Positions 1-64,000 of a DNA stretch of 64,000 nt are shown piece by piece. The stretch is from Actinomycetota bacterium (lineage in GTDB: Bacteria > Actinomycetota > Thermoleophilia > BMS3ABIN01). Location of the stretch: NCBI GenBank assembly GCA_023382335.1, contig JAMCPM010000006.1, positions 258,372-322,371 of the forward strand, written 5' to 3'. The notes beneath the pieces were generated by a model. The model was not told the origin of the DNA and made no database searches. It saw only the letters and a program-made list of their open reading frames with translations. Both the position numbers and the translations under genes were made by a program. How positions within the stretch are numbered: the stretch's first letter is position 1; each line of letters opens with the position of its first letter.

Positions 1-259
1 GGCCGATCTCAGCGTCCGCCGGAACCCGCTGGCCGTCGCGCACCAGCGGCAGCCATTTGAGGTCGGGATCGATCTGCAGGCAGACCTCTGCAGCGGCTTC
101 CATCCCCGAGATGACACAGGTCTGGCGCGTGATGACGCGCGCGGCTCCCTGATGGTCGGCGCCGAATATCGCGCGGGAAGTGATATCGCCGGTGGCATCG
201 AGGTCTTCTTCCAGCGACAGGGTCACGATGTGCCTCAGGACGGGATCGGCTGGAATCAT
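1..259 (-). CDS. nadC: Nicotinate-nucleotide pyrophosphorylase (quinolinate phosphoribosyltransferase), N-terminal part
   Basis: Converts quinolinate and PRPP to nicotinate mononucleotide, the third step of de novo NAD synthesis. The gene runs off the left edge, so only about 86 residues are visible. They read as a NadC N-terminus, with LEEDLDATGDITS, the family's conserved acidic/GDITS segment, near residues 15-27. The ATG at 257-259 overlaps the nadB stop in an ATGA junction, which fixes the start and implies translational coupling. Order nadA-nadB-nadC completes the aspartate pathway. It was read directly from the minus strand because the truncated frame is open to the edge. Confidence 0.93.
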   Translation of the reverse strand, partial: MIPADPVLRHIVTLSLEEDLDATGDITSRAIFGADHQGAARVITRQTCVISGMEAAAEVCLQIDPDLKWLPLVRDGQRVPADAEIG

Positions 260-1875
260 TTCACCGCCCGCTCCTCGCTCTTCAAACGGAAGTTGATGTG
301 GTGCTTCCAGTGCTCGTCGTCGGCCTCGGGGAAGTCCTCGCGCAGATGGGCGCCGCGGCTCTCCTGCCTGAGAAGCGCCGCCTTGACTATGTGGATGGCC
401 ACCGTGAGCAGATTGTAAAGTTCGTATTCATCCGCGTCGGCGCCGGGCGACTTGAGTGAATTGTGCAGGTCGCGGAGATCGTCGAGCGCCTGAACCAGCC
501 CCTCCTCATTGCGCACGGTGCCGACGTTCGCCGTCATCGTCTTCTGCAGCCGCTTGAGCCCCTCGGCTACATCCTCGGCGCGGTTGCCTTCGCGGGCGGG
601 ACCGGGCAGATCGATGTGAAGCCGGCGGACTTCTTCCTCCATGGAAGAGATGTACTTGTCCAGGTCGCGGACGATGCGGTCGCTGAAGACCAGGCCTTCC
701 AGCAACGAATTGCTGGCCAGCCGGTTGGCGCCGTGGACGCCGGTGCAGGCGACCTCGCCGCTGGCGTAAAGCCCGGGCAGGGTGGTCCGGCCCCAGATGT
801 CAGTGACGACGCCGCCCATCATGTAGTGGCAGATGGGGGCCACCGGGATGCGGTCGTGGCAGAGATCGTAGCCCTTCTCCTGCAGGCGTTCGTAGACAGT
901 GGGGAATCTTTCCTTGAGCATGGCGCAGTCGAGATGGGTCGCGTCGAGATAGATGAACTCCTGGCCGGACTCCTGCATCTGGCGCACCATTTCCTTGACC
1001 ACGACATCGCGAGGACCGAGCTCGGCCTGCGGATGCACGCCCACCATGAAGCGCTCCCCCATGTGGTTGAGCAGATAGGCGCCCTCGCCGCGCAGCGCTT
1101 CGGTGATCAGGAAGATCGGCGACTCACCGGAATAAAGCCCGGTGGGATGGAACTGGACGAACTCCATGTCGCCTATAGTGGCGCCGGCGCGGTAGGCCAT
1201 GGCCATGCCGTCGCCGGTGGCGACCCTGGGATTGGTGGTCAGGGAATATACCTGGCCGGAGCCGCCCGTCGCCAGGATCGTCGCGGTGGCGAAATTGAGC
1301 GTGAAGGCGCCGGTCTTGAGATTGAGCGAGACCGCCCCGATGCAATGGCCGCCATTGGTGAGCAGGTCGACGATGAACTCGTGCTCGAGCACCTGCACGC
1401 GGCTGCCCGACTCCATCGCCTGCGCCAGTGAGCTCGCCACGACAGAGCCGGTGGCGTCGCCGCCGGCGTGGGCGATGCGGGGCATGGAGTGCGCTCCCTC
1501 GGCCCCCAGCACGAGGTCGCCACCGGCACGGTCGAACTTGGGACAGATCTCCGTGAGCTCGCGCACGCGCGCCGGGCCCTCGTTGACCAGGATGCGGACT
1601 GCTTCCTCCTTGCAGAGGCCGGCGCCGGCGCGAATGGTGTCCTCGAAATGCAGCTGGGGCGAGTCCTGGTCGCTCAAGGCCGCGGCAATGCCGCCCTGGG
1701 CCAGAAAGGTCGTGGTGTCGCGCAGAACGCTTTTGCTGATCAGCGCCACCTTCCACTTGCGGGCGGCGCCGACGGCCGCTGTCAGCCCGGCAATGCCGCT
1801 GCCGATGACGATGACGTCATAGAATCGCTTGGCGGGCTCGGAATCGGTGGCGGCCAGAAGGTACGGCCGCGTCAT
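256..1875 (-). CDS. nadB: L-aspartate oxidase
   Basis: FAD flavoprotein of 539 residues that oxidises L-aspartate to iminoaspartate for quinolinate synthesis. The dinucleotide-binding GSGIAG lies at residues 25-30. Further family marks are EFVQFHPTGLY in mid-protein and the HGANRLASNSLLEG active-site segment near residues 375-390. Length is normal. The ATG at 1875 has no Shine-Dalgarno sequence. It overlaps, as ATGA, the stop of a ten-codon reading frame that itself sits directly behind a TATAAT box (see 1872-1904), so initiation is probably by coupling. In anaerobes NadB can use fumarate as electron acceptor (family knowledge). Confidence 0.96.
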   Translation of the reverse strand: MTRPYLLAATDSEPAKRFYDVIVIGSGIAGLTAAVGAARKWKVALISKSVLRDTTTFLAQGGIAAALSDQDSPQLHFEDTIRAGAGLCKEEAVRILVNEGPARVRELTEICPKFDRAGGDLVLGAEGAHSMPRIAHAGGDATGSVVASSLAQAMESGSRVQVLEHEFIVDLLTNGGHCIGAVSLNLKTGAFTLNFATATILATGGSGQVYSLTTNPRVATGDGMAMAYRAGATIGDMEFVQFHPTGLYSGESPIFLITEALRGEGAYLLNHMGERFMVGVHPQAELGPRDVVVKEMVRQMQESGQEFIYLDATHLDCAMLKERFPTVYERLQEKGYDLCHDRIPVAPICHYMMGGVVTDIWGRTTLPGLYASGEVACTGVHGANRLASNSLLEGLVFSDRIVRDLDKYISSMEEEVRRLHIDLPGPAREGNRAEDVAEGLKRLQKTMTANVGTVRNEEGLVQALDDLRDLHNSLKSPGADADEYELYNLLTVAIHIVKAALLRQESRGAHLREDFPEADDEHWKHHINFRLKSEERAVK

Positions 1876-1904
1876 GATGCTGGGGGTTGGCGATGAGCTT
1901 CCAT
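1872..1904 (-). CDS. Putative leaderless 10-residue leader peptide coupled to nadB
   Basis: A frame of ten sense codons (MEAHRQPPAS) whose ATG lies exactly six bases after a perfect TATAAT box, so a transcript would start at or next to the ATG. Its TGA overlaps the nadB ATG as ATGA. Because nadB has no ribosome-binding site, this peptide could deliver ribosomes to nadB. Translation is inferred; no homologue is recognised. Confidence 0.4.
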   Translation of the reverse strand: MEAHRQPPAS

Positions 1905-1910
1905 GAGGAG

Positions 1911-1916
1911 ATTATA
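1911..1916 (-). promoter_or_regulatory. Predicted -10 box (TATAAT) for nadB-nadC
   Basis: Perfect TATAAT on the minus strand, six bases before the ATG at 1904, inside the 93-base nadA-nadB gap. No convincing -35 hexamer lies 16-18 bases upstream. It suggests an internal promoter making nadB-nadC independent of the upstream folate genes. Confidence 0.5.
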
Positions 1917-1968
1917 TCCCCGTTGCCAAACCTAAGTATAGGAATCCGGGGCGTCGGCGCGTTTGCCT

Positions 1969-2865
1969 TTAGGTATAGGAGACCATGGCTTCGACGGCGG
2001 CCAGCGCCTTGAGGCGTATGTCCTCGTCGAGGCGGATCTCGTACCGCTCCTGGCGCAAGGTCTCGATGGCCTTGGACAGCGTGGTCATCTTCATGTTGGG
2101 ACAGATCGCCTTCTTTGTGGGCGAGATGAATTCCTTGTCGGGATTTTCCTTTTTGAGGCGATGATTGAGCCCCATCTCGGTGGCGATGATGAATGTCCTG
2201 GCTTCGGACTGCCTGGCGAAACGGATCATGCCGGAAGTGCTCTCCAGGGCGTCGGCCAGGTCCTGGACCTCGGGAAGGCACTCGGGATGGGCGACGACCA
2301 GCGCCTCGGGATGCTCGGCCTTGGCCTTGAGGATGGTCCCGGCGGTGATGTATTCATGGGTCGGGCAAAAACCGTCCCATTTGATAAGCTCGCGGCCGGT
2401 CTTCTTCTCGACATAAAGGGCAAGGTTGCGGTCGGGCACGAAGATGATCTCGCGGTCAGCGGGAATATTCGAGACCACGGTGGCGGCGTTGGCGCTGGTG
2501 CAGCAGATGTCGGTCTCCGCCTTGACCGCGGCGGAGGTGTTGACGTAGGCGACGACGAGAGCCTCGGGATGCTCGGCCTTCATCTTGCGCAGGTCGTCGG
2601 CGGTGATCATGTCCGCCATCGGACAGCCGGCCTTGAGTTCGGCCAGCAATACTTTTTTCTGCGGCGAGAGGATATGGGCCGTTTCCGCCATGAAATTCAC
2701 CCCGCAAAAGAGGATGATCTCAGCGTCGGTTTTGGCTGCGGTCCGGGAGAGCTCGAGGGAGTCCCCGGTGAAGTCGGCCGCGTCCTGCACCTCGGGCCGC
2801 TGGTAGTTGTGCGCGATGACGAGCGCGTTCTTCTCGCGCGCGAGCTCGCGGAGCTCTTCCTGCAT
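1969..2865 (-). CDS. nadA: Quinolinate synthase
   Basis: Condenses iminoaspartate with dihydroxyacetone phosphate to quinolinate, using a [4Fe-4S] cluster. The protein is 298 residues, the compact NadA form. The three cluster cysteines expected for the family are visible: C81 (AGCPMADM), C167 (DGFCPTHEY) and C255 (KAICPNMK). The N-terminal IAHNYQRPEVQDAADF segment is also typical. The start is ATG at 2865. It follows folK by 11 bases, which places NAD synthesis at the end of the folate operon. The oxygen-sensitive cluster fits an anaerobic or microaerobic host. Confidence 0.97.
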   Translation of the reverse strand: MQEELRELAREKNALVIAHNYQRPEVQDAADFTGDSLELSRTAAKTDAEIILFCGVNFMAETAHILSPQKKVLLAELKAGCPMADMITADDLRKMKAEHPEALVVAYVNTSAAVKAETDICCTSANAATVVSNIPADREIIFVPDRNLALYVEKKTGRELIKWDGFCPTHEYITAGTILKAKAEHPEALVVAHPECLPEVQDLADALESTSGMIRFARQSEARTFIIATEMGLNHRLKKENPDKEFISPTKKAICPNMKMTTLSKAIETLRQERYEIRLDEDIRLKALAAVEAMVSYT

Positions 2866-2876
2866 GGGTCGATAAT

Positions 2877-3398
2877 CTACGATGGCTCATTCCTCCAGTC
2901 CAGTTGCGGCCGGGCGCTGTCTATTTCTACTCCATGATCGTCGCCGCAGCTCCTGAGCGCCTCGCCGACAGTCGTGCCATCGGGAAGCTGCACGCCGGCC
3001 GCGATCTCGGCCAGGGGTTCCAGTACGAAAGCCCTCTCGAGCATGTGCGGATGCGGCAGCAGCAATACGCCTTCCGCTATTTCTAATTGCTCGTATAGAA
3101 GAATGTCAAGGTCGATGGCCCGCGGGCCCATGTGCTCGCGCCCCTCGCGGCCGCCGAGTTCCTCTTCGATGCGGCGGCAGAGGGCCAGCAGATCCTGCGG
3201 CTGCAGCCCGGTCTCCAGGGCGGACGCCATGTTGAGAAACGACGGCTGCTCGATGCCGCCGACGGGTTCGGTGATGTAGACGGAAGAGACCCGCGTCACT
3301 TTTACGCCGGGGTCGGCGTCGAGCTTGGTCAAGGCAGCTGCCAGGCTGGCCCGGCAGTTACCGATATTGCAGCCGAGCGAGAGGAATGCCTCGGCCAT
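2877..3398 (-). CDS. folK: 2-amino-4-hydroxy-6-hydroxymethyldihydropteridine pyrophosphokinase
   Basis: Transfers pyrophosphate from ATP to 6-hydroxymethyl-dihydropterin in folate synthesis. The N-terminus MAEAFLSLGCNIGN and the signature PRAIDLDILLY, whose Asp-x-Asp pair binds Mg-ATP, identify it. The start is taken at the ATG at 3398 (173 residues), preceded by a G-rich ribosome-binding site. The longer open frame upstream overlaps folB and has no family similarity. An alternative ATG lies at 3413. It follows folB by 37 bases. Confidence 0.94.
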   Translation of the reverse strand: MAEAFLSLGCNIGNCRASLAAALTKLDADPGVKVTRVSSVYITEPVGGIEQPSFLNMASALETGLQPQDLLALCRRIEEELGGREGREHMGPRAIDLDILLYEQLEIAEGVLLLPHPHMLERAFVLEPLAEIAAGVQLPDGTTVGEALRSCGDDHGVEIDSARPQLDWRNEPS

Positions 3399-3435
3399 CA
3401 GGCCCCCGCCCATCTGGAAATCAGGTCCGGCGCCA

Positions 3436-3816
3436 TCAGGCCCGGGTCCTCTTGAGCATGACGGCGACCTGTGACACGGGATGTGGGATCGGCGGCGAGG
3501 TCTTGGCGATGCGCACCTTGACCCGGTCGACCGCGGGAAAATTCTCGAGGATGTCATCGGCGACGACCGCGGCCAGTTTCTCTATCAGATTATATGACCG
3601 GGCCGTGGCCACCTCGACGACGCGGTCACAGACGGCCGCGTAATCGACCGTGTCGGCGATGTCGTCGGTCTCAGGAGCCGCGGTCCGCTTCTGCGACAGC
3701 CCGATGTCGAAAAGGAAGGGCTGCCCCTGCTTCTTTTCCTCAGGCAGCAAGCCGTGATAGGCAAAGACCTCGAGGCCCTTAATGGTGATCCTGAGTGGAT
3801 GTTCCCTGTTAGCCAT
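3436..3816 (-). CDS. folB: Dihydroneopterin aldolase
   Basis: Cleaves dihydroneopterin to 6-hydroxymethyl-dihydropterin and glycolaldehyde. The protein is 126 residues, normal for FolB. It carries GLEVFAYHGLLPEEKKQGQPF-type and DTVDYAAV segments and the YNLIEKLA helix with the catalytic lysine region. The ATG at 3816 lies inside the end of folP (8-base overlap), indicating translational coupling in the order folE-folP-folB-folK. Confidence 0.95.
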   Translation of the reverse strand: MANREHPLRITIKGLEVFAYHGLLPEEKKQGQPFLFDIGLSQKRTAAPETDDIADTVDYAAVCDRVVEVATARSYNLIEKLAAVVADDILENFPAVDRVKVRIAKTSPPIPHPVSQVAVMLKRTRA

Positions 3817-4669
3817 GTGTCTCCCCGCTTATTGCCGCCGCCACCCTGAGCGCCTGCACGTTCTCGGCGACATCGTGCACCCGGAAGATGCCGGCGCCGT
3901 TGATGAAGGCCGTGACGTTAACGGCCAGTGTTCCCGGAAGCCGGCCCTGTGTATCCTCTTCGCCGGTCAGCATCCCGATGAACCGTTTGCGTGAAGCCCC
4001 GATCATCAGCGGCAGGCCCAGCTGACAAAGCTCGTCCAGGCGCCGGACTATCTCGAGATTGTGATCGAGGGTCTTGCCGAAGCCGATGCCAGGATCGAGG
4101 ATGAGGTTCTGACGCTCGATCCCCTGCGCCGTCGCGTATGCGATCCTCTCCTGGAAAAAAAGTTTGATTTCATTGACCACATCTACGTAATGTGGTTCAT
4201 TCTGCATCGTCCGCGGCTCGCCCAGCATGTGCATCAGGCAGACCGGGCAGGCGGCTTCGGCTGCCACCGCACCCATCTCTGCGTCGCCCCGCAGGGCGGT
4301 GACGTCGTTGATGATTCTGGCGCCGGCGGCCAGCGCCGCGTGCGCTACCCCGGCCTTGCTGGTGTCTACCGATACCGGCACGTCGACCTCGGGAACGATG
4401 GCTTCGATCACGGGCATGACGCGCGCAAGCTCGTCCTCGAGAGCCACCGGCTCGGAGCCGGGCCTGGTCGACTCGCCGCCGACGTCGATGATGGCGGCTC
4501 CTTCCGCGGCCATCTGCCGGGCGCGCTCGACGGCGGCGTAAAACTGCCCGTAACGCCCCTGATCGTGGAAAGAGTCCGGCGTGACGTTGAGGATGCCCAT
4601 GACCGACCAGGCGCCCCGGCCCAGGAACGATGGCGAGCGATTTTGCGTGTCGGGCCGGGATTCCTTCAA
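3809..4669 (-). CDS. folP: Dihydropteroate synthase
   Basis: Joins p-aminobenzoate to dihydropterin pyrophosphate; the sulfonamide target. The 286-residue protein has MGILNVTPDSF near residues 24-34, IDVGGESTRPGS, and the C-terminal MIGASRKRF segment that binds the pterin pyrophosphate. The start is TTG at 4669 with GGAG about 8 bases upstream. It lies 19 bases after folE and overlaps folB by 8 bases. Confidence 0.96.
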   Translation of the reverse strand: MKESRPDTQNRSPSFLGRGAWSVMGILNVTPDSFHDQGRYGQFYAAVERARQMAAEGAAIIDVGGESTRPGSEPVALEDELARVMPVIEAIVPEVDVPVSVDTSKAGVAHAALAAGARIINDVTALRGDAEMGAVAAEAACPVCLMHMLGEPRTMQNEPHYVDVVNEIKLFFQERIAYATAQGIERQNLILDPGIGFGKTLDHNLEIVRRLDELCQLGLPLMIGASRKRFIGMLTGEEDTQGRLPGTLAVNVTAFINGAGIFRVHDVAENVQALRVAAAISGETHG

Positions 4670-4688
4670 CTGGCTACTCCGGTTTCGG

Positions 4689-5255
4689 CTACTGGTTGCG
4701 GCCGTTGATCATCGCCAGCACCTCGGCGCGCGTCGCCGCGTTGGTGCGGAAGATGCCGCGGACCGCCGAGGTGACGGTCTGGGCGGTGGAGCGGATGCCG
4801 CGCATGGACATGCAGAGGTGCTCGGCCTGCACCAGCACCAGCACGCCGAGAGGATCCAGCGCCTCGACCATGGCGTCGGCGACGGTCGAGGTCATCCTTT
4901 CCTGCAGCTGCGGGCGCCTCGCCACCACCTGGACTACCGTCGCCAGCTTGGACAGGCCGGTGATCAGCCCGCCCTCGCTGGGAATATACGCTACGTGGGC
5001 TTTGCCGAAGAACGGTAGCAGGTGATGCTCGCACATGGAGAAGAAGGAGATGTCCTTCAGCAGCACCATTTCCTGGTGGCGATCTGCGGGCATGGTGGTG
5101 ATGACCGAGACGGGATCGACTTCGAGGCCGGAGAAGACATCCTCATACATCGAGGCGACGCGCGCCGGCGTATCGAGCAGCCCCTCGCGCTGGGCGTCTT
5201 CGCCCACTCCCTCGAGGATAAGCCTGACTCCCTGGTTGATCTTCTCCAGATCCAT
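4689..5255 (-). CDS. folE: GTP cyclohydrolase I
   Basis: Catalyses the first committed step of folate synthesis, GTP to dihydroneopterin triphosphate. The 188-residue protein keeps the zinc ligands of type IA enzymes: C75 and H78 in MCEHHLLPF, and C148 in [13 protein letters not shown] start at 5255. It lies 43 bases behind ftsH, in the same order as in mycobacterial-type folate clusters. Confidence 0.97.
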
Positions 5256-5298
5256 GCGCCGTTCAGGCGTCGATGTCAGGAATGGATTCCATTCCGGG

Positions 5299-7293
<1,995 letters not shown>

Positions 7294-7384
7294 AAAAATC
7301 GTTCCTTTCTAAAACAGGATTTGATTCATTATCGCATATTTAGACACTTACACCTATGCCGCCACGGCAAGGTTTCAGGCCCCT

Positions 7385-7921
7385 TTATTCAAAACCTTCC
7401 TCGGGCAGGACAGCGATAAACCTTAGATTCCGGTATTTCTCCTGATAATCGAGTCCGTAGCCGACAACAAACTCGTCAGCAACCTCGAACCCCGTGTATT
7501 TGCAGGTGAAATCCACTTTTCGGCGCGAGGGCTTCGTGAGCAGGGAACAGACCTCGACGCTGGCGGGATTACGGGCGTTGAGATTTTTGCGCAGATAGCT
7601 GAGCGTCAGGCCGGAGTCGATGATGTCCTCGACAATGACCACGTGGCGGCCCTCGATGTTTGCGTCCAGATCCTTGAGGATACGCACGACTCCGGAAGAG
7701 TCGGTGCTTGACCCGTAACTGGAAACAGCCATGAAATCCAGCTCGCAGGGAACGGTTATCTGGCGGGCGAGATCGGCCATGAAAAAGACAGCGCCCTTGA
7801 GAACGCAGACGAGTAACGGGTCTTTGCCCACGTAGTCTTCGGAGATCCTGGCCGCAAGCTCGGTGACGCGGGAACGGATCTCTTTCTCACCAATAAGAAT
7901 CTCATCAAACTCGGTTATCAC
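7385..7921 (-). CDS. hpt: Hypoxanthine(-guanine) phosphoribosyltransferase
   Basis: Salvages hypoxanthine/guanine with PRPP. The PRPP-binding motif VVIVEDIIDSGLT lies at residues 94-106 and LKGAVFFMADL near 41-51; 178 residues is typical. The GTG start at 7921 overlaps the tilS stop (GTGA), so it is translationally coupled to tilS. The tilS-hpt-ftsH arrangement is widely conserved in Gram-positive bacteria. Confidence 0.96.
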   Translation of the reverse strand: MITEFDEILIGEKEIRSRVTELAARISEDYVGKDPLLVCVLKGAVFFMADLARQITVPCELDFMAVSSYGSSTDSSGVVRILKDLDANIEGRHVVIVEDIIDSGLTLSYLRKNLNARNPASVEVCSLLTKPSRRKVDFTCKYTGFEVADEFVVGYGLDYQEKYRNLRFIAVLPEEGFE

Positions 7922-9387
7922 TCGTTCCTCCTGGAGACTCTGAGCCCGACCAGGCGCTCGCTGGCAGCGGTTACCTTGAATGCTTCGGCGATTCTGAGAC
8001 CGGCGACCCAGACGATGGCGCCGCCGCTGATCACGATGGGGACCCCCGTGCGCTCACGGCGAGGCACTTTTTCATCGGTGAAGAGGTCCTGGATACTCTT
8101 ATTGCCCTGAAAGCCCAGAGGGGCAAACCTGTCACCCGGCTGCCAGGATCTGACGTGCAGAGGCGGATCGAGCCTGCCGCCGTCTACGACAACCCGCAGG
8201 GGATCGTCGGAACCGAGGCTCCAGGACGGCGACTCGATGGCTTCCACCAGGAAATCACCGAAGACGGCTTGCCCGGGAACAGTAAGCGTTGCCGGCTGCG
8301 GCGCCGCATTTTCCCCTGCCGGCTTCGCAACCAGCAGTAGTTTATCGTATTGACGCTCCACCTGCAGACCGTCGGCGAGCGACAGGCTGCTGCTGCCGCT
8401 TGAGACCGAGCAGAGTTCCACGATTGAGTCCAGCAGGCGGCGCGAGATCCGTACCTGGCGGCCCGCTCCCTCAAGCCAGCGGCGGATCACGAGCCTGGCG
8501 GTCGCGCGCGGCATCAGCGAGACCTCGGACGCCAGCAGGCGATCCTGGCCGTCAAAAGTCTCGCAGGCGTTGCGCCAGGCGTTTTCGGTGAGGGACGCCA
8601 GCACCTCGTCCTCATCCTCGAGCAGCGCCAGGGTATCGGCGATGCGCTCGCGGTAATCGGCGCTGATCTCGGCGAGGCGGGGCAGCACCTGCTGCCGGAT
8701 GCGGTTGCGGGTGTAATCCAGCGACTGGTTGGAGGCGTCTTCCCGCCAGTCGAATCCGCGAGCGCGGCAATGGCCGCGCACTTCCTCGGCGGTAAGAAAA
8801 AGTAGCGGCCGGATCACCCTTCCCCGGCGCGGCGGCATCACCACCAGCGAACGCCTGCCTGAATAAGTCACCAGGCGGTAGAGGAAGGTCTCGATACGGT
8901 CATCTTTATTGTGGGCGACCGCGATGCGGCTGTAACCCTGCCAGCGGCAGAGGTTCTGCGCCGCCAGGTAGCGAAAGTCCCGCGCCCATGCCTGAAAATT
9001 CGAGCGTTTCTCCTGGGGCGCGCGGATGGCGTGTACGGGGATGCCCAGCTGGTCGCCGAGCGAACGGACGAAGGCTTCGTCGAGGTTGCTCTCCTCGCCG
9101 CGCAGGCCGTAGTTGACGTGACAGATCCCCAGTGAGAATCCGCGGGGCGCTCCCGGTTCGCCGGCGCCGCCAAGAGCATGCAGCATTCTCAGCATCGCCG
9201 TCGAGTCGGCGCCGCCGGATACCAGGCATAGCACCCGGTCGTTATCGCCGAACAGTCCCTTGTCGCGGATGAACGCGTTCAGGCGTTTGAGCATGGCGTC
9301 ATCGCTGGACTGAGTGTTGGAGGAAGATGAAGATGAGATTGAAGGCTTTTGCACTGTCCCTGGATTCGCCCCCGTGGGAATGGACAC
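7918..9387 (-). CDS. tilS: tRNA(Ile)-lysidine synthase
   Basis: Converts cytidine 34 of tRNA-Ile(CAU) to lysidine using ATP and lysine. The PP-loop motif SGGADS lies at residues 57-62, the N-terminal ATPase domain extends to about residue 235, and TilS C-terminal substrate-binding domains follow. The start is taken as GTG at 9387 because a perfect TATAAT ends six bases before it, which gives a leaderless mRNA. Residues 12-31 are then a Ser-rich leader. An in-frame ATG at 9294 is the alternative start, giving a more typical N-terminus. It heads the ten-gene minus-strand cluster. Confidence 0.94.
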   Translation of the reverse strand: MSIPTGANPGTVQKPSISSSSSSNTQSSDDAMLKRLNAFIRDKGLFGDNDRVLCLVSGGADSTAMLRMLHALGGAGEPGAPRGFSLGICHVNYGLRGEESNLDEAFVRSLGDQLGIPVHAIRAPQEKRSNFQAWARDFRYLAAQNLCRWQGYSRIAVAHNKDDRIETFLYRLVTYSGRRSLVVMPPRRGRVIRPLLFLTAEEVRGHCRARGFDWREDASNQSLDYTRNRIRQQVLPRLAEISADYRERIADTLALLEDEDEVLASLTENAWRNACETFDGQDRLLASEVSLMPRATARLVIRRWLEGAGRQVRISRRLLDSIVELCSVSSGSSSLSLADGLQVERQYDKLLLVAKPAGENAAPQPATLTVPGQAVFGDFLVEAIESPSWSLGSDDPLRVVVDGGRLDPPLHVRSWQPGDRFAPLGFQGNKSIQDLFTDEKVPRRERTGVPIVISGGAIVWVAGLRIAEAFKVTAASERLVGLRVSRRNE

Positions 9388-9393
9388 CCGGTA

Positions 9394-9399
9394 ATTATA
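9394..9399 (-). promoter_or_regulatory. Predicted -10 box of the tilS-fol-nad operon
   Basis: Perfect TATAAT on the minus strand with six bases (TACCGG) between it and the tilS GTG. The expected +1 coincides with the start codon, and no Shine-Dalgarno sequence is present. No good -35 match is visible 16-18 bases upstream. The same spacing recurs on the other strand for the divergent crp gene. Confidence 0.6.
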
Positions 9400-9480
9400 A
9401 CAGAAGGCGAAGGCGGTGCATTTCGGCGCTGCGACGGCGCGCGGTCTGGCCGCAAGGCGGTGGATTAACCGGAAAAAGGG

Positions 9481-9486
9481 TAGAAT
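9481..9486 (+). promoter_or_regulatory. Predicted -10 box of the Crp/Fnr regulator gene
   Basis: TAGAAT (5/6 match) followed by six bases (GACCGC) and then the GTG start at 9493, again implying a leaderless transcript. An AAAGGG at 9475-9480 is misplaced for this GTG. It fits instead an out-of-frame ATG at 9485 that would give only 12 codons. Leaderless initiation at GTG is preferred. Confidence 0.5.
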
Positions 9487-9492
9487 GACCGC

Positions 9493-10191
9493 GTGGAAAA
9501 TGAAACCCGCAAAAGCTATTTAAAAAAGACGCCGATCTTTTCCGGGCTCAGTGACGAGGAGCTGGACGACGTCGTGCCGTACGTGGTCCGGCGGCAGTTG
9601 AAGCGAAACACGGTCGTCTTTCATGAGAACGATCCGGCAACGGCGTTCTATCTGGTGAAGACGGGGCGGGTGAAGATATACAAGGTCGGGCCGGACAATC
9701 GCGAGCAGGTACTGTCGATCCTGGGCGAAGGGCAGATCTTTGGTGATGTCCCCGCCTTCGACGGCGGGCCCTATCCGGCCACGGCCGAGACCATGACCGA
9801 TTCCGAGATCTATCTGATCCGCAGCCAGGATTTTCAGGAGCTGGTGCGCCGCTATCCCGAGATAGCGGTCAAGATCATCCGTGTGCTGGGACAGCGCCTG
9901 CGGCAATCGATGGAACTGGTGCGCGACCTGTCTTTCAAACAGGTGCCTCACCGCCTGGCGGGGCTGCTGGTCAAACTGGCCGGCGAGTATGGCCGGGAGG
10001 CTGGCGGTGACAGTGATGGGGTCCTCATCGATCTGCCGCTATCGCGGCAGGAGATGGCCGATATCGTCGGCACCTCGCGCGAAACCGTCACCAGGGAGCT
10101 GAAGAAGATGGAACGCGAGGGCCTGCTGAAAGTCGACCGGCGCATGATCACCATCATCGACTCCCAACGGCTGAAGGCCTGGGCGCGGTAG
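9493..10191 (+). CDS. Crp/Fnr-family transcriptional regulator
   Basis: 232-residue regulator with a cyclic-nucleotide-binding-type beta-roll (about 14-130), a dimerisation helix (about 130-155) and a winged HTH. The recognition segment is MADIVGTSRETVTRELKK (188-205). The protein contains no cysteine at all, so it cannot hold an FNR-type Fe-S cluster; the effector could be a nucleotide, haem/NO or another ligand. It is divergent from tilS and upstream of a zinc-ribbon peptide and a COX1-like membrane protein, which are plausible targets. The GTG start is supported by a -10 box at leaderless spacing. Confidence 0.9.
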   Translation: MENETRKSYLKKTPIFSGLSDEELDDVVPYVVRRQLKRNTVVFHENDPATAFYLVKTGRVKIYKVGPDNREQVLSILGEGQIFGDVPAFDGGPYPATAETMTDSEIYLIRSQDFQELVRRYPEIAVKIIRVLGQRLRQSMELVRDLSFKQVPHRLAGLLVKLAGEYGREAGGDSDGVLIDLPLSRQEMADIVGTSRETVTRELKKMEREGLLKVDRRMITIIDSQRLKAWAR

Positions 10192-10211
10192 CGGACGAGC
10201 CGCTTGTCCTG

Positions 10212-10225
10212 TCACGGGCCCGTGA
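10212..10225. promoter_or_regulatory. Perfect 14-bp palindrome downstream of the Crp/Fnr gene
   Basis: TCACGGG-CCCGTGA, 20 bases after the regulator stop codon and 167 bases before the zinc-ribbon ATG. Its half-site resembles generic Crp-family operators. It has no U-tract, so a terminator is unlikely. Function is inferred only. Confidence 0.3.
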
Positions 10226-10297
10226 AGAAGCAGACCCGTGATGAAGCTCACATCCGCGTTTGACCTACCGCATGTTTGTTCCATTGTCTGACGGTTA

Positions 10298-10312
10298 TCC
10301 TAATGGGTAGGA
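10298..10312. promoter_or_regulatory. Short inverted repeat upstream of the zinc-ribbon gene
   Basis: TCCTA-N5-TAGGA with perfect arms, 80 bases before the ATG at 10392, in an otherwise unassigned 200-base gap. It is a candidate operator; no -35/-10 pair could be assigned with confidence nearby. Confidence 0.25.
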
Positions 10313-10391
10313 ATGAACCGGCGGCGATCTGTTGTGGAAGATAGCGGTGACAGGCGCCGGAGAATATTACCTCTCTACCGAAGGAGCAACC

Positions 10392-10535
10392 ATGTCCGAC
10401 CAGAATGAAACCCCCAAATGCCAGGAATGCGGCGCGACCAGCGACCAGAAGGTTCTGCTTGCCTGCGTCTCTAACAACGAAGGAAGCTGGGTCTGCGTAC
10501 ACTGCCTGCCGATGCTGATCCACGGCGCCCACTAG
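10392..10535 (+). CDS. Small zinc-ribbon protein of unknown function
   Basis: 47-residue protein with two Cys-x2-Cys knuckles (C10/C13 and C35/C38), a further C25 and a His-rich end (H44, H47). This suggests a single structural zinc site. The start at the ATG 10392 is fixed by an AAGGAG at 10381-10386; a longer frame from 10332 lacks a ribosome-binding site. It lies 80 bases before the COX1-like gene on the same strand, so the two are probably co-transcribed. The family is not recognised. Confidence 0.7.
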   Translation: MSDQNETPKCQECGATSDQKVLLACVSNNEGSWVCVHCLPMLIHGAH

Positions 10536-10615
10536 AACCTTTCTCCCGATAGGGTTGCGGCTTTCCGGAAACGGGAAGCCGGCGGCCGCAAACTTGCTTC
10601 CCAGGAGGTGCCATC

Positions 10616-11080
10616 GTGAGTCCCACAGTGATCGGCTTCATCAAGACCAGCCTTTTGTCCCTGGCCACCGGCGTCATCCTGGGTGTGCTGATGGCGCTGC
10701 ATGTGTTGCCTCAGGCCGATGCGCCCCGGTACATCACCAGCGCCCACGCGCACATCAATCTTTTGGGAGCGGTGATGATGCTGATCTTTGGAGTCGGTTA
10801 TCACATACTGCCGCGCTTCAGCGGCCGGCCGCTGCATAACGAAAGACTTTCGAGTGTGCAGCTGTGGATCAACGTCACGGGCCTGGTGGGAATGTTCGTT
10901 GCTCTGCTGGTTGCGGCTTACTCTACCGCAGATGTCTTGCGCTATGCCGTCGCCCCGTTCGGAGCCTTATACGCACTGGGAGGCGTCATCTTCGCCTACA
11001 ACATGTGGATGACGATCTCCGGCGCCCTGCCGGCGCCGACGCCTATCAAGCCGGCGCCGAAGCCGCCGGTGAAGCCTTAG
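10616..11080 (+). CDS. COX1-like small membrane protein (haem-copper oxidase subunit I-related)
   Basis: 154-residue protein with four predicted membrane helices (about 7-27, 43-62, 79-100, 108-130). The segment AHAHINLLGAVMMLIFGVGYH, with the pattern HxH-x9-M-x7-YHxLPR, resembles short proteins related to subunit I of cbb3-type oxidases/NO reductases. Known oxidases have 12 or more helices, so this is not a complete catalytic subunit. A Pro/Ala-rich cytoplasmic tail ends the protein. GTG start with AGGAGGTG at 10603-10610. Possible roles are haem binding or respiratory assembly; the function is unproven. Confidence 0.65.
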   Translation: MSPTVIGFIKTSLLSLATGVILGVLMALHVLPQADAPRYITSAHAHINLLGAVMMLIFGVGYHILPRFSGRPLHNERLSSVQLWINVTGLVGMFVALLVAAYSTADVLRYAVAPFGALYALGGVIFAYNMWMTISGALPAPTPIKPAPKPPVKP

Positions 11081-11130
11081 GGGTTTGCCGGTGAAGCCTG
11101 AGGGTTTGCCGGTGAAGCCGTAGGGTTTAT
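11068..11130 (+). repeat. Three tandem ~21-bp units at the 3' end of the COX1-like gene
   Basis: Units start at 11068, 11090 and 11111 with the core GGTGAAGCC(n)(n)AGGGTTT. The first contains the stop codon of the COX1-like gene and the third reaches the stop of the converging DUF1858 gene. They look like a recent tandem duplication of the gene end. Confidence 0.8.
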
Positions 11131-11360
11131 TGCTTCTCCAGCAGCGCCCGGAGGTCGGCTACGACATCCTCGGCGTTGACGCCGTGCATGGTGGCACCGA
11201 AATTTATCGACTCCATGCGGATGCCGGGGCAGGTGAAACAACCATTCCCAAAATATTTTTCGATCACTTCCGCCCCGCCGGGTAGCCGTTCTACCACATC
11301 GCCGATGATGGTCTCGCCATCGATCTCAGTAATCTCGCTGGTCTCGCTCGTCTCGCTCAT
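11127..11360 (-). CDS. DUF1858 domain protein (hybrid-cluster-protein-associated disulfide family)
   Basis: 77-residue protein. It has a Ser/Glu/Thr repeat at the N-terminus (SETSETSEITEID), then a DUF1858 fold containing the redox pair in GCFTCPG and the C-terminal helix region NAEDVVADLRALLEK. The ATG at 11360 has AGGAGG immediately upstream, so the longer open frame is discarded. Members of this family occur in anaerobes beside hybrid cluster proteins and nitrosative-stress genes (family knowledge). Here it converges on the COX1-like gene. Confidence 0.85.
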   Translation of the reverse strand: MSETSETSEITEIDGETIIGDVVERLPGGAEVIEKYFGNGCFTCPGIRMESINFGATMHGVNAEDVVADLRALLEKQ

Positions 11361-11494
11361 TTCTCCTCCTTGGCACTTCCTTGGCACTGATTGTCTGCCG
11401 TTTGTCTGCTTGCTATGCATACTCAAGTCTACCCCCGCCGGGGCCAGCCAACCATGACGGGCCTCAACAGCGGATGTGATTTGGCTCATATAAA

Positions 11495-11524
11495 AGGGGC
11501 GGGCCGCTTGCGCGGCCCGCCCCT
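11495..11524 (-). terminator. Rho-independent terminator of hppA
   Basis: Perfect 13-bp GC-rich stem (11495-11507 with 11512-11524) and a 4-base loop, followed on the minus strand by TTTTATAT. It lies 40 bases beyond the hppA stop codon. Confidence 0.85.
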
Positions 11525-11563
11525 GGTGGCTCCAGTCACATCCCTTGCGGGACGCGGATTAGC

Positions 11564-13660
11564 TTATTTGTTGGTCAGGTATGGCACGATCAGCAGTGCC
11601 ACGATGTTGACGACCTTGATCATCGGGTTGATGGCCGGGCCGGCAGTATCCTTGTAGGGGTCGCCTACGGTGTCGCCGGTAACCGCGGCTGCGTGGGCGT
11701 CAGAGCCCTTGCCGCCGTATTTTCCATCCTCGATGAGTTTCTTGGCGTTATCCCAGGCGCCGCCACCGCTGGTCATGGAGATGGCAAGGAACAGGCCGGT
11801 GACGATGCTTCCCACCAGCACGCCGCCCAGCATCTCATAGCCGAGGCTCTCGGCGCCGAGGGCGCGCGGAACCAGGCCGATGATCAGCGGGGTCGCTATG
11901 GGAATGATGGCCGGCAGCATCATCTTGCGAAGGGCTGCCTTGGTGACGATGTCGACGCACTTGCCGTATTCCGGACGCCCCGTCCCTTCCATGATGCCAG
12001 GGATCTCGCGGAACTGACGGCGGACTTCTTCCACAACCATGCCGCCGGCGCTACCAACCGCTTCCATGCAGAGCGCGGCGAAGATGAACGGCAGCAGGCC
12101 GCCGATGAAGAGGCCGACGATGACCGGCGCGCTCTGGAGGGCGAAAGCCGACTTGAGAGCCTCCGGGTTGACATGCTTGCCGAGTTCGTCGGTATAGGAC
12201 GCGAACAGCACCAGGGCGGCCAGACCGGCGGAGCCGATGGCGTAACCCTTGGTGACGGCCTTGGTGGTGTTGCCCACCGCGTCGAGCGGATCGGTGATGC
12301 CGCGGACTTCCTCGGGAAGCTCGGCCATCTCGGCGATGCCGCCGGCGTTGTCGGTGATCGGCCCGTAGGAGTCGATGGCGACGACGATGCCGGTCATGGA
12401 CAGCTGCGCCATGACGGCGACAGCGATGCCGTAGAGGCCCGCCTCATAGTTGGCCAGCAGGATGCCGCCGGCGATGACGAGTACGGGCAGGGCGGTCGAT
12501 TTCATGCTGACCGCGAGGCCGGCGATGATGTTGGTCGCCGAGCCGGTCTGCGAGGCGGCCGCGATATGCTTGACCGGGCCGTACTTCGTCGCCGTGAAAT
12601 ACTCGGTGATGATGACGATGGCGCCGGTAACGACCAGGCCGATCAGGGTACAGACGTAGATGTTGCCCCAGCCGACGACCTTGCCGTCGGCCAGTTTCGG
12701 CAGAGTCCTCATGAGCCAGTAGGTCACGGGGATGAAAGCTGCGGCAGCCAGAACGCCACTGGCGATGAGGCCCTTATAGAGAGCCGCCATGATGCCGCCG
12801 CCGGCGCCGATGCGCACGGCGAAGCTGCCGATGATCGAGGCGAGAATGGAGACGCCACCGATGACCAGCGGGAACATGAGCGCCTTGTCGTTGTTCGGGA
12901 AGAGCAGCGAGCCCAGCAGCATGACAGCAACGGCCGTCACGGCGTAGGTCTCGAAGAGGTCGGCCGCCATGCCGGCGCAGTCGCCGACGTTATCGCCGAC
13001 GTTATCGGCGATGACCGCCGGGTTGCGCGGGTCGTCCTCGGGGATGCCGGCCTCGACCTTACCAACCAGGTCGGCGCCGACGTCGGCGGCCTTGGTATAG
13101 ATGCCGCCGCCGAGACGGGCGAAAACGGAAACGAGGCTGCCTCCAAAGCCGAGACCGATCAGCGCGTCAACAGCTTCCTTGGAGTTCAGGCCTCCCCACC
13201 TGGTCATGATGCCATAGTAACCGGAGACGCCCAGGAGGGCGAGCCCGACGACCAGCAGTCCGGTCACGGAACCGCCGCGGTAGGCCACGTTCATGGCCGG
13301 CTTGAGTCCGCCGCGGGCCGCCTCGGCGGTGCGCACGTTGGCGCGCACGGAAACCATCATGCCGATCCAGCCGGTTGAGGCCGAAAGAATAGCGCCTACG
13401 AGAAACGCGACGCCGGTATGCCAACCAAGGGCAATTGTCAAAATTACAAACAGCACTACCCCGACGATTGCCACCGCACGGGTCTGCCGGTTCAGGTAGG
13501 CTTTGGCGCCTTCCTGGATCGCGCCGGCGATCTCCTGCATCTTCTCATTGCCAGCAGGCAACTTGAGAACCCACATAATGAGGATGACACCGTAAACAAC
13601 CGCCGCGGCGCCGCAGGCAATGGCAATCGCCACCGCATTGTTAGATACAAAACTTTCCAA
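11564..13660 (-). CDS. hppA: Membrane-bound H+-translocating pyrophosphatase, K+-independent type
   Basis: Pumps protons with energy from pyrophosphate hydrolysis. The 698-residue, multi-helix protein carries [11 protein letters not shown] (193-203) and [12 protein letters not shown] (219-230), the catalytic pyrophosphate-Mg site. In the class-determining segment [10 protein letters not shown] (463-472), Lys467 and Thr470 occupy the positions that are Ala and usually Gly in K+-dependent enzymes. This points to the K+-independent H+ pump. TTG start at 13660 with GGAGAG upstream. It is a single-gene transcript ending at the hairpin at 11495. Such pumps help energy-limited anaerobes recover energy. 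Confidence 0.97.
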
Positions 13661-13972
13661 TATCTCTCCTCTCTATTCGCGGGATACCCCCGGTTTTTTT
13701 GAACGCCCCCCTGTTCATGCTGGACTCAGGGGTGGACGCAGTCGCACTTATCAGACCGGCGCAATTTATATCAGATTGACGGGAAAAGATAAAGAAGCGG
13801 CGCTACAAATGAATCCGGATTCAAGATAAGCTACATCAGATAAATCAATAGTGAATTGCAGAATGCATCATTCATCGTGATGAAACGGGTTGGATGCGGA
13901 TCGGTTGAGGCCCGGCATGATGCCTACGGAGCGGTTCAGATGAGACTGGGCACGTGGCCCGAGGCGTGGTTG
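13661..13972. other. Intergenic region between hppA and the LysR gene
   Basis: 312 bases without a convincing gene. It holds the hppA ribosome-binding site and presumably its promoter; TATAAA near 13765-13770 on the minus strand is a weak candidate. It also has a perfect palindrome GAATCCGGATTC at 13811-13822 and a weak hairpin in the hppA leader (CCCCTG at 13708-13713 with CAGGGG at 13727-13732). Base composition is lower in GC than the flanking genes. Confidence 0.5.
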
Positions 13973-14887
13973 TTACGTAAGGTCGGGCACGAGGCCCGTG
14001 GAGCCGCCACCGGTGACCAGCAGCTCGCGGAATTTGACTGACGCGGGAGATGAGTATCTGTCGCCGACCGTGATCAGGTAGAAATCGCGCTTCAGCACGA
14101 CATCCTTGACGGCAACCTGCTTGAGGATCCGGCCTTCGAGCTGCGCGTGCACTGCTCGCCGGGAGAGCATGGAAACGCCCAGGCCGGCCGCAACGGCGGT
14201 CTTGATGGCCGAAGAATTGCCCAGCTCCATGGTCACGTTCAGTTTGGAGATCCCCTGGCGGGCGAGCGTCTCCTCGATGACGTCGCGGGTCCCGGATCCC
14301 GCCTCCCGGGTGATGAAAGGCTCCTGCATCAGCTCGTCTTTCGTGACCGCGTCGCGCTCGGCCCAGCGGTGGCGGGGACTGACGATCAGGACCAGTTCGT
14401 CCTTCTCGATCGACTCCCGCACCAGCGAGGGATTCTGCACATCGTGCTCAACGACCCCCAGCGGGAACATTCCCGCCAGTAGCTGGTCCTCGATGATCCT
14501 CGTGTTCTCCACGATCAGCGATACCTTCACTTCCGGATAGCGCTGCTTGAACTCGCCGAGGTAGAACGGCATGAGATAATTGCCCACGGTAGTGCTGGCG
14601 CCCACGTGCAGCTCGCCGCCCTTGAGGCCGCGCAGGTCGTCGAATTCCTGGTTGATCTCATCCTCGATATCGAGGATCCGCAAGGCCTTCTCGTAGAGGA
14701 TATGCCCGGGCTCGGTCAGCGTAGCCCCCTTGCTGCCGCGGTCGAAGAGAACGACGCCGTAGCGGCGCTCGAGCGCCTGGATCTGCTGGCTGACCGCGGA
14801 CTGGGACATGAACAGGTCCTCGGCCACGGCCGAAAAGTTCCCTTTGCGGGCAATCGAGCAAAATGTTCTTAGCTTGGTTAGATCCAT
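13973..14887 (-). CDS. LysR-family transcriptional regulator
   Basis: 304 residues: N-terminal winged HTH (SAVAEDLFMSQSAVSQQIQ, 19-37) and a periplasmic-binding-like effector domain beginning at GASTTVGNYLMP. The overall pattern is closest to the CysL/CbbR-like branch. The start is ATG at 14887 behind AAGG; the longer frame adds 29 unrelated residues. It is divergent from the decayed methyltransferase at 15074, with 186 bases between the starts, so its target may have been lost or it may act elsewhere. The inducer cannot be predicted. Confidence 0.92.
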   Translation of the reverse strand: MDLTKLRTFCSIARKGNFSAVAEDLFMSQSAVSQQIQALERRYGVVLFDRGSKGATLTEPGHILYEKALRILDIEDEINQEFDDLRGLKGGELHVGASTTVGNYLMPFYLGEFKQRYPEVKVSLIVENTRIIEDQLLAGMFPLGVVEHDVQNPSLVRESIEKDELVLIVSPRHRWAERDAVTKDELMQEPFITREAGSGTRDVIEETLARQGISKLNVTMELGNSSAIKTAVAAGLGVSMLSRRAVHAQLEGRILKQVAVKDVVLKRDFYLITVGDRYSSPASVKFRELLVTGGGSTGLVPDLT

Positions 14888-15027
14888 TCCCTTACCTTTA
14901 AGCAATTTATAGCTACCATTGGAATATCTTATCATACACGGGAGGCCTATTATCTTCCCGGGGAAGCATCTCACGGCAGAACCGGTGCGTCGGCCCGCAA
15001 CAAATCACCGTGCGGACGGCTTCTATA

Positions 15028-15056
15028 TTGACAGATGTAAATACATCGATTATACC
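15028..15056 (+). promoter_or_regulatory. Promoter with operator-like dyad in the spacer, upstream of the arsM remnant
   Basis: TTGACA (15028-15033), a 17-base spacer, then TATACC (15051-15056). The spacer holds a perfect dyad, GATGTA-AA-TACATC (15034-15047), placed as expected for a repressor that blocks RNA polymerase. ArsR/SmtB-type repressors commonly use such sites before arsenic genes (family knowledge). No arsR is present in the window. Confidence 0.6.
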
Positions 15057-15073
15057 GGCTGCGAGGTGAGTAA

Positions 15074-15480
15074 ATGAGTCCTGCAAGAAAGAGCAAGAAG
15101 ACCGCCCCAGCGCAGTCAGGCAACTGCTGCGACTACAAGTCGTTCCGCCGCGGTGGGATCGAAGCATTGCCGGTCGAGGACGAGCCGGTGGATGTCGTCA
15201 TCAGCAACTGCGTCATCAACCTGTCGGCTGACAAGGAGGCTGTGTTCCGGGAGATCAGGCGGGTGCTGAAGCCAGGCGGGCGGGCGGCGATCTCCGACAT
15301 CGTGCTGCTGAAAGAACTGCCGGAGCCGGTCCGTAAAAGCATCGCCGCCTACACCGGCCGCTTCGGCGGCGCCGTCAAAGCGGCCGAGTACCGGCGCATG
15401 ATGGAAGCGGCCTGGTCATGGGTGAAGACACAAAGCTGTTTAAGCATATCGCCAGCGCCAGGATATCGGCCCGCAAATAG
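15074..15480 (+). pseudogene. arsM: Decayed arsenite S-adenosylmethyltransferase (arsM remnant)
   Basis: The reading frame from the ATG at 15074 (ribosome-binding site GAGGTG at 15063-15068) keeps a Cys-Cys pair (GNCCDY) and then jumps to the ArsM core (IEALPVEDEPVDVVISNCVINLS ... RVLKPGGRAAISDIV). The Rossmann SAM-binding glycine motif and roughly 100 residues are missing between these parts. A second deletion with frameshift follows YRRMMEAA. The expected C-terminus (HIASARISARK, stop at 15478-15480) resumes in another frame at 15421. A protein of about 138 residues could still be made, but it lacks the cofactor site. Confidence 0.8.
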
Positions 15481-15589
15481 AACAGCGTAGAACAGCAGGG
15501 AGCCGGCCGGGGGCTGGCGCCGAGACCGGAATATGTTGATAATATCGGTGGGACCGCGACCGGTCCATCCCCACAAACCTGGAGGCGCG

Positions 15590-16384
15590 TTGCTTCGCCG
15601 ATTCATTCCATTCACGATGCTGGCTGCCTTGCTTGCCGCGGCGGCGATTCTGACGGCGGGCTGCAACGAGCGCGAGACCCGTACCTATCCTATCTGGCAA
15701 CCCGACGCGGTGCCGCCGGCAAAGGTCTATTCGACTTCGCCGGAATCGACCAGCGAGTTGCTTAAAGATTCAAGCGACGCCATCAGGGCCATGTACCCTT
15801 CGACTGAAGGCGTCCACTTCACACTCGACTCACAGACGACCGGTGCAGCAACGCCGCTCAGCTGGCGCGCCGAGGGCGATATGAACTTTCCCGACCGCGT
15901 CAAGATGACCACCAAGAGCTTTCTGGCGGCCGGGCAGGTGGCCGAGGAGGTCATCGACACCGGCGGCCAGGCTTATGTGCGCTCGGGGCCGGACGACGCC
16001 TGGCACCACGGCACACCACAGCTGCCGGCGCCGGATCCACAGTTCATAGCCAACTATCTGGACTTCTCCCGCAGCTCCCGAAATTTCGGCCAGGAATCGC
16101 TGGCCGGCCAGAATACCTGGCATGTGCAAGTCGACGTCGACATGGCGATGCTGGCCTCAGAAGCCCTCAATCGCACCACGGATCAGGCGGAAGCCCAACG
16201 GCTTGAGTCTATGAAATCCGATACCGTCACCGTCGATTTCTGGATCGGGAACGATGACCGCCTGCCCTATCAGATGGTGGTCAGGACGCTCGATCCCGCA
16301 ACCGGCCAGACCGCACAGCAGACTTTCATCTTCTCCAGCTGGAAGGAGCACGCTGCCATAGCCAGGCCGTGCGTCGACTGCTAG
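15590..16384 (+). CDS. Lipoprotein of the LolA/LppX-like type
   Basis: 264 residues from a TTG start at 15590 with GGAGG at 15581-15585. A type II signal peptide precedes the lipobox LTAGC (Cys25). The rest is a secreted domain with alternating beta-strand pattern (ALSW-type threonine-rich strands, DKTWHVQVDVD-like segment near 180) resembling the LolA-fold lipid-binding lipoproteins of Actinobacteria and Firmicutes. It ends in CVDC. It could bind lipid or serve as an envelope sensor; substrate unknown. No operon partner on this strand. Confidence 0.7.
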   Translation: MLRRFIPFTMLAALLAAAAILTAGCNERETRTYPIWQPDAVPPAKVYSTSPESTSELLKDSSDAIRAMYPSTEGVHFTLDSQTTGAATPLSWRAEGDMNFPDRVKMTTKSFLAAGQVAEEVIDTGGQAYVRSGPDDAWHHGTPQLPAPDPQFIANYLDFSRSSRNFGQESLAGQNTWHVQVDVDMAMLASEALNRTTDQAEAQRLESMKSDTVTVDFWIGNDDRLPYQMVVRTLDPATGQTAQQTFIFSSWKEHAAIARPCVDC

Positions 16385-16385
16385 G

Positions 16386-17381
16386 TCAGGATTTCCAGCC
16401 GTGATAACTGGTATTGAGAAGTGCCACGAATTCGTCGGTCGCCTTCTGCAATCCCGGCCCGGCAGGATGGCTGTCTTCCACTCCGTAAGCGGAGAAGTTG
16501 CCGCCGCTGGCGGTCAGGACGTCAAAGAGATCGAAGACGACGACGTTCTTGTGGGGATAATCGTCGAGCCAGTCGTCGGCAAGCCAGCGGCTGAGCGCGC
16601 GTGCATTGGCGGCCGCTTCCGGGGTCGTTTCGGCTTCGATAAGCGGCGGCGATGTCACCACCACGAACAGCTTGTCCTGGCGGGTGGCGAAATATCCCAG
16701 CAGATCGTTGTAGATTCCCTTGGCGTTGCCTACGGTCTGGAATTCAGAGCCGCTGCCCTGTCCCCTCAGAGGGTTGGCGGCGCCGGTCGCCGGGTCGTTG
16801 GGGCTGCCGCCCAGCGCGGAGTTGGTGAAACAGGACTTGATCACCACGATCTCGTTTTCGCCATCGGGAGCGCGGGCCGGCCGCGAATAAGGCGATCCCG
16901 TATTCTCACCGTTCTCGGTATATAACGCCTGCAGGTACGGCTGCCGGTTCGGGCCCGCAAACCAGTTGTACAGATAGCCGATATCGGTATGGTCGCCGAT
17001 TGTCTCGGAGCCCGTGTCAACATCCGGCGGCCCCCAGCCGTAGTTGGTATCGCTGACGAAATAGTTGCCATCCTTCAGCGCCTTGCCCAGGCCTCCCTTG
17101 GTGTCATCCAGCCAGTCCTCGCCGACGGAATGATGGATAAAAACAAGTCGCGCCGTATGACTGGTTGGAACATCACCGGTAGTGGATGACCTGGTGGATT
17201 CAGCCATCAGCGCGGCGGGGTTGGGAGCTTCGGAGGAACTGGCGCCGGCAGGAGCGGAATTATCGTTGCCGCCGCAGCCAGACAAAAAAGAAATCAGAAG
17301 GAAAAGCGGAAGGATCGAGAGAACAGAAATCAGCCTCGCGTCAAACGCGCGGCCAGAAGACCTCCCCCCGCAAACCACCAC
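16386..17381 (-). CDS. Lipoprotein with an SGNH-hydrolase-like domain
   Basis: About 331 residues. A hydrophobic signal segment ends in the lipobox FLSGC (Cys36 from this start), followed by a Ser/Ala/Pro/Asn linker and a globular domain. The FIHHSVGEDWL segment and the C-terminal DSHPAGPGLQKATDEF resemble SGNH/GDSL-like proteins, in which a Ser and an Asp-x-x-His close the active site. The start is uncertain: GTG codons at 17381 and 17378 are proposed because upstream codons look non-coding and a separate small ORF ends at 17405. It converges on the lipoprotein gene at 15590; the stop codons are almost adjacent. Confidence 0.65.
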   Translation of the reverse strand: MVVCGGRSSGRAFDARLISVLSILPLFLLISFLSGCGGNDNSAPAGASSSEAPNPAALMAESTRSSTTGDVPTSHTARLVFIHHSVGEDWLDDTKGGLGKALKDGNYFVSDTNYGWGPPDVDTGSETIGDHTDIGYLYNWFAGPNRQPYLQALYTENGENTGSPYSRPARAPDGENEIVVIKSCFTNSALGGSPNDPATGAANPLRGQGSGSEFQTVGNAKGIYNDLLGYFATRQDKLFVVVTSPPLIEAETTPEAAANARALSRWLADDWLDDYPHKNVVVFDLFDVLTASGGNFSAYGVEDSHPAGPGLQKATDEFVALLNTSYHGWKS

Positions 17382-17404
17382 ATGGCGTGCTGTCAATTCG
17401 CGCT

Positions 17405-17506
17405 TTAAGAGAACGCCCAGTATAGCACCAGGCCCAGCAGAGCCCAGCTCAGCAGCAGCCACACGGCCAGGATGAGGAAAGAACCGAAATGCGTCAGTCT
17501 CTCCAT
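17405..17506 (-). CDS. Putative 33-residue single-pass membrane protein
   Basis: Frame MERLTHFGSFLILAVWLLLS... ending WAFS, one strong membrane helix (about residues 8-30) after a short positive N-terminus. GAGG lies 8 bases before the ATG at 17506; a second in-frame ATG is at 17521. It ends 24 bases before the lipoprotein gene on the same strand. Too short for family assignment; resembles small CydX/CcoQ-like or regulatory membrane peptides only in form. Confidence 0.5.
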   Translation of the reverse strand: MERLTHFGSFLILAVWLLLSWALLGLVLYWAFS

Positions 17507-17652
17507 GCCATACCTCGTCATGCTGATGTGGCTTACCCATAATGCTTCTACTTAATCAAAGACCCGTCACTCTCCTGCGATAAAGCAACAAAACTATATT
17601 CCAAATATTTCTCCCGTTCAAGTGCCGGGATTTATGTCACCCTGAACGTTAT

Positions 17653-17748
17653 TCATGCCTGACCGTTACCCATCATCTGCTTCTTGATAACATCTCTTCG
17701 CGGATGTTGAGCACGTTGTTTTTCGAGGGCATCCCGCAGGCAGATCAT
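17653..17748 (-). CDS. Putative 31-residue ORF coupled to truA
   Basis: The ATG at 17748 overlaps the truA stop as ATGA. The product is hydrophilic and basic, with RDALEKQRAQHPRRDVIKKQ in its middle. No family is recognised. Coupling is the only evidence, and it may be a chance frame in the 204-base truA-lipoprotein gap. Confidence 0.25.
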   Translation of the reverse strand: MICLRDALEKQRAQHPRRDVIKKQMMGNGQA

Positions 17749-18536
17749 TCCACCGCATATTCGACGGACTCCAGGAAAAGGCCCTGCGCGGGAGCGGTTT
17801 CTCCCGCGGCCGGCCTGCCGGCTCCCGCCAGCAGTGCGGGCAGGCCAGAGAGAGGCCGGTAGGCGCGGCCGATCTCGAGCATCGTGCCGACCAGCACCCT
17901 GACCATGCTGCGCAGGAAACCGGAGGCGCTGATCCTGTAAACGAGCAGATCGCCCTCGCGGTTCCATTCCGATATTTTGACATCGCGCTCGAAGTCAGTG
18001 TGCTCGGTGACCGTCGGCGTGAATGCCGTGAAATCGTGCCGGCCGCGAATCAGGGAGGCGGCCTCGTTTAGAAGCCCCTGATCGAGCTTCCCCGGAAAGT
18101 AGTTGACGTACCTTCCTCGAAACGGTGAAGGATATGCGCGGTTAAGAACCTGGTATGCATATGTTCTGGAGACGGCGCCGTAGCGGGCATCGAAGTCCGG
18201 CGAAGCCGGCGCCGCGCGAGTGATGACCACTCCCGCGGGCAGCAACTGGTTGGCGGAGCGCCTCAGCTTGCCCATGTCGGGAGCGGGATCGGCGCGCTGC
18301 CCGGGGCCGTTCCCGGAGCTCTTCTCAAAGCGGGGCTCGATGTGGAAGCTGGCCACCTGTCCGCGAGCGTGCACGCCGGCATCGGTGCGCCCGGCAACCG
18401 ACAGGGAGATGTCCTGCTGCAGGATGCGCCCGAGGGCGTCTTCAAGGGCGCCCTCGATGCTGGGCAGCCCGGGCTGCCTGGCCCATCCCGCAAAGCCGGT
18501 GCCGTCGTATTCGATGTCGAGTCTGATATTTGTCAA
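17745..18536 (-). CDS. truA: tRNA pseudouridine(38-40) synthase
   Basis: Isomerises uridines 38-40 in tRNA anticodon arms. The catalytic aspartate sits in GRTDAGVHARGQVASF (near residues 48-63), preceded by YDGTGFAGWARQP at 10-22 and followed by RTYAYQVLN. The 263-residue length is normal for TruA. TTG start at 18536 with AGGA upstream, 35 bases after ecfT. Position after the ECF transporter genes is common, but the usual rplM-rpsI pair does not follow. Confidence 0.95.
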   Translation of the reverse strand: MTNIRLDIEYDGTGFAGWARQPGLPSIEGALEDALGRILQQDISLSVAGRTDAGVHARGQVASFHIEPRFEKSSGNGPGQRADPAPDMGKLRRSANQLLPAGVVITRAAPASPDFDARYGAVSRTYAYQVLNRAYPSPFRGRYVNYFPGKLDQGLLNEAASLIRGRHDFTAFTPTVTEHTDFERDVKISEWNREGDLLVYRISASGFLRSMVRVLVGTMLEIGRAYRPLSGLPALLAGAGRPAAGETAPAQGLFLESVEYAVE

Positions 18537-18571
18537 TTATCCTGATCCTTGGTGTAGCTTCCAGGCGGCGG

Positions 18572-19372
18572 TCAAAACCTGCCGATCCATAACGATACCG
18601 CCAGCAGGGCCGCCAGCGCCAGGCCGAAGAGGGCATCGCCGCGGCCGAAGGCCAGCTTTCGCCGGACCGTGCGTCCCCGTCCGCCGCGCCAGCAGCGCGA
18701 CTCCATGGCGACCGCCAGTTCGTCGGCATGGCGGAAGCTGGTCACGAACAGGGGTATCAGCACCGGCAGGATGCCCCTTGCGCGCGCCAGCGGCCCTCCC
18801 GAAGCGGCCAGTGCGCCGCGCGCCTTCTGCGCCTTGACGATGCGGTCGGTCTCCATGACCAGAGTGGGGATGAACCTGAGAGCGATCGTCATGGTCAGGG
18901 CCAGTTCATAGACCGGGATCCTGATTCTGGCGAAGGGCGACATCAACCTTCCCATGGCGTCGGTCAGCAACACCGGCGGCGTCGTGAAAGTCAGGATCGA
19001 ACCTGAAAGAATCAGCAATAACAGCCTGATGACAAGAAACGCCCCGTGGACCACGCCCTCGCGGTAGAAAGGCAGCGGCCCCAGCCGCCCCAGCTCCTGG
19101 CCGCCGGTAAGGAATACCTGGAAGAGGAAGGTAAAGGCGATCAGCAGCAGCACCGGCCTGACCCCGCGCCAGAGCCATGCGGGCGGGACTCCTGCCAGGG
19201 CGATGCCCGCAGCCAGGCCCGCGGCCAGCAGCGCCAGGCTGCCGAATCCGTCTACCAGAAACAGCACGATCACATAAGCGCTTACGGCCAGGATCTTTGT
19301 CCGGGGGTCAGCCCGATGGAAGAACGAGCTTCCCGGGTAGTACTGCGTGGCGATCATGTTGTTCAACTTCAT
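18572..19372 (-). CDS. ecfT: ECF transporter transmembrane coupling subunit
   Basis: Scaffold of group II ECF vitamin/metal transporters, which couples the two ATPases to exchangeable S-components. 266 residues with about five membrane helices. The AMESRCWRGGRGRT segment near residues 225-240 carries the coupling-helix Ala-x-x-Arg-x pattern, with Cys in place of the usual Gly. The ATG at 19372 is the last of three successive ATGA stop-start overlaps (see 19369-19421). No S-component gene is in the window. Confidence 0.94.
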   Translation of the reverse strand: MKLNNMIATQYYPGSSFFHRADPRTKILAVSAYVIVLFLVDGFGSLALLAAGLAAGIALAGVPPAWLWRGVRPVLLLIAFTFLFQVFLTGGQELGRLGPLPFYREGVVHGAFLVIRLLLLILSGSILTFTTPPVLLTDAMGRLMSPFARIRIPVYELALTMTIALRFIPTLVMETDRIVKAQKARGALAASGGPLARARGILPVLIPLFVTSFRHADELAVAMESRCWRGGRGRTVRRKLAFGRGDALFGLALAALLAVSLWIGRF

Positions 19373-19421
19373 GGCGCCTGCGATCCTTTTGGCTTCATGG
19401 CGCCGATCCTTTCGACTTCAT
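19369..19421 (-). repeat. Tandem stop/start (ATGA) junctions between ecfA2 and ecfT
   Basis: The ecfA2 stop overlaps an ATG that opens an 8-codon frame (MKSKGSAP, 19395-19421). Its stop overlaps the ATG of a 9-codon frame (MKPKGSQAP, 19369-19398), whose stop overlaps the ecfT ATG. The unit GGCGCCATGAAG plus a GGATC-type ribosome-binding segment is repeated about every 24-26 bases. It looks like a tandem duplication of the coupling junction. Confidence 0.75.
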
Positions 19422-20350
19422 GGCGCCTTCGTCCCGGCATCATCCGCCGTCAGCCGCATCAGCAGCTCTACCGCTTCCTGCTCGCCGGTCACGGCCGGAA
19501 TTTCCTTTCCCGTTGCCTCGGAAAGTAACCTGCACAGCTCGACCGTCCCCGGCGGATCGAGACTGTGGGCGTCCAGAAGGCCGATATCGGTGAGGACGGT
19601 CTCCGCCGGGCCTTCCGCGGCTTTAAGGCCGTCATCGATGACGATCAGCCGCTCGGCGAAAGCGGCCAGCTCCTGCAAGTCATGGCCGACCATGACCATG
19701 GTGACCCCTGTCCGCCGGTTGAGGTCGACCAGCCGGGCCACGAGCTCTCGCCGCGCGGCAGGATCGAGATAGGCTGTCGGCTCGTCCAGCAGCAGGGCGC
19801 GCGGCTCGACTGCCAGAACGCCGGCCAGCGCTACGCGCCGTTGTTCGCCGGCGCTCAGGGAAAAGGGGTTCCTGGGACCGAAGCTCCGGGCGTCGAGGCC
19901 GGTCGCCGCCAGCGCCTCCTCCACCCGGCGTCTGACCTCGTCGGCGGCAAGCCCCTGCCGCCTGGGCGAAAAGGCCACGTCGTCATAGACCGTCTTCTCG
20001 AACAGGCAGTTTTCCGGCGACTGGAAGGCAAGTCCGATGCTGCCGGGCGCGGGCGGGTTCCTGTCATCGACCAGGCGGCCGTCATGAAGCACGCGTCCTG
20101 ACGCCGCCGCCTCCATGCCGGCAATGACTCCAAGCAGTGTCGATTTGCCGGAACCTACGGGACCGGCGATACCCAGCCGCTGGCCCGGCTCGGTAACAAG
20201 GGAGATGCCGTTTAGCGCCCGGGAGGCAAACGGGGTTCCCTCCTGATAGACGAGGCTGACGCCTTCCAGTTCCAGGCGCAGCCCTCTCACGGCCTTGCCG
20301 GTTCTTCCAGCGGCGCCGAAACCCGTGCCTCTGCTTATGCCGGCCTGCAT
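19418..20350 (-). CDS. ecfA2: ECF transporter ATP-binding subunit EcfA2
   Basis: 310-residue ABC ATPase. Walker A GPVGSGKST, Q-loop FQSPENCLF, signature LSAGEQRR, Walker B ALLLDEPTAYLD and the H-loop MVGHD are present in order. The ATG at 20350 overlaps the end of ecfA1 by 16 bases. The first ~25 residues and the last ~60 (after the ABC core) are less conserved. It forms the ATPase dimer with EcfA1. Confidence 0.93.
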   Translation of the reverse strand: MQAGISRGTGFGAAGRTGKAVRGLRLELEGVSLVYQEGTPFASRALNGISLVTEPGQRLGIAGPVGSGKSTLLGVIAGMEAAASGRVLHDGRLVDDRNPPAPGSIGLAFQSPENCLFEKTVYDDVAFSPRRQGLAADEVRRRVEEALAATGLDARSFGPRNPFSLSAGEQRRVALAGVLAVEPRALLLDEPTAYLDPAARRELVARLVDLNRRTGVTMVMVGHDLQELAAFAERLIVIDDGLKAAEGPAETVLTDIGLLDAHSLDPPGTVELCRLLSEATGKEIPAVTGEQEAVELLMRLTADDAGTKAP

Positions 20351-21171
20351 ACTTCCCCGACAAGTTCTTCCAGGGTCAGCACCGAACGCAGCGGACGGCC
20401 CCGGGCGGCCAGGGCGGCGCCGAGGCGCGTGGCCAGCGGCGGCTCCAGCGACGTTCTTACCAGCAAATCTTCGTTCGAGAATAGCTCGCGGGGATCGCCG
20501 TCGAAGGCGGCGCCGCCGGCGGCGATGGCGATCACCCGGGGAGCGGCGGCGACCTCTTCCATCAGCTGGGTGATATAGATGACGGTGACGCCGCTGCGCC
20601 AGAGTCCATGCACGAAGTCCAGGAACTGACGCTGCGAGCGCGGATCGAGCATCGAGGTCGGCTCGTCGAGCACCAGCACCCGCGGCCCCAGGGCCATGAC
20701 GCCGGCCAGCACCGTACGCTGCTTCTGGCCGCCGGAGAGCCAGTGCGGCTCGCTGCGGCGGAGGTGCTCGAGCCCGAAACGCCGGCAGGCCTCGTCGACC
20801 CGGCGCTCGATCTCTTCCGCCGGCAACCCCAGATTCTCGGGACCGAAGGCGATGTCGTCCTCGACACTGGTGGCTACGATCTGATTCTCAGGATTCTGGA
20901 AGACCATGCCCACGGTCTCGCGGATGCGGTCCAGGTCGTGCCGCGAGCGCGTCGACATGCCGTCGATGATGACTTCCCCGCCATCTGGCTCGATCAGGCC
21001 GTTGAGCAATCGCGCCAGCGTCGACTTGCCGGAACCATTGGCCCCAACCAGCCCGACGAACTCGCCCTGGTTGATATCGAGGCTGATGCCCTGGAGCGCA
21101 GCGCCGCCTTCCCCGCGGGAATGGGGATAGCGGTAAGAGACATCCTTGAGGGAAATTATTGGCGTGCTCAT
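20335..21171 (-). CDS. ecfA1: ECF transporter ATP-binding subunit EcfA1
   Basis: 278-residue ABC ATPase with Walker A GANGSGKST, Q-loop FQNPENQI, signature LSGGQKQR and Walker B VLVLDEPTSMLD. In place of the usual switch-region His it has YITQLMEE near residue 195, a feature shared by many EcfA1 proteins. ATG start at 21171 without a ribosome-binding site; a TACAAT box ends eight bases upstream. First gene of the ecfA1-ecfA2-ecfT-truA operon, separated from the ribosomal cluster by a terminator. Confidence 0.93.
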   Translation of the reverse strand: MSTPIISLKDVSYRYPHSRGEGGAALQGISLDINQGEFVGLVGANGSGKSTLARLLNGLIEPDGGEVIIDGMSTRSRHDLDRIRETVGMVFQNPENQIVATSVEDDIAFGPENLGLPAEEIERRVDEACRRFGLEHLRRSEPHWLSGGQKQRTVLAGVMALGPRVLVLDEPTSMLDPRSQRQFLDFVHGLWRSGVTVIYITQLMEEVAAAPRVIAIAAGGAAFDGDPRELFSNEDLLVRTSLEPPLATRLGAALAARGRPLRSVLTLEELVGEVCRPA

Positions 21172-21179
21172 TCGAGCTG

Positions 21180-21185
21180 ATTGTA
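21180..21185 (-). promoter_or_regulatory. Predicted -10 box of the ecf operon
   Basis: TACAAT (5/6) on the minus strand, eight bases before the ecfA1 ATG and just past the rplQ terminator. The start would be leaderless or have a 1-2 base leader. No clear -35. Confidence 0.4.
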
Positions 21186-21220
21186 TCAGGGCCGGCGCCG
21201 TTGTTGAGTTCCAGGGAACT

Positions 21221-21247
21221 AAAAAAGGCGCCCGCAGGCGCCTTTTA
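21221..21247 (-). terminator. Rho-independent terminator of the ribosomal protein super-operon
   Basis: Perfect 10-bp stem AAAAGGCGCC (21223-21232) with GGCGCCTTTT (21237-21246), loop CGCA, and six T residues following on the minus strand. It lies 34 bases after the rplQ stop codon. The symmetric A/T flanks could also work on the other strand. Confidence 0.9.
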
Positions 21248-21280
21248 AATGCTTTCGCAGGCTGAAACCAGGGACTTTAG

Positions 21281-21634
21281 TCAGTCCACCAGCTCCAGGA
21301 AGACCATCTCGGCAGCGTCGCCCTGGCGGGGACCGATGCGGACGATGCGGGTGTAGCCGCCCGGCCGTTCGGCGAACTTCGGCGCCACCTCGGCGAACAG
21401 GGCGTGCACGGTGTCCTTGCTGCGCAGGCGGGCTATCGCCTGACGCCGCGCATCGAGGTCGCCGCGCTTGCCCAGCGTGATCATCTTCTCCGCCAGCGGT
21501 TTTACTTCCTTGGCCTTGCTGACGGTGGTCTTGATGCGGCCGTGCTCTATCAGCGAGCAGACCAGATTGCCCAGCAGCGCCTTGCGATGGGCGCTATTGG
21601 CTCCGAGCTTTCTTCCTGTTTTTGCGTGTCTCAT
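21281..21634 (-). CDS. rplQ: 50S ribosomal protein L17
   Basis: 117 residues beginning [21 protein letters not shown], the L17 N-terminus that lines the exit tunnel. Last gene of the cluster, 29 bases after rpoA, followed by a strong terminator. ATG start at 21634. Normal compact length, without the C-terminal extension seen in many Actinobacteria. Confidence 0.97.
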
Positions 21635-21663
21635 TTTATTCTCCGCTCAGGCCTTTGGGGGCT

Positions 21664-22698
21664 CTAGCTTTCCGATCCTCTTAGCGCCAGGCCCAGCTTG
21701 GCCAGATTTTCCTTGACTTCCTCGATGCTCTTTTTACCAAAGTTCGGGATATTCATCAACTCAGCCTCGCTGCGCTTGACCAGGTCGCCGACCGTCTGGA
21801 TGCCTTCGCGCTTAAGGCAGTTGTACGAGCGCACGCCGATCTCCAGCTCCTCGATGAGGATGTCATCCTCGCCGACACGGCTCTCGCCCGCCGGCATCTC
21901 CAGGGCTGATTCAGCGATCGCCTCGGGTGTGCCTCCGGCTTCGTGATCGCCGGTGAATATCTGCAGTGACGAGATCAGTATCCCCGCCGCTCCCCGCAGG
22001 GCGTCGCCCGCGGAAACACTGCCGTCGGTGGTGATCTCCATGGTCAGCTTGTCAAAGTCGGTGCGCTGCCCGACACGGGCGCGGTCGACCTCGTAGGAGA
22101 CGCGCGTCACCGGCGAATAATTGGAATCGATGGGAATGACGCCGATGGCGGCGCCGGCTTCCTTGTTGCTCTCGGCCGAGGCATAACCGCGGCCGCGCCG
22201 GATGGTCAGGGTCATCTCGAGCTTGGCCTTCTTGCCCAGGCTGGCGATGTGCAGATCCGGGTTGATGATCTCCAGCTCGGCGGGGCATTCAATGTCGGCG
22301 CCGGTGGCTTCCCCGGGACCGCTCTTGACCAGCCTCACCTCGACCTCGCCCATCTCACCGTGCAGAAGGCAGGTGAGGCGCTTGAGGTTAAGGACGATGT
22401 CGGTTACGTCTTCCTTGACGCCCTGCATGGTGGAGAACTCGTGAGAGACTCCTTCTATCTTTACCAAGCTCACAGCCGCGCCTTCCAGCGAGGACAGCAG
22501 CACCCGCCGGAGCGAGTTGCCAAAGGTATGGCCGAAACCCCTGTCCAGAGGCTCTACGACGAAAACGCCTTTGTTGTCCTTTACCTGCTCGTGTGTGATC
22601 TTGGGGACCTGAAATGTGAGCAATTCGTCCTCCGTCTCTAAAAATGGTGAACCTGCACCGGTAGGCACAGCTTGTTGGATCGTGAGCGCCGGGTTCAC
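21664..22698 (-). CDS. rpoA: DNA-directed RNA polymerase subunit alpha
   Basis: 344 residues. The N-terminal assembly domain carries PLDRGFGHTFGNSLRRVLLSS (residues 50-70), which contacts beta and beta'. An acidic linker follows, then the C-terminal DNA/activator-binding domain with ELEIGVRSYNCLKREGI and GKKSIEEVKENL. GTG start at 22698 with an AGGGA-type site. It lies 22 bases after rpsD in the alpha operon order S13-S11-S4-alpha-L17. Confidence 0.98.
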   Translation of the reverse strand: MNPALTIQQAVPTGAGSPFLETEDELLTFQVPKITHEQVKDNKGVFVVEPLDRGFGHTFGNSLRRVLLSSLEGAAVSLVKIEGVSHEFSTMQGVKEDVTDIVLNLKRLTCLLHGEMGEVEVRLVKSGPGEATGADIECPAELEIINPDLHIASLGKKAKLEMTLTIRRGRGYASAESNKEAGAAIGVIPIDSNYSPVTRVSYEVDRARVGQRTDFDKLTMEITTDGSVSAGDALRGAAGILISSLQIFTGDHEAGGTPEAIAESALEMPAGESRVGEDDILIEELEIGVRSYNCLKREGIQTVGDLVKRSEAELMNIPNFGKKSIEEVKENLAKLGLALRGSES

Positions 22699-22720
22699 GA
22701 TCCCTGCCTCGAAAACAGCC

Positions 22721-23341
22721 TCACTTCGAATACAGCTCCACTATCAACTGTTCCTGCACCGGAACATCGATCTCTTCGCGTTCCGGATACTTCAGGATCT
22801 TCCCGGAAAGGTTGTCATGGTCGGCCTGCAGCCAGGGCGAGACCGACGCCGTCAGGTCGGTGGCTTCCTTGATCAGGTCGCGCGCCGTCGAGTTGGCCAT
22901 GACCGCGACGATGTCGTCGGGCTTGACCCGGTATGACGGAATGTCCACGCGGCGCCCGTTGACCATAAAATGCCCGTGCATAACCAGTTGCCGCGACTGG
23001 CGGCGGGAAACGGCGAAGCCGAGCCGGTAAACGACGTTGTCGAGCCGTATCTCAAGCAGCCGCAAAAGGTTCTCGCCGGTGATGCCGGTCTGGCGGTTGG
23101 CCCGCTCGTAATAATTGCGGAACTGTTTTTCCAATAGTCCGTAGTAGCGGCGCGCCTTCTGCTTCTCGCGCAGCTGGGTCAGATATTCGGTTTGCTTGGT
23201 CCGGCGGCGTCCATGTTCGCCGGGCGCGTAAGAGCGCCGGTCGATGGCGCACCGGTCGGTGAGGCAACGTTCCCCCTTGAGGTAAAGTTTCAAACCCTCG
23301 CGGCGGCACTGCTTGCAAGCTGGTGAAGTATCCTTGGCCAA
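22721..23341 (-). CDS. rpsD: 30S ribosomal protein S4, zinc-binding (C+) form
   Basis: 206 residues. The N-terminal cysteines C9, C12, C26 and C31 form the zinc site of the C+ paralogue. The S4 RNA-binding domain includes [23 protein letters not shown]4 nucleates 30S assembly and often represses its own operon. The start is TTG at 23341 with AGGAGAG eight bases upstream, unusual for so highly expressed a gene. Confidence 0.97.
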
Positions 23342-23353
23342 ATGAATTCTCTC

Positions 23354-23749
23354 CTATACTCTTCTTCTCTTGCGCTGACGGCAGCCGTTGTGCGGCGCCG
23401 GCGTCACGTCCTTGACGCTCATGACCTCGAGGCCGGCGGCCTGAAGCGAGCGAATGGCGGTTTCACGGCCGGAGCCCGGCCCTTTTACATAAACATCCAC
23501 CTTTTTGAGCCCGTGCTCCATGCCCTTCTTGGCGCAGGCGTCGGCGGTCACCTGGGCGGCAAAAGGAGTCGACTTGCGCGAGCCCTTGAAGCCGGCTGAA
23601 CCGGCGCTCTCCCAGGCGATCACGTTCCCGTCCTTGTCAGACAGGGAAACGATGGTGTTATTAAATGAGGTCTTGATGTGGGCCTGGCCCACGGGAATGT
23701 TCTTCTTGACCTTACGGCGCGTACGCGCTTTTGATTTTGGAGCTGCCAT
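23354..23749 (-). CDS. rpsK: 30S ribosomal protein S11
   Basis: 131 residues with a basic N-terminus ([13 protein letters not shown]) and the S11 core [20 protein letters not shown], ending [14 protein letters not shown] at 23749, 12 bases after rpsM. It builds the platform of the 30S subunit with S18 and S21. Confidence 0.98.
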
Positions 23750-23761
23750 CTCTGCCCTCGA

Positions 23762-24133
23762 TTACTTCTTGCGTTTGACGCCGACGGTGCGGCGCGGTCC
23801 CTTGCGCCCGCGGGCGTTGGTCTTGGTGCGCTGACCCCTTACCGGCAGGCCGCGGCGATGCCTCAGCCCACGGTAGCAGCCGATCTCCATGAGCCGCTTG
23901 ATGTTCTGCGAGCGCTCGCGGCGCAGATCGCCTTCCACCGTTAGGTTGCGGTCGAGATATTCCCTCAGTTGCGAAACCTCGTCGTCGGTGAGGTCACGGA
24001 CATACGTGTCGCGGTCGATCCCCAGATCGTCCAGGATCTTGCCCGCGGTCGAGCGACCCACACCATAAATATAGGTGAGTCCGATCTCCGCCCGCTTCTC
24101 GCGGGGAATATTTACTCCAGCGATTCGTGCCAA
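23762..24133 (-). CDS. rpsM: 30S ribosomal protein S13
   Basis: 123 residues from TTG at 24133 ([14 protein letters not shown]...). GGAGG nine bases upstream favours this start over the ATG 18 bases earlier, which would add MLEVFG. The helix-two-turn-helix and the basic C-terminal tail contacting tRNA ([18 protein letters not shown]) are present. First gene after rpmJ in the alpha operon. Confidence 0.95.
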
Positions 24134-24204
24134 ACCAAAAACCTCCAGCATTTATCCGTGACGGCACCACCGGACGCAGCTTGCGCCCCGGCCCTGAGCC
24201 GCAT

Positions 24205-24318
24205 TTAACCCTGGCGCTGTTTGTGCCTCGGGTTAGGGCAGATGACCAGCAGCTTACCGTGCCGCCGGATCAGCTTGCACTTCTCACACATAGGTTTTAC
24301 CGATGATCGTACTTTCAT
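24205..24318 (-). CDS. rpmJ: 50S ribosomal protein L36, zinc-binding form
   Basis: 37 residues, too short for routine ORF calling. It begins [19 protein letters not shown] and holds the zinc site C11, C14, C27 and H32. ATG at 24318, two bases after infA. Being the C+ form, it should be the high-zinc version of L36. Confidence 0.97.
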
Positions 24319-24320
24319 AA

Positions 24321-24542
24321 CTATTTGAACCTGTAGGTAATCCTGCCTCTGGTCAGATCGTAAGGCGAAAGCTCGACCTTGACCCTGTCTCCCGGGAGTA
24401 TGCGGATGTAATGCATCCTCATCTTTCCGGATATGTGCGCCAGAACTTCATGGTCATTATCGAGCCTTACCCTGAACATCGTATTAGGCAGGGCTTCGAC
24501 GACCTCTCCCTCAAGTTCTATGGCTTCTTCTTTTTGACTCAT
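24321..24542 (-). CDS. infA: Translation initiation factor IF-1
   Basis: 73-residue OB-fold protein ([20 protein letters not shown]...), which occupies the A site during initiation. The ATG at 24542 has GGAG just upstream; an earlier in-frame ATG at 24569 would add nine atypical residues. It lies 28 bases after map. Confidence 0.97.
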
Positions 24543-24570
24543 GGTCTCCGTTCGCGGCCAACCGCGCATT

Positions 24571-25362
24571 TTACCATACTAATGACGCCGCCTCCAAACT
24601 TTTATTTTCCTCGCCCGCCCTTGCTGTCAGCACCCGCGGCCCGGCGGCGGTGACCGCCACCGTATGCTCGAAGTGCGCCGACAAACAGTCGTCAGCGGTC
24701 GAGATGGCCCAATGGTCGTCACCGACGACAACCTTGTGGCTTCCGGCATTCACCATCGGCTCGATGGCGAATACCATCCCTTCCCTTAGCTCCGGCCCGG
24801 CGCCCGCTGTCCCGTAATTGGGAATCTGCGGCTCCTCGTGCATCTTGCGGCCGATGCCATGCCCCACCAGAGTCCGTACCACCGAAAAGCCATTGGCCTC
24901 GACGTACTCCTGCACCGCGTGGGAAACATCTCCCAGGTGGTTACCCGGCCGGCACTTGGCGATCGCCCGCCAGAGAGAAGCCTCCGTGACTTCCATCAGG
25001 CGCTCCGCCAGCTTGCCCGCGTCGCCCACTTCGACGGTGAGCGCCGAGTCGCCGACCCAACCCTTGAGGGTCACGCCGACATCGAGACTGACGATATCGC
25101 CGCCGGCAATCCGGTATGACCCGGGAATGCCGTGCACCACCATCTCATTGGGAGAGGCGCAGATCGAGGCCGGATAGCCCCGGTATCCCTTGAAAGTCGG
25201 GATACCGCCGTGCTCCCTGATAAAACTCTCCGCCGCCCGGTCGAGCTCCGCCGTGGTGACATCCGGCCGGCACATTTCCTTCATCATCTCCAGGCAACCG
25301 GCGACGATCTCTCCGGCCCTGGCCATCTTTTCTATTTGGGCTGGAGACTTACGGCTGATCAT
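24571..25362 (-). CDS. map: Methionine aminopeptidase, type I
   Basis: 263-residue metalloprotease removing N-terminal Met from nascent proteins. The five metal ligands are visible: D94, D105, H168, E201 and E232, plus the substrate-site H78. The C-terminus extends about 15 residues past the family core. ATG at 25362 with only a weak ribosome-binding site. In most bacteria adk sits between secY and map; here the 79-base gap holds no gene. Confidence 0.96.
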
Positions 25363-25441
25363 TACCAGTCCCGGTCATTCAATATTCTGGGCGTCTGCTT
25401 TATATAGGACCGCCGGGAACTACCGGCGCCGGCAGCCGTCA

Positions 25442-26698
25442 CTACTTGAGAAAACCTTCATAATGTCGCATCAGCAGTTGCGATTCCATCTGTTTCATGG
25501 TCTGCAGGGCGACGCCAACGACGATCAGGATCGATGTACCGCCGAAATAAAACGGCACGTTCAACGCCGAGATCAGGATCTGCGGCAGCACCGCGATCGC
25601 CGCCAGGAACAGAGCGCCCGGCAGGGTCAGCCTGGTCAGCACCCGGTCGAGATAGATGGCGGTAGGCTTGCCCGGCCTGATACCGGGGATGAAACCGCCG
25701 TACTTCTTGAGATCGTTGGCCCTCTCGATCGGATCGAACTGCACCGCCGTATAAAAATATGTGAAACCGATGATGAATATCGTTTCCAGCGTCAGGAAGA
25801 TAGGACCGGACGGACGCAGCCATCCGTTGGCCAGGCTCTGGATCGATTCATTGGGAAAAAGCTGCGCGACTGTCGGCAGGATCATCAACACCGAAGAGGC
25901 GAAGATGACCGGGATGACTCCCGCCATGTTGATCGACAGCGGCAGATACGTGCTGCCGCCGGTGGTCATGCGCCGCCCTATCTGCCGTTTGGCGTACTGT
26001 ATGGGAATGCGCCGCTGCCCTTCCTGAACCAGCACGATGGCCGCGATCACCAGAGCGCCGATGGCCAGGAAGATGACGATGGTAACGATGCCAATGGAAC
26101 CATTAAAAAGTTTCGTAACGCCCGGAACCAGGCTGGAGACGATGCTGGCGAAGATCAGCAGCGAGATACCGTTGCCGATGCCGCGCTGGCTGATGAGCTC
26201 GCCTATGAACATCAGCAGCGTCGTGCCCGCGGTCAGGGTGATGACGATCTCATAAAGCTTGAGCGGCCCCAGGTCGGGAATAGCCCCCTGCTGCCTGAAA
26301 AGCACCGTGTAGCCGACCGACTGGGCCAGCGCCAGAACCACGGTGAGATATCGGGTGTACTGGGTGATCTTCTGCTGCCCGGCCTCTCCCTCGCGAGCAA
26401 GTTCTTTCAGCGCCGGGAATGCCATGGTCAGCAGCTGCAGAATGATCGATGCCGTGATGTAGGGCATGATGCCAAGTGCAAAGATGGCAAATTTTGAGAG
26501 CGCCCCGCCCGAGAAAAGGTTGAGGAACCCCAGCACGCCCGCGGACCCCTGGTTGATCAGGTTCTCGAGGGCGGCGACGTCGATGCCCGGAGCCGGGATA
26601 GCGGCGCCGATGCGGTAGATGACGATCATTGCGGCCGTGAAGATGAGCTTGGCCCGAAGTTCGGGAATCTTCCAGGCGTTGGCCAGAGATGCGAGCAA
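25442..26698 (-). CDS. secY: Preprotein translocase subunit SecY
   Basis: Channel-forming subunit of the Sec translocon; 418 residues with ten predicted membrane helices. It starts MLASLANAWKIPELRAKL and has the plug/pore region APGIDVAALENLI and the cytoplasmic loop with TTGGSTYLPLSINMAGVIP. The TTG start at 26698 directly abuts the rplO stop, with GGAGGT nine bases upstream inside rplO. Confidence 0.97.
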   Translation of the reverse strand: MLASLANAWKIPELRAKLIFTAAMIVIYRIGAAIPAPGIDVAALENLINQGSAGVLGFLNLFSGGALSKFAIFALGIMPYITASIILQLLTMAFPALKELAREGEAGQQKITQYTRYLTVVLALAQSVGYTVLFRQQGAIPDLGPLKLYEIVITLTAGTTLLMFIGELISQRGIGNGISLLIFASIVSSLVPGVTKLFNGSIGIVTIVIFLAIGALVIAAIVLVQEGQRRIPIQYAKRQIGRRMTTGGSTYLPLSINMAGVIPVIFASSVLMILPTVAQLFPNESIQSLANGWLRPSGPIFLTLETIFIIGFTYFYTAVQFDPIERANDLKKYGGFIPGIRPGKPTAIYLDRVLTRLTLPGALFLAAIAVLPQILISALNVPFYFGGTSILIVVGVALQTMKQMESQLLMRHYEGFLK

Positions 26699-27205
26699 CT
26701 AGATGACCTCCGCCTTGCCGCCGGCGGCCTCGATCTTCTCTCGGGCCGACTTGCTGAAACCATTGGCCTTCACCGTCAGGGCCTTGCCGATCTCACCGTC
26801 GCCGAGTATCTTGACCGGCGTCCGTGTGTTCTTGATTATTCCCTTTTCCACCAGGTCGTCCGGCGTGACTTCGGCGCCCGCCTCAAATTTTTCAGCCAGG
26901 CGCGATATGTTGACTCCAGTCGTATGGGTGCGGAAAGGACCGAAGGGCATGCTCATCTTCTTGTTGGGGCCGCGCAGCTTGCCCAGCCGCATGTAAAGCG
27001 GCATCTGACCGCCTTCATATCCGGCGCGAACGCCTCCGCCGGCACGGCTGTTGAAACCCTTGTGGCCGCGTCCGGATGTCTTGCCATGGCCGCTGCCGTG
27101 CCCGCGTCCGACCCGCTTGCGCGGATGCTTGGACCCCGGCTCCGGACTGAGGTTATGAAGGCCCAGGTACCTGGCCTCTTCTGTGCCCTTGTCTTCCTGG
27201 CTCAC
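26699..27205 (-). CDS. rplO: 50S ribosomal protein L15
   Basis: 168 residues. The Gly/Arg/His-rich N-terminal extension [20 protein letters not shown] reaches into 23S rRNA, and a globular C-terminal domain follows. GTG start at 27205 overlaps the rpmD stop (GTGA). About 15 residues precede the usual start region ([10 protein letters not shown]). Confidence 0.97.
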
Positions 27206-27396
27206 TTGCTGCTCCCTTTGACTTCTTCGACCTCGACCATGTAGCGCACCTGGTGGATCATCCCCCTGATCTGGGGAGTGTCATTGTGGACGACACTGTG
27301 ATTGATCCGCTTCAAGCCCAGGGCTCGCACGGTCCGGCGATGATCCGCCCGCCGGCCGATTATGCTTTTTGTCTGTGTGACCTTGATCTGGCTCAT
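27202..27396 (-). CDS. rpmD: 50S ribosomal protein L30
   Basis: 64 residues ([28 protein letters not shown]...). The short bacterial L30 form, three bases after rpsE and coupled to rplO. ATG start at 27396. Confidence 0.96.
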
Positions 27397-27399
27397 GCT

Positions 27400-28155
27400 T
27401 TAATCTTTCTTCTCCGCGGGCGTGTCTGCGGCTTTCTTCTCCGCGGGCCCGGCCTTGGCTTCCGGTTTCGGTTCGGCTGCTGCCGGCTTTGCGGCTGCCG
27501 GCTTGGCCTTCGCTGCCGCCGGCCCGGCTTTTGCCCCTGCCGGCTTCGGCTTGGCGACCGGTTTGGCCGGCGCGGCCTTCGCTGCAGCAGCCGGCTTTGC
27601 GGCCGCGGCGTCTGCCGCCGCCCTGTCGGCGCGGTCGGTTCCCAAGATCTCTGCGACTGTCTTACCCCGCAGCATCGCGACTTCGCGAGGGTCCTTGAGC
27701 GCTTTCAGGCCTTCGATGCTGGCCCTGACCATATTGATCGGGTTGGTGGTTCCCAGGCACTTGGCCAGTACGTCGCGCACTCCCGCGAGCTCGAAGACGG
27801 CGCGCACGCCGCCGCCGGCGATGATGCCGGTACCGGGAGAAGCAGGTTTCATCAGCACGCGGCCGGCGCCGTAACGGCCGACGACCTTGTGAGTAATGGT
27901 GTTCTTGTATTTGGGGACGCGGAACAGGTTCTTCTTGGCATCCTCGACGGCCTTCTGTATTGCCAGGGGCACTTCCTTGGCCTTGCCGTAACCGACTCCC
28001 ACCTGGTTGACGGTGTCACCCACGACTACCAGCGCCGTGAAGGAGAAACGGCGTCCGCCCTTGACCACCTTGGCGACGCGGTTGATCGCCACGACCTTTT
28101 CCTGCATCTCCGGCGCCCGCTTGCCTAATTCGATTTTCTCGTATGCGTCTGCCAT
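27400..28155 (-). CDS. rpsE: 30S ribosomal protein S5 with long Ala/Lys/Pro tail
   Basis: 251 residues from the ATG at 28155. The S5 core (about 8-172) has the double-stranded RNA-binding fold, [18 protein letters not shown], and the fidelity region. Residues ~173-251 are a low-complexity Ala/Lys/Pro tail absent from most S5 proteins, which are about 165 residues. The longer open frame upstream lies inside rplR and is rejected. The tail is probably disordered and may contact rRNA or the membrane-side translocon; function inferred. Confidence 0.96.
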
Positions 28156-28156
28156 G

Positions 28157-28525
28157 TCAGAACTGTATTCCTCCCTTGCGAGTTCCATCGGCCAGCGCCT
28201 TGACGCGACCGTGGTACAGGTAGCCGCCGCGGTCAAAAACGACCTTTTCAATGTTTTTCTCTTTGGCCCTCGAGGCCAGCAGCTCGCCGACTTTCTCCGC
28301 GACCTGGCTCTTGTTGATGCCTGATTCCTTCACGTCCAGGCTCGAGGCTGAAACGATAGTCCTGCCCTCGAGATCGTCGATGATCTGGGCGTAGATTCCC
28401 TTGTTGGAACGGAAAACAGTGAGGCGGGGACGGTCGGGCATGCCCACGACCTTACGCCGCACGCGCCGGTGGCGCCTGACCCGTACTTTCTGCCTGGATA
28501 AAAGTTCTGTCGTCGTCTTGGCCAT
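28157..28525 (-). CDS. rplR: 50S ribosomal protein L18
   Basis: 122 residues binding 5S rRNA. Basic N-terminus ([21 protein letters not shown]) and the C-terminal [20 protein letters not shown] signature. Its ATG shares one base with the rplF stop (TAATG). Confidence 0.98.
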
Positions 28526-29058
28526 TAAGCCCTCTTGCCAACCTTTCTGCGGATGTGTTCCTCGATGTATTTGATGCCCTTGCCCTTGTAGGGCTCCGGC
28601 GGCCTGAGCGCCCTGATCTTGGCTGCCAGGTGACCGACGACCTGCTTGTCGATGCCGTGCACGATCACCTGTGTCGGCTTGGGAACCTCAAACGAGGTGT
28701 CCGGCTCCGGCTTCACCATCTCCGGATGGGACTTGCCGACCAGCACTTCCAGATCCTTGCCCTTGAGGGTCGCGCGGTAGCCGACGCCGTTGATCTCCAG
28801 CTCGCGGGTAAAACCTTTGGTCACACCCTCGACCATGTTGGCGATCAGGGTCCGCGTCAGCCCATGGAGCGACCGGTGGTGCTTCTGGTTGGTGGGACGC
28901 TTCACCAGGATGGCGCCGTCCTCGCGGACGATCTCCATCTCGGGCGAGTAGCTTCCCTCCAGCTTGCCCCTCGGTCCCTTGACGGTGACGTCGCTGCCGT
29001 CGATCGTGACCTCGACTCCGTCAGGTACCACTATTGGCGCTCTTCCGATTCTTGACAA
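28525..29058 (-). CDS. rplF: 50S ribosomal protein L6
   Basis: 177 residues, [17 protein letters not shown] at the start and the C-terminal [19 protein letters not shown] with the PEPYKGKG signature. Two alpha/beta repeats near the factor-binding site. ATG at 29058, coupled to rplR. Confidence 0.98.
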
Positions 29059-29100
29059 TTTATCTTTCTCCCGGCTGTTGCCGTTTATCAGTTCGCTTGA

Positions 29101-29499
29101 CTACCAGATGAAACAGATTACTTCGCCGCCGACGCCCTTTTTCTCCGCCTGCCTGCCGGTCATGAGACCGGAGGAAGTAGAAAGCACCGCCGTGCCCAGG
29201 CCGCCCAGCACTCTGGGAATGGCGTCCTTGCGGGCGTAGACCCGGCGTCCCGGCTTGCTGATGCGCCGCAGTCCCGAGATCACTTTCTGGCGGTCCTTGC
29301 CGTACTTGAGATCGACGACGATGTTGTCGAAGCTCTCGCCGCGCAGCAGGGCGTAGTCGGTGATGTAGCCTTCTTCCTTGAGAAGCTTGGCAATATCCAT
29401 CTTCATTTTTGATGCCGGCATCTCGACGCTGTCCTTGGCGCCATTGTTGGCGTTGCGGATGCGTGTCAGCATGTCGGCGATAGGATCGGTTACGGTCAT
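29101..29499 (-). CDS. rpsH: 30S ribosomal protein S8
   Basis: 132 residues beginning MTVTDPIADMLTRIRNANN and ending GEVICFIW, both diagnostic. The ATG at 29499 follows GGAGGAG; the longer frame upstream overlaps rpsN and is not used. Central 16S rRNA binder and, in many bacteria, repressor of the spc operon. Confidence 0.98.
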   Translation of the reverse strand: MTVTDPIADMLTRIRNANNGAKDSVEMPASKMKMDIAKLLKEEGYITDYALLRGESFDNIVVDLKYGKDRQKVISGLRRISKPGRRVYARKDAIPRVLGGLGTAVLSTSSGLMTGRQAEKKGVGGEVICFIW

Positions 29500-29510
29500 C
29501 TCAACTCCTC

Positions 29511-29696
29511 CTACCAGCTCGACTTGGTCAGACCGGGAATAACGCCCCGGTGGGCCAGTTCGCGCAGGCAAATGCGGCATATGCCGAATTTGCGGTAATA
29601 GCCCCGGGGGCGGCCGCAACGGCGGCAGCGATGATAGCCTCGGGACTGATACTTGGGTTCGCGGCTGGCCTTGACCTGTAGTGATTTCTTAGCCAT
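29511..29696 (-). CDS. rpsN: 30S ribosomal protein S14, zinc-binding (type Z)
   Basis: 61 residues with two Cys-x2-Cys pairs (C24/C27 and C40/C43) holding zinc, ending IPGLTKSSW. This short type Z form is the ancestral one. ATG at 29696, eight bases after rplE. Confidence 0.98.
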
Positions 29697-29704
29697 TCAA
29701 TCTC

Positions 29705-30247
29705 CTAACGCTCGCGGAACGGCATGCCCAGCTTGGTCAGCAGGGCCCGTCCCTCGTCGTCGTTGCGGGCTGTAGTGGTAATGGTGATGTCCATGCCCCT
29801 GGTCTGGGTGATCGAGTCGTAATCGATCTCCGGAAAAATTATCTGCTCCTTGATGCCCAGGGACATGTTGCCCCGGCCGTCGAAAGATTTGCGCTTGATG
29901 CCACGGAAGTCCCGGATACGGGGCAGAGCGATGGCGATCAGGCGGTCAAGGAACTCATACATGCGGGCGCCTCGCAGGGTGACCGTGCAGCCGACAGCCA
30001 TGCCTTCGCGCAACTTGAAGTTGGCGATGGACTTGCGGGCCCTCGTCAGCTTGGGCTTCTGGCCGGTGATGATGGTCATCTCGGCCACTGCGTCATCGAG
30101 CAGCTTGGCGTCGGTCTTGGCTTCGCCCACGCCCATGTTCACACAGATCTTGGACACCCTCGGCACTTCCATGGGGTTGCTGAGTTTCAGCTCTTCCTGG
30201 AGCTGGGTCAGAAATTCCTTTTCAAACTGATCTTTTAGTCTGGCCAT
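29705..30247 (-). CDS. rplE: 50S ribosomal protein L5
   Basis: 180 residues binding 5S rRNA and P-site tRNA. Marks: [34 protein letters not shown] and the C-terminal [22 protein letters not shown] at 30247. Confidence 0.98.
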
Positions 30248-30266
30248 GGTTTCTGTCAGTCCCTTA

Positions 30267-30584
30267 TTAATCGAATTCCGAGCCGCAGCTTCTGCAAACG
30301 CGCAGGCGGCCGGTGTCGGTCCGCTTGGCGCTCAACTTGACGCCGTCGCTGCACCGCGGACAATAAAACATTACATTCGAGACGTGGATCGGTCCTTCTT
30401 TTTCCAGCGTTCCCTGAGGATTTTGCGGGGAAGGGCGTTTGTGGCGCTTGATCATGTTCAGGCGCTCGACGACCACCCGTTCCTTCTCGGGATCGACTCG
30501 CAGGACCTTTCCGGTCTTGCCGCGTGACTTTCCGGCGATAACCTTCACCATGTCACCCTTTTTTATTTTCAGTTTGTTAGACAT
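30267..30584 (-). CDS. rplX: 50S ribosomal protein L24 with C-terminal zinc ribbon
   Basis: 105 residues: an N-terminal KOW motif ([23 protein letters not shown]-type, about 8-31) and a C-terminal extension with CPRC and CRSCG pairs that should bind zinc. The ribbon form occurs in several Gram-positive lineages. ATG at 30584; the ribosome-binding AAGG lies at the edge of a heptamer-repeat array. Confidence 0.97.
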
Positions 30585-30587
30585 ATT

Positions 30588-30673
30588 TAACCTTGGTTCC
30601 TAGTTCCTGGTTTCTGGTTCGTTCCCAGTTAGTTAACTTAACCAGGAACCATGAACAAGGAAGCAGGAACTTC
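30588..30673 (-). repeat. Heptamer array with inverted copy, rplN-rplX gap
   Basis: On the coding strand the gap reads as variants of AGGAACC in tandem next to the rplX start (30588-30620). An inverted copy (GGTTCCT-type, 30640-30672) lies nearer rplN. The two arms can pair into a long imperfect hairpin with an AT-rich loop. The same heptamer recurs in four other gaps of the cluster. Confidence 0.8.
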
Positions 30674-30675
30674 GT

Positions 30676-31044
30676 TTATAGTACTTCCGGAGCCAGTGAA
30701 ACGATCTTCATGAAGCTCTTGTCGCGCAGCTCGCGCGCCACGGGGCCGAAGATGCGGGTCCCGCGCGGGTTCTTGGCGGCGTCGATGAGTACGGCCGCGT
30801 TTTCGTCGAAGGCGATGTAGGTGCCGTCGTTGCGCCCCAGCTCCTTCTTGCAACGGACGACAACCGCGGTCACGACCTCGCCCTTCTTGACGGCGCCGCC
30901 CGGAGTCGCAGCCTTGACCGTGCCGATGATGGTATCGCCGACACGGGCGTAGCGCCGGTGCGAGCCACCCTTGATCCTGATGCACAGGATCTCACGGGCG
31001 CCGGTGTTGTCTGCCACTTTGAGTCTGGTCTCTACCTGTATCAA
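30676..31044 (-). CDS. rplN: 50S ribosomal protein L14
   Basis: 122 residues ([21 protein letters not shown]...) with the L14 signature and the C-terminal [27 protein letters not shown] start at 31044; the nearest AGGAA of the adjoining heptamer array lies at ribosome-binding distance, so the repeat seems to supply the Shine-Dalgarno sequence. Confidence 0.97.
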
Positions 31045-31047
31045 AGA

Positions 31048-31073
31048 AGTTCCTTGTTCCTGGTTCCTGGTTA
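31048..31073 (-). repeat. Heptamer array (AGGAACC units), rpsQ-rplN gap
   Basis: Three to four units of AGGAACC/AGGAACA ending in AGGAACTTCT directly before the rplN TTG. It occupies most of the 47-base gap. Confidence 0.8.
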
Positions 31074-31091
31074 AAAAACCGAACTATGTAT

Positions 31092-31379
31092 TTATTTTGC
31101 TTTTTCGATGATCTCTGCCAGCCGCCAGCGCTTGTTCTTCGAAAGCGGCCTGGTCTCGATGATCCTCACCATGTCGCCGATGCCGGCGTCGTTGTTCTCG
31201 TCATGAACCGCCAGCTTGCGGGACCGGCGCACGGTCTTGCCGTAGAGCCGGTGAGCCTTGGCGGTATCGATGCGCACGGTGATGGTCTTGTCCATCTTGT
31301 CGCTGGTGACGATGCCGCGGCGTTCCTTGCGGTTGCCGCTCTTGTATTCCTTGTTCTCTGCCTTTGCTTTGGCGCTCAC
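31092..31379 (-). CDS. rpsQ: 30S ribosomal protein S17
   Basis: 95 residues, with [21 protein letters not shown] (S17 signature region) and the conserved [23 protein letters not shown] start at 31379, directly after the rpmC stop. A charged N-terminus of about 15 residues precedes the OB fold. Confidence 0.97.
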
Positions 31380-31607
31380 TTAAGCCTCCTGGCCCTCTGC
31401 CCTGGCGGCGCTACGCTCGCGCTCTCCCTGGACCGTCATGATGCGTGCGATGTCCTGCCGGACCTGCCCCAGTTTGCGGGGGTTGTCCAGCTGGCCCGTG
31501 GCGTGCTGGAACCGCAGGTTGAACAGCTGCTTACGCGTTTCGCGCATGCGCTCGATCAACTCCTCGTCCGACAGGTCACGCAGCTCGTTAGCCTTCAAAG
31601 AGATCAC
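31380..31607 (-). CDS. rpmC: 50S ribosomal protein L29
   Basis: 75 residues forming two helices: [32 protein letters not shown], then [16 protein letters not shown] short Ala/Glu/Arg tail follows. GTG start at 31607, 20 bases inside the rplP 3' end. L29 sits by the exit tunnel and docks SRP/trigger factor. Confidence 0.97.
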
Positions 31608-32013
31608 CTTCGCGGGTCACAAATTTACACTTGATCGGCAGCTTGTGGGCCGCCAGCCTCATGGCTTCCTTGGCGACCGGAACCGCCACGCCTGACAGTT
31701 CGAACATGACACGGCCCGGCTTGACCACGGCCACCCACTGTTCCGGGGAGCCCTTGCCGCCGCCCATGCGTGTCTCGGCCGGTTTCTCGGTCACCGGCTT
31801 GTGCGGGAAAATATTTATCCAGACCTTGCCGCCGCGCTTGATATGGCGGGTCATGGCGACACGGGCCGCCTCGATCTGGCGGTTCGTGATCCAGCCCGGC
31901 TCCATCGCCTTGAGGCCGTACTCGCCGTGCTCGACGCGGAATCCACCCTTGGTGGCGCCTTGCATGCGTCCCCGGTGCTGTTTTCTATGTTTGGTTTTTT
32001 TTGGGAGTAGCAT
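31588..32013 (-). CDS. rplP: 50S ribosomal protein L16
   Basis: 141 residues starting [24 protein letters not shown], with [24 protein letters not shown]. It positions A-site tRNA. ATG at 32013; an AGGAAC unit of the upstream heptamer array lies about 10 bases before it. Confidence 0.98.
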
Positions 32014-32020
32014 TTATTTA

Positions 32021-32063
32021 AAAGTTCCTGGTTCCTGGTTCCTAGCTTCTGGTTTCTGGTTTC
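32021..32063 (-). repeat. Heptamer array (AGGAACC units), rplP-rpsC gap
   Basis: Six or so units on the coding strand (AGAAACC, AGAAGCT, AGGAACC, AGGAACC, AGGAACT) filling most of the 61-base gap and ending at the rplP ribosome-binding position. Confidence 0.8.
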
Positions 32064-32074
32064 TTGCGACCGTG

Positions 32075-32770
32075 TTATTTTCTTCTCTGAGCGTCAACTT
32101 CACCCAGACGGCGGTCGGCTTTCAGTTTGTCCATATTGAAGCCCTCGGGCATGATCTCACCCTTGTTTATCCAGACCTTTACGCCGATGCGGCCGAAGGT
32201 CGTGCGGGCCTCGGTAAAACCGTAATCGATATCCGCGCGCAGCGTATGCAGCGGCACCCGGCCTTCGCTGTAGCCCTCGGTGCGCGCCATCTCGGCGCCT
32301 CCCAGCCGGCCGGCGCAGGCGACCTTGATTCCCTCGGCGCCGGAACGGATGGCCGAGGTGATGGCCCGCTTCATCGCCCGCCGGAAAGCCACGCGGCCTT
32401 CGAGCTGCTCGGCGATGGACTGCGCCACCAGGTTTGCATCCAGTTCGGGGCGCTTGACCTCGATGATGTTGGCCTGCACGGCTTTGCCGGTCATGTCGTG
32501 CACTTCGCGCCGCAGCGCGTCGACCTCGGCGCCGCTCTTGCCGATGACGATGCCCGGCCTGGCGGTATGGATGTCGATAGTTATCTTCTGCGCGTCTTTC
32601 TTGATATGGATGTCAGAAAGAGCCGCATGACGGAGCTTCTTGCGAATATGCTCCCGGATCTTCAGATCCTCGATTAAAAAGTTTGCAAAATCTTTCTCGG
32701 TGTACCAGTGGGATTTCCAGTCATGGATGATCCCAAGCCGCATTCCTCCCGGATGCACTTTCTGACCCAT
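32075..32770 (-). CDS. rpsC: 30S ribosomal protein S3
   Basis: 231 residues. KH domain with the [14 protein letters not shown] loop near residues 75-90, and the C-terminal domain [23 protein letters not shown] with helicase-associated basic residues at the mRNA entry. ATG at 32770, one base after rplV. Confidence 0.98.
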
Positions 32771-32771
32771 A

Positions 32772-33179
32772 CTATCCCTCCTTTCTCGAGGCTAACTCGA
32801 CGGTTACGTGACAGGTGCGCTTGCGGATGCGGAATGCCCTTCCCTGGGCCCGCGGCCGGATGCGCTTGAGCGTCGGCCCTTCATTCACATAAATGCTGCT
32901 GACAAGGAGCTCGTCGACATCCATGTCGTGGTTGTTTTCAGCGTTGGCTACAGCCGAAGCGAGGACCTTGTCGACCACGCGGGCGGCATGCTTGGTGGAA
33001 AACGCCAGCACCGTGCGCGCGTCGGCTATGCGCTTGCCGCGCACCAGGTCGGCGACCAGCCTCATCTTGCGTGCCGAGACCCTTACGTATTTGGCCGTCG
33101 CTGTCGCCGTCCGAAGCTCTTCCGCCTCGATGGGCTCTTCCTTGGCCTTCTTTTTCTTTGTTGCCGTGTCAGCTGCCAT
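32772..33179 (-). CDS. rplV: 50S ribosomal protein L22
   Basis: 135 residues. About 28 charged residues ([16 protein letters not shown]) precede the core [23 protein letters not shown]. The extended hairpin ([19 protein letters not shown]) lines the exit tunnel and is the macrolide-associated loop. ATG at 33179. Confidence 0.97.
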
Positions 33180-33188
33180 TAAATTCCC

Positions 33189-33473
33189 TTATTTGAGCCC
33201 TACGCTGCGCTCGGTATGATGTCCGTGGCCGCGGAATGTCCGCGTCGGGGCGAACTCGCCCAGCTTGTGCCCCACCATGCTCTCGGTAATGAAGATGGGC
33301 ACATGCTTGCGGCCGTCGTAGACCGCGATCGTGTGACTCACCATTTCCGGGAAGATCGTCGATGAGCGCGACCAGGTCTTGATCATCTGCTTCTTGCCCG
33401 AGTCGTTCATCTTCTCGATGCGGGCGAACAGTTTCTCGCTGACGAAAGGTCCTTTTTTGATGGATCTGCTCAT
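33189..33473 (-). CDS. rpsS: 30S ribosomal protein S19
   Basis: 94 residues, [20 protein letters not shown] at the start and the signature [21 protein letters not shown] at 33473, ten bases after rplB. Confidence 0.98.
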
Positions 33474-33483
33474 TTAATTCCTC

Positions 33484-34320
33484 CTAGCGTCCCTTGCGTC
33501 GTGAACGGACGATGTAGCGGTCGCTCTGCTTGCCCTTCTTGCGTGTGCGGTAACCAAGAGTCGGCACGCCCCATGGCGTGACCGGATGGCGTCCGGCTGT
33601 TGCCTTGCCCTCGCCGCCACCGTGCGGGTGGTCGACCGGGTTCATGGCGGTGCCGCGTACGCTCGGCCTGATGCCCTTCCAGCGGCTGCGTCCCGCCTTG
33701 CCGCCGGATAAATTCTCGTGCGTGGTGTTGCCGACCTCGCCGATGGTGGCGCGGCAGGCGATCTCGACCAGGCGAACCTCTCCGGAGGGAAGCCTGACGT
33801 GCGCCATCTTGCCTTCCTTGGCCATCAGCTGCGCCGAGGTGCCGGCGCCGCGCGCCATCTGGGCGCCACGGCCCGGGGTCAGCTCGATGCAATGGACCAT
33901 CGTGCCCACCGGGATGTTCGCCAGCGGCAGACAGTTGCCGGGCTTGATGTCAGCTTCGGCGCCTGAAACCAGCATGGTGCCGACCGTCAGCCCCAGAGGA
34001 GCCGGGATGTAACGTTTGTCGCCGTCGAGGTAATGAAGCAGGGCGATGCGGGCCGAACGGTTCGGGTCATATTCGATCGCCGCCACCTTTGCCGGCACGC
34101 CGTCTTTGAGGCGCTTGAAATCTATCTGGCGGAAACGGCGCTTGTGGCCGCCGCCTGTGCGCCGCTTGGTGATGCGGCCGTTATTGTTGCGCCCGGCGTT
34201 CTTGGAGATGCCCCTGGTGAGGCTCTTCTCCGGCTTCGAGCGCGTGATCTCCTCGAAGGTCGAGCCGGTCATGAACCGGCGGCCCGGGGATGTTGGTTTG
34301 TATGTCTTTACCTGTGCCAT
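33484..34320 (-). CDS. rplB: 50S ribosomal protein L2
   Basis: 278 residues. [13 protein letters not shown] at the N-terminus, and the catalytically important [13 protein letters not shown] loop near residue 229, close to the peptidyl transferase centre. ATG at 34320 with AGGAAC from the heptamer array about 10 bases upstream. Confidence 0.98.
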
Positions 34321-34329
34321 AAAATTTTA

Positions 34330-34361
34330 AGTTCCTTGTTCCTTGTTCCTTGTTCCTGGTT
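34330..34361 (-). repeat. Heptamer array (AGGAACA units), rplB-rplW gap
   Basis: Four units on the coding strand, AGGAACA three times then AGGAACT, filling the 50-base gap and ending at the rplB ribosome-binding site. This array is the most homogeneous. Confidence 0.85.
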
Positions 34362-34370
34362 AAAACCCGG

Positions 34371-34658
34371 CTACATCGTTTCGAAGAATTCGATCTTCTG
34401 GCCTTCTGACAGCTGCACAATGGCCTTCTTGCCGCTGCTGGTCCTGCCTCTGACCATGCCGCGCCGCTTGGGCTTCGACCTTGTCTTGATCACGTTGACG
34501 CTGATCACGTTGACGCTGAAGATGTCTTCTACCGCCTTGGCGATCGCGGGCTTCTTGGCCCGCGCGTCGACCTTGAACGTGTACTTGTTATGCTCGATGA
34601 GCTCGTAGCTCTTCTCCGAGATTACCGGACCCAGGATGATTGAATGCGAATCTCTCAT
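34371..34658 (-). CDS. rplW: 50S ribosomal protein L23
   Basis: 95 residues: ILGPVISEKSYELIEHNKYTFKVD and the RNA-binding loop KTRSKPKRRGMVRGRTSSGKKAIVQL. Exit-tunnel docking site for trigger factor/SRP. A tandem GTGTTGATCA-type duplication (SVNVISVNVI) is visible in its middle. The ATG overlaps the rplD stop (ATGA). Confidence 0.97.
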   Translation of the reverse strand: MRDSHSIILGPVISEKSYELIEHNKYTFKVDARAKKPAIAKAVEDIFSVNVISVNVIKTRSKPKRRGMVRGRTSSGKKAIVQLSEGQKIEFFETM

Positions 34659-35533
34659 TTGGATCCTCCCAGACTGTTGAGTTGATCGAGCACGTGTTTT
34701 GTCAGCAGGACCGAGCGGGTGGCCATGATATCGGCGACACCGAGCTCGCCGGCGCTCACCACGGTAACCTGCGGCAGATTGCGGAAGGACATGGCGGCGT
34801 TGCCGTCATCCTCGCCCACAAGCACCAGCAGCGGATAATTCAGATCCAGATTCGCCAGCACCGCGGCGGCCGCGGCCGTCTTGGGCTCGTCGAACGGCAG
34901 TCCGTCGATAACCTTGATGCCGCCCTCGCTGGCGCGCGCCGACAGGGCCATTTTCAGGGCCTTGGCGCGGACCTTCCGGTTGACCTTGAAGCCATAGTCA
35001 CGCGGCTTGGGGCCGAAAGCGATGCCGCCGCCGGTCCAGTGAGGCATCCGGCTGGAGCCGGCCCTTGCGCGGCCCGTGCCCTTCTGCCGCCAGGGCTTGG
35101 CGCCACCGCCACTGACCTCTCCACGCTTCTTGGTGGAGGCGGTGCCGCTGCGGCGGGCTGCCAGTTCGGCGCGTACCGCTTCGTGCAGGACGCCTACCTT
35201 GGGCTCGATCGCGAAGACCGCGGGGCTGAGTTTGACTTCCTTCTCGCCGAGCGCCTTGATCTCGGGAACCTTGATGGAGGGCTTCTCCGCGGCCTTCTTC
35301 CTGGCCTTTTTCCTGGGAGCCGCCTTGGCCTTGGGCTCTTCAGCCTTGGCCTCTGCCTTTTCTGCCTTTGCCTTGGGCTCCGCCGCCTTGGCTTCCTTCG
35401 CCTCGGACTTGGTTTCCTTGTCCGCGGCTTTGGCTTCCTTGGCTACGGGCTCCTTCTTGGCCTCAACCTCGGCCTCGGCGCCCTTCGTGGCTTCCGGCTT
35501 TGTCTCTTCATTTTTATCTTCTGTATCAGTCAT
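34655..35533 (-). CDS. rplD: 50S ribosomal protein L4 with ~85-residue charged N-terminal extension
   Basis: 292 residues, about 85 more than typical. Residues 1-85 are almost only Ala, Lys, Glu, Pro and Thr and must be disordered. The L4 core begins near SIKVPEIKALG and includes KKRGEVSGGGAKPWRQKGTGRARAGSSR-type loop sequence that reaches the tunnel constriction. ATG at 35533. The extension continues a pattern also seen in L3, S5 and SecE. Confidence 0.96.
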   Translation of the reverse strand: MTDTEDKNEETKPEATKGAEAEVEAKKEPVAKEAKAADKETKSEAKEAKAAEPKAKAEKAEAKAEEPKAKAAPRKKARKKAAEKPSIKVPEIKALGEKEVKLSPAVFAIEPKVGVLHEAVRAELAARRSGTASTKKRGEVSGGGAKPWRQKGTGRARAGSSRMPHWTGGGIAFGPKPRDYGFKVNRKVRAKALKMALSARASEGGIKVIDGLPFDEPKTAAAAAVLANLDLNYPLLVLVGEDDGNAAMSFRNLPQVTVVSAGELGVADIMATRSVLLTKHVLDQLNSLGGSK

Positions 35534-35551
35534 AAAATTTATTTGCCCTGG

Positions 35552-36469
35552 TTACTGGGTCTGGATGAAGATCAGGCCGTTGCTTGAACCCGGGACCGCG
35601 CCCTTGAGAAACAGTAGGTTCTGATCCTGGTCGATTCTGACGACGGTCAGTCCCAGCTGCGTCGATTTCTTGTTGCCCATCTGGCCCGGCAGTTTCAGTC
35701 CCTTGAATACACGGGAAGGGTAAGCGCTGGCGCCGATCGATCCGGGAGCGCGATGAAAATGCGCGCCGTGGGAAGCGGGACCGCCGGCAAAGTTGTGGCG
35801 CTTGATGACGCCGGCAAAACCCTTGCCCTTGGAAACTCCGGTTACCTTTACCTTCTGGCCTGTTTCAAAGGCGTTGACCGTGATCTCGGGCTTCGCCTCG
35901 GGGGCTTTGGCTTTCTTCTTTGACTTCTTGGTAGACTTCTTCTCTTCTTTTTTGACTTCGGCTTTGGCTTCAGCCTTTGGTTCTTCCTTGGCTTCGCCGG
36001 CAGCCTCCGCGGCTCCTCCAGCCTCGCCAGCCTCAGCGGCCTCAGCGGCCTGCGCTTCGGTTGACTCTTCTTCCGGGCCGGCTGCTTCTACGGCTGCTTC
36101 AGCCGCCGCCTCTTCCGCCGGTTCCTCGGCCGCTTCTTCGGCCACGGCTGCCGCCGCCGGAACAACCAGCTTCAGGATGGCATCCTCTTCAGAACCGCCC
36201 TCGGCCACCTCCGCCTCTACGCGGATCTCCGCCAGGTGCCGCCGCGGCTCGACGCCGGCCCTCTTGAAATGGCCCGCCTGCGGCTTGATGACCTTGTTCT
36301 TCTTCATCTCGCCGAAGCCCATCTGCACGGCCTGGTAGCCGTCGCGGGCATTGGTCTTGACCTGGGTCACGGCGCAGGGGCCGGCCTCGATGACGGTGAC
36401 CACGATGCGGTCGCCATCGTCAGTGAATATCTGGGTCATGCCCAGTTTCTTTCCAAGTATCGCTGCCAT
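35552..36469 (-). CDS. rplC: 50S ribosomal protein L3 with ~110-residue acidic/basic insertion
   Basis: 305 residues instead of about 210. The N-terminal part (MAAILGKKLGMTQIF to HLAEIRV, residue 84) and C-terminal core (VTGVSKGKGFAGVIKRHNFAGG onward, from 208) are ordinary. Between them, residues ~87-196 form a low-complexity insertion: an Ala/Glu stretch (about 105-170) followed by a Lys-rich stretch (about 172-190). The frame is uninterrupted. ATG at 36469. Confidence 0.96.
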   Translation of the reverse strand: MAAILGKKLGMTQIFTDDGDRIVVTVIEAGPCAVTQVKTNARDGYQAVQMGFGEMKKNKVIKPQAGHFKRAGVEPRRHLAEIRVEAEVAEGGSEEDAILKLVVPAAAAVAEEAAEEPAEEAAAEAAVEAAGPEEESTEAQAAEAAEAGEAGGAAEAAGEAKEEPKAEAKAEVKKEEKKSTKKSKKKAKAPEAKPEITVNAFETGQKVKVTGVSKGKGFAGVIKRHNFAGGPASHGAHFHRAPGSIGASAYPSRVFKGLKLPGQMGNKKSTQLGLTVVRIDQDQNLLFLKGAVPGSSNGLIFIQTQ

Positions 36470-36489
36470 CAGGTTCCGGAATATCCCTC

Positions 36490-36798
36490 TTAGAGTTTGA
36501 TTTCGATGTCGACGCCCGCGGGCACGTCCAGCCGCATGAGCGAGTCGACCGTCTTTGGCGTCGGCTGATGGATGTCGATCAGCCGCTTGTGCGTGCGCAT
36601 CTCAAAATGCTCACGTGAATCCTTGTCCTTGAAAGGGCTCTTGATGACGCAGTAGACGTTCTTCTCCGTCGGCAGCGGCACGGGGCCGACCACGGTGGCG
36701 CCGGTGCGCTGGGCCTGCTCCACGATCAACCGCGCACTGCGGTCGATCAACTCGTGATCGTAAGCCTTGAGCCTTATTCTTATCTTTTGCTGAGCCAT
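36490..36798 (-). CDS. rpsJ: 30S ribosomal protein S10
   Basis: 102 residues ([34 protein letters not shown]). Also the NusE transcription factor that binds NusG. ATG at 36798; first gene of the S10 block, 41 bases after tuf across a heptamer array. Confidence 0.98.
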
Positions 36799-36807
36799 GA
36801 TATCAAC

Positions 36808-36839
36808 CCGGTTCCTAGTTCCTGGTTTCTAGTTCCTTG
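36808..36839 (-). repeat. Heptamer array (AGGAACT units), rpsJ-tuf gap
   Basis: Four to five units on the coding strand (AGGAACT, AGAAACC, AGGAACT, AGGAACC) immediately after the tuf stop codon and before rpsJ. Confidence 0.8.
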
Positions 36840-38045
36840 TTATTCGATGATCTCGATTACTGCGCCGGCGCCCACGGTATGGCCGCCCTCGCGAATAGCG
36901 AAGCGGAGGCCTTCTTCCATGGCGATCGGCGTGATCAGTTTGACTTCCATGTTGGTGTTGTCACCAGGCATTACCATCTCGACGCCCTCTTCCAGGGTGA
37001 TGCTGCCGGTCACGTCCGTCGTACGGAAGTAGAACTGCGGCCGGTAATTGGTGAAGAACGGTGTGTGACGGCCGCCTTCTTCCTTGGAGAGCACGTAGAC
37101 CTGTGCCTTGAAGTGCGTATGCGGTGTGATCGAGCCCGGCTTGGACAGAACCATGCCGCGCTGGATGTCTTCCCGCTTGGTGCCGCGGAGCAGCACGCCG
37201 ATGTTGTCACCCGCGCGCCCCTCGTCGAGCAGCTTGCGGAACATCTCGACGCCGGTGCAGACGGTCTTGTCGACCTTCTCCTGCATGCCGACGATCTCGA
37301 CTTCCTCGCCGACCTTGACGATGCCGCGCTCGACACGGCCGGTGGCGACTGTGCCGCGGCCGGTGATGGTGAAGACGTCCTCGACGGGCATCAGGAAAGG
37401 CTTGTCGATGTCGCGCTCCGGCTCGGGCAGATACTCATCCACCGCGTGCATGAGCTCGAGGATCGGGTTGCAGGCAGGGCACTCGGCCTTGCCGCAGGCG
37501 CATTCCAGAGCCTTGAGAGCCGAACCGGCGACGATGGGAATATCGTCCCCGGGGAATTCATACTCGGAGAGCAGCTCGCGCACTTCGATCTCGACCAGCT
37601 CAAGCAGCTCGGGATCGTCCACCATGTCGACCTTATTGAGGAAGACGATGATGTAGGGCACGCCTACCTGGCGGGCCAGAAGGATGTGCTCGCGGGTCTG
37701 CGGCATTGGGCCGTCAGCTGCGCTTACCACCAGGATGGCGCCGTCCATCTGCGCCGCGCCGGTGATCATGTTCTTGATATAGTCAGCGTGGCCCGGGCAG
37801 TCGACGTGAGCGTAATGACGCTTCTCGGTCTCGTACTCGACGTGGGCGGTGGCGATGGTGATGCCGCGCTCGCGCTCTTCCGGGGCGTTATCGATTGAAT
37901 CAAAGCTCCGGACCTCGACGTTCTCGCCATGTCCGGCCAGGCAGGCCGTGATAGCGGCGGTCAGGGTCGTCTTGCCATGATCGATATGGCCGATTGTGCC
38001 TACATTCAAGTGCGGCTTGTTTCTTTCAAATTTTTGCTTTGACAT
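36840..38045 (-). CDS. tuf: Elongation factor Tu with four-cysteine insert
   Basis: 401 residues. G1 GHIDHGKT (19-26), DCPGH (82-86), NKVD (137-140) and SAL (175-177) mark the GTPase domain, followed by beta-barrel domains 2 and 3. After ALKALE an insert holds C182, C184, C189 and C192 ([11 protein letters not shown]), a likely metal-binding loop lacking in most EF-Tu. The ATG at 38045 follows a strong GGAG-rich site; the longer frame is rejected. A predicted promoter in the fusA-tuf gap suggests extra tuf transcription. Confidence 0.97.
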
Positions 38046-38154
38046 CCTTGCTCCTCTCCTCTCCAAATACGCTGAGCAAAACCTGGTAAAAAAGCCCTGC
38101 TTTAGACCCACCGTATAGCTTGTGTTCCTTTTATTTCTTCCTAAAGAGCGAGTT

Positions 38155-38184
38155 ACTATATATCAAACCACTACGGCAGGGCAA
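38155..38184 (-). promoter_or_regulatory. Predicted internal promoter of tuf
   Basis: TTGCCC (38179-38184), 18-base spacer, TATAGT (38155-38160) on the minus strand in the fusA-tuf gap, with a leader of roughly 100 bases. An extra tuf promoter is common in str operons. Confidence 0.45.
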
Positions 38185-38193
38185 GCCTCGTTG

Positions 38194-40275
38194 CTACTTG
38201 CCGTTGACCTGCTCCACGATGCCGGTAGCGATCGAGCTCGGGACCTCTTCATAACGGTCGAACTGCATGGTGTAAACCGCCCTTCCCTGGCTCAGCGAGC
38301 GCAGGTCCGTGGCGTAGCCGAACATCTCCGCCAGGGGGATACGGGCGCGGATGACCTGGGCCTTGCCCCGGGGCTCCATACCCTCGATCTTGCCCCGGCG
38401 TGAATTCAGGTCGCCGATGACGTCGCCCATATATTCCTCCGGGACGACGACCTCGACCTCCATGACCGGCTCAAGCAGGACCGGCTTGGCCTTGGCGACG
38501 CCGGACTTCAGCGCCATCGAGCCGGCGATGCGGAAGGCCATCTCCGAAGAGTCGACGTCGTGATAGGAACCGTCGACGAGCGTCACCTTGACGCCCACCA
38601 TCGGGTACCCGGCCAGGACGCCGTTTTCCATGGCTTCCTTGATGCCCTCGTTGACCGAGGGGATGTATTCCTTGGGAATGACGCCGCCGGAGATCTTCTC
38701 TACGAACTCGTAGCCCTCGCCCGGGGCGGAAGGCTCGAGGTTGATGACAACGTGGCCATACTGGCCGCGGCCGCCGGACTGGCGAACGAACTTGCCGATT
38801 ACCTTCTCGACCGGCTTGCGGATGGTCTCGCGATAGGCGACCTGCGGCTTGCCGACATTGGCGTCGACCTTGAACTCACGCAGCAGGCGGTCGACGATGA
38901 TCTCCAGGTGCAACTCGCCCATGCCGGAGATGACGGTCTGGCCGGTCTCCTCATCGGTGCGGACCTGGAAGGTCGGGTCTTCCTCGGCCAGTTTGTGCAG
39001 CGAGGCGCCCAGCTTCTCCTGGTCGGCCTTGGTCTTGGGCTCGATGGCCACGGCGATAACCGGGTTGGGGAAGTCCATCGACTCCAGAATGATCGGGTCG
39101 CTCTGGTCGCAAAGGGTATCGCCGGTGGTCGTGTACTTAAGACCCACGGCCGCGGCGAGCTCGCCGGCGTAGATGGCGTCGCGCTCCTCGCGCCTGTTGG
39201 CGTGCATCTGCAGGATCCTGCCGATGCGTTCCTTGCGGTCCTTGGTGGCGTTATATACATGGCTGCCCGATTTGAGCGAGCCGGAATAGACCCTGAAATA
39301 TGTGAGTTTGCCGACGAAGGGATCGGTCATGACCTTGAAGGCGAGCGCCGCGAAGGGCTCGTCGTCGGAGGCATTGCGGATCTCCTCGCCCTTGTCGGAG
39401 CTGATGCCCTTGATCGGGGGCACGTCCAGCGGCGACGGCAGATAATCTATGACCGCGTCCAGTAGCGGCTGCACGCCCTTGTTCTTGAAGGCGGTGCCGC
39501 AGAGGACGGGGGTGATGGCGATGGCGTTGGTTGCCTTGCGGATTACTTCCTTGAGGTGCGCCTTGTCGATCTCCTTGCCTTCGACATAGGCTTCCATCAG
39601 TTGGTCGTCGTGGTCGGCGAGCTTCTCGATCATGTGGTTGCGCCATTCCTGCGCGAACTCGGCCATGTCCTCGGGAATCTCTTCCACCTTCCAGGTCTCG
39701 CCCATGTCGCTGTCGTCCCAGACCAGCGCTTTCATCTCTACCAGGTCGATGACGCCGCGGAAGGCTTCCTCGCGGCCGATGGGAAGCTGCACGGCCACCG
39801 GGTTCGCGCCCAAGCGCTTGATCATCATGTCCAGCACCTGGAAGTAATCGGAGCCCATGCGGTCCATCTTGTTCACATAGGCGATGCGCGGGACCATGTA
39901 CTTGTCGGCCTGGCGCCAGACTGTCTCTGACTGGGGCTCGACGCCGCCTACGGAACAGAACAGGGCGATGGCGCCATCGAGGACGCGCAGCGAGCGCTCA
40001 ACCTCGACGGTAAAGTCCACGTGCCCGGGCGTGTCTATAACGTTTATCCGGTAATCTTTCCATTGGCAGGTCGTGGCGGCGGAGGTGATGGTGATTCCCC
40101 GCTCCTGCTCCTGCTCCATCCAGTCCATAACCGCGGCGCCCTCGTGGACCTCGCCGATCTTGTGCGTCCTGCCGGTGTAGAACAGGATGCGCTCGGTGGT
40201 CGTAGTCTTGCCGGCGTCGATATGGGCCATGATGCCGATATTTCTGGTTTTCTCCAAGGAAAACTTACGTGTCAT
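38194..40275 (-). CDS. fusA: Elongation factor G
   Basis: 693 residues from the ATG at 40275, giving the family N-terminus [28 protein letters not shown]-domain motifs [15 protein letters not shown] and NKMDR, and domains II-V with RGQYGHVVI and domain [15 protein letters not shown], are present. An in-frame ATG at 40326 would add 17 Asn/Gln-rich residues; neither start has a strong ribosome-binding site. Translocase of the str operon, between rpsG and tuf. Confidence 0.96.
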
Positions 40276-40459
40276 GTCCTGGCTCTTCTTGTTGTTGTTA
40301 GTGTTTACTGCTGCCTGAGTGCTCATCAAAATCCAAACTTTTCGTTCCGGGAACCCCTCAAACGGTCACCGGATATTTTTACTGACATTCATATTTTGTT
40401 TCCCCCGGGCTTCGATCCTTACACCTGCCGCTTCAAACCGGCGCCTGCTGATTCGCGCC

Positions 40460-40930
40460 TTACCAGCGGTAATGTGCAAAGGCCTTGTTTGCCTGAGCCA
40501 TGCGATAGATATCATCCTTCTTCTTCCAGGCGGAACCCTGGTTGCCGAGCGCTTCGAGGCACTCGTTGGCCAGCCTCTCGGCCATGGTCTTCTCGCGGCG
40601 GTCGCGGGCATAGCCCACGATCCAGCGGATCGCCAGGGTGCGCGCGCGGCGGGAAGGAACCTCGACCGGCACCTGGTAGGTGGCGCCGCCGACCCGGCGG
40701 GACCTGACCTCCAGAGACGGCGTGACCGCGTCGACTGCCTGCTTCAATACCGCGACCGGATCGTCGCCTTTCTTCTCGCCCATGATCTCCAGGGCGCGGT
40801 AAGTGATCTTTTCCGCCGTCGACTTCTTGCCGCCCAGCATCACCTTGTTCACAAACTGGGCTACCAGCTTGCTGTTATAGATGGGGTCGGGAGTGGTCTC
40901 CCGTTTCTGGGCTGCGGCTCGGCGGGGCAT
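40460..40930 (-). CDS. rpsG: 30S ribosomal protein S7
   Basis: 156 residues; [20 protein letters not shown] and [23 protein letters not shown] are diagnostic. 16S rRNA 3' domain organiser and regulator of the str operon in many bacteria. ATG at 40930, eight bases after rpsL. Confidence 0.98.
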
Positions 40931-40938
40931 TTAACTCC

Positions 40939-41307
40939 TTAAGGGGTTTTCACACCGTATTTGGAACGGGCCTGGCGGCGGTCGGTGACCCCCGCTGTAT
41001 CCAGTGCGGCCCGGACTACTTTATAACGCACGCCCGGCAGATCCTTGACGCGGCCGCCCTTTACCAGGACCACGGAGTGCTCCTGAAGGTTATGGCCGAT
41101 GCCGGGAATGTAGGCTGTTACCTCGATGCCGGTGGTGAGACGGACTCGGCAGACCTTCCGCAGAGCCGAGTTCGGCTTCTTGGGAGTGGTCGTATAGACG
41201 CGGGTGCAGACGCCGCGGCGCTGTGGCGCGCCCTTCAGCGCCGGCGTCGATGTCTTCTCGATGCCGGCCTTGCGGCCCTTCCTCACGAGTTGGTTCACTG
41301 TCGGCAT
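40939..41307 (-). CDS. rpsL: 30S ribosomal protein S12
   Basis: 122 residues from [11 protein letters not shown]. The decoding-centre loops [14 protein letters not shown] and [12 protein letters not shown] carry the wild-type lysines associated with streptomycin sensitivity and the Asp that RimO methylthiolates. The ATG at 41307 has AAGGAACC upstream. First gene of the str operon. Confidence 0.98.
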
Positions 41308-41348
41308 TGGTTCCTTTTGTTTGCCTTTTTTACACACGCAAAAGAGCG

Positions 41349-41449
41349 GCAGACTCCTATTCCCCGTTCGCCGTGGCGTGCGGAGAAGTCTGCAGCTCGG
41401 ATCAACTTACCCAGTTCTTTACAGACTTAAGCGCCCTTCTTTGGGGCGC
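41349..41449 (-). promoter_or_regulatory. Structured 5' leader of the str operon
   Basis: Between the predicted start (about 41451) and the rpsL ATG lie two hairpins. One pairs GCGCCC/GGGCGC (41431-41436 with 41444-41449). The other pairs GCAGACT/AGTCTGC (41349-41355 with 41387-41393) and has an inner GC-rich element. Neither ends in a U-tract. The ~144-base leader could bind a ribosomal protein for feedback control; inferred. Confidence 0.45.
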
Positions 41450-41457
41450 AAGACGGG

Positions 41458-41486
41458 AGTATAGCAAGAGGGGATTTGGGAGTCAA
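41458..41486 (-). promoter_or_regulatory. Promoter of the str-S10-spc-alpha cluster
   Basis: TTGACT (41481-41486), exactly 17 bases, TATACT (41458-41463) on the minus strand. This is the best sigma-70-type promoter in the window and precedes about 20 kb of co-directional ribosomal genes. Its -35 box is one base from the rpoC hairpin. Confidence 0.8.
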
Positions 41487-41487
41487 G

Positions 41488-41511
41488 GGGGCGGCCCGTA
41501 AGGGCCGCCCC
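41488..41511 (-). terminator. Hairpin after rpoC, probable terminator
   Basis: Perfect 10-bp stem GGGGCGGCCC/GGGCCGCCCC with GTAA loop (TTAC on the minus strand), 30 bases past the rpoC stop. No U-tract follows because the str promoter begins at once, so termination efficiency is uncertain. Confidence 0.55.
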
Positions 41512-41540
41512 ATGAAGTTCGACATAGTGAAAGGTCGAGG

Positions 41541-45464
<3,924 letters not shown>

Positions 45465-45546
45465 CGTTCCTCCCGGAGTCTGGAATTTTGTCTGGGAATA
45501 TCTGCTGCCGCCATATCATTAAACGGCGTGTTATCAAGTATGTGTC

Positions 45547-48500
45547 TCATTCTACTTCGACCTCTGCTTCCTCTTCGGCTCCCTCTTCAGCCTGCCCTTC
45601 CACCGTCAGCTCCTGATCGGTCGCCAGCAGCTCGGCCGCCTCTTCGGCTTCTCCCTCCACGCCGGGGCCTTCCTTTTTCTTCAGGCCCTGCGACAGGTCG
45701 ATGCCAAGCTCTTCAGCGGCGCGGCGGAGCTCGTCGTCCTCCTCGATCATCTCGACGCTCTCGCCGGCTTCGGTCTCGATACCGACGTCGAGCCCCAGGC
45801 TCTGCATCTCCTTCAGCAGCACCTTGAACGACTCGGGGATGTTGGGCTCGGGGATGTTCTCGCCCTTGACGATGGCCTCGTAGGCCTTGACGCGGCCGAT
45901 GGTGTCATCGGACTTGATCGTCAGCATCTCCTGCAGCGTGTGGGCGGCGCCGTATGCTTCCAGCGCCCAGACCTCCATCTCGCCGAATCGCTGGCCGCCG
46001 AACTGGGCCTTGCCGCCCAATGGCTGCTGCGTGACCAGCGAGTAGGGACCGGTGGAACGGGCGTGGATCTTGTCGTCCACCAGATGCAGAAGTTTGAGGA
46101 TATACATATAGCCCACGGTGATCTTGTCGCCGTACGGCTGGCCGGTGAGGCCGTTGAACAGCTTCACCTTGCCGGCGGCCGGATTGGGCTCGTCGTTGTT
46201 ATAGGAATAGGTGATCTTCTTCTCAGGGTCGTGCTCGTAGCATTTGATCAGCGCTTCCTCGATCTCGCCGAGGCTGGCGCCGTCGAATACCGGCGTCGCC
46301 ACGTGTACCGGCGCCCGGAAACCGTTGCCGTCGTCCCAGCCGCGCGAGGCGGCCCAGCCCAGGTGCGTCTCCAGGATCTGCCCGATGTTCATACGGGAAG
46401 GAACGCCCAGGGGGTTGAGGATGATGTCCACCGGCGTGCCGTCCTCGAGGAACGGCATGTCCTCTTCGGGGACGATCTTGGAGATGACGCCCTTGTTGCC
46501 GTGGCGGCCGGCCAGCTTGTCGCCCTCGGCGATCTTGCGCTTCTTGGCCACGTAGACACGGACGAGCTTGTTGACTCCCGGGGCGAGGTCGTCGCCGTTG
46601 TCGCGGGAGAATATCTTGACGTCGATGATGCGGCCGCCTTCGCCGTGGGGGACCTTGAGCGAAGTGTCGCGCACTTCGCGGGCCTTCTCCTTGAAGATGG
46701 CGCGGATCAGTTTTTCCTCGGCGGTCAGCTCGGTCTCGCCCTTGGGCGTGACCTTGCCTACCAGCAGATCGCCGGCGTTGACCTCGGCGCCGATGCGGAT
46801 GATTCCGTCTTCATCGAGGTCGGCCAGCGACTCTTCGCTGCGGTTGGGGATATCACGGGTGATCTCCTCGTCGCCGAGCTTGGTGGAGCGGGCCTCGACC
46901 TCGTATTCCTCGATATGGATTGAAGAGAGCACGTCATCCTTGACCAGCCGTTCGCTGAGGATGATAGCGTCCTCGAAGTTGTAGCCTTCCCAGCTCATGA
47001 AGGCGACCAGCAGGTTCTTGCCCAGCGCCATCTCGCCCATGTCGGTGGAGGCGCCGTCAGCCAGCACCGCGCCCTTTTTGACGCGGTCGCCCTCGACCAC
47101 CAGCGGCTTCTGATGCATCAATGTGCCCTGGTTGGAGCGGGTGAACTTTTTGAGCACGTAGACGTCTTCGCCCTTGCTGGTCTCGACGATGATGTGCTCG
47201 GCGTCGATCTCCTTGATCTTGCCGGAGTTCTTGGCCAGGATGACGTCGCCGGTGTCGATGGCGGCGCGGAACTCGATGCCGGTGCCGATCAGCGGCGCCT
47301 GGGATACCAGCAGGGGCACCGCCTGACGCTGCATGTTGGAGCCCATCAGGGCGCGGTTGGCGTCGTTGTGCTCGAGGAAGGGGACCAGCGCTGTCGCCAC
47401 CGAAACGATCTGCTGCGGCGAGACGTCCATGAAGTCGACTTCCTTGGGCTTGACGGTTACTACCTCGCCGTCGCGGGTACGGGCCAGCACGTTCATGTTG
47501 TCCGGGAACTTGCCGGTCTTGGGATTGAACTCGGCGTTGGCCTGGGCGATGACGTACTTGTCTTCCTCGCTGGCGTCCAGGTAAACGATCTCAGTGGTGA
47601 CCTTGCCCTTCTCCACCTTGCGGTAAGGAGTCTGGATGAAACCGAACTCATTCACCGTGGCAAATGACGAGAGCGAGCCGATGAGGCCGATGTTCGGGCC
47701 TTCAGGAGTCTCGATCGGGCACATGCGGCCGTAGTGGGTCGGATGCACGTCGCGGACCTCGATCGGGGCCCGCTCACGCGTCAGGCCGCCGGCGCCCAGG
47801 GCGCTCAGGCGGCGGCGATGCGTCAGGGCGGCCAGGGTATTGGTCTGGTCCAGGAACTGCGACAGCTGTGAGGAGCCAAAGAACTCCTTGAGCGCCGCGA
47901 CCACGGGCCGTATGTTGATAATATGCTGAGGCGTGATAGCGTCGACGTCCTCGGTGGTCATGCGCTCCTTGACCACGCGCTCCATGCGGTAGAGGCCGAT
48001 GCGGAATGCTTCCTGCACCAGCTCGCCGACGGTGCGCAGCCGGCGGTTGCCGAAATGCTCGTACTCGTCGAGGTCGTGGGTGATCTCCTCGCGGGGCATT
48101 CCCTTGGCCTCGGCCGCGAAATCGACCGTATCCTCGGGGATCTCCAGCTTCTCCGGCAAGATGAGCAGAGCGCGGATCAGCTCGAGGATGTCGTCGTTGG
48201 TCAGCGTCCGAACGTCCGGCTTCACATTGAGGCCGAGGCGCGTGTTGAGCTTATAGCGGCCGACCTTGGTCAGGTCGTAGCGCTTGGGGTCGAAGAAGAG
48301 CGCCTTGATCAGCGACTTGGAGCTCTCCAGGCTGGGCGGCTCGCCCGGGCGCTGCTTCTTGAACAGCTCCACCAGCGCCGCTTCCTGGCTCTCGGTAGTG
48401 TCCTTGTCCAGGGTCTTGTCTATGTAAATGGAATTCTTGCCCTTGCCCCAGATCCATTCGGTCTCTTCCTTGCCGTCCTTCTTCCTGGTCTTCTTCTCCA

Positions 48501-49143
48501 GGGCAAACAGCTTGCGGATGTCGTCATCGCCGCCGTAACCCAGCGCGCGCAGCAGCACCGTCACCGGCAGTTTGCGCTTGCGGTCGATGCGGACATTGAC
48601 GATGCCCTTCTTGTCGATCTCGAGCTCCAGCCAGGACCCGCGTGAGGGCATGAGGTTGGCGATGAACATCTGCTTGGCCGAGTCCTTGGGCTCCATGACA
48701 TAAGCGCCCGGGGAACGGACCAGTTGGGTGACGACGACACGCTCGGTGCCGTTGATGATGAAGGTTCCCCACTCGGTCATCATGGGAAAGTCGCCCATGA
48801 ACACCGACTGCTCGCGGATCTCGCCGGTCTCCTTGTTGATGAACCGGACGGTCATGAACAGCGGGGCGGAGTAGTTGCCGTCCTTGTCGCGGCACTCCTC
48901 GATACTGCTGGTCGGGGGCTCGAAATGATGCTCGCCGAACTCGACGGCCAGAGTGCCGGTGTAGTCCTCGATCGGTGAGATGTCAGCGATGGTCTCGCGC
49001 ACGCCTTCATCAAGGAACCACTCGTAGGAACTTTTCTGAATATCGATGAGGTTGGGGACCTCTAAAATCTTTTCGAGTTTGGAGAAGGATCTCCGTGGGC
49101 GGGGACTTACAGCGTAGTCAGACAGTTGCTCCAAAAGGCTCAC
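45547..49143 (-). CDS. rpoB: DNA-directed RNA polymerase subunit beta
   Basis: 1198 residues. The rifampicin-pocket region [20 protein letters not shown] ... [10 protein letters not shown] keeps the key Asp, His and Ser of sensitive enzymes, with Ala where E. coli has Pro in SALGPGG. Catalytic-centre residues and the C-terminal anchor ([22 protein letters not shown]) are present. The last ~50 residues are a Glu/Ala/Val-rich acidic tail. GTG start at 49143. It has its own promoter and is not directly behind rplL as in most bacteria. Confidence 0.98.
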
Positions 49144-49200
49144 CCCTCGCGGATGGGATTATTGCAGGGTAATAGGAACGTGCCGAGGCACGAACAAGGA

Positions 49201-49229
49201 AATATAACATAACGGGTTTTCGGAAGCAA
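49201..49229 (-). promoter_or_regulatory. Predicted rpoBC promoter
   Basis: TTGCTT (49224-49229), 17-base spacer, TATATT (49201-49206) on the minus strand. The ~50-base leader contains a small hairpin CGTGC-CGAG-GCACG (49179-49192). The rest of the 49144-49404 gap shows no gene. Confidence 0.55.
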
Positions 49230-49404
49230 GGTAACCCAAATGATTTATTTCAGAATGTGTCCTTCGCGGCCCGGCCCGCATAATTTTTACGGTACCCGGT
49301 GGGCGGGGTTTGAAACACGGGGCGGAGCCGTTTCCAGGAACCGTTTCCCGGACGTCAACAGGAAAGGCCTTAGACAATTCTTCGGGGAAAACCCCTAGAC
49401 GCCG

Positions 49405-51990
49405 TTATCCAAACAGCTCGTAATCGCCTTCGATGAACTTCTGGGCATACTCTTTTACGGCGCCATCACTGGTCAGCATGGCGTCCAGCTGGCGGGTAAA
49501 GGCCATCAACCGGCCGGCCTGGTCGAGCAGGCGCACTGTCTCCTCCTGGCTGATATTCGTGATCGTGGCTGTGATCAGATCGCCCTTGGCCCGGGAAGCA
49601 AACCCGAGATGGTCGAGGATTATCTCCAGCATCTCGATGCGGCGAAGCCGCTTGGAGAGGTCGGCTGCGCCTCCGAGGAAGCGGAAATATATGTGATTGC
49701 TGGCGGCCCGCTGGCTGGCAAAACAGTCGACGACTGTGTAGTGGTAACCAAAACGGACGGCCAGATTCATGTAGAAGTGGGAGATCACAGCCAGGTTGAT
49801 ATCGACATCTTCGAGCAGGGAGCCCGTGCGCATGCTGGCGGTGAAGAAGTCGGAGATGCTGATGGGGACCCCTCCCTTGCGCCAGGCGCCAGGAAAAGAC
49901 ATGCCGTCCAGTATCGCCCTCAGCGGCACCGAGGCCACCTCGTCGACGCCGATGACGTCGCCGGCGCCGGCAGCCAGTCCGGCGCCGATATCGATCACGT
50001 GGATGTTATCCATGAACGGGATGTCCAGCCGTTTCAGCGCCGGCCCGCGCTCGGCGTGCCTCGAGGCTTCGATCAGTTCCCGCATCGATTTTTCATGGAT
50101 GAACCTGAGGATATCGTGGATGGTGCGGCAGTTCTCAGGAGCGAAGTCGTCGGTGAAAGGGTTGACCAGATTCAGAGGCGTGATGTATTTCATCACGAAC
50201 TTGCGGCGCCGGAACTCATACAGCTCCTCGAGTTTGAGGAAGGTGTCGTGCTGCTCGTCGATGATCTCGCGGGCGATCCCCTCATAGACGGTCATGCTGC
50301 CGTCTTCGCCGGCCTGCAGGGTGATCTCGGCGCCGGGCTTCAGCACGGTGGTGGCGACCCTGGTGTTGACCACCGTGGGCACCCGGAACTCGCGGCTGAT
50401 GGAAGCCATGTGGCTGGTGGTGTTGCCGGCGTCGGTGATGATGGCCGCGGCGTAGGGCATCACCCGCGCATAGCGGGGTGAGTCATGCCGGGCCACCAGA
50501 ATCGCGTCCCGCGGGAATTCCTCGAGAGCCTCCGGGGAGCTGGCGAAAAATACCCTGCCGCCGACAGCACCGGGCTGCACGACGTTGCCCTTGTTGTGCA
50601 GGAGCACGTTGTGCCCGGCCGTCGAAGCCTGGCCCGGACCCGCTTCGTGCGGGCCTCGTTCCTCAGCCGCTTCCCGAAGACCCACCGCCGGAGCCGCCCG
50701 CTCGATCCTCAGCGGCCGCGCCTGCAGTATCACCACGCGGCCGTTTGCGTCCAGCGCCCATTCGATATCCTGCGGGCGCCGGTAGAATTCCTCGATGGCC
50801 AGCGCCTTGTGGACGATATCCTCGAGGTCCCTGGGCGCCAGGGAAAAGGCGTGGCGCCTGTCGCCGGCCGTGTCGATCTCACGCACGCCGGCTTCGGCCG
50901 CAAGAGCCGTCATCGTCTCTTTCCTGCCGAGGGTCCTTTGGGCCACCTCGAAGGGAGCGGTCTTCTCTACCACGAACCTGTCGGCGTCAGCCGTGCCCTC
51001 GACCACGGACGGGCCCAACCCCCAGGACGAGTTGATCACCATGACGCTGTCGTCGCCGCCAAGGGGGTCGGCGGTGTAGGCAACGCCGCTGGCGGCGGCA
51101 TCGACCATGGCGACGCAGCCTACCGCCATCCGCAGACTTCCCGGCCGGTAACCCAGCCGCCGCTGGTAAGCCATGGCTTCGTCGGAAAAAAGGCTGGCGG
51201 CTACCCGCCGGTATGCATCCCCGACAGCCGCGGTCTCGGCCGGGACTCCCAGCACCGTTTCGAACTGACCGGCAAAGGAAAAGAAACCATCCTCCTCTTC
51301 GGCGCTGCTTCTGACCGCCACATTGCAGCCGCCGCAGCGGCTGCGGAGCCAATCCAGGGCCACGTTCAGGTCACTTTCAAGGGAAGGCGGAATGCTCCCG
51401 GCAAGGATCCGCTCGCGCAGCCGGCGCCGGCGCCCGGGCTCGTCGCCGTCGCTCTCCAATGAGGCGATGGCCTCACCGAGCTGGTTGTGCCGGATAAATT
51501 CCTCAAAGGCGAAGATCGTCAGCGCAAAGCCGTCAGGGGCCGGCAACCCCAGCCTGTTCCTGATTTCCGCCAGATGAAAATTCTTGCCCCCCACTTCGCG
51601 CGCCATCGCCGGTGTGATCTCCTCGAAGCGGACGGTCAGCCGCTCCAGCGGCCGGGCGTCTCCGGCAACGAGGGATTCGATATGCTCATCGATCTCTTCA
51701 AAGGCGCGCGTGAGCGCAGGGTATGACCTGGCCGTCAGCTGGTTGAAATCCTTCAGCGAGACACGCACGCTCGCGGCCAGGTCGGAGTAGGCCTTGCGCA
51801 GATAGACGATGTCGAAAAGGTAGCCGCCGCTCATGGTCTCGCCCATATCGGTGATGATCTCCAGGGCGCGGCTGTTGTCGTCCATGACCCTCTTGTAAGC
51901 GGCAAAGGCCGCGCGCACGTCGACCGTGCCGCCCTCGTTGCGGCCGGCATACCTTCCCACCAGGGATAGCATTTTCTGCCTGAGTGTCAA
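49405..51990 (-). CDS. PEP-synthase-like phosphotransferase with unrecognised C-terminal half
   Basis: 861 residues. After a helical N-terminal region (1-120) comes a PPDK/PEP-synthase ATP-binding domain: VGGKNFHLAEI (133-143), VRSSAEEEDGFFSFAGQFET (226-245), SSWGLGPSVVEG (321-332), DIEWALD (408-414) and ILQARP (421-426). Then comes the swivelling phosphohistidine domain, with His527 in NTTSHMASISRE. The pyruvate/PEP TIM barrel expected next is not recognisable. Residues 580-861 instead carry IDIGAGLAAGAGDV, FYMNLAVRFGYHYTVVDCF and a helical end. TTG start at 51990 abuts the response regulator stop; ATG at 51972 is an alternative. Substrate unknown. Confidence 0.8.
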   Translation of the reverse strand: MTLRQKMLSLVGRYAGRNEGGTVDVRAAFAAYKRVMDDNSRALEIITDMGETMSGGYLFDIVYLRKAYSDLAASVRVSLKDFNQLTARSYPALTRAFEEIDEHIESLVAGDARPLERLTVRFEEITPAMAREVGGKNFHLAEIRNRLGLPAPDGFALTIFAFEEFIRHNQLGEAIASLESDGDEPGRRRRLRERILAGSIPPSLESDLNVALDWLRSRCGGCNVAVRSSAEEEDGFFSFAGQFETVLGVPAETAAVGDAYRRVAASLFSDEAMAYQRRLGYRPGSLRMAVGCVAMVDAAASGVAYTADPLGGDDSVMVINSSWGLGPSVVEGTADADRFVVEKTAPFEVAQRTLGRKETMTALAAEAGVREIDTAGDRRHAFSLAPRDLEDIVHKALAIEEFYRRPQDIEWALDANGRVVILQARPLRIERAAPAVGLREAAEERGPHEAGPGQASTAGHNVLLHNKGNVVQPGAVGGRVFFASSPEALEEFPRDAILVARHDSPRYARVMPYAAAIITDAGNTTSHMASISREFRVPTVVNTRVATTVLKPGAEITLQAGEDGSMTVYEGIAREIIDEQHDTFLKLEELYEFRRRKFVMKYITPLNLVNPFTDDFAPENCRTIHDILRFIHEKSMRELIEASRHAERGPALKRLDIPFMDNIHVIDIGAGLAAGAGDVIGVDEVASVPLRAILDGMSFPGAWRKGGVPISISDFFTASMRTGSLLEDVDINLAVISHFYMNLAVRFGYHYTVVDCFASQRAASNHIYFRFLGGAADLSKRLRRIEMLEIILDHLGFASRAKGDLITATITNISQEETVRLLDQAGRLMAFTRQLDAMLTSDGAVKEYAQKFIEGDYELFG

Positions 51991-52359
51991 TTACGAAGCT
52001 TCCGCCAGCGCCTTGCTGATCGATTCCTTGAGGTCCTTGATCCTTACCGGTTTGGGGAAGAAATCGAAGACGTCGGCCTTGATCGCCTCGATAGCGACGT
52101 CGAGGTCGGCAAAAGCCGTGATCATGATCACCTTCGTGTCCGGATGCGTCTGCTTGACCGTCCGCAGCACTTCGAGCCCGTCGATTCCTTTCATCTTGAG
52201 GTCGGTGACCACGACGTCGAAATCAGTCTCCTGCAGCCGCTTCAGAGCCGGGTCGGCATTGAGGAAGGTCTCGACTTCATAGCCCTCCTCCTCGAGCGAT
52301 ATCTTCGCCATGTCACCGACGATCTTCTCGTCATCGATGACCATTATCCTTGTGCTCAT
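51991..52359 (-). CDS. Receiver-only response regulator
   Basis: 122 residues, a single CheY-like domain: acidic pocket D9/D10, phospho-acceptor D53 (VVVTDLKMKG), T81 and K103 (FFPKPV). There is no output domain. Its start overlaps the histidine kinase stop (ATGA) and its stop touches the PEP-synthase-like start, so it should be made with both. It may act on the phosphotransferase or the DUF202 proteins by direct contact; inferred. Confidence 0.95.
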   Translation of the reverse strand: MSTRIMVIDDEKIVGDMAKISLEEEGYEVETFLNADPALKRLQETDFDVVVTDLKMKGIDGLEVLRTVKQTHPDTKVIMITAFADLDVAIEAIKADVFDFFPKPVRIKDLKESISKALAEAS

Positions 52360-53765
52360 TGGTTTCCTTTCTGGTTACGGTTGACTGGAAGCTGGATTGT
52401 GAAGGTCGTGCCGATTCCGGGGGTGCTCTCGACCCGGATGTTCCCGCCGTGATTTTTGATGATGCTGTAACTGACCGAAAGCCCCAGGCCGGTGCCGCCT
52501 TCTTCCTTGGTGCTGAAGAACGGATCGAAGATATGGGGCAGATACTCCCGTTGGATACCTTTCCCCGTGTCCCGGATTATGATGTCCACCATCTTTTCCT
52601 CGGGCTGCAGCCGCGTGCTGACGAACAGCCGTCCACCGGGCGCCATCGCCTGGGCGGCGTTGAGGAAGAGGTTGACGAACACCTGCTGCACCTGGTTGTC
52701 ATCTATAAATATGTCCGGCAATCCTTCAGCCATGTCGAGGCTGGTCTCGATGCTGGAGACGCTGAGCGTGTTCTGTACCAGCACCAGCGCCTTGGTGACC
52801 AGCGCGTTGACATCGATCCGCCGGGGCTTGGGCTCCTTGGGACGGGCGAAATCAAGCAGGTTGTTGACGATGCCCTTGATCCGCTCCGATTCCTGGTCGA
52901 CCCTGCGCATGAATTCGATCCGCTGCTCTTCACTCAGCTTCAAATACATGTCGTCATAGGTCTGGGCGATCATCGAGATGTTATTGACCGGGTTGTTGAG
53001 CTCGTGGGCGACGCCGGCCACCAGCACGCCGATCGATGCCAGCTTCTTCGACTGGATCAGCTCCTCCTCACGTTCTTCGAGCTCTTCAGACATCGAATTG
53101 ATGGCGTCGATCACAGGCCCGAACTCATCCTTGGGCATGGGCGTCTCTATCTTCTTGAAGTTGCCGGCGGATATGGACCGCGCCAGGCGCTCGATCTGCT
53201 TGATCGGCTCCAGGATCTTCCTTGTCACCGAACGGCTGGCGATCAGCGCCGCCACCAGCACGGCGAAGAACGAGGCGAACAGCAGCCATTTGGAGCGGGT
53301 GATGATATCGCTGATGCGCGAGCGCTCCACCTGGATGATGCGGTTGGAAGTGTTCTCGAGGGTCCGCCCCTTCTCACGTATGTCCGCCGCAGTCTGCACG
53401 TCGCGCGCATGCGTGGAGGCGGCCTGGTCGATGGCGGCGGAGTAATCATTGAGCCCGTTCCTCAGATCGTTGTAGCTCTGCTCGCCGATCACGGGAACGA
53501 TGTCCTCCCGGAACGATTCCATGATGTCGCTGGTCTGGGAGATGTTGCTCTGCATGTCGCTGAGCGCCTGGTTGTCGTTGAAAAGGAAATAGTTCTTCTC
53601 GGCAAGCCTCATGGTCAGGAAGGAGGTATTGAGGTCGTCGGCGATCTCCAGGAAGCGCTGCTTGCCGCTGACGCTGTTGAGCGACTGCACGGCAAAGCCC
53701 CCGATGATCAGGATGAGCACCAGGTAGACGGTATTGGAGAGAATTATCTTGCGTTCGATTTTCAT
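52356..53765 (-). CDS. Sensor histidine kinase with HAMP domain
   Basis: 469 residues. TM1 (9-28), an extracytoplasmic helical sensor of about 130 residues (30-158), TM2 (160-178), HAMP (about 178-232), HisKA with phospho-acceptor H254 in VAGVAHELNNPVNN, and HATPase with N369, DTGKGI (399-404) and GTGLGLS (424-430). The helical-bundle sensor resembles chemoreceptor-type four-helix domains. ATG at 53765; 33 bases after the preceding DUF202 gene. Confidence 0.96.
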   Translation of the reverse strand: MKIERKIILSNTVYLVLILIIGGFAVQSLNSVSGKQRFLEIADDLNTSFLTMRLAEKNYFLFNDNQALSDMQSNISQTSDIMESFREDIVPVIGEQSYNDLRNGLNDYSAAIDQAASTHARDVQTAADIREKGRTLENTSNRIIQVERSRISDIITRSKWLLFASFFAVLVAALIASRSVTRKILEPIKQIERLARSISAGNFKKIETPMPKDEFGPVIDAINSMSEELEEREEELIQSKKLASIGVLVAGVAHELNNPVNNISMIAQTYDDMYLKLSEEQRIEFMRRVDQESERIKGIVNNLLDFARPKEPKPRRIDVNALVTKALVLVQNTLSVSSIETSLDMAEGLPDIFIDDNQVQQVFVNLFLNAAQAMAPGGRLFVSTRLQPEEKMVDIIIRDTGKGIQREYLPHIFDPFFSTKEEGGTGLGLSVSYSIIKNHGGNIRVESTPGIGTTFTIQLPVNRNQKGNQ

Positions 53766-53798
53766 GTCAGCCGTGAAGGTCTCTGCCGGGCCCGGCTT

Positions 53799-54884
53799 TC
53801 ATGCCTGGCGCGCCGGAGTAGTCATCAGCCGCCGCAGATCCGGCTCTTCCTTGCGGGCCGGCACGTACCAGAGCAGTCCATCGACGATCATCAGCACGCC
53901 GGCGGCTATGAGCAGCAGACCCCAGAGCGCCACCGGACTCACCTGGAAGTACTGCACCAGGCCGGCGCCGATTCCCAAAAAGACGATTCCCGTCCTGATG
54001 AAGGCCAGCCCGGTCCGCCCACGGGCGTAAAGGGTCCGGTAACAGCCGGCCAGGGTGCGATGCGCCGCCAGCATGTCGCGCTCGCGCGCCAGGTGGGTGC
54101 GCTCGCGGCTGGCGGGCTCGGGCCTGAGGACACTGCAATAGTTGGGAAGAAACTCAGCCAGGCGCGAGAGCATGGTCCCCTTGACCGCAGGCCGGAACGT
54201 ACATTGCAGTTCGTAGTTCTCAAGGAAGCTGACCGTGGCGGTGGTGACTTCCACCAGCGTCTGCGGCCCTGGCGCCTTCATCATCGAACGGCGGATGCGC
54301 AGGTAATGGAACAGGCCCAGCACGGTGACCGCCGCTCCGGCGACCAGCAGACTCCAGTACATCAACGTGGTCAAGGAAAGGTTGAGCTCGAGGACTGCCG
54401 AGGCGCTGGCGACCGTGATGAAGCCCAGGCCCCAGCGCAGGATGCTCAGCGAGACCCTCGCCTTGGCCAGATCGTTGCGGTAACACGCCATCCTTGTCCG
54501 CCAGGCAGCCATGGTGTTGCGCCAGAAAGCCAGTCCGGTGCGCTCAGTGCCGATGATCCTGCCGGGACGGTCGCTCAGATAATCCTCGATGTACCAGCGG
54601 ATGTCCCCGGCCGGCGCCCGCCGCAGCTCGTAGGGAGCGTCTTTCGCGATCCTGGCGATCTCAGCCGGTTTGACCCGGCCGGGATCCGCCGCAGCCAGCA
54701 CGACGGTCCCGCCTTCCAGAAAGACCGGGAATATCAGCTCGCGTGAGAGCGCTTCGGGATCCAGGCCCTCCAGCAGCTCGGGCGGCACCGGCAGCCGCTC
54801 GTCGTACACGATTGTTTCCGGGTCCGCCATCGCGGCTCCCGGTTCTGCATTCCCTATGTGATTGCCCGGGTTAGAGGTCGTCAT
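53799..54884 (-). CDS. Membrane protein with MshEN-like N-terminus and two DUF202-like modules
   Basis: 361 residues. Residues ~33-103 (PELLEGLDPEALSRELIFPVF ... IRWYIEDYL) resemble the small MshEN/type-II-secretion-ATPase N-terminal fold, which can bind c-di-GMP in some proteins. A degenerate DUF202-like module (113-196) and a canonical one (262-343, with GRTGLAFIRTGIVFLGIG and VDGLLWYVP) follow, each with two membrane helices after an Arg-rich amphipathic helix. ATG at 54884 overlaps the previous gene by 14 bases; ATG at 54830 with GGGAG is a good alternative. Function unknown. Confidence 0.75.
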   Translation of the reverse strand: MTTSNPGNHIGNAEPGAAMADPETIVYDERLPVPPELLEGLDPEALSRELIFPVFLEGGTVVLAAADPGRVKPAEIARIAKDAPYELRRAPAGDIRWYIEDYLSDRPGRIIGTERTGLAFWRNTMAAWRTRMACYRNDLAKARVSLSILRWGLGFITVASASAVLELNLSLTTLMYWSLLVAGAAVTVLGLFHYLRIRRSMMKAPGPQTLVEVTTATVSFLENYELQCTFRPAVKGTMLSRLAEFLPNYCSVLRPEPASRERTHLARERDMLAAHRTLAGCYRTLYARGRTGLAFIRTGIVFLGIGAGLVQYFQVSPVALWGLLLIAAGVLMIVDGLLWYVPARKEEPDLRRLMTTPARQA

Positions 54885-56109
54885 GGCTGAACACCACCTT
54901 GCCCCATCTGCCGCGGGGTTTGCCGTAATCGGGCAGGTTGATCTCCAGATCGCCGTAACAGTAAGGGAACTGGCGGCGGGTTCTCTCCGAGTAGCGGTAC
55001 CAGCGCAGGCCGTCGGCGATGAGGACGGCGCCCGTCAGGATCAGCGCCATGTCGAAGATCCCCCAGACGGGACTGACCGTGAGAAAGGCGATCAGGCCGG
55101 CGCCCACAGCCGAGATGCTCATGCCAGTTCGCACGAAGGCCAGGCCGGTGCGCGAATAAGCCATGACCGTCCGCAGGCGCGACATGAGGTTGCGGCGGTC
55201 GGCCAGCACCGTGCGCTCCAGCGCCAGGCCGGTGGTCCCCCAGATGCCTGGCGCCTGTGATGCCTTGAGCGGCGGATAGCTGCCGCGGGAAGTCCTCAGT
55301 GGCGGGAACAGTTCGTCCCAGATGCCCGGCTCCTGCAGCGAACGCTTGAAACGGCGCAGGCTCTCGAGGCCGGCGCGGTAGCCGGGCAGGTACCAGAAGA
55401 AACCCTCCAGGGCCATCAGGGTGCCGACAACGATGAGGAAATAGTCAAAATAGTTCCAGCCGGTGGCCGGCAGCTTCCTGACCAGGGCGATGCCGAGGCC
55501 AGCGAAGGCCACGCCCGAGCGCGTGAAAGCCAGGCCCATTCGTGATTTGGCCATGGTCGTCCTCAGGGAAGAAAGATTCGTCCGTTCTTCGGCCAGGTCG
55601 GTGCGATCGTTGGCGAGGAAACGCCTGCGCTCGACCGGGCTGAGGTTGCTCCAGCCAGCCCTCAGGGTTTCGGCGTCGGTGACGGTGGCGCTGCGCCTGA
55701 ATCCCGGCAGACCGCTTTCGCCTTCGTCTTCCACCTGCAAGACCGATATGCCCGGCGGCCGTGCCGGCGGGATGTAGTCAAGGTCCCTGGATGCGTCACG
55801 GCGCACGGGCAGGTACCAAACCAGTCCGTCGTAGATGGCCGCGGCCCCACCAGCCATAAGCAGCAGGTCAACCGGCAGGAAGAGGCCGGAGCCAAACGTC
55901 CTCAGCAGGGTGACGGCTATCGTCACCAGGGCTATGCCCGTGCGAAAGAATGCCAGACCGGTACGCCCCCGCGACATGGCCGTGCGCTGATCGGAGAGGG
56001 CCGAGCGGCGGTCCGCCAGATAGTTCCTGACTTTGGCCAGCGGAGTCCGCCCTTCGGGAACCGGATGATCCGCGTCTTCCTCAGGGATATCGATCGGGTT
56101 TATCGCCAT
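54871..56109 (-). CDS. Membrane protein with three tandem DUF202-like modules
   Basis: 412 residues made of three repeats (about 30-102, 168-243, 298-372). Each has an Arg-rich helix with RxxM/L-x3-RT, the signature R(T/M)GLAF-x-R(T/S)G, a first membrane helix, and a second ending in (D/E)G(L/F)xWY. Linkers are Pro-rich. DUF202 is normally a single module in small membrane proteins and in the membrane part of eukaryotic VTC polyphosphate polymerases (family knowledge). ATG at 56109 without a strong ribosome-binding site. First gene of the five-gene operon. Confidence 0.75.
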   Translation of the reverse strand: MAINPIDIPEEDADHPVPEGRTPLAKVRNYLADRRSALSDQRTAMSRGRTGLAFFRTGIALVTIAVTLLRTFGSGLFLPVDLLLMAGGAAAIYDGLVWYLPVRRDASRDLDYIPPARPPGISVLQVEDEGESGLPGFRRSATVTDAETLRAGWSNLSPVERRRFLANDRTDLAEERTNLSSLRTTMAKSRMGLAFTRSGVAFAGLGIALVRKLPATGWNYFDYFLIVVGTLMALEGFFWYLPGYRAGLESLRRFKRSLQEPGIWDELFPPLRTSRGSYPPLKASQAPGIWGTTGLALERTVLADRRNLMSRLRTVMAYSRTGLAFVRTGMSISAVGAGLIAFLTVSPVWGIFDMALILTGAVLIADGLRWYRYSERTRRQFPYCYGDLEINLPDYGKPRGRWGKVVFSHDDL

Positions 56110-56344
56110 TGGACCAACCGTTTAATATTTAAACTTCGATAAATTAGCATACAATAAAAAATTATACATCCTTTTAGCCCTCAATCCCTTTATTACCCAA
56201 TAATCCGCAAAACCAAAGATGTGGTATGAAGTCAACCGCATCAGAAAATTTGCGGCGTGCGGCAGCAGAAAACCTGGAAGATTTCATGCGGAAATCTTTC
56301 GCGGAAATCAAGCTCCCGGGGGATAAGAGCCGGTGAATAAGAAT
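56110..56344. promoter_or_regulatory. AT-rich upstream region of the DUF202/HK operon
   Basis: 235 bases without a gene, markedly AT-rich near 56120-56170. It contains an inverted repeat GTTTAA-TAT-TTAAAC (56120-56134) just before the ATG and a TATAAT on the minus strand near 56150-56155, without a matched -35. It probably holds the operon promoter. Confidence 0.45.
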
Positions 56345-56377
56345 CGGGGCGGCGCTGCCTTCGGCAGCGCCGCCCCG
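56345..56377 (-). terminator. Terminator after rplL
   Basis: Perfect 15-bp GC-rich stem (56345-56359 with 56363-56377), 3-base loop, then ATTCTTATT on the minus strand. It lies 76 bases past the rplL stop and would separate rplJL from the inserted operon. Confidence 0.7.
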
Positions 56378-56452
56378 TGAGCTTCAGAACGTTATCTTTG
56401 CTTCAGGCCGCGTCCGGTTCCCGGAACGCCGCAGTGCTTCTGATCCTTTGTG

Positions 56453-56830
<378 letters not shown>

Positions 56831-56866
56831 GTTTCCTCCTGAATTTACTATTTGAATGAGACGCGC

Positions 56867-56981
56867 GGGCCGGATGGGATTTATTCCCGTAGCGACCTTC
56901 TATTCGCGCCACCTAACATCTTGTTGAGAACCGGGCTCCTCGCGAATCGCCGGGAGCAAGGGAGTAAATCCCATCCGGCCC
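56867..56981 (-). promoter_or_regulatory. Large inverted repeat in the rplJ-rplL gap
   Basis: Arms of 22 bases at 56867-56888 and 56960-56981 are complementary at 21 of 22 positions. An inner complementary pair (TATTCGCG near 56901 with CGCGAAT near 56941) extends the structure. The right arm reaches into the rplJ stop codon. No U-tract follows. It may be an RNA-processing site or stabiliser adjusting the L12:L10 ratio; inferred. Confidence 0.75.
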
Positions 56982-57502
56982 TAAGCCGCTTCTTTCTGCT
57001 CCTGAACCCTCTGCAGCACCGTCACCAACCCGCGGATGGGACCGGCGCAGACTGTCGCCAGGCCGCGGATCGGACCCTGCATTGCGCCCAGCAACTGCGA
57101 CAGCAGCACTTCGCGTGGTGGCAGCGATGCCAGAAACTTGATCTTGGCGACGTCGATGAGCTTGCCCTCGAGCAGGCCGCCCTTGATATCGAGCGGCTTT
57201 AACTCCTTGGCGTACTTGACCAGTATTTTGGCTGGCGCGACCGCGTCCGCATCACAAAAAGCGACGGCGCTCGGCCCCACCAGATATTCCTTGAGCTCGG
57301 CGGCGCCGGCTTCGTCGACGGCGCGCATCATCAGTGTGTTCTTGGTAACCTCGAAGTGGGCGCCGGCCTCACGCATGTCGGTCCTCAAAGCGCGGGCTTC
57401 GGCCACGGAAATGCCGCGGTAGTCGGCGACGAGCATGGCGGTGCTGGATTTGACCCTGTCGGCCAGTTCGGCCACCTTGGCCTGCTTGTCTTCCTTTTTC
57501 AT
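56981..57502 (-). CDS. rplJ: 50S ribosomal protein L10
   Basis: 173 residues: VADYRGISVAEARALRTDMREAG at the rRNA-binding N-terminal domain and a C-terminal helix binding L7/L12 dimers. ATG at 57502 with GGGAGGTGAGAG before it. Preceded by a leader with a terminator-like hairpin, the classical site for autogenous control by L10-L12. Confidence 0.98.
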   Translation of the reverse strand: MKKEDKQAKVAELADRVKSSTAMLVADYRGISVAEARALRTDMREAGAHFEVTKNTLMMRAVDEAGAAELKEYLVGPSAVAFCDADAVAPAKILVKYAKELKPLDIKGGLLEGKLIDVAKIKFLASLPPREVLLSQLLGAMQGPIRGLATVCAGPIRGLVTVLQRVQEQKEAA

Positions 57503-57522
57503 CTCTCACCTCCCGGCAAAAT

Positions 57523-57547
57523 AAAAAAATCTGCCCCGTGAGGCAGA
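57523..57547 (-). promoter_or_regulatory. L10 leader attenuator hairpin
   Basis: Minus-strand stem TCTGCC/GGCAGA (57530-57535 with 57542-57547) followed by seven T residues, ending 20 bases before the rplJ ATG. Upstream bases to about 57683 hold another stem (CGATGCC/GGCATCG type, 57557-57579) and fit an L10-leader RNA. Attenuation would tune rplJL separately from rplKA. Confidence 0.7.
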
Positions 57548-57683
57548 CTGCCGGACCCGATGCCGCCTTGCGGGGCATCGCTTCCTTCATCTCACCTCGG
57601 CGGGCGGGCCTTTTGGCCCCTTGGGCTCATCCCCTGAAGAGAATGGGCACCGGCTTTCTCTGGTGCTATTTAGTTGGCGCTAC

Positions 57684-58394
57684 TTATGCTTCCATGAAGT
57701 CGCGGACGATCGACGAATCGACATGCAGTCCGGGACCCATGGTTGTAGCCAGCGTGATGCTCTTGATGTAACGGCCCTTGGCGGAAGCAGGCTTGGCCTT
57801 GATCAGCTCGTCCATGACGGTGCCATAGTTATCGACCAGGTCGGCTTCGGAAAATGAGACCTTGCCGATCGCCAGGTGCACGATGGCGGTGCGGTCGGTG
57901 CGGTACTCGACCTTGCCGGCCTTGGCGTCGGTGACGGCCTTGCCGATGTCGAAGGTCACGGTGCCGGCCTTGGGGTTCGGCATCAGGCCACGCGGACCCA
58001 GCGCCCGGCCCAGGCGGCCGACGACCTTCATCATGTCCGGCGTGGCGATACAGACGTCGAAGTCAAACCAGCCGCCCTCGATCTTCTTGGCCAGGTCCTC
58101 GCCGCCGACAACATCGGCGCCGGCGTCCTTGGCTTCCTTCTCCTTGTCGCCCTCGGCGAAGACGGCAACGCGCATCTCCTTGCCGGTGCCGTGCGGGAGC
58201 ATGGTCGTGCCCCGGATCATCTGGTCGGCCTTGCGCGGGTCGACGCCCAAACGAAAATGGACCTCGACGGTCTCGTCAAACTTGGCCGCCGGCAGGCTCT
58301 TCATGAGCTTGACCGCCTCGAGCGGCGTATAAAGCTTCTCGCGTTCAACCTGCGAACGCGCCTCATTCATCCTCTTGCTGGTCTTTGCCGTCAT
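57684..58394 (-). CDS. rplA: 50S ribosomal protein L1
   Basis: 236 residues forming the L1 stalk protein. [15 protein letters not shown] start, then [23 protein letters not shown] and the signature near [21 protein letters not shown]. The ATG shares a base with the rplK stop (TAATG). Confidence 0.98.
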
Positions 58395-58816
58395 TATTCC
58401 ACCACTATTCCCATGCTGCGGGCGGTGCCGGCGATGATCTTCATGGCCGCCTCGACATCGTTGGCATTAAGGTCTTTCATCTTCAGCTCGGCGATCTCGC
58501 GCACCTTGGAGCTCGACACTGTCGCCACCTTCTCGCGATGAGGCTCGCCGGAGCCCTTTTCGATGCCGGCGGCCTGCTTTAAAAGCACCGCTGCTGGCGG
58601 AGTCTTGGTGATGAAGGTGAAGGAGCGGTCCTCAAAAACGGTGATCTCCACCGGGATGATCGTGTTGCCTTCCTGCTGGGTCTTGGCGTTGAAAGCCTTG
58701 CAGAAGTCCATGATGTTGACGCCGTGCTGGCCCAGCGCGGGGCCGACCGGCGGGGCGGGGTTAGCCTGCCCGGCGGGGATCTGCAACTTTATGAGTGTCA
58801 TTACTTTTTTAGCCAT
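58394..58816 (-). CDS. rplK: 50S ribosomal protein L11
   Basis: 140 residues: [33 protein letters not shown] and the C-terminal [25 protein letters not shown]. Binds the GTPase-associated 23S region. ATG at 58816 with AGGAAG before it. Confidence 0.98.
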
Positions 58817-58857
58817 TTTCTTCCTGTCCGTTTACGGCGCAATCAAGAAGGATACAG

Positions 58858-58895
58858 CAAAAACGGCCCGCACCGCAAGCCGCGCGGACCGGGCC
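58858..58895 (-). terminator. Terminator or attenuator between nusG and rplK
   Basis: Stem CGGCCCG/CGGGCCG (58863-58869 with 58889-58895) with an inner CCGC/GCGG pair, followed on the minus strand by TTTTT. It lies 13 bases past the nusG stop and would make rplK-rplA partly independent. Confidence 0.7.
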
Positions 58896-58907
58896 GGATA
58901 TCCTTCG

Positions 58908-59432
58908 CTAGACTTTCTTTACCTGATCGAAGCTCAGCTCGACCGGCGTCTCGCGGCCGAAGATGTTGACCAGGACCTTGAGCTTGCTCTGGTCCTCGCT
59001 GATCTCGGCGATCTCGCCATTGAAGTCGGAGAGCGGGCCCGACATGACCCTGACGGTCTCGCCGACGCTGAACATCGCCACCGCCTTGGGCTTCTCGACG
59101 GTGGATGTGTGCAGGATGCGGTCGACTTCCTGGGCGCTCAGGGGGATCGGCTTGTTGGCAGAGCCGACGAAGCCGGTGACGCCCGGCGTGTTCTTCACCA
59201 GCGACCAGGAATCGTCGGTCATCAGCATGTTCACCAGCACATAACCCGGGAAGACGCGCTTCTCGGTCTGCACCTTCTGCCCGTTCTTGGTCTCGACCAC
59301 CTGCTCGGTGGGGACCACGATCTCCTTGACGTTCTGTTCCTGGCTCATGGATTTGATCCGCTGCAGCAGATTGAGGCGGACCTTGTTCTCATGGCCCGAG
59401 TAAGTATTGATGACGTACCAGTTAAATGGCAT
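58908..59432 (-). CDS. nusG: Transcription termination/antitermination protein NusG
   Basis: 174 residues: NGN domain (MPFNWYVINTYSGHENKVRLNL, FPGYVLVNM) and C-terminal KOW domain (VGETVRVMSGPLSDFNGEIAEI). ATG at 59432, 21 bases after secE. Confidence 0.98.
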   Translation of the reverse strand: MPFNWYVINTYSGHENKVRLNLLQRIKSMSQEQNVKEIVVPTEQVVETKNGQKVQTEKRVFPGYVLVNMLMTDDSWSLVKNTPGVTGFVGSANKPIPLSAQEVDRILHTSTVEKPKAVAMFSVGETVRVMSGPLSDFNGEIAEISEDQSKLKVLVNIFGRETPVELSFDQVKKV

Positions 59433-59453
59433 TAATCCAGGCTCCCCTAACCG

Positions 59454-59825
59454 TTAGCTGACCAGGCCTACAAGCCTGGAGAAGATTGCGTCCAGGATGG
59501 CGATGAAGACTCCGGAGATGGCGACCGCGATCAGGACCACGATCGTCGACTGGATCAGCTCTTCGCGGGACGGCCAGGTGACCTTGCTCATCTCCACCCT
59601 GACCTCGCGCAGGAACTGAACCGCTCCCTTCTTCTCCTTGGCCTTGCCGCCCTTGGCAGGTTTAGCCGCCTGGGTGCGGGCCAGCCGGCCCTTCAGACCC
59701 TTGGACTCTTCCTTGACGCCCTTGCCGGGCGCATCCTTGCCCTTGCTCTTTGGCGCGGCTTTTTTCGCACCCTTTTTTGCGGGCGCCGGATCCTGGTCTT
59801 TCTTTACTTTTACCGGTTTGGCCAT
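59454..59825 (-). CDS. secE: Preprotein translocase subunit SecE with basic N-terminal extension
   Basis: 123 residues. The conserved SecE unit (FLREVRVEMSKVTWPSREELIQST, then a membrane helix) starts near residue 70. Residues 1-68 are a Lys/Ala/Pro-rich disordered extension, unusually long for a one-helix SecE. ATG at 59825. Partners SecY encoded at 25442. Confidence 0.97.
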   Translation of the reverse strand: MAKPVKVKKDQDPAPAKKGAKKAAPKSKGKDAPGKGVKEESKGLKGRLARTQAAKPAKGGKAKEKKGAVQFLREVRVEMSKVTWPSREELIQSTIVVLIAVAISGVFIAILDAIFSRLVGLVS

Positions 59826-59959
59826 TTTGTTTCTGAATTTCCAATTCTGGAATCGATCTGAATAAATTCGACCTCTGTGCCCTGATTCCCGCCCCGCATT
59901 CCCTCCGGGCGTGCTGACGCACTCCGCGGCAGGTTGGAATAAAACGGCGAGACTATATA

Positions 59960-60036
59960 TGGCAGGGCTGGAGGGACTCGAACCCCCAACATCCGGTTTT
60001 GGAGACCGGCGCTCTACCAGTTGGAGCTACAGCCCT
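59960..60036 (-). tRNA. tRNA-Trp (anticodon CCA)
   Basis: Minus-strand cloverleaf: acceptor AGGGCTG/CAGCCCT, T8-A9, D-arm GCTC/GAGC, anticodon stem CCGGT/ACCGG with loop CTCCAAA, five-base variable loop, T-loop TTCGAGT and discriminator G. The 3' CCA is encoded (59960-59962). Position between rpmG and secE is a common arrangement. Confidence 0.97.
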
Positions 60037-60156
60037 GCGGGTCGGGCAGCCAACTTGAAGAGGCCTTCCCCAAACCTGAATTATACCCGTGAGACGCGGC
60101 CGATGCGAGCTTATGCCCGAGTCGGCCGGCCGCCGCCGGACATCACTGGATGCGGA

Positions 60157-60318
60157 CTAGCGGGTCTCCCGGTGTGCCGTATGCTTGCGGCACCATGGGC
60201 AGTATTTTTTCAGCTCCAACCGTTCCCGGTCGTTGACCTTGTTCTTCTTGGTATTGTAGTTGCGGCGCTTGCACTCGGTGCAGGCCAGCGTAACATTGGG
60301 TCGTTTGTCCGACGCCAT
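60157..60318 (-). CDS. rpmG: 50S ribosomal protein L33, zinc-binding form
   Basis: 53 residues, shorter than routine ORF cut-offs. Starts [21 protein letters not shown] and has two Cys-x2-Cys pairs (C13/C16 and C39/C42) for zinc, ending [11 protein letters not shown] at 60318. The longer frame overlapping it is a shadow. Confidence 0.97.
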
Positions 60319-60348
60319 CTTTTTTTCCTCTACTTAGAGCAATATAAA

Positions 60349-60365
60349 GGACGGCCAAGCCGTCC
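60349..60365 (-). promoter_or_regulatory. Leader hairpin upstream of rpmG
   Basis: Perfect 7-bp stem GGACGGC/GCCGTCC with 3-base loop, followed on the minus strand by TTTATATT, 30 bases before the rpmG start. It could be an attenuator in the rpmG leader. Confidence 0.45.
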
Positions 60366-60383
60366 CATAAGAACCAACTAAAA

Positions 60384-60412
60384 AAGATAACAGAAGCAGG
60401 GCCGTGCGGCAA
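60384..60412 (-). promoter_or_regulatory. Predicted promoter of rpmG-tRNA-Trp-secE-nusG
   Basis: TTGCCG (60407-60412), 17-base spacer, TATCTT (60384-60389) on the minus strand; leader about 60 bases. A second TATAAT lies farther upstream near 60437. Confidence 0.5.
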
Positions 60413-60543
60413 GACCGGACAGCCCCAACCGGGCTAAATTATAACGAAATCGAGCCTTCCGGGAAAGAAATGGACCATTTGTGGGCAGATCGGTCGAAAT
60501 ATCTTGCCGATCTCGCCCTGGATTAGAGCGCCTGGGAGTTATA

Positions 60544-61890
60544 TTAGAGCGCCGGAGAGTTATAAGAGTTGCCGCAGCTGTCCTCGGCGCTGAGATACAG
60601 CCGGGTGACAAACTCGTTGACATTCGGCGGGATTCTGTATTTGAGAACCTCGTGCGCCGTGGTGCCGGCCGAAACATTTCCCACCGATGCCGGCAGCGTC
60701 GTCAGCAGCTCGGCTCCGTTTGAGCTCGCGCCTCCTGAGACCTTCATCTTGTAGACGTCAACAGCGCCGGTGTTGTCGATACTGAAATCCGTCGTCAGGA
60801 CACGGCTGACGTAATCCGAATAATTCGCCCAGTAAGCAGCCCTCGCGCCGAGGCTCAGACCGGGCGTGGCGCACCGGCTCGACGCGGCGCCGTCCATGTA
60901 CTGAACACCGGCGGCAAACGCGGTCTGGGATGCTGGGCTGCTCTGCACCCGCCAGTCGGTTGTCCCGGTCAGACAGGCTTCCTGGTGTATGAGATTGAAC
61001 CAGGTGACGCCCACGATGCGCGGGAACCTCGACGGCAGCTGGTTGAAGAGGCCGGTTATCCAGGCAGCCTTGTCGCCGCCCAGCTCGGGGCTTGCCATCT
61101 CAGAGATCATGATCGGCTTGTCGGTCCGCGCCGCCATCACATCGTAGCTGTCGCCAAAGACCTGAACCGGGGTCTGCCAGCTGGAATCCCAGGTGCATTG
61201 CGGCATCGTATACAAGGTGCCCCAGTTGTAGCCGCTGAAGCCGACGTAATCCACGTAATCATCGCCGGGGTAGTAGTTGTTATAAGTGTTGATGGCGTCG
61301 GCGACCGAGCCGTCGCGGTTGGGGGACCAGACAAACTGGACGTTGGTGGCGCCCTCCTGCACGAAGATGTCGTACAGATGCCTCCAGGCTGGGACAAAAT
61401 CCGCGGGAACGTTGCCGTTGGTCGTGCCCGACCAGTAGGTCCAGTCTCCGTTCATCTCATGGAACGGCCGAAACAGCACCGGGTGGCCGAAGTCGCGCAG
61501 GTCGTCGGCCCATAGCCGCAGGTATGTGTCCCAGTTGCCGTTGGTGAAGTCTTTCAGCTGATACAGAGATGGATCGGGAACCGTCTGGGGCGTCGCGATC
61601 CAGGCCAGCTGAAGCGAGGCGCCACGGGCGGCCACGCCAGCGGCTATGTCGGTATCGAGGCGTTCGTCGAGGTGCTGGTACCAGAGGAAGTAATCAGCGG
61701 GCCGGCCGATGGCCGTGTTGAAACTGTCGAGATCGACCATCGGCTGCGGCCATAAACCGCCGGTGGTCACGCCGATCTTGAAGGCATGCGGAGGGTCCGC
61801 TGTCTGCGCCACCGTGGCGGGCATCAGCAGAATCACGAGCACGAGCGATAAGACCAGCGCAGTTTTCAGCAAGGCATACACAGAAATCAC
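60544..61890 (-). CDS. Secreted GH26-type glycosidase (beta-mannanase-like)
   Basis: 448 residues. Signal peptide (1-29, cleavage near VAQTA), then a GH26 barrel with acid/base Glu145 in RPFHEMNGDW and nucleophile Glu264 in IMISEMASPE. WSPN and the aromatic segments VGFSGYNWG and TWFN fit substrate binding. After about residue 330 a separate C-terminal beta-type domain follows. Likely acts on mannan or a related beta-glycan outside the cell; alternatively a host glycan-modifying enzyme. GTG start at 61890; GTG at 61881 is possible. Confidence 0.85.
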   Translation of the reverse strand: MISVYALLKTALVLSLVLVILLMPATVAQTADPPHAFKIGVTTGGLWPQPMVDLDSFNTAIGRPADYFLWYQHLDERLDTDIAAGVAARGASLQLAWIATPQTVPDPSLYQLKDFTNGNWDTYLRLWADDLRDFGHPVLFRPFHEMNGDWTYWSGTTNGNVPADFVPAWRHLYDIFVQEGATNVQFVWSPNRDGSVADAINTYNNYYPGDDYVDYVGFSGYNWGTLYTMPQCTWDSSWQTPVQVFGDSYDVMAARTDKPIMISEMASPELGGDKAAWITGLFNQLPSRFPRIVGVTWFNLIHQEACLTGTTDWRVQSSPASQTAFAAGVQYMDGAASSRCATPGLSLGARAAYWANYSDYVSRVLTTDFSIDNTGAVDVYKMKVSGGASSNGAELLTTLPASVGNVSAGTTAHEVLKYRIPPNVNEFVTRLYLSAEDSCGNSYNSPAL

Positions 61891-61944
61891 TCACTCTTTG
61901 CATACCCGAATTTTCTGGGGTCAAGCCCCAGCGGCCGCAACAGA

Positions 61945-62742
61945 TTATTTATGCTTCTCCATGATCTTCTCGAGCATTCTGACGATAGCCGTGCCCAGCC
62001 CGAAGACTGAGTCAGTGCCCAGGTTCTGATCGGCGGTGCTGTCGAAAAAGACCTTCAGATCAGATTCGAGGTCACCCTCGGGCTTCCAGTAGCAGACCAT
62101 CATCGGCGCCTTCGGGAAGGGATGGAGAACGACGGAGATGTCTGATTCCATATGACTCTTCGCCGTCGCCGCGCCAAAGAGGCTGATCAGATCCCCGAAC
62201 AGCCCACTGTGAGTGTCCGCCAGCTTCTTTAGTTTCCGAGGGCACTGCTCGTTGAAAAATGGATCCCAGTCGGGGCCGCCCTTGAGATTCCGGAAAGTGA
62301 CCCAGTCGCCGGTGATTTCCTTCCCCTGGCCGAAAAGGATGTAGCTCACAAACGGAATCGAGAACCACGGGTGCGTGTGGCATTGTGATGCGATGCGTCC
62401 CTGCCGGTCGATGGTGAAGTCCTTGCCGAGACACTGGATCGTCAGCACACCGCCATCGAACCGGGCGCCCAGGGCTTCAGCCCTTGATTCCAGGTCAACC
62501 TCCGGCAGCCTCCGCTTCAAATCCTCGAGTCTCTCCTGCTGCTTTTCTTCCATCGTCATCTGGGTAGTGACGCGCGCCTCGAAACTCTCGATCGTCGCCC
62601 GGTCCAGATGCGGGCAAAAGGACAGCTGCGCACGTTTCCCGATCACCGCAGTGGCGAAAGCAAGACAGGTAGCTTGGCCGCACTTGCCGCAGTTCATCTT
62701 GGGAAGCACCTTGAAGATATCGAGCGGGGAAGTTGCCGCCAC
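61945..62742 (-). CDS. DUF3786 protein with N-terminal 4Fe-4S (CFeS-type) motif
   Basis: 265 residues. C18, C21, C26 and C43 (NCGKCGQATCLAFA ... FCPHL) match the Fe-S motif of corrinoid iron-sulfur proteins and related redox proteins. The rest is a DUF3786 domain (DFTIDRQGRI, HPWFSIPFVSYILFGQG, VLHPFPKAPMMVCYWKPE). Such fusions are known mainly from strict anaerobes that use corrinoid or Wood-Ljungdahl enzymes; the exact role is unknown. GTG start at 62742 with GGAGGAGA before it. Confidence 0.9.
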   Translation of the reverse strand: MAATSPLDIFKVLPKMNCGKCGQATCLAFATAVIGKRAQLSFCPHLDRATIESFEARVTTQMTMEEKQQERLEDLKRRLPEVDLESRAEALGARFDGGVLTIQCLGKDFTIDRQGRIASQCHTHPWFSIPFVSYILFGQGKEITGDWVTFRNLKGGPDWDPFFNEQCPRKLKKLADTHSGLFGDLISLFGAATAKSHMESDISVVLHPFPKAPMMVCYWKPEGDLESDLKVFFDSTADQNLGTDSVFGLGTAIVRMLEKIMEKHK

Positions 62743-62921
62743 TGATTCTCCTCCATGGCTCTCGGGGTTGGTTTTGCCAGGGCATGAAATCCGGTTTCTT
62801 CTGAATTTCTTCTGAATAGATTAACACGGCGGGGCTGCTCTTTGCCGGCCTGAAATTTACTTTTTGAGCAAGTTGAAAGGGCAGCTAAAATAAATATGCG
62901 GGTCTCGACTTGTCATAGGCG

Positions 62922-63485
62922 TTAATCCTGTTGCTCACCGGTCCCCGGTGCCTTCTTGGCTTCGGCTGTCGCGGGCTTGACACCGGACGCGCTTGCCTCT
63001 ATCGAGAAAACGACTTCATTCTTCGATGTCCTGTAGATACTGTATTTATTTTCAGGATAGTGTCCCTGTGCGGTTCCATTATCAAAGAATATAGTCTTTG
63101 ACTCTCCGGGGTTCAGGCTCAGACCGTTCAGTTTCTGATAGTATTTCTCGCTCGTCCCGGTTGTGGCGTCAGTCATCCTGTAGAAGATTTCCAGATTGTC
63201 CATTACCTGGCCACTGGAGTTTTTTAGCTCGATCTGCAGACTGTCCGGGATGCTCTTCTTTGTCTGGGGATCGAAGTTGTCTTCGACGAGGGCGGAGGTT
63301 ATCGCCAGTCCCGGCGCGGTGGCATTGTTCTTGATGGGGTTGGCCGCCACCGGTAGCACCTGGCCACCACCGGCCTGGGTTGCGCCCGGCGCCGTAGAAC
63401 CGGCACTTCCCCCTCCACAGGAGGCAAGCGTGCCGGTGGCGAGCAGAATCGCGATAAAAGCAAATGCGGCTGATGTTTTTTTCAT
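62922..63485 (-). CDS. Lipoprotein of unknown function
   Basis: 187 residues from the ATG at 63485, which overlaps the permease stop (ATGA). Signal peptide with lipobox LASC (Cys23), Gly/Ser/Ala linker, then an immunoglobulin-like beta domain (LQIELKNSSGQVMDNLEIFYRMTD ... PGESKTIFFDNGT) of the DUF4352/CARDB style. Coupling suggests that it works with the ABC-2 permease upstream. Confidence 0.75.
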   Translation of the reverse strand: MKKTSAAFAFIAILLATGTLASCGGGSAGSTAPGATQAGGGQVLPVAANPIKNNATAPGLAITSALVEDNFDPQTKKSIPDSLQIELKNSSGQVMDNLEIFYRMTDATTGTSEKYYQKLNGLSLNPGESKTIFFDNGTAQGHYPENKYSIYRTSKNEVVFSIEASASGVKPATAEAKKAPGTGEQQD

Positions 63486-64000
63486 TTCATCTTCCTTCCG
63501 GTAAGGTTGCGTTTGTTTACTTGAGTCAGTGATATTAATGTGGTCGAGAAAAGGCCGGCAGCCAGCCATCCCGTGTCTTTCCAGGTATCGCCCCAGATCA
63601 GTGATAACGGTTGTCTGTCATAGATCTCCTTGACCCCCAGGAAGGCGAAGCTCGCCCGCTCAAAGTGCTTGCTAATCGAGCTTTCCTCAAGGAAGTTGCG
63701 GGCGGTCTCGTAGCCGCTGAAATGCGCCATAACGTCCTGTTCGTGGGATCTATCGACCTGCAGACTCGCAAAGAGGCCTCCGGGCACCTGGTTGTCGGGG
63801 TCCATGGTGTCACCTATCTGCGGAATGATGAGAACGACAACAAGCCAGAGGACAAAACATGCCATCAGTGATATCCCCGGCTGGCGCATCACGGCCGTGA
63901 GACCCAGCGCCAGCATGCTCCAGATCATCAAATAAACCCAGGCGTCCGCCATGCTGAGGCTCAGTTTGACAAGCTCGGAAGAAGATAATGAGGCGGCGCC
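63482..64000 (-). CDS. ABC-2-type transporter permease, C-terminal part
   Basis: The frame is open to the right edge; 172 residues are visible. Membrane helices lie at about VYLMIWSMLALGLTAV, ISLMACFVLWLVVVLIIP and WLAAGLFSTTLISL, separated by a ~75-residue extracytoplasmic loop typical of NosY/GldF-like ABC-2 permeases. The internal ATG at 63952 is not the start. Its ATPase is presumably beyond the window. Confidence 0.65.
   Translation of the reverse strand, partial: GAASLSSSELVKLSLSMADAWVYLMIWSMLALGLTAVMRQPGISLMACFVLWLVVVLIIPQIGDTMDPDNQVPGGLFASLQVDRSHEQDVMAHFSGYETARNFLEESSISKHFERASFAFLGVKEIYDRQPLSLIWGDTWKDTGWLAAGLFSTTLISLTQVNKRNLTGRKMK

Follow-up and report, generated by a model that had tools for sequence, protein, structure and literature searches.

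A conserved five-gene operon predicted to place a dikinase-type phosphotransferase and a two-component pair beside VTC-like DUF202 membrane proteins

The DUF202 family is widespread, and its best-understood proteins are those that make up the VTC channel. VTC subunits carry the DUF202 annotation (PMC4400040, PMC7283521) and assemble into a 3:1:1 pentamer in which basic residues of TM1 line the channel, for example K24 and R31 of Vtc1, which are seven positions apart (PMC9911596). In phosphotransfer enzymes, the dikinases rifampin phosphotransferase (RPH), HpeHI, CreHI, and PpsAB use chemistry like that proposed below for the enzyme PEPS, with a swapped acceptor domain (PMC4844700, PMC12167813). 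A third point of reference is a gene cluster in Desulfovibrio, DVU0251-DVU0245 or Dde_0597-Dde_0605, that encodes a histidine kinase, a stand-alone receiver, and a protein with PPDK_N and swivel domains together with membrane and accessory proteins, and whose disruption leads to nitrate resistance (PMC4001038). Isolated mutants with insertions in the genes for the TauE protein, a hypothetical protein, the receiver, and the PPDK-like protein were nitrate-resistant, while for DVU0250 the pooled and isolated mutants disagree in their nitrate phenotype (PMC4001038).

The operon described here was found in an Actinomycetota genome, within a window that denotes the whole 64,000-nucleotide stretch of DNA that was analyzed. 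From the list of open reading frames and Pfam, its five genes, all on the minus strand, encode D3 (54871-56109, 412 aa), a membrane protein with three DUF202 modules; D2 (53799-54884, 361 aa), with an MshEN remnant and two DUF202 modules; the sensor histidine kinase HK (52356-53765, 469 aa); the stand-alone receiver domain RR (51991-52359, 122 aa); and the PEPS-like phosphotransferase, here called PEPS (49405-51990, 861 aa), with a TTG start. The D3/D2, D2/HK, HK/RR, and RR/PEPS junctions measure -14, +33, -4, and 0 bases, respectively. Between rplL and D3, a strong intrinsic-terminator-like hairpin on the same strand (56345..56377; 15 pairs, 14 of them G-C) suggests that the operon is transcribed separately from the ribosomal-protein genes. 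An initial annotation of this DNA had described five co-directional genes with the same overlaps, contact, and gap, and had named H254 of HK, D53 of RR, and H527 of PEPS; all of these positions and residues were confirmed. Its domain list was correct for the DUF202 modules, the HAMP kinase, the receiver, and the ATP-grasp/phosphohistidine protein, but overlooked the MshEN region of D2 and the loss of the PEP-binding domain from PEPS.

A profile of the DUF202 module locates the modules at residues 21-104, 162-245, and 292-376 of D3, which Pfam assigns to DUF202, and at residues 115-199 and 262-345 of D2, which Pfam assigns to MshEN and DUF202. Each D3 module consists of a long helix bearing a run of R-T-x-x-A heptads, followed by two transmembrane segments, and the AlphaFold2 model of D3 (mean pLDDT 70.8, pTM 0.70) places helices at residues 23-72, 158-212, and 287-343. 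The same profile finds 3+2 = 5 modules in 20/20 D3-D2 pairs, and in a tree of the modules the five positions split into lineages, with 4 changes for 5 labels, the minimum possible. The D3-D2 pair resembles yeast VTC in its number of DUF202-type modules, five per pair here and five per complex in VTC, and also in placing basic residues at seven-residue spacing along the module's first helix (PMC9911596): in D3 and D2, an arginine occurs at every seventh residue of the helix that corresponds to VTC TM1. In contrast to VTC, the modules are strung 3+2 in two polypeptides and have two predicted transmembrane helices each, where VTC has three per subunit, and the operon includes neither a TTM polymerase nor an SPX domain, its partner enzyme being an ATP-grasp/phosphohistidine protein. 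Pfam detects no TTM/CYTH polymerase domain in any of the five operon proteins. Single-module bacterial DUF202 proteins, one of which (L001) is encoded in the same genome, have the canonical L-A-N-E-R-T-F-L-A-W-x-R-T motif but only one module, lack the extended R-T-x-x-A heptads, and are not encoded in a two-component operon. What is new here is the fixed 3+2 count of DUF202 modules in D3 and D2.

Comparison of the D3 model with solved structures gave ABC exporters as the best matches (E 0.03 or worse, TM about 0.2), which we read as generic helical bundles, and the D3 profile found only chance matches among PDB sequences. The MshEN remnant of D2 (residues 28-106) begins only at profile position 8, with the usual N-terminal part missing, and D3 has no MshEN match. 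Control by c-di-GMP through MshEN was rejected as a candidate: the motif, searched for in the form RLGxxLxxxG...L...L..Q, is absent in 40/40 D3 and D2 proteins.

HK and RR form a two-component pair, with a kinase containing the HisKA histidine and HATPase_c encoded together with a receiver containing the conserved aspartate. In HK, Pfam identifies HAMP, HisKA, and HATPase_c domains, two transmembrane helices flank a periplasmic helical region, and the codon of the phospho-accepting His254 lies at 53004..53006 on the minus strand. RR is a single receiver domain (Pfam) with D53 as its phospho-acceptor and no output domain. Across phyla, RR is about 73-76% identical to its counterparts, compared with about 41-56% for the other four proteins, a level of conservation that would suit a protein with more than one partner.

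PEPS, in which Pfam recognizes PPDK_N and PEP-utilizers, is built from several parts, all encoded on the minus strand. A family-specific helical N-domain (residues 22-118; 51637..51927) is present throughout the PEPS family and is a candidate receiver-docking domain. In the PPDK_N ATP-grasp domain (residues 132-434; 50689..51597), the catalytic residues K136, R227, E410, Q423, and R425 are invariant in 65/65 relatives, as is the swivelling phosphohistidine His527 (codon at 50410..50412). The C-terminal domain of ~277 residues (585-861; 49408..50238) contains the invariant residues C621, H625, D626, R629, H750, R784, D804, and D836. Its profile has no match in Pfam or the PDB, and a fold search with the PEPS model returned only relatives of the ATP-grasp and swivel parts, with RPH and HpeI among the best PDB matches. 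PEPS shares the ATP-grasp and swivelling-histidine domains of PEP synthase and PPDK, with their catalytic residues intact, but has the TIM barrel swapped for a C-terminal domain without a match and has an additional helical N-domain. The C-terminal domain is presumed to be the acceptor-binding replacement for the PEP-binding TIM barrel, and it is not recognizably related to the acceptor domains of RPH, HpeHI, CreHI, and PpsAB, enzymes that act on drugs or phenols.

The gene order D3-D2-HK-RR-PEPS recurs in relatives of the host within the Actinomycetota, in Desulfobacterota, and in Nitrospirota, and recurrence in three phyla argues against a chance arrangement. In the PEPS tree, all operon-linked proteins group in a single clade (11/11, SH-aLRT 100), pairwise identities rise and fall together across the five genes (r of 0.90-0.99), and in loci L163-L165 of other genomes a fusion of DUF202, heptads, and receiver lies directly upstream of PEPS. 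The initial annotation would have fallen if the homologues were never neighbors elsewhere, but they do adjoin one another. In the host's family, however, five genomes carry D3-D2 but no PEPS at all, and there the pair lies next to a sigma-54 regulator and another kind of kinase. Several Desulfobacterota (L154, L155, L157, L159, and L160) likewise have D3-D2 with no PEPS beside it, which shows that D3-D2 does not require PEPS. The shared order, the single clade, the correlated divergence, and the fusion support the five genes as one functional unit and indicate that the operon is a real machine common to three distant phyla.

In the wider PEPS family, the usual neighbors of the gene are a kinase, a receiver, and a TauE/SafE permease. 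Receivers no more than 400 bases away were counted for 31/54 PEPS loci of the family and for 16/133 control ORFs, and a TauE permease was found in the vicinity in 26/35. The operon in the window and its immediate neighbors include no TauE/SafE permease, while in L040, L041, L044, L154, and L158 one is found close to the same operon. The Desulfovibrio nitrate cluster has the gene set typical of the wider family, and its partners at the membrane are a PtxB-like binding protein, a hypothetical protein, and a TauE/SafE permease instead of DUF202 proteins. DVU0246 of that cluster is likened to the PEPS family by its annotated domains and neighbors; L180, a Desulfovibrionaceae relative with the composition of the nitrate cluster, has true PEPS-family proteins. 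The operon shares with this type of cluster a PEPS-family protein encoded beside a kinase and a receiver. The earlier statement that no described system has this set stands for all five genes together, as no paper on a set of DUF202, histidine kinase, and PEP synthase was found as far as the literature could be searched, but does not stand for the HK-RR-PEPS half, which corresponds to the nitrate cluster (PMC4001038). PADLOC models gave only generic receiver-domain matches of RR and nothing specific, and an anti-phage defense system was dropped as a candidate.

We propose, with a probability of about one half, that the full HK-RR-PEPS-D3-D2 machine is a two-component-controlled phosphotransferase that acts on, or by way of, a VTC-like membrane complex. 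In this process, an extracytoplasmic signal would cause HK to phosphorylate RR, from His254 to Asp53, and phosphorylated RR would exert its effect by binding PEPS as well as the D3-D2 membrane complex. PEPS would pass phosphate from ATP via His527 to an acceptor at its C-terminal domain (C621/H625/D626/R629), and this phosphotransfer would activate, load, or regulate D3-D2, which probably forms one VTC-like 3+2 pseudo-pentamer with an arginine-lined anion path. Our best guess, by analogy, is that the transported or bound ion is an oxyanion, because sister systems, which pair this enzyme, kinase, and receiver with a TauE/SafE permease, control nitrate entry or toxicity in Desulfovibrio.

That PEPS is instead a PEP synthase or PPDK, with the operon regulating central carbon metabolism, is highly improbable. 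The best family matches of PEPS are to PEP synthase (residues 117-580), and the best PDB match of its model is the PEP synthase 2ols, but Pfam finds no PEP-utilizers_C (PF02896) domain in PEPS and the scores against the curated equivalogs TIGR01418 and NF005057, 275 against 739.75 and 287.7 against 598 bits, fall far below the cut-offs. The host encodes a separate PEP-synthase-like protein that has PEP-utilizers_C, although at 498 and 516 bits it is also below the same cut-offs, as well as a PPDK that scores above its cut-off. Identity with PEP synthase was rejected on domain content and scores, and the initial annotation escapes its own objection that the large protein might be an ordinary PEP synthase (a score of 275 where the cut-off is 740, and no PF02896). 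Its suggested role in PEP metabolism is left unsupported, because PEPS lacks the PEP-binding domain and these two other proteins are encoded in the host. A different possibility, which we consider unlikely, is that PEPS and RR exchange phosphate directly between histidine and aspartate, making the enzyme a second phosphodonor or sink for the two-component pair rather than a metabolic protein. The adjacency of RR and PEPS in the operon and often elsewhere would suit such a relay, as would the lack of an output domain and unusual conservation of RR, but the invariant polar residues of the PEPS C-terminal domain are typical of a substrate site, and the characterized relatives PEP synthase, PPDK, RPH, and HpeHI phosphorylate small molecules (PMC12167813).

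The five DUF202 modules and basic heptads would also fit a bacterial counterpart of VTC, in which PEPS makes polyphosphate from ATP via His527 and D3-D2 moves it under two-component control, and the host has neither PPK1 nor PPK2, like nearly all tested genomes in which the operon is complete or partial, G116 being the one genome that has them. However, PPK1 occurs in just 11/148 genomes of the Desulfobacterota group and is also absent from relatives without D3-D2, and with the baseline of the clade this low the missing kinases are uninformative. The retention of D3-D2 without PEPS in five genomes, the many PEPS relatives tied to TauE permeases rather than DUF202, and the lack of a VTC-type polymerase domain in the operon all make this reading quite improbable, although the link between DUF202 and VTC would permit a polyphosphate role. 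We consider it very unlikely that the genes are neighbors by shared transfer only, with D3-D2, HK-RR, and PEPS acting separately. D3-D2 and PEPS are each found without the other, but their long co-divergence across phyla, the single operon-linked PEPS clade, the overlapping genes, and the DUF202-receiver fusion adjoining PEPS argue for joint function.

The proposal of a two-component-controlled phosphotransferase working with D3-D2 can be extended, tentatively and with considerable doubt, to a new phosphorylation-driven bacterial system: a VTC-like, arginine-lined five-module channel for an anion or a phosphorylated polymer, charged or gated by a dedicated dikinase-type enzyme and switched by a stand-alone receiver. 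The constant 3+2 count across phyla predicts a bacterial five-module complex built from two chains. If true, such a channel system would add to the PTS and VTC another way of linking phosphotransfer with transport. The operon also connects membrane proteins and two-component receivers with an orphan dikinase family, which is multiplied in sulfate reducers and has an unassigned C-terminal domain, and offers a concrete hypothesis for the Desulfovibrio nitrate-resistance locus that is relevant to souring control.

The five minus-strand genes lie where the initial annotation placed them, as an ORF check of the window confirmed, in the order D3 (54871-56109), D2 (53799-54884), HK (52356-53765), RR (51991-52359), and PEPS (49405-51990), with junctions of -14, +33, -4, and 0 bases. 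Pfam assigns DUF202 to the membrane protein D3, MshEN and DUF202 to the membrane protein D2, HAMP/HisKA/HATPase_c to the histidine kinase HK, one receiver domain to the stand-alone receiver RR, and PPDK_N and PEP-utilizers to the large protein PEPS. The residues named initially, H254 of HK, D53 of RR, and H527 of PEPS, were also borne out. The operon is flanked by rplL and rpoB and, because a strong terminator-like hairpin follows rplL ahead of it, is probably transcribed independently. Normally consecutive, rplL and rpoB are split by the operon (window 49143-56453); the same insertion is seen in L035, and the operon is located elsewhere in L037 and L039.

Conservation was assessed by scanning genome contigs with PEPS and then comparing ORFs. 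The order D3-D2-HK-RR-PEPS is kept in host relatives (loci L035, L036, L037, and L039, where the contig ends within D3), in MAGs of Desulfobacterota (L040, L041, L044, and L046, with D3 of L046 cut), and in one Nitrospirota MAG (L093). A survey of the phylum of L040 found full-length D2 in 9 of 395 genomes; those nine neighbourhoods (L154-L162) contain D3-D2-HK-RR, with PEPS adjacent in L156, close by in L158 and L161, and otherwise elsewhere in the genome. Within the host phylum, D2 is confined to the host's family (6/396 sampled genomes), with further family members found separately. All 11 operon-linked PEPS proteins form one clade in a tree of 79 (SH-aLRT 100), with 0 of 500 shuffles as low for their clustering, and across six operons the five genes show correlated pairwise identities (r 0.90-0.99). 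RR identity between phyla is about 73-76%, compared with about 41-56% for D3, D2, HK, and PEPS, and this high conservation suggests a receiver with several binding partners.

A DUF202 profile made from ten modules gave the same count in 20 of 20 D3-D2 pairs, including those from genomes without PEPS: every D3 has exactly three modules and every D2 exactly two. Each module has two TM segments, and the first continues from a long helix that bears R-T-x-x-A heptads. The five positions require only four label changes in the module tree, the minimum possible, and D3a, D3b, D3c, and D2a form clades with support of at least 98; D2b is unresolved, yet uncontradicted. The modules are therefore old, distinct from one another, and constant in order, which is the pattern that a fixed hetero-assembly would show. 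The yeast polyphosphate polymerase/translocase VTC, whose subunits contain DUF202 (PMC4400040, PMC7283521), is a 3:1:1 pentamer; basic residues of TM1 line its channel, for example Vtc1 K24 and R31, seven apart (PMC9911596). D3 and D2 together carry five modules, each with two TM segments where a VTC subunit has three TM helices. The 3+2 = 5 match thus predicts a specific structure and does not prove it, and the protein anatomy suggests that D3-D2 may form a channel. Searches with D3, by structure match and by profile against PDB sequences, matched no solved DUF202 structure. DUF202 proteins that combine one module with a very long stalk of heptads occur in L166 (7280-8083), L167 (6866-7645), and L168 (6965-7792), with no operon nearby.

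In five host-family genomes D3-D2 is present and PEPS is found nowhere, so D3-D2 can work without PEPS; in that setting at least, PEPS is a partner of D3-D2 and does not drive it. In some of these genomes a receiver adjoins D2, and upstream are a sigma-54 regulator and a kinase other than HK. At L214-L218, in host-family genomes lacking PEPS, the neighbours of D3-D2 are a kinase, an unassigned protein of 174-224 aa, and a sigma-54 response regulator. The polyphosphate kinases PPK1 and PPK2 were not found in the host, but we dropped their absence as an argument for a polyphosphate role, since few genomes of the comparison phylum (11/148) have PPK1.

The ATP-grasp residues K136, R227, E410, Q423, and R425 do not vary in 65 PEPS relatives, nor does the swivel histidine H527, so PEPS should be able to carry out the ATP-to-histidine half of the dikinase reaction. 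Pfam detected no PEP-binding domain, and PEPS scores far under PEP-synthase family cut-offs; the host separately encodes a protein in which the PEP-synthase domain set is complete, though its score is somewhat under the equivalog cut-offs, and a PPDK scoring above cut-off. Residues 585-861 match no Pfam family or PDB sequence, are modelled with mostly good confidence, and contain C621, H625, D626, R629, H750, R784, D804, and D836, invariant in the 65 relatives. By analogy with rifampin phosphotransferase (RPH) and HpeHI, where new acceptor domains are joined to ATP-grasp and swivel domains (PMC12167813), this region is presumably a new acceptor domain. A helical N-terminal domain (residues about 22-118), common across the PEPS family, is a candidate receiver docking site; phosphotransfer and docking are both read from protein anatomy. 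Paralogues from distant tree branches cluster together in L046 (four, 3639-14220) and L156 (three, 1933-14227), and Nitrospirota PEPS proteins in L088 (564-3806), L099 (7932-11114), and L101 (7920-11111) are extended at the C-terminus by a further domain of roughly 200 residues. In L180, a paralogue with a much diverged ATP-grasp (12194-14788; weak PPDK_N match, long branch) adjoins an intact PEPS and is possibly a regulatory partner.

The membrane, receiver, and PEPS parts are also linked outside the operon. A receiver lies less than 400 bases from PEPS in 31 of 54 wider-family loci versus 16 of 133 control ORFs, and in L163, L164, and L165 one protein, directly upstream of the PEPS gene, fuses a heptad-extended DUF202 module to a receiver. 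These fusions (L163 7726-8778, L164 7436-8470, L165 2645-3697) each have a single module, a receiver at the C-terminus, and about ten R-T-x-x-A heptads. A TauE/SafE permease is near PEPS in 26 of 35 wider-family loci; the D3-D2 operon sits beside a TauE/Alph_Pro_TM cluster in several Desulfobacterota (L040, L041, L044, L158), and the permease version replaces D3-D2 in host congeners G001 and G004 and family member G009 (L219-L221).

Besides a kinase and a receiver, the Desulfovibrio nitrate cluster (DVU0251-DVU0245/Dde_0597-Dde_0605) encodes a TauE permease, a PPDK/mobile-domain protein, a PtxB-like protein, and a hypothetical protein. Insertion mutants of DVU0246, DVU0247, DVU0250, and DVU0251 grew equally well with and without 100 mM nitrate, and the authors of that study suggested a leaky thiosulfate transporter (PMC4001038). 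The cluster is read as a sister system of the operon, with DVU0246 likened to PEPS by its annotated domains and neighbours; L180, from a Desulfovibrionaceae relative, resembles the cluster in composition and encodes true PEPS proteins. Of the new findings, three carry most weight: the constant count of five modules, the putative novel acceptor domain with its apparently intact phosphotransfer chemistry, and the link to the nitrate cluster. The operon is real, undescribed in the literature searched, and found across phyla as a variant of two-component/phosphotransferase/membrane systems.

Follow-up and report, generated by a model that had tools for sequence, protein, structure and literature searches.

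A PEP synthase-like dikinase family with another domain in the place of the PEP/pyruvate barrel, often encoded beside two-component systems

Rifampin phosphotransferase (RPH) has its acceptor domain in the middle, after the ATP-grasp domain and before a C-terminal swivel, according to the available part of its description (PMC4844700). The two-component phenolic dikinases HpeHI, CreHI and PpsAB are made of two proteins and follow an RPH-like domain order, and the available part of the article describing them reports no crystal structure of HpeH (PMC12167813). A third precedent is genetic. Using insertion mutants of D. vulgaris, Korte et al. 2014 (PMC4001038, cited here from the available portions) found that disruption of DVU0251, DVU0250, DVU0247 or DVU0246 gives equal growth with and without 100 mM nitrate. 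There, DVU0251 is TauE-like, DVU0247 is a receiver (360 bp) and DVU0246 carries PPDK-N and mobile domains (2235 bp). The authors suggest a leaky thiosulfate transporter as the entry route of nitrate, and refer to unpublished work in which homologous mutants were mildly sick with thiosulfate. Some of their data fit less well: the DVU0250 mutant had low fitness in the pool yet grew well alone, DVU0245 showed low fitness, and the mutant of the DVU0248 kinase had little advantage by itself. Those portions of the article carry no comment on the domain structure of the dikinase.

Here we describe a dikinase-like protein encoded in a window of 64,000 nucleotides (the whole stretch of DNA analyzed), together with the genes that accompany it (Table 1).

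Table 1. Coordinates of the dikinase-like gene, its domains and the genes of its operon (positions in the window; residues in the numbering of the window protein)
Feature	Position	Strand	Detail
Dikinase-like gene, 861 aa	49405..51990	-	TTG is the first start, with an ATG at codon 7 as possible alternative
N-terminal helical region, residues 1-115	51646..51990	-	predicted helices 25-53, 61-86, 91-109
ATP-grasp (PPDK_N) domain, residues ~120-434	50689..51633	-	motifs GGKN, VAVRSS..ED, SFAGQ, QDIEWALD, ILQARP
Phospho-His swivel domain, residues ~465-575	50266..50598	-	candidate phospho-His H527 in TTSHMASISRE (50410-50412)
C-terminal domain without known family, residues ~580-861	49408..50253	-	in the place of the PEP/pyruvate barrel
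NCRTIHDILRFIHEKS, residues 620-635	50086..50133	-	near-invariant C621, H625, D626, R629, H632, E633
SNHIYFRFLGGAAD, residues 764-777	49660..49701	-	holds N765, F771, G773, G774
Stand-alone response-regulator receiver, 122 aa	51991..52359	-	Pfam Response_reg 1.3e-28; stop abuts dikinase start
Membrane histidine kinase	52356..53765	-	HAMP + HisKA + HATPase_c; 4-base overlap with receiver gene
MshEN + DUF202 membrane protein, 361 aa	53799..54884	-	Pfam
DUF202 membrane protein, 412 aa	54871..56109	-	at least 2 DUF202 stretches (Pfam)

An earlier note on this DNA had proposed that the protein keeps the order of PPDK and PEP synthase, ATP-grasp and then phospho-His, and Pfam bore this out, with PPDK_N at residues 132-434 (E 1.6e-72) and the PEP-utilizers mobile domain at residues 492-560 (E 4.3e-17). 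Beyond these two, the Pfam search of the whole protein gave nothing, residues 1-115 included. By phmmer, the N. meningitidis PEP synthase 2ols aligns to residues 119-574 and ends there. The AlphaFold model of the whole dikinase has a mean pLDDT of 84.4, and its residues 112-572 superpose on the rifampin phosphotransferase 5hv3 (Z 38.9, 419 residues, 3.3 A) and on 2ols (Z 38.8, 371 residues, 4.5 A). K136, R227, E410, Q423, R425 and H527 are invariant in a 50-row full-length alignment of the family, and H527 is kept in 99% of 95 family rows; the roles of these residues are those that we assume from established PPDK and PEP synthase chemistry. Given that the ATP-grasp residues and H527 do not vary, the first half-reaction, from ATP to phospho-His, is very likely intact in the family, as judged from the alignments. 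The front two-thirds of the dikinase is common with PEP synthase; its back end is different and uncharacterised.

Regarding this back end, the same note had seen no motifs of the PEP barrel at residues 580-861. The PF02896 model of the PEP/pyruvate barrel had no match at E 1 among 89 C-termini of the family, against 162 bits for the positive control, a canonical PEP synthase (L001) that the genome of the dikinase encodes separately, barrel included. Aligned to the barrel of L001, the C-terminal domain reached a hhalign probability of only 0.09 percent. NCBIfam PEP synthase models align only as far as residue ~580 and far under cut-off; for TIGR01418 the dikinase scores 275 bits, with the cut-off at 739.75 bits. 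Residues 575-861 matched nothing in Pfam, NCBIfam or PHROG, nor any PDB sequence (best profile E 0.4). In the AlphaFold model of this domain (mean pLDDT 80.7), helices alternate with mostly paired strands, and neither the model nor the predicted secondary structure contains an eightfold beta-alpha repeat. One could argue from the shared order of the first two domains that this is a divergent PEP synthase whose barrel has drifted beyond recognition. The 0/89 matches, the hhalign value, the lack of the predicted repeat and the presence of L001 in the same genome have already largely refuted that idea, and we give it almost no credence.

The structure prediction and fold comparison proposed in the earlier note thus returned no PEP barrel fold. 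Since Foldseek found no PDB match at E <= 0.001 and VIA-align reached a best Z of only 5.5, the C-terminal domain has no clear counterpart among PDB folds; a viral library likewise gave none at E <= 0.001. The best fold rows, the MotA C-terminal domain and red chlorophyll catabolite reductase, were discarded as being within the range expected without relationship. On the evidence of a predicted model, a missing match to a known fold does not make the fold new, and we make no such claim. A search for plasmid relatives of the domain gave none. Twelve columns are invariant in the 89 C-termini (L606, C621, H625, D626, R629, H750, F771, G773, G774, R784, D804 and D836, in window-protein numbering), and N765, P689, S687 and others are nearly so. 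With twelve positions held across 89 relatives, the domain is not chance sequence. The motifs that had been quoted from this half, as one that could hold a different acceptor site, are conserved in part, at D667, G669 and G671 in IDIGAGL and at H750 in YHYTVVDCF, and not over their whole length. The C-terminal half may hold another acceptor site.

The gene next downstream of the dikinase (45547-49143) reads by its sequence as rpoB, and we take it to be so. Hence, one could think of a rifamycin-type resistance enzyme encoded next to the rifampin target, all the more as its ATP-grasp and swivel domains can be aligned with rifampin phosphotransferase. This is very improbable: the swivel is central, at residues 492-560 of 861 and not C-terminal, a mismatch with the RPH domain order that had been pointed out before, and the NCBIfam model RIF_Ptrans_rph gives 174.7 bits against a cut-off of 999. 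Membership of the RPH or phenylphosphate-synthase groups was ruled out by this domain order. Among the relatives, a gene of rpoB length follows the dikinase in L019 and in none of L020, L021, L023, L024 and L025, so that the position beside rpoBC looks like a local insertion. PADLOC, searched for defence systems, returned nothing for the dikinase, the only matches being those of its receiver to receiver-bearing models.

On the other side, the dikinase closes an operon on one strand, in the order DUF202 protein, MshEN-DUF202 protein, histidine kinase, receiver and dikinase, where no overlap or gap between neighbours exceeds 33 bases. The earlier note did not mention this operon, nor the size of the family or its transporter context. 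Neither TauE nor a symporter is encoded in this cluster. The TTG start of the dikinase follows the TAA of the receiver gene immediately, and the two genes share one frame. At this junction (51988-51993), a single TAA splits the two; as the frame is shared, readthrough would give a receiver-dikinase fusion, in the reverse order to that of the natural fusion in L050 (see below). Being in one operon with a two-component sensing system suggests that the dikinase is sensor-controlled and does not make PEP. In 9 of 80 loci (L019-L021, L023-L025, L028, L030 and L077), relatives of the DUF202 and histidine kinase genes lie ahead of the dikinase; the titles of these loci name actinobacterial, deltaproteobacterial and Nitrospirota MAGs, among others. 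A receiver was called in six of the nine (L021, L023, L024, L025, L028 and L077). Together with the window protein and L022, whose contig starts at the dikinase gene, the nine loci make up a single clade (11 rows, support 100). The two DUF202 proteins (53799-56109) are conserved with the kinase, receiver and dikinase genes across loci of several phyla. DUF202 (PF02656) also covers the yeast polyphosphate-complex protein Vtc1, a tie that would suit an anion link and is only a lead.

The dikinase is no orphan. The search for relatives of the same architecture, also proposed in the earlier note, identified 377 stretches encoding relatives in one scan of genome contigs, and the family has no model of its own in Pfam or NCBIfam. 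Its C-terminal profile is found in 114 of the 118 dikinase ORFs of the loci gathered; of the four without it, L097 and L078 are cut by contig ends, L001 is the canonical PEP synthase, and one is a degenerate paralogue in L055. The family is present in 11 of 60 genomes near that of the window, its own included, and in 4 of 198 sampled from the same phylum, one of the four being a partial match. It occurs in 50 of 118 sampled genomes from the sulfate-reducer phylum to which the Desulfosudis oleivorans locus L062 belongs, where one genome has as many as 12 copies, and in 215 of 288 genomes from the family of G378 and G244 (Candidatus Desulfovibrio intestinipullorum locus L087), the names of the groups being inferred from the loci. 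Stops flagged within many matches of the G378 family were read as the terminal stop overrun by the alignment, on the coordinates of one case, L087/L109. In the open-licence literature searched, we found neither a description of these proteins as a family nor experiments on the enzyme activity of any member; a term search in Trotter 2023 (PMC10102598) gave no match.

Copies are in places clustered. L030 has four paralogues inside 11 kb (3630-14220), and two paralogues flank one receiver in L037, L040, L061, L064 and L068. The degenerate paralogue of L055 (3-2555, minus strand) is devoid of the ATP-grasp RSS..ED and the C-terminal Cys-His-Asp motifs, lies with a receiver and a kinase in a TauE/DUF4881 cluster, and is possibly a pseudoenzyme partner. 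Long-form dikinases of 1061-1136 aa, with an extension of ~200 aa, are encoded in L072, L083, L085 and L119, and a PP2C phosphatase gene adjoins three of these four, which suggests a second signalling mode. PP2C phosphatases recur as neighbours in a long-form clade.

We then looked at gene context in the best 80 of the 377 relatives. L103, L104 and L106, whose contigs are as long as those of L019, L021 and L020, respectively, and which are probably the same records, were left out of the counts. Histidine kinases, response regulators and other neighbours were labelled by phmmer with window or locus proteins (E 1e-5 or 1e-4), on genes called with a greedy longest-ORF script that masked the receiver in L019 and L020, and DUF4881, perhaps with others, in L125. 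At a distance of one or two genes from the dikinase, a kinase or receiver gene is found at 86 of 276 positions, compared with 63 of 559 further out (Fisher p 7e-12, for positions that are not independent within a locus or between related loci). At least one lies within three genes in 52 of 78 loci, and none does in the other 26. Response regulators adjacent to the dikinase are stand-alone in 39 of 41 cases, and those at a distance of three genes or more in 15 of 31 (p 1e-5), stand-alone meaning a length of at most 210 aa. In L050, from an Armatimonadetes MAG, the receiver is fused to the C-terminus of the dikinase, the only such case in 19 long frames scanned; in the other 18, no additional known domain passed the cut-off, and their extra length is probably open sequence upstream or an extension of unknown kind. 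The PP2C subfamily has no obvious receiver partner. A receiver adjoining or fused to its effector, the arrangement of a two-component output, is seen in the window operon, with the 39 of 41 adjacent regulators and in L050.

Lacking an output domain, a stand-alone receiver needs another protein through which to act, and the tight pairing, the in-frame abutment in the window and the one fusion make the dikinase its most likely target. The pairing and the fusion could also be read as a phosphorelay entry, in which the swivel phospho-His gives phosphate to the receiver Asp, or takes it from there, in a PTS-like way fuelled by ATP. Transfer from phospho-His to a receiver Asp is established phosphorelay chemistry, and the CBS and PP2C partners of some clades point the same way. 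We nevertheless hold this to be quite unlikely, as a histidine kinase, itself a sufficient phosphate donor, is usually present and the conserved C-terminal domain would need another role. Somewhat less unlikely is an ordinary metabolic dikinase with a small molecule in its C-terminal domain, the two-component system regulating only its expression or being a bystander. The many invariant polar residues of that domain are what a substrate site would have, and characterised dikinases with both domains act on small molecules (pyruvate, rifampin or phenolics), in the available parts of the sources. However, 39 of 41 adjacent regulators have, by their length, no DNA-binding domain and are therefore unlikely to act through expression, and what varies between contexts is transporter and sensor genes, not a catabolic pathway.

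The neighbours are indeed often transporters: in 38 of 80 loci, TauE/TSUP or a sodium-sulfate symporter is encoded no more than six genes from the dikinase. DUF4881, proteins of ~280 aa without Pfam match, CBS-domain proteins and Alph_Pro_TM also recur. In a quick tree with SH-aLRT support only, the DUF202, Alph_Pro_TM/TauE, symporter/CBS, DUF4881/TauE and PP2C contexts fall into largely separate clades. L099 and L100, paralogues from the window's own genus, have a receiver-kinase-receiver-TauE-dikinase-receiver cluster, and L125, from the Desulfovibrio family, reads TauE-DUF4881-receiver-dikinase-kinase in one direction (C-terminal profile 285 bits). DUF4881 itself (e.g. L054:5875-6510) was found in 51 of 149 sampled genomes of that family; in nine regions read, it is mostly accompanied by TauE and an ORF of ~280 aa, usually with no adjacent dikinase. 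Partners are clade-specific yet mostly membrane transport proteins, and a role in regulating or energising transport is therefore likelier than a fixed metabolic product.

Taking these data together, our preferred reading, to which we give a probability of roughly 0.5, is that of an ATP-dependent phosphohistidine dikinase that has another acceptor or effector domain instead of the barrel, and that is the output by which a two-component system acts on a membrane process. The membrane histidine kinase would sense a signal and phosphorylate the stand-alone receiver, which would bind and switch the dikinase. The dikinase would then move a phosphoryl group from ATP to H527, and with the swivel this group would reach an acceptor bound by the C-terminal domain. 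The outcome would bear on a membrane process, family-wide often anion transport through TauE/TSUP or the sodium-sulfate symporter, and in the window's subfamily on the DUF202 membrane proteins. Of these steps, receiver control, the second phosphotransfer with its acceptor and the DUF202 link are those that we infer. The phenotype common to the permease, receiver and dikinase insertions in the Desulfovibrio cluster favours this reading, with DVU0246 as a putative member of the family. More tentatively, such proteins may form a widespread two-component class in sulfate reducers and some other bacteria, in which the receiver switches a dikinase whose phosphorylation of a partner transporter, or of a dedicated small molecule, gates the uptake of sulfate, thiosulfate or a similar anion; we consider this possible and would not put it higher.

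Members of the family carry PEP-synthase domain annotations and can pass for central-carbon enzymes despite having no PEP site. If our reading is true, a sulfate-reducer genome may hold up to a dozen sensor-controlled phosphotransferases, and two-component signalling would gain a type of output that the open-licence literature searched does not describe. The nitrate-resistance phenotype of Desulfovibrio makes the question testable in genetically tractable strains, and bears on the control of oil-reservoir souring.

By comparison with known systems, the window protein shares with PEP synthase (PpsA; TIGR01418) and PPDK the order of ATP-grasp and swivel and the catalytic motifs; those enzymes differ in having the barrel, and the window protein in its extra N-terminal helical region. 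RPH and the PigC/RedH ligases likewise join ATP-grasp and swivel to a non-pyruvate acceptor domain. Unlike RPH, the window dikinase has a central swivel and its third domain last, with no sequence match to that of RPH. HpeHI, CreHI and PpsAB are also phosphohistidine dikinases with a substrate domain of their own, but in the window ATP-grasp and swivel are in a single 861-aa ORF. On sequence grounds, the window protein is not a PEP synthase, an RPH or a phenolic dikinase. In gene content, there is a likeness to DVU0251-DVU0245 and Dde_0597-0605, which, in the available portions of the source, combine in one cluster a TauE permease, a histidine kinase, a stand-alone receiver and a protein with PPDK-N and mobile domains. 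Gene content, an annotation without barrel and a length (2235 bp) close to that of residues 115-861 of the window dikinase agree with DVU0246 being a candidate member of the family. DVU0246 could also be of the degenerate kind, since the TauE/DUF4881 cluster of L055 holds a dikinase without ATP-site motifs. In the window, DUF202 proteins replace the TauE permease, the DVU0250 protein and PtxB of the cluster as there described.
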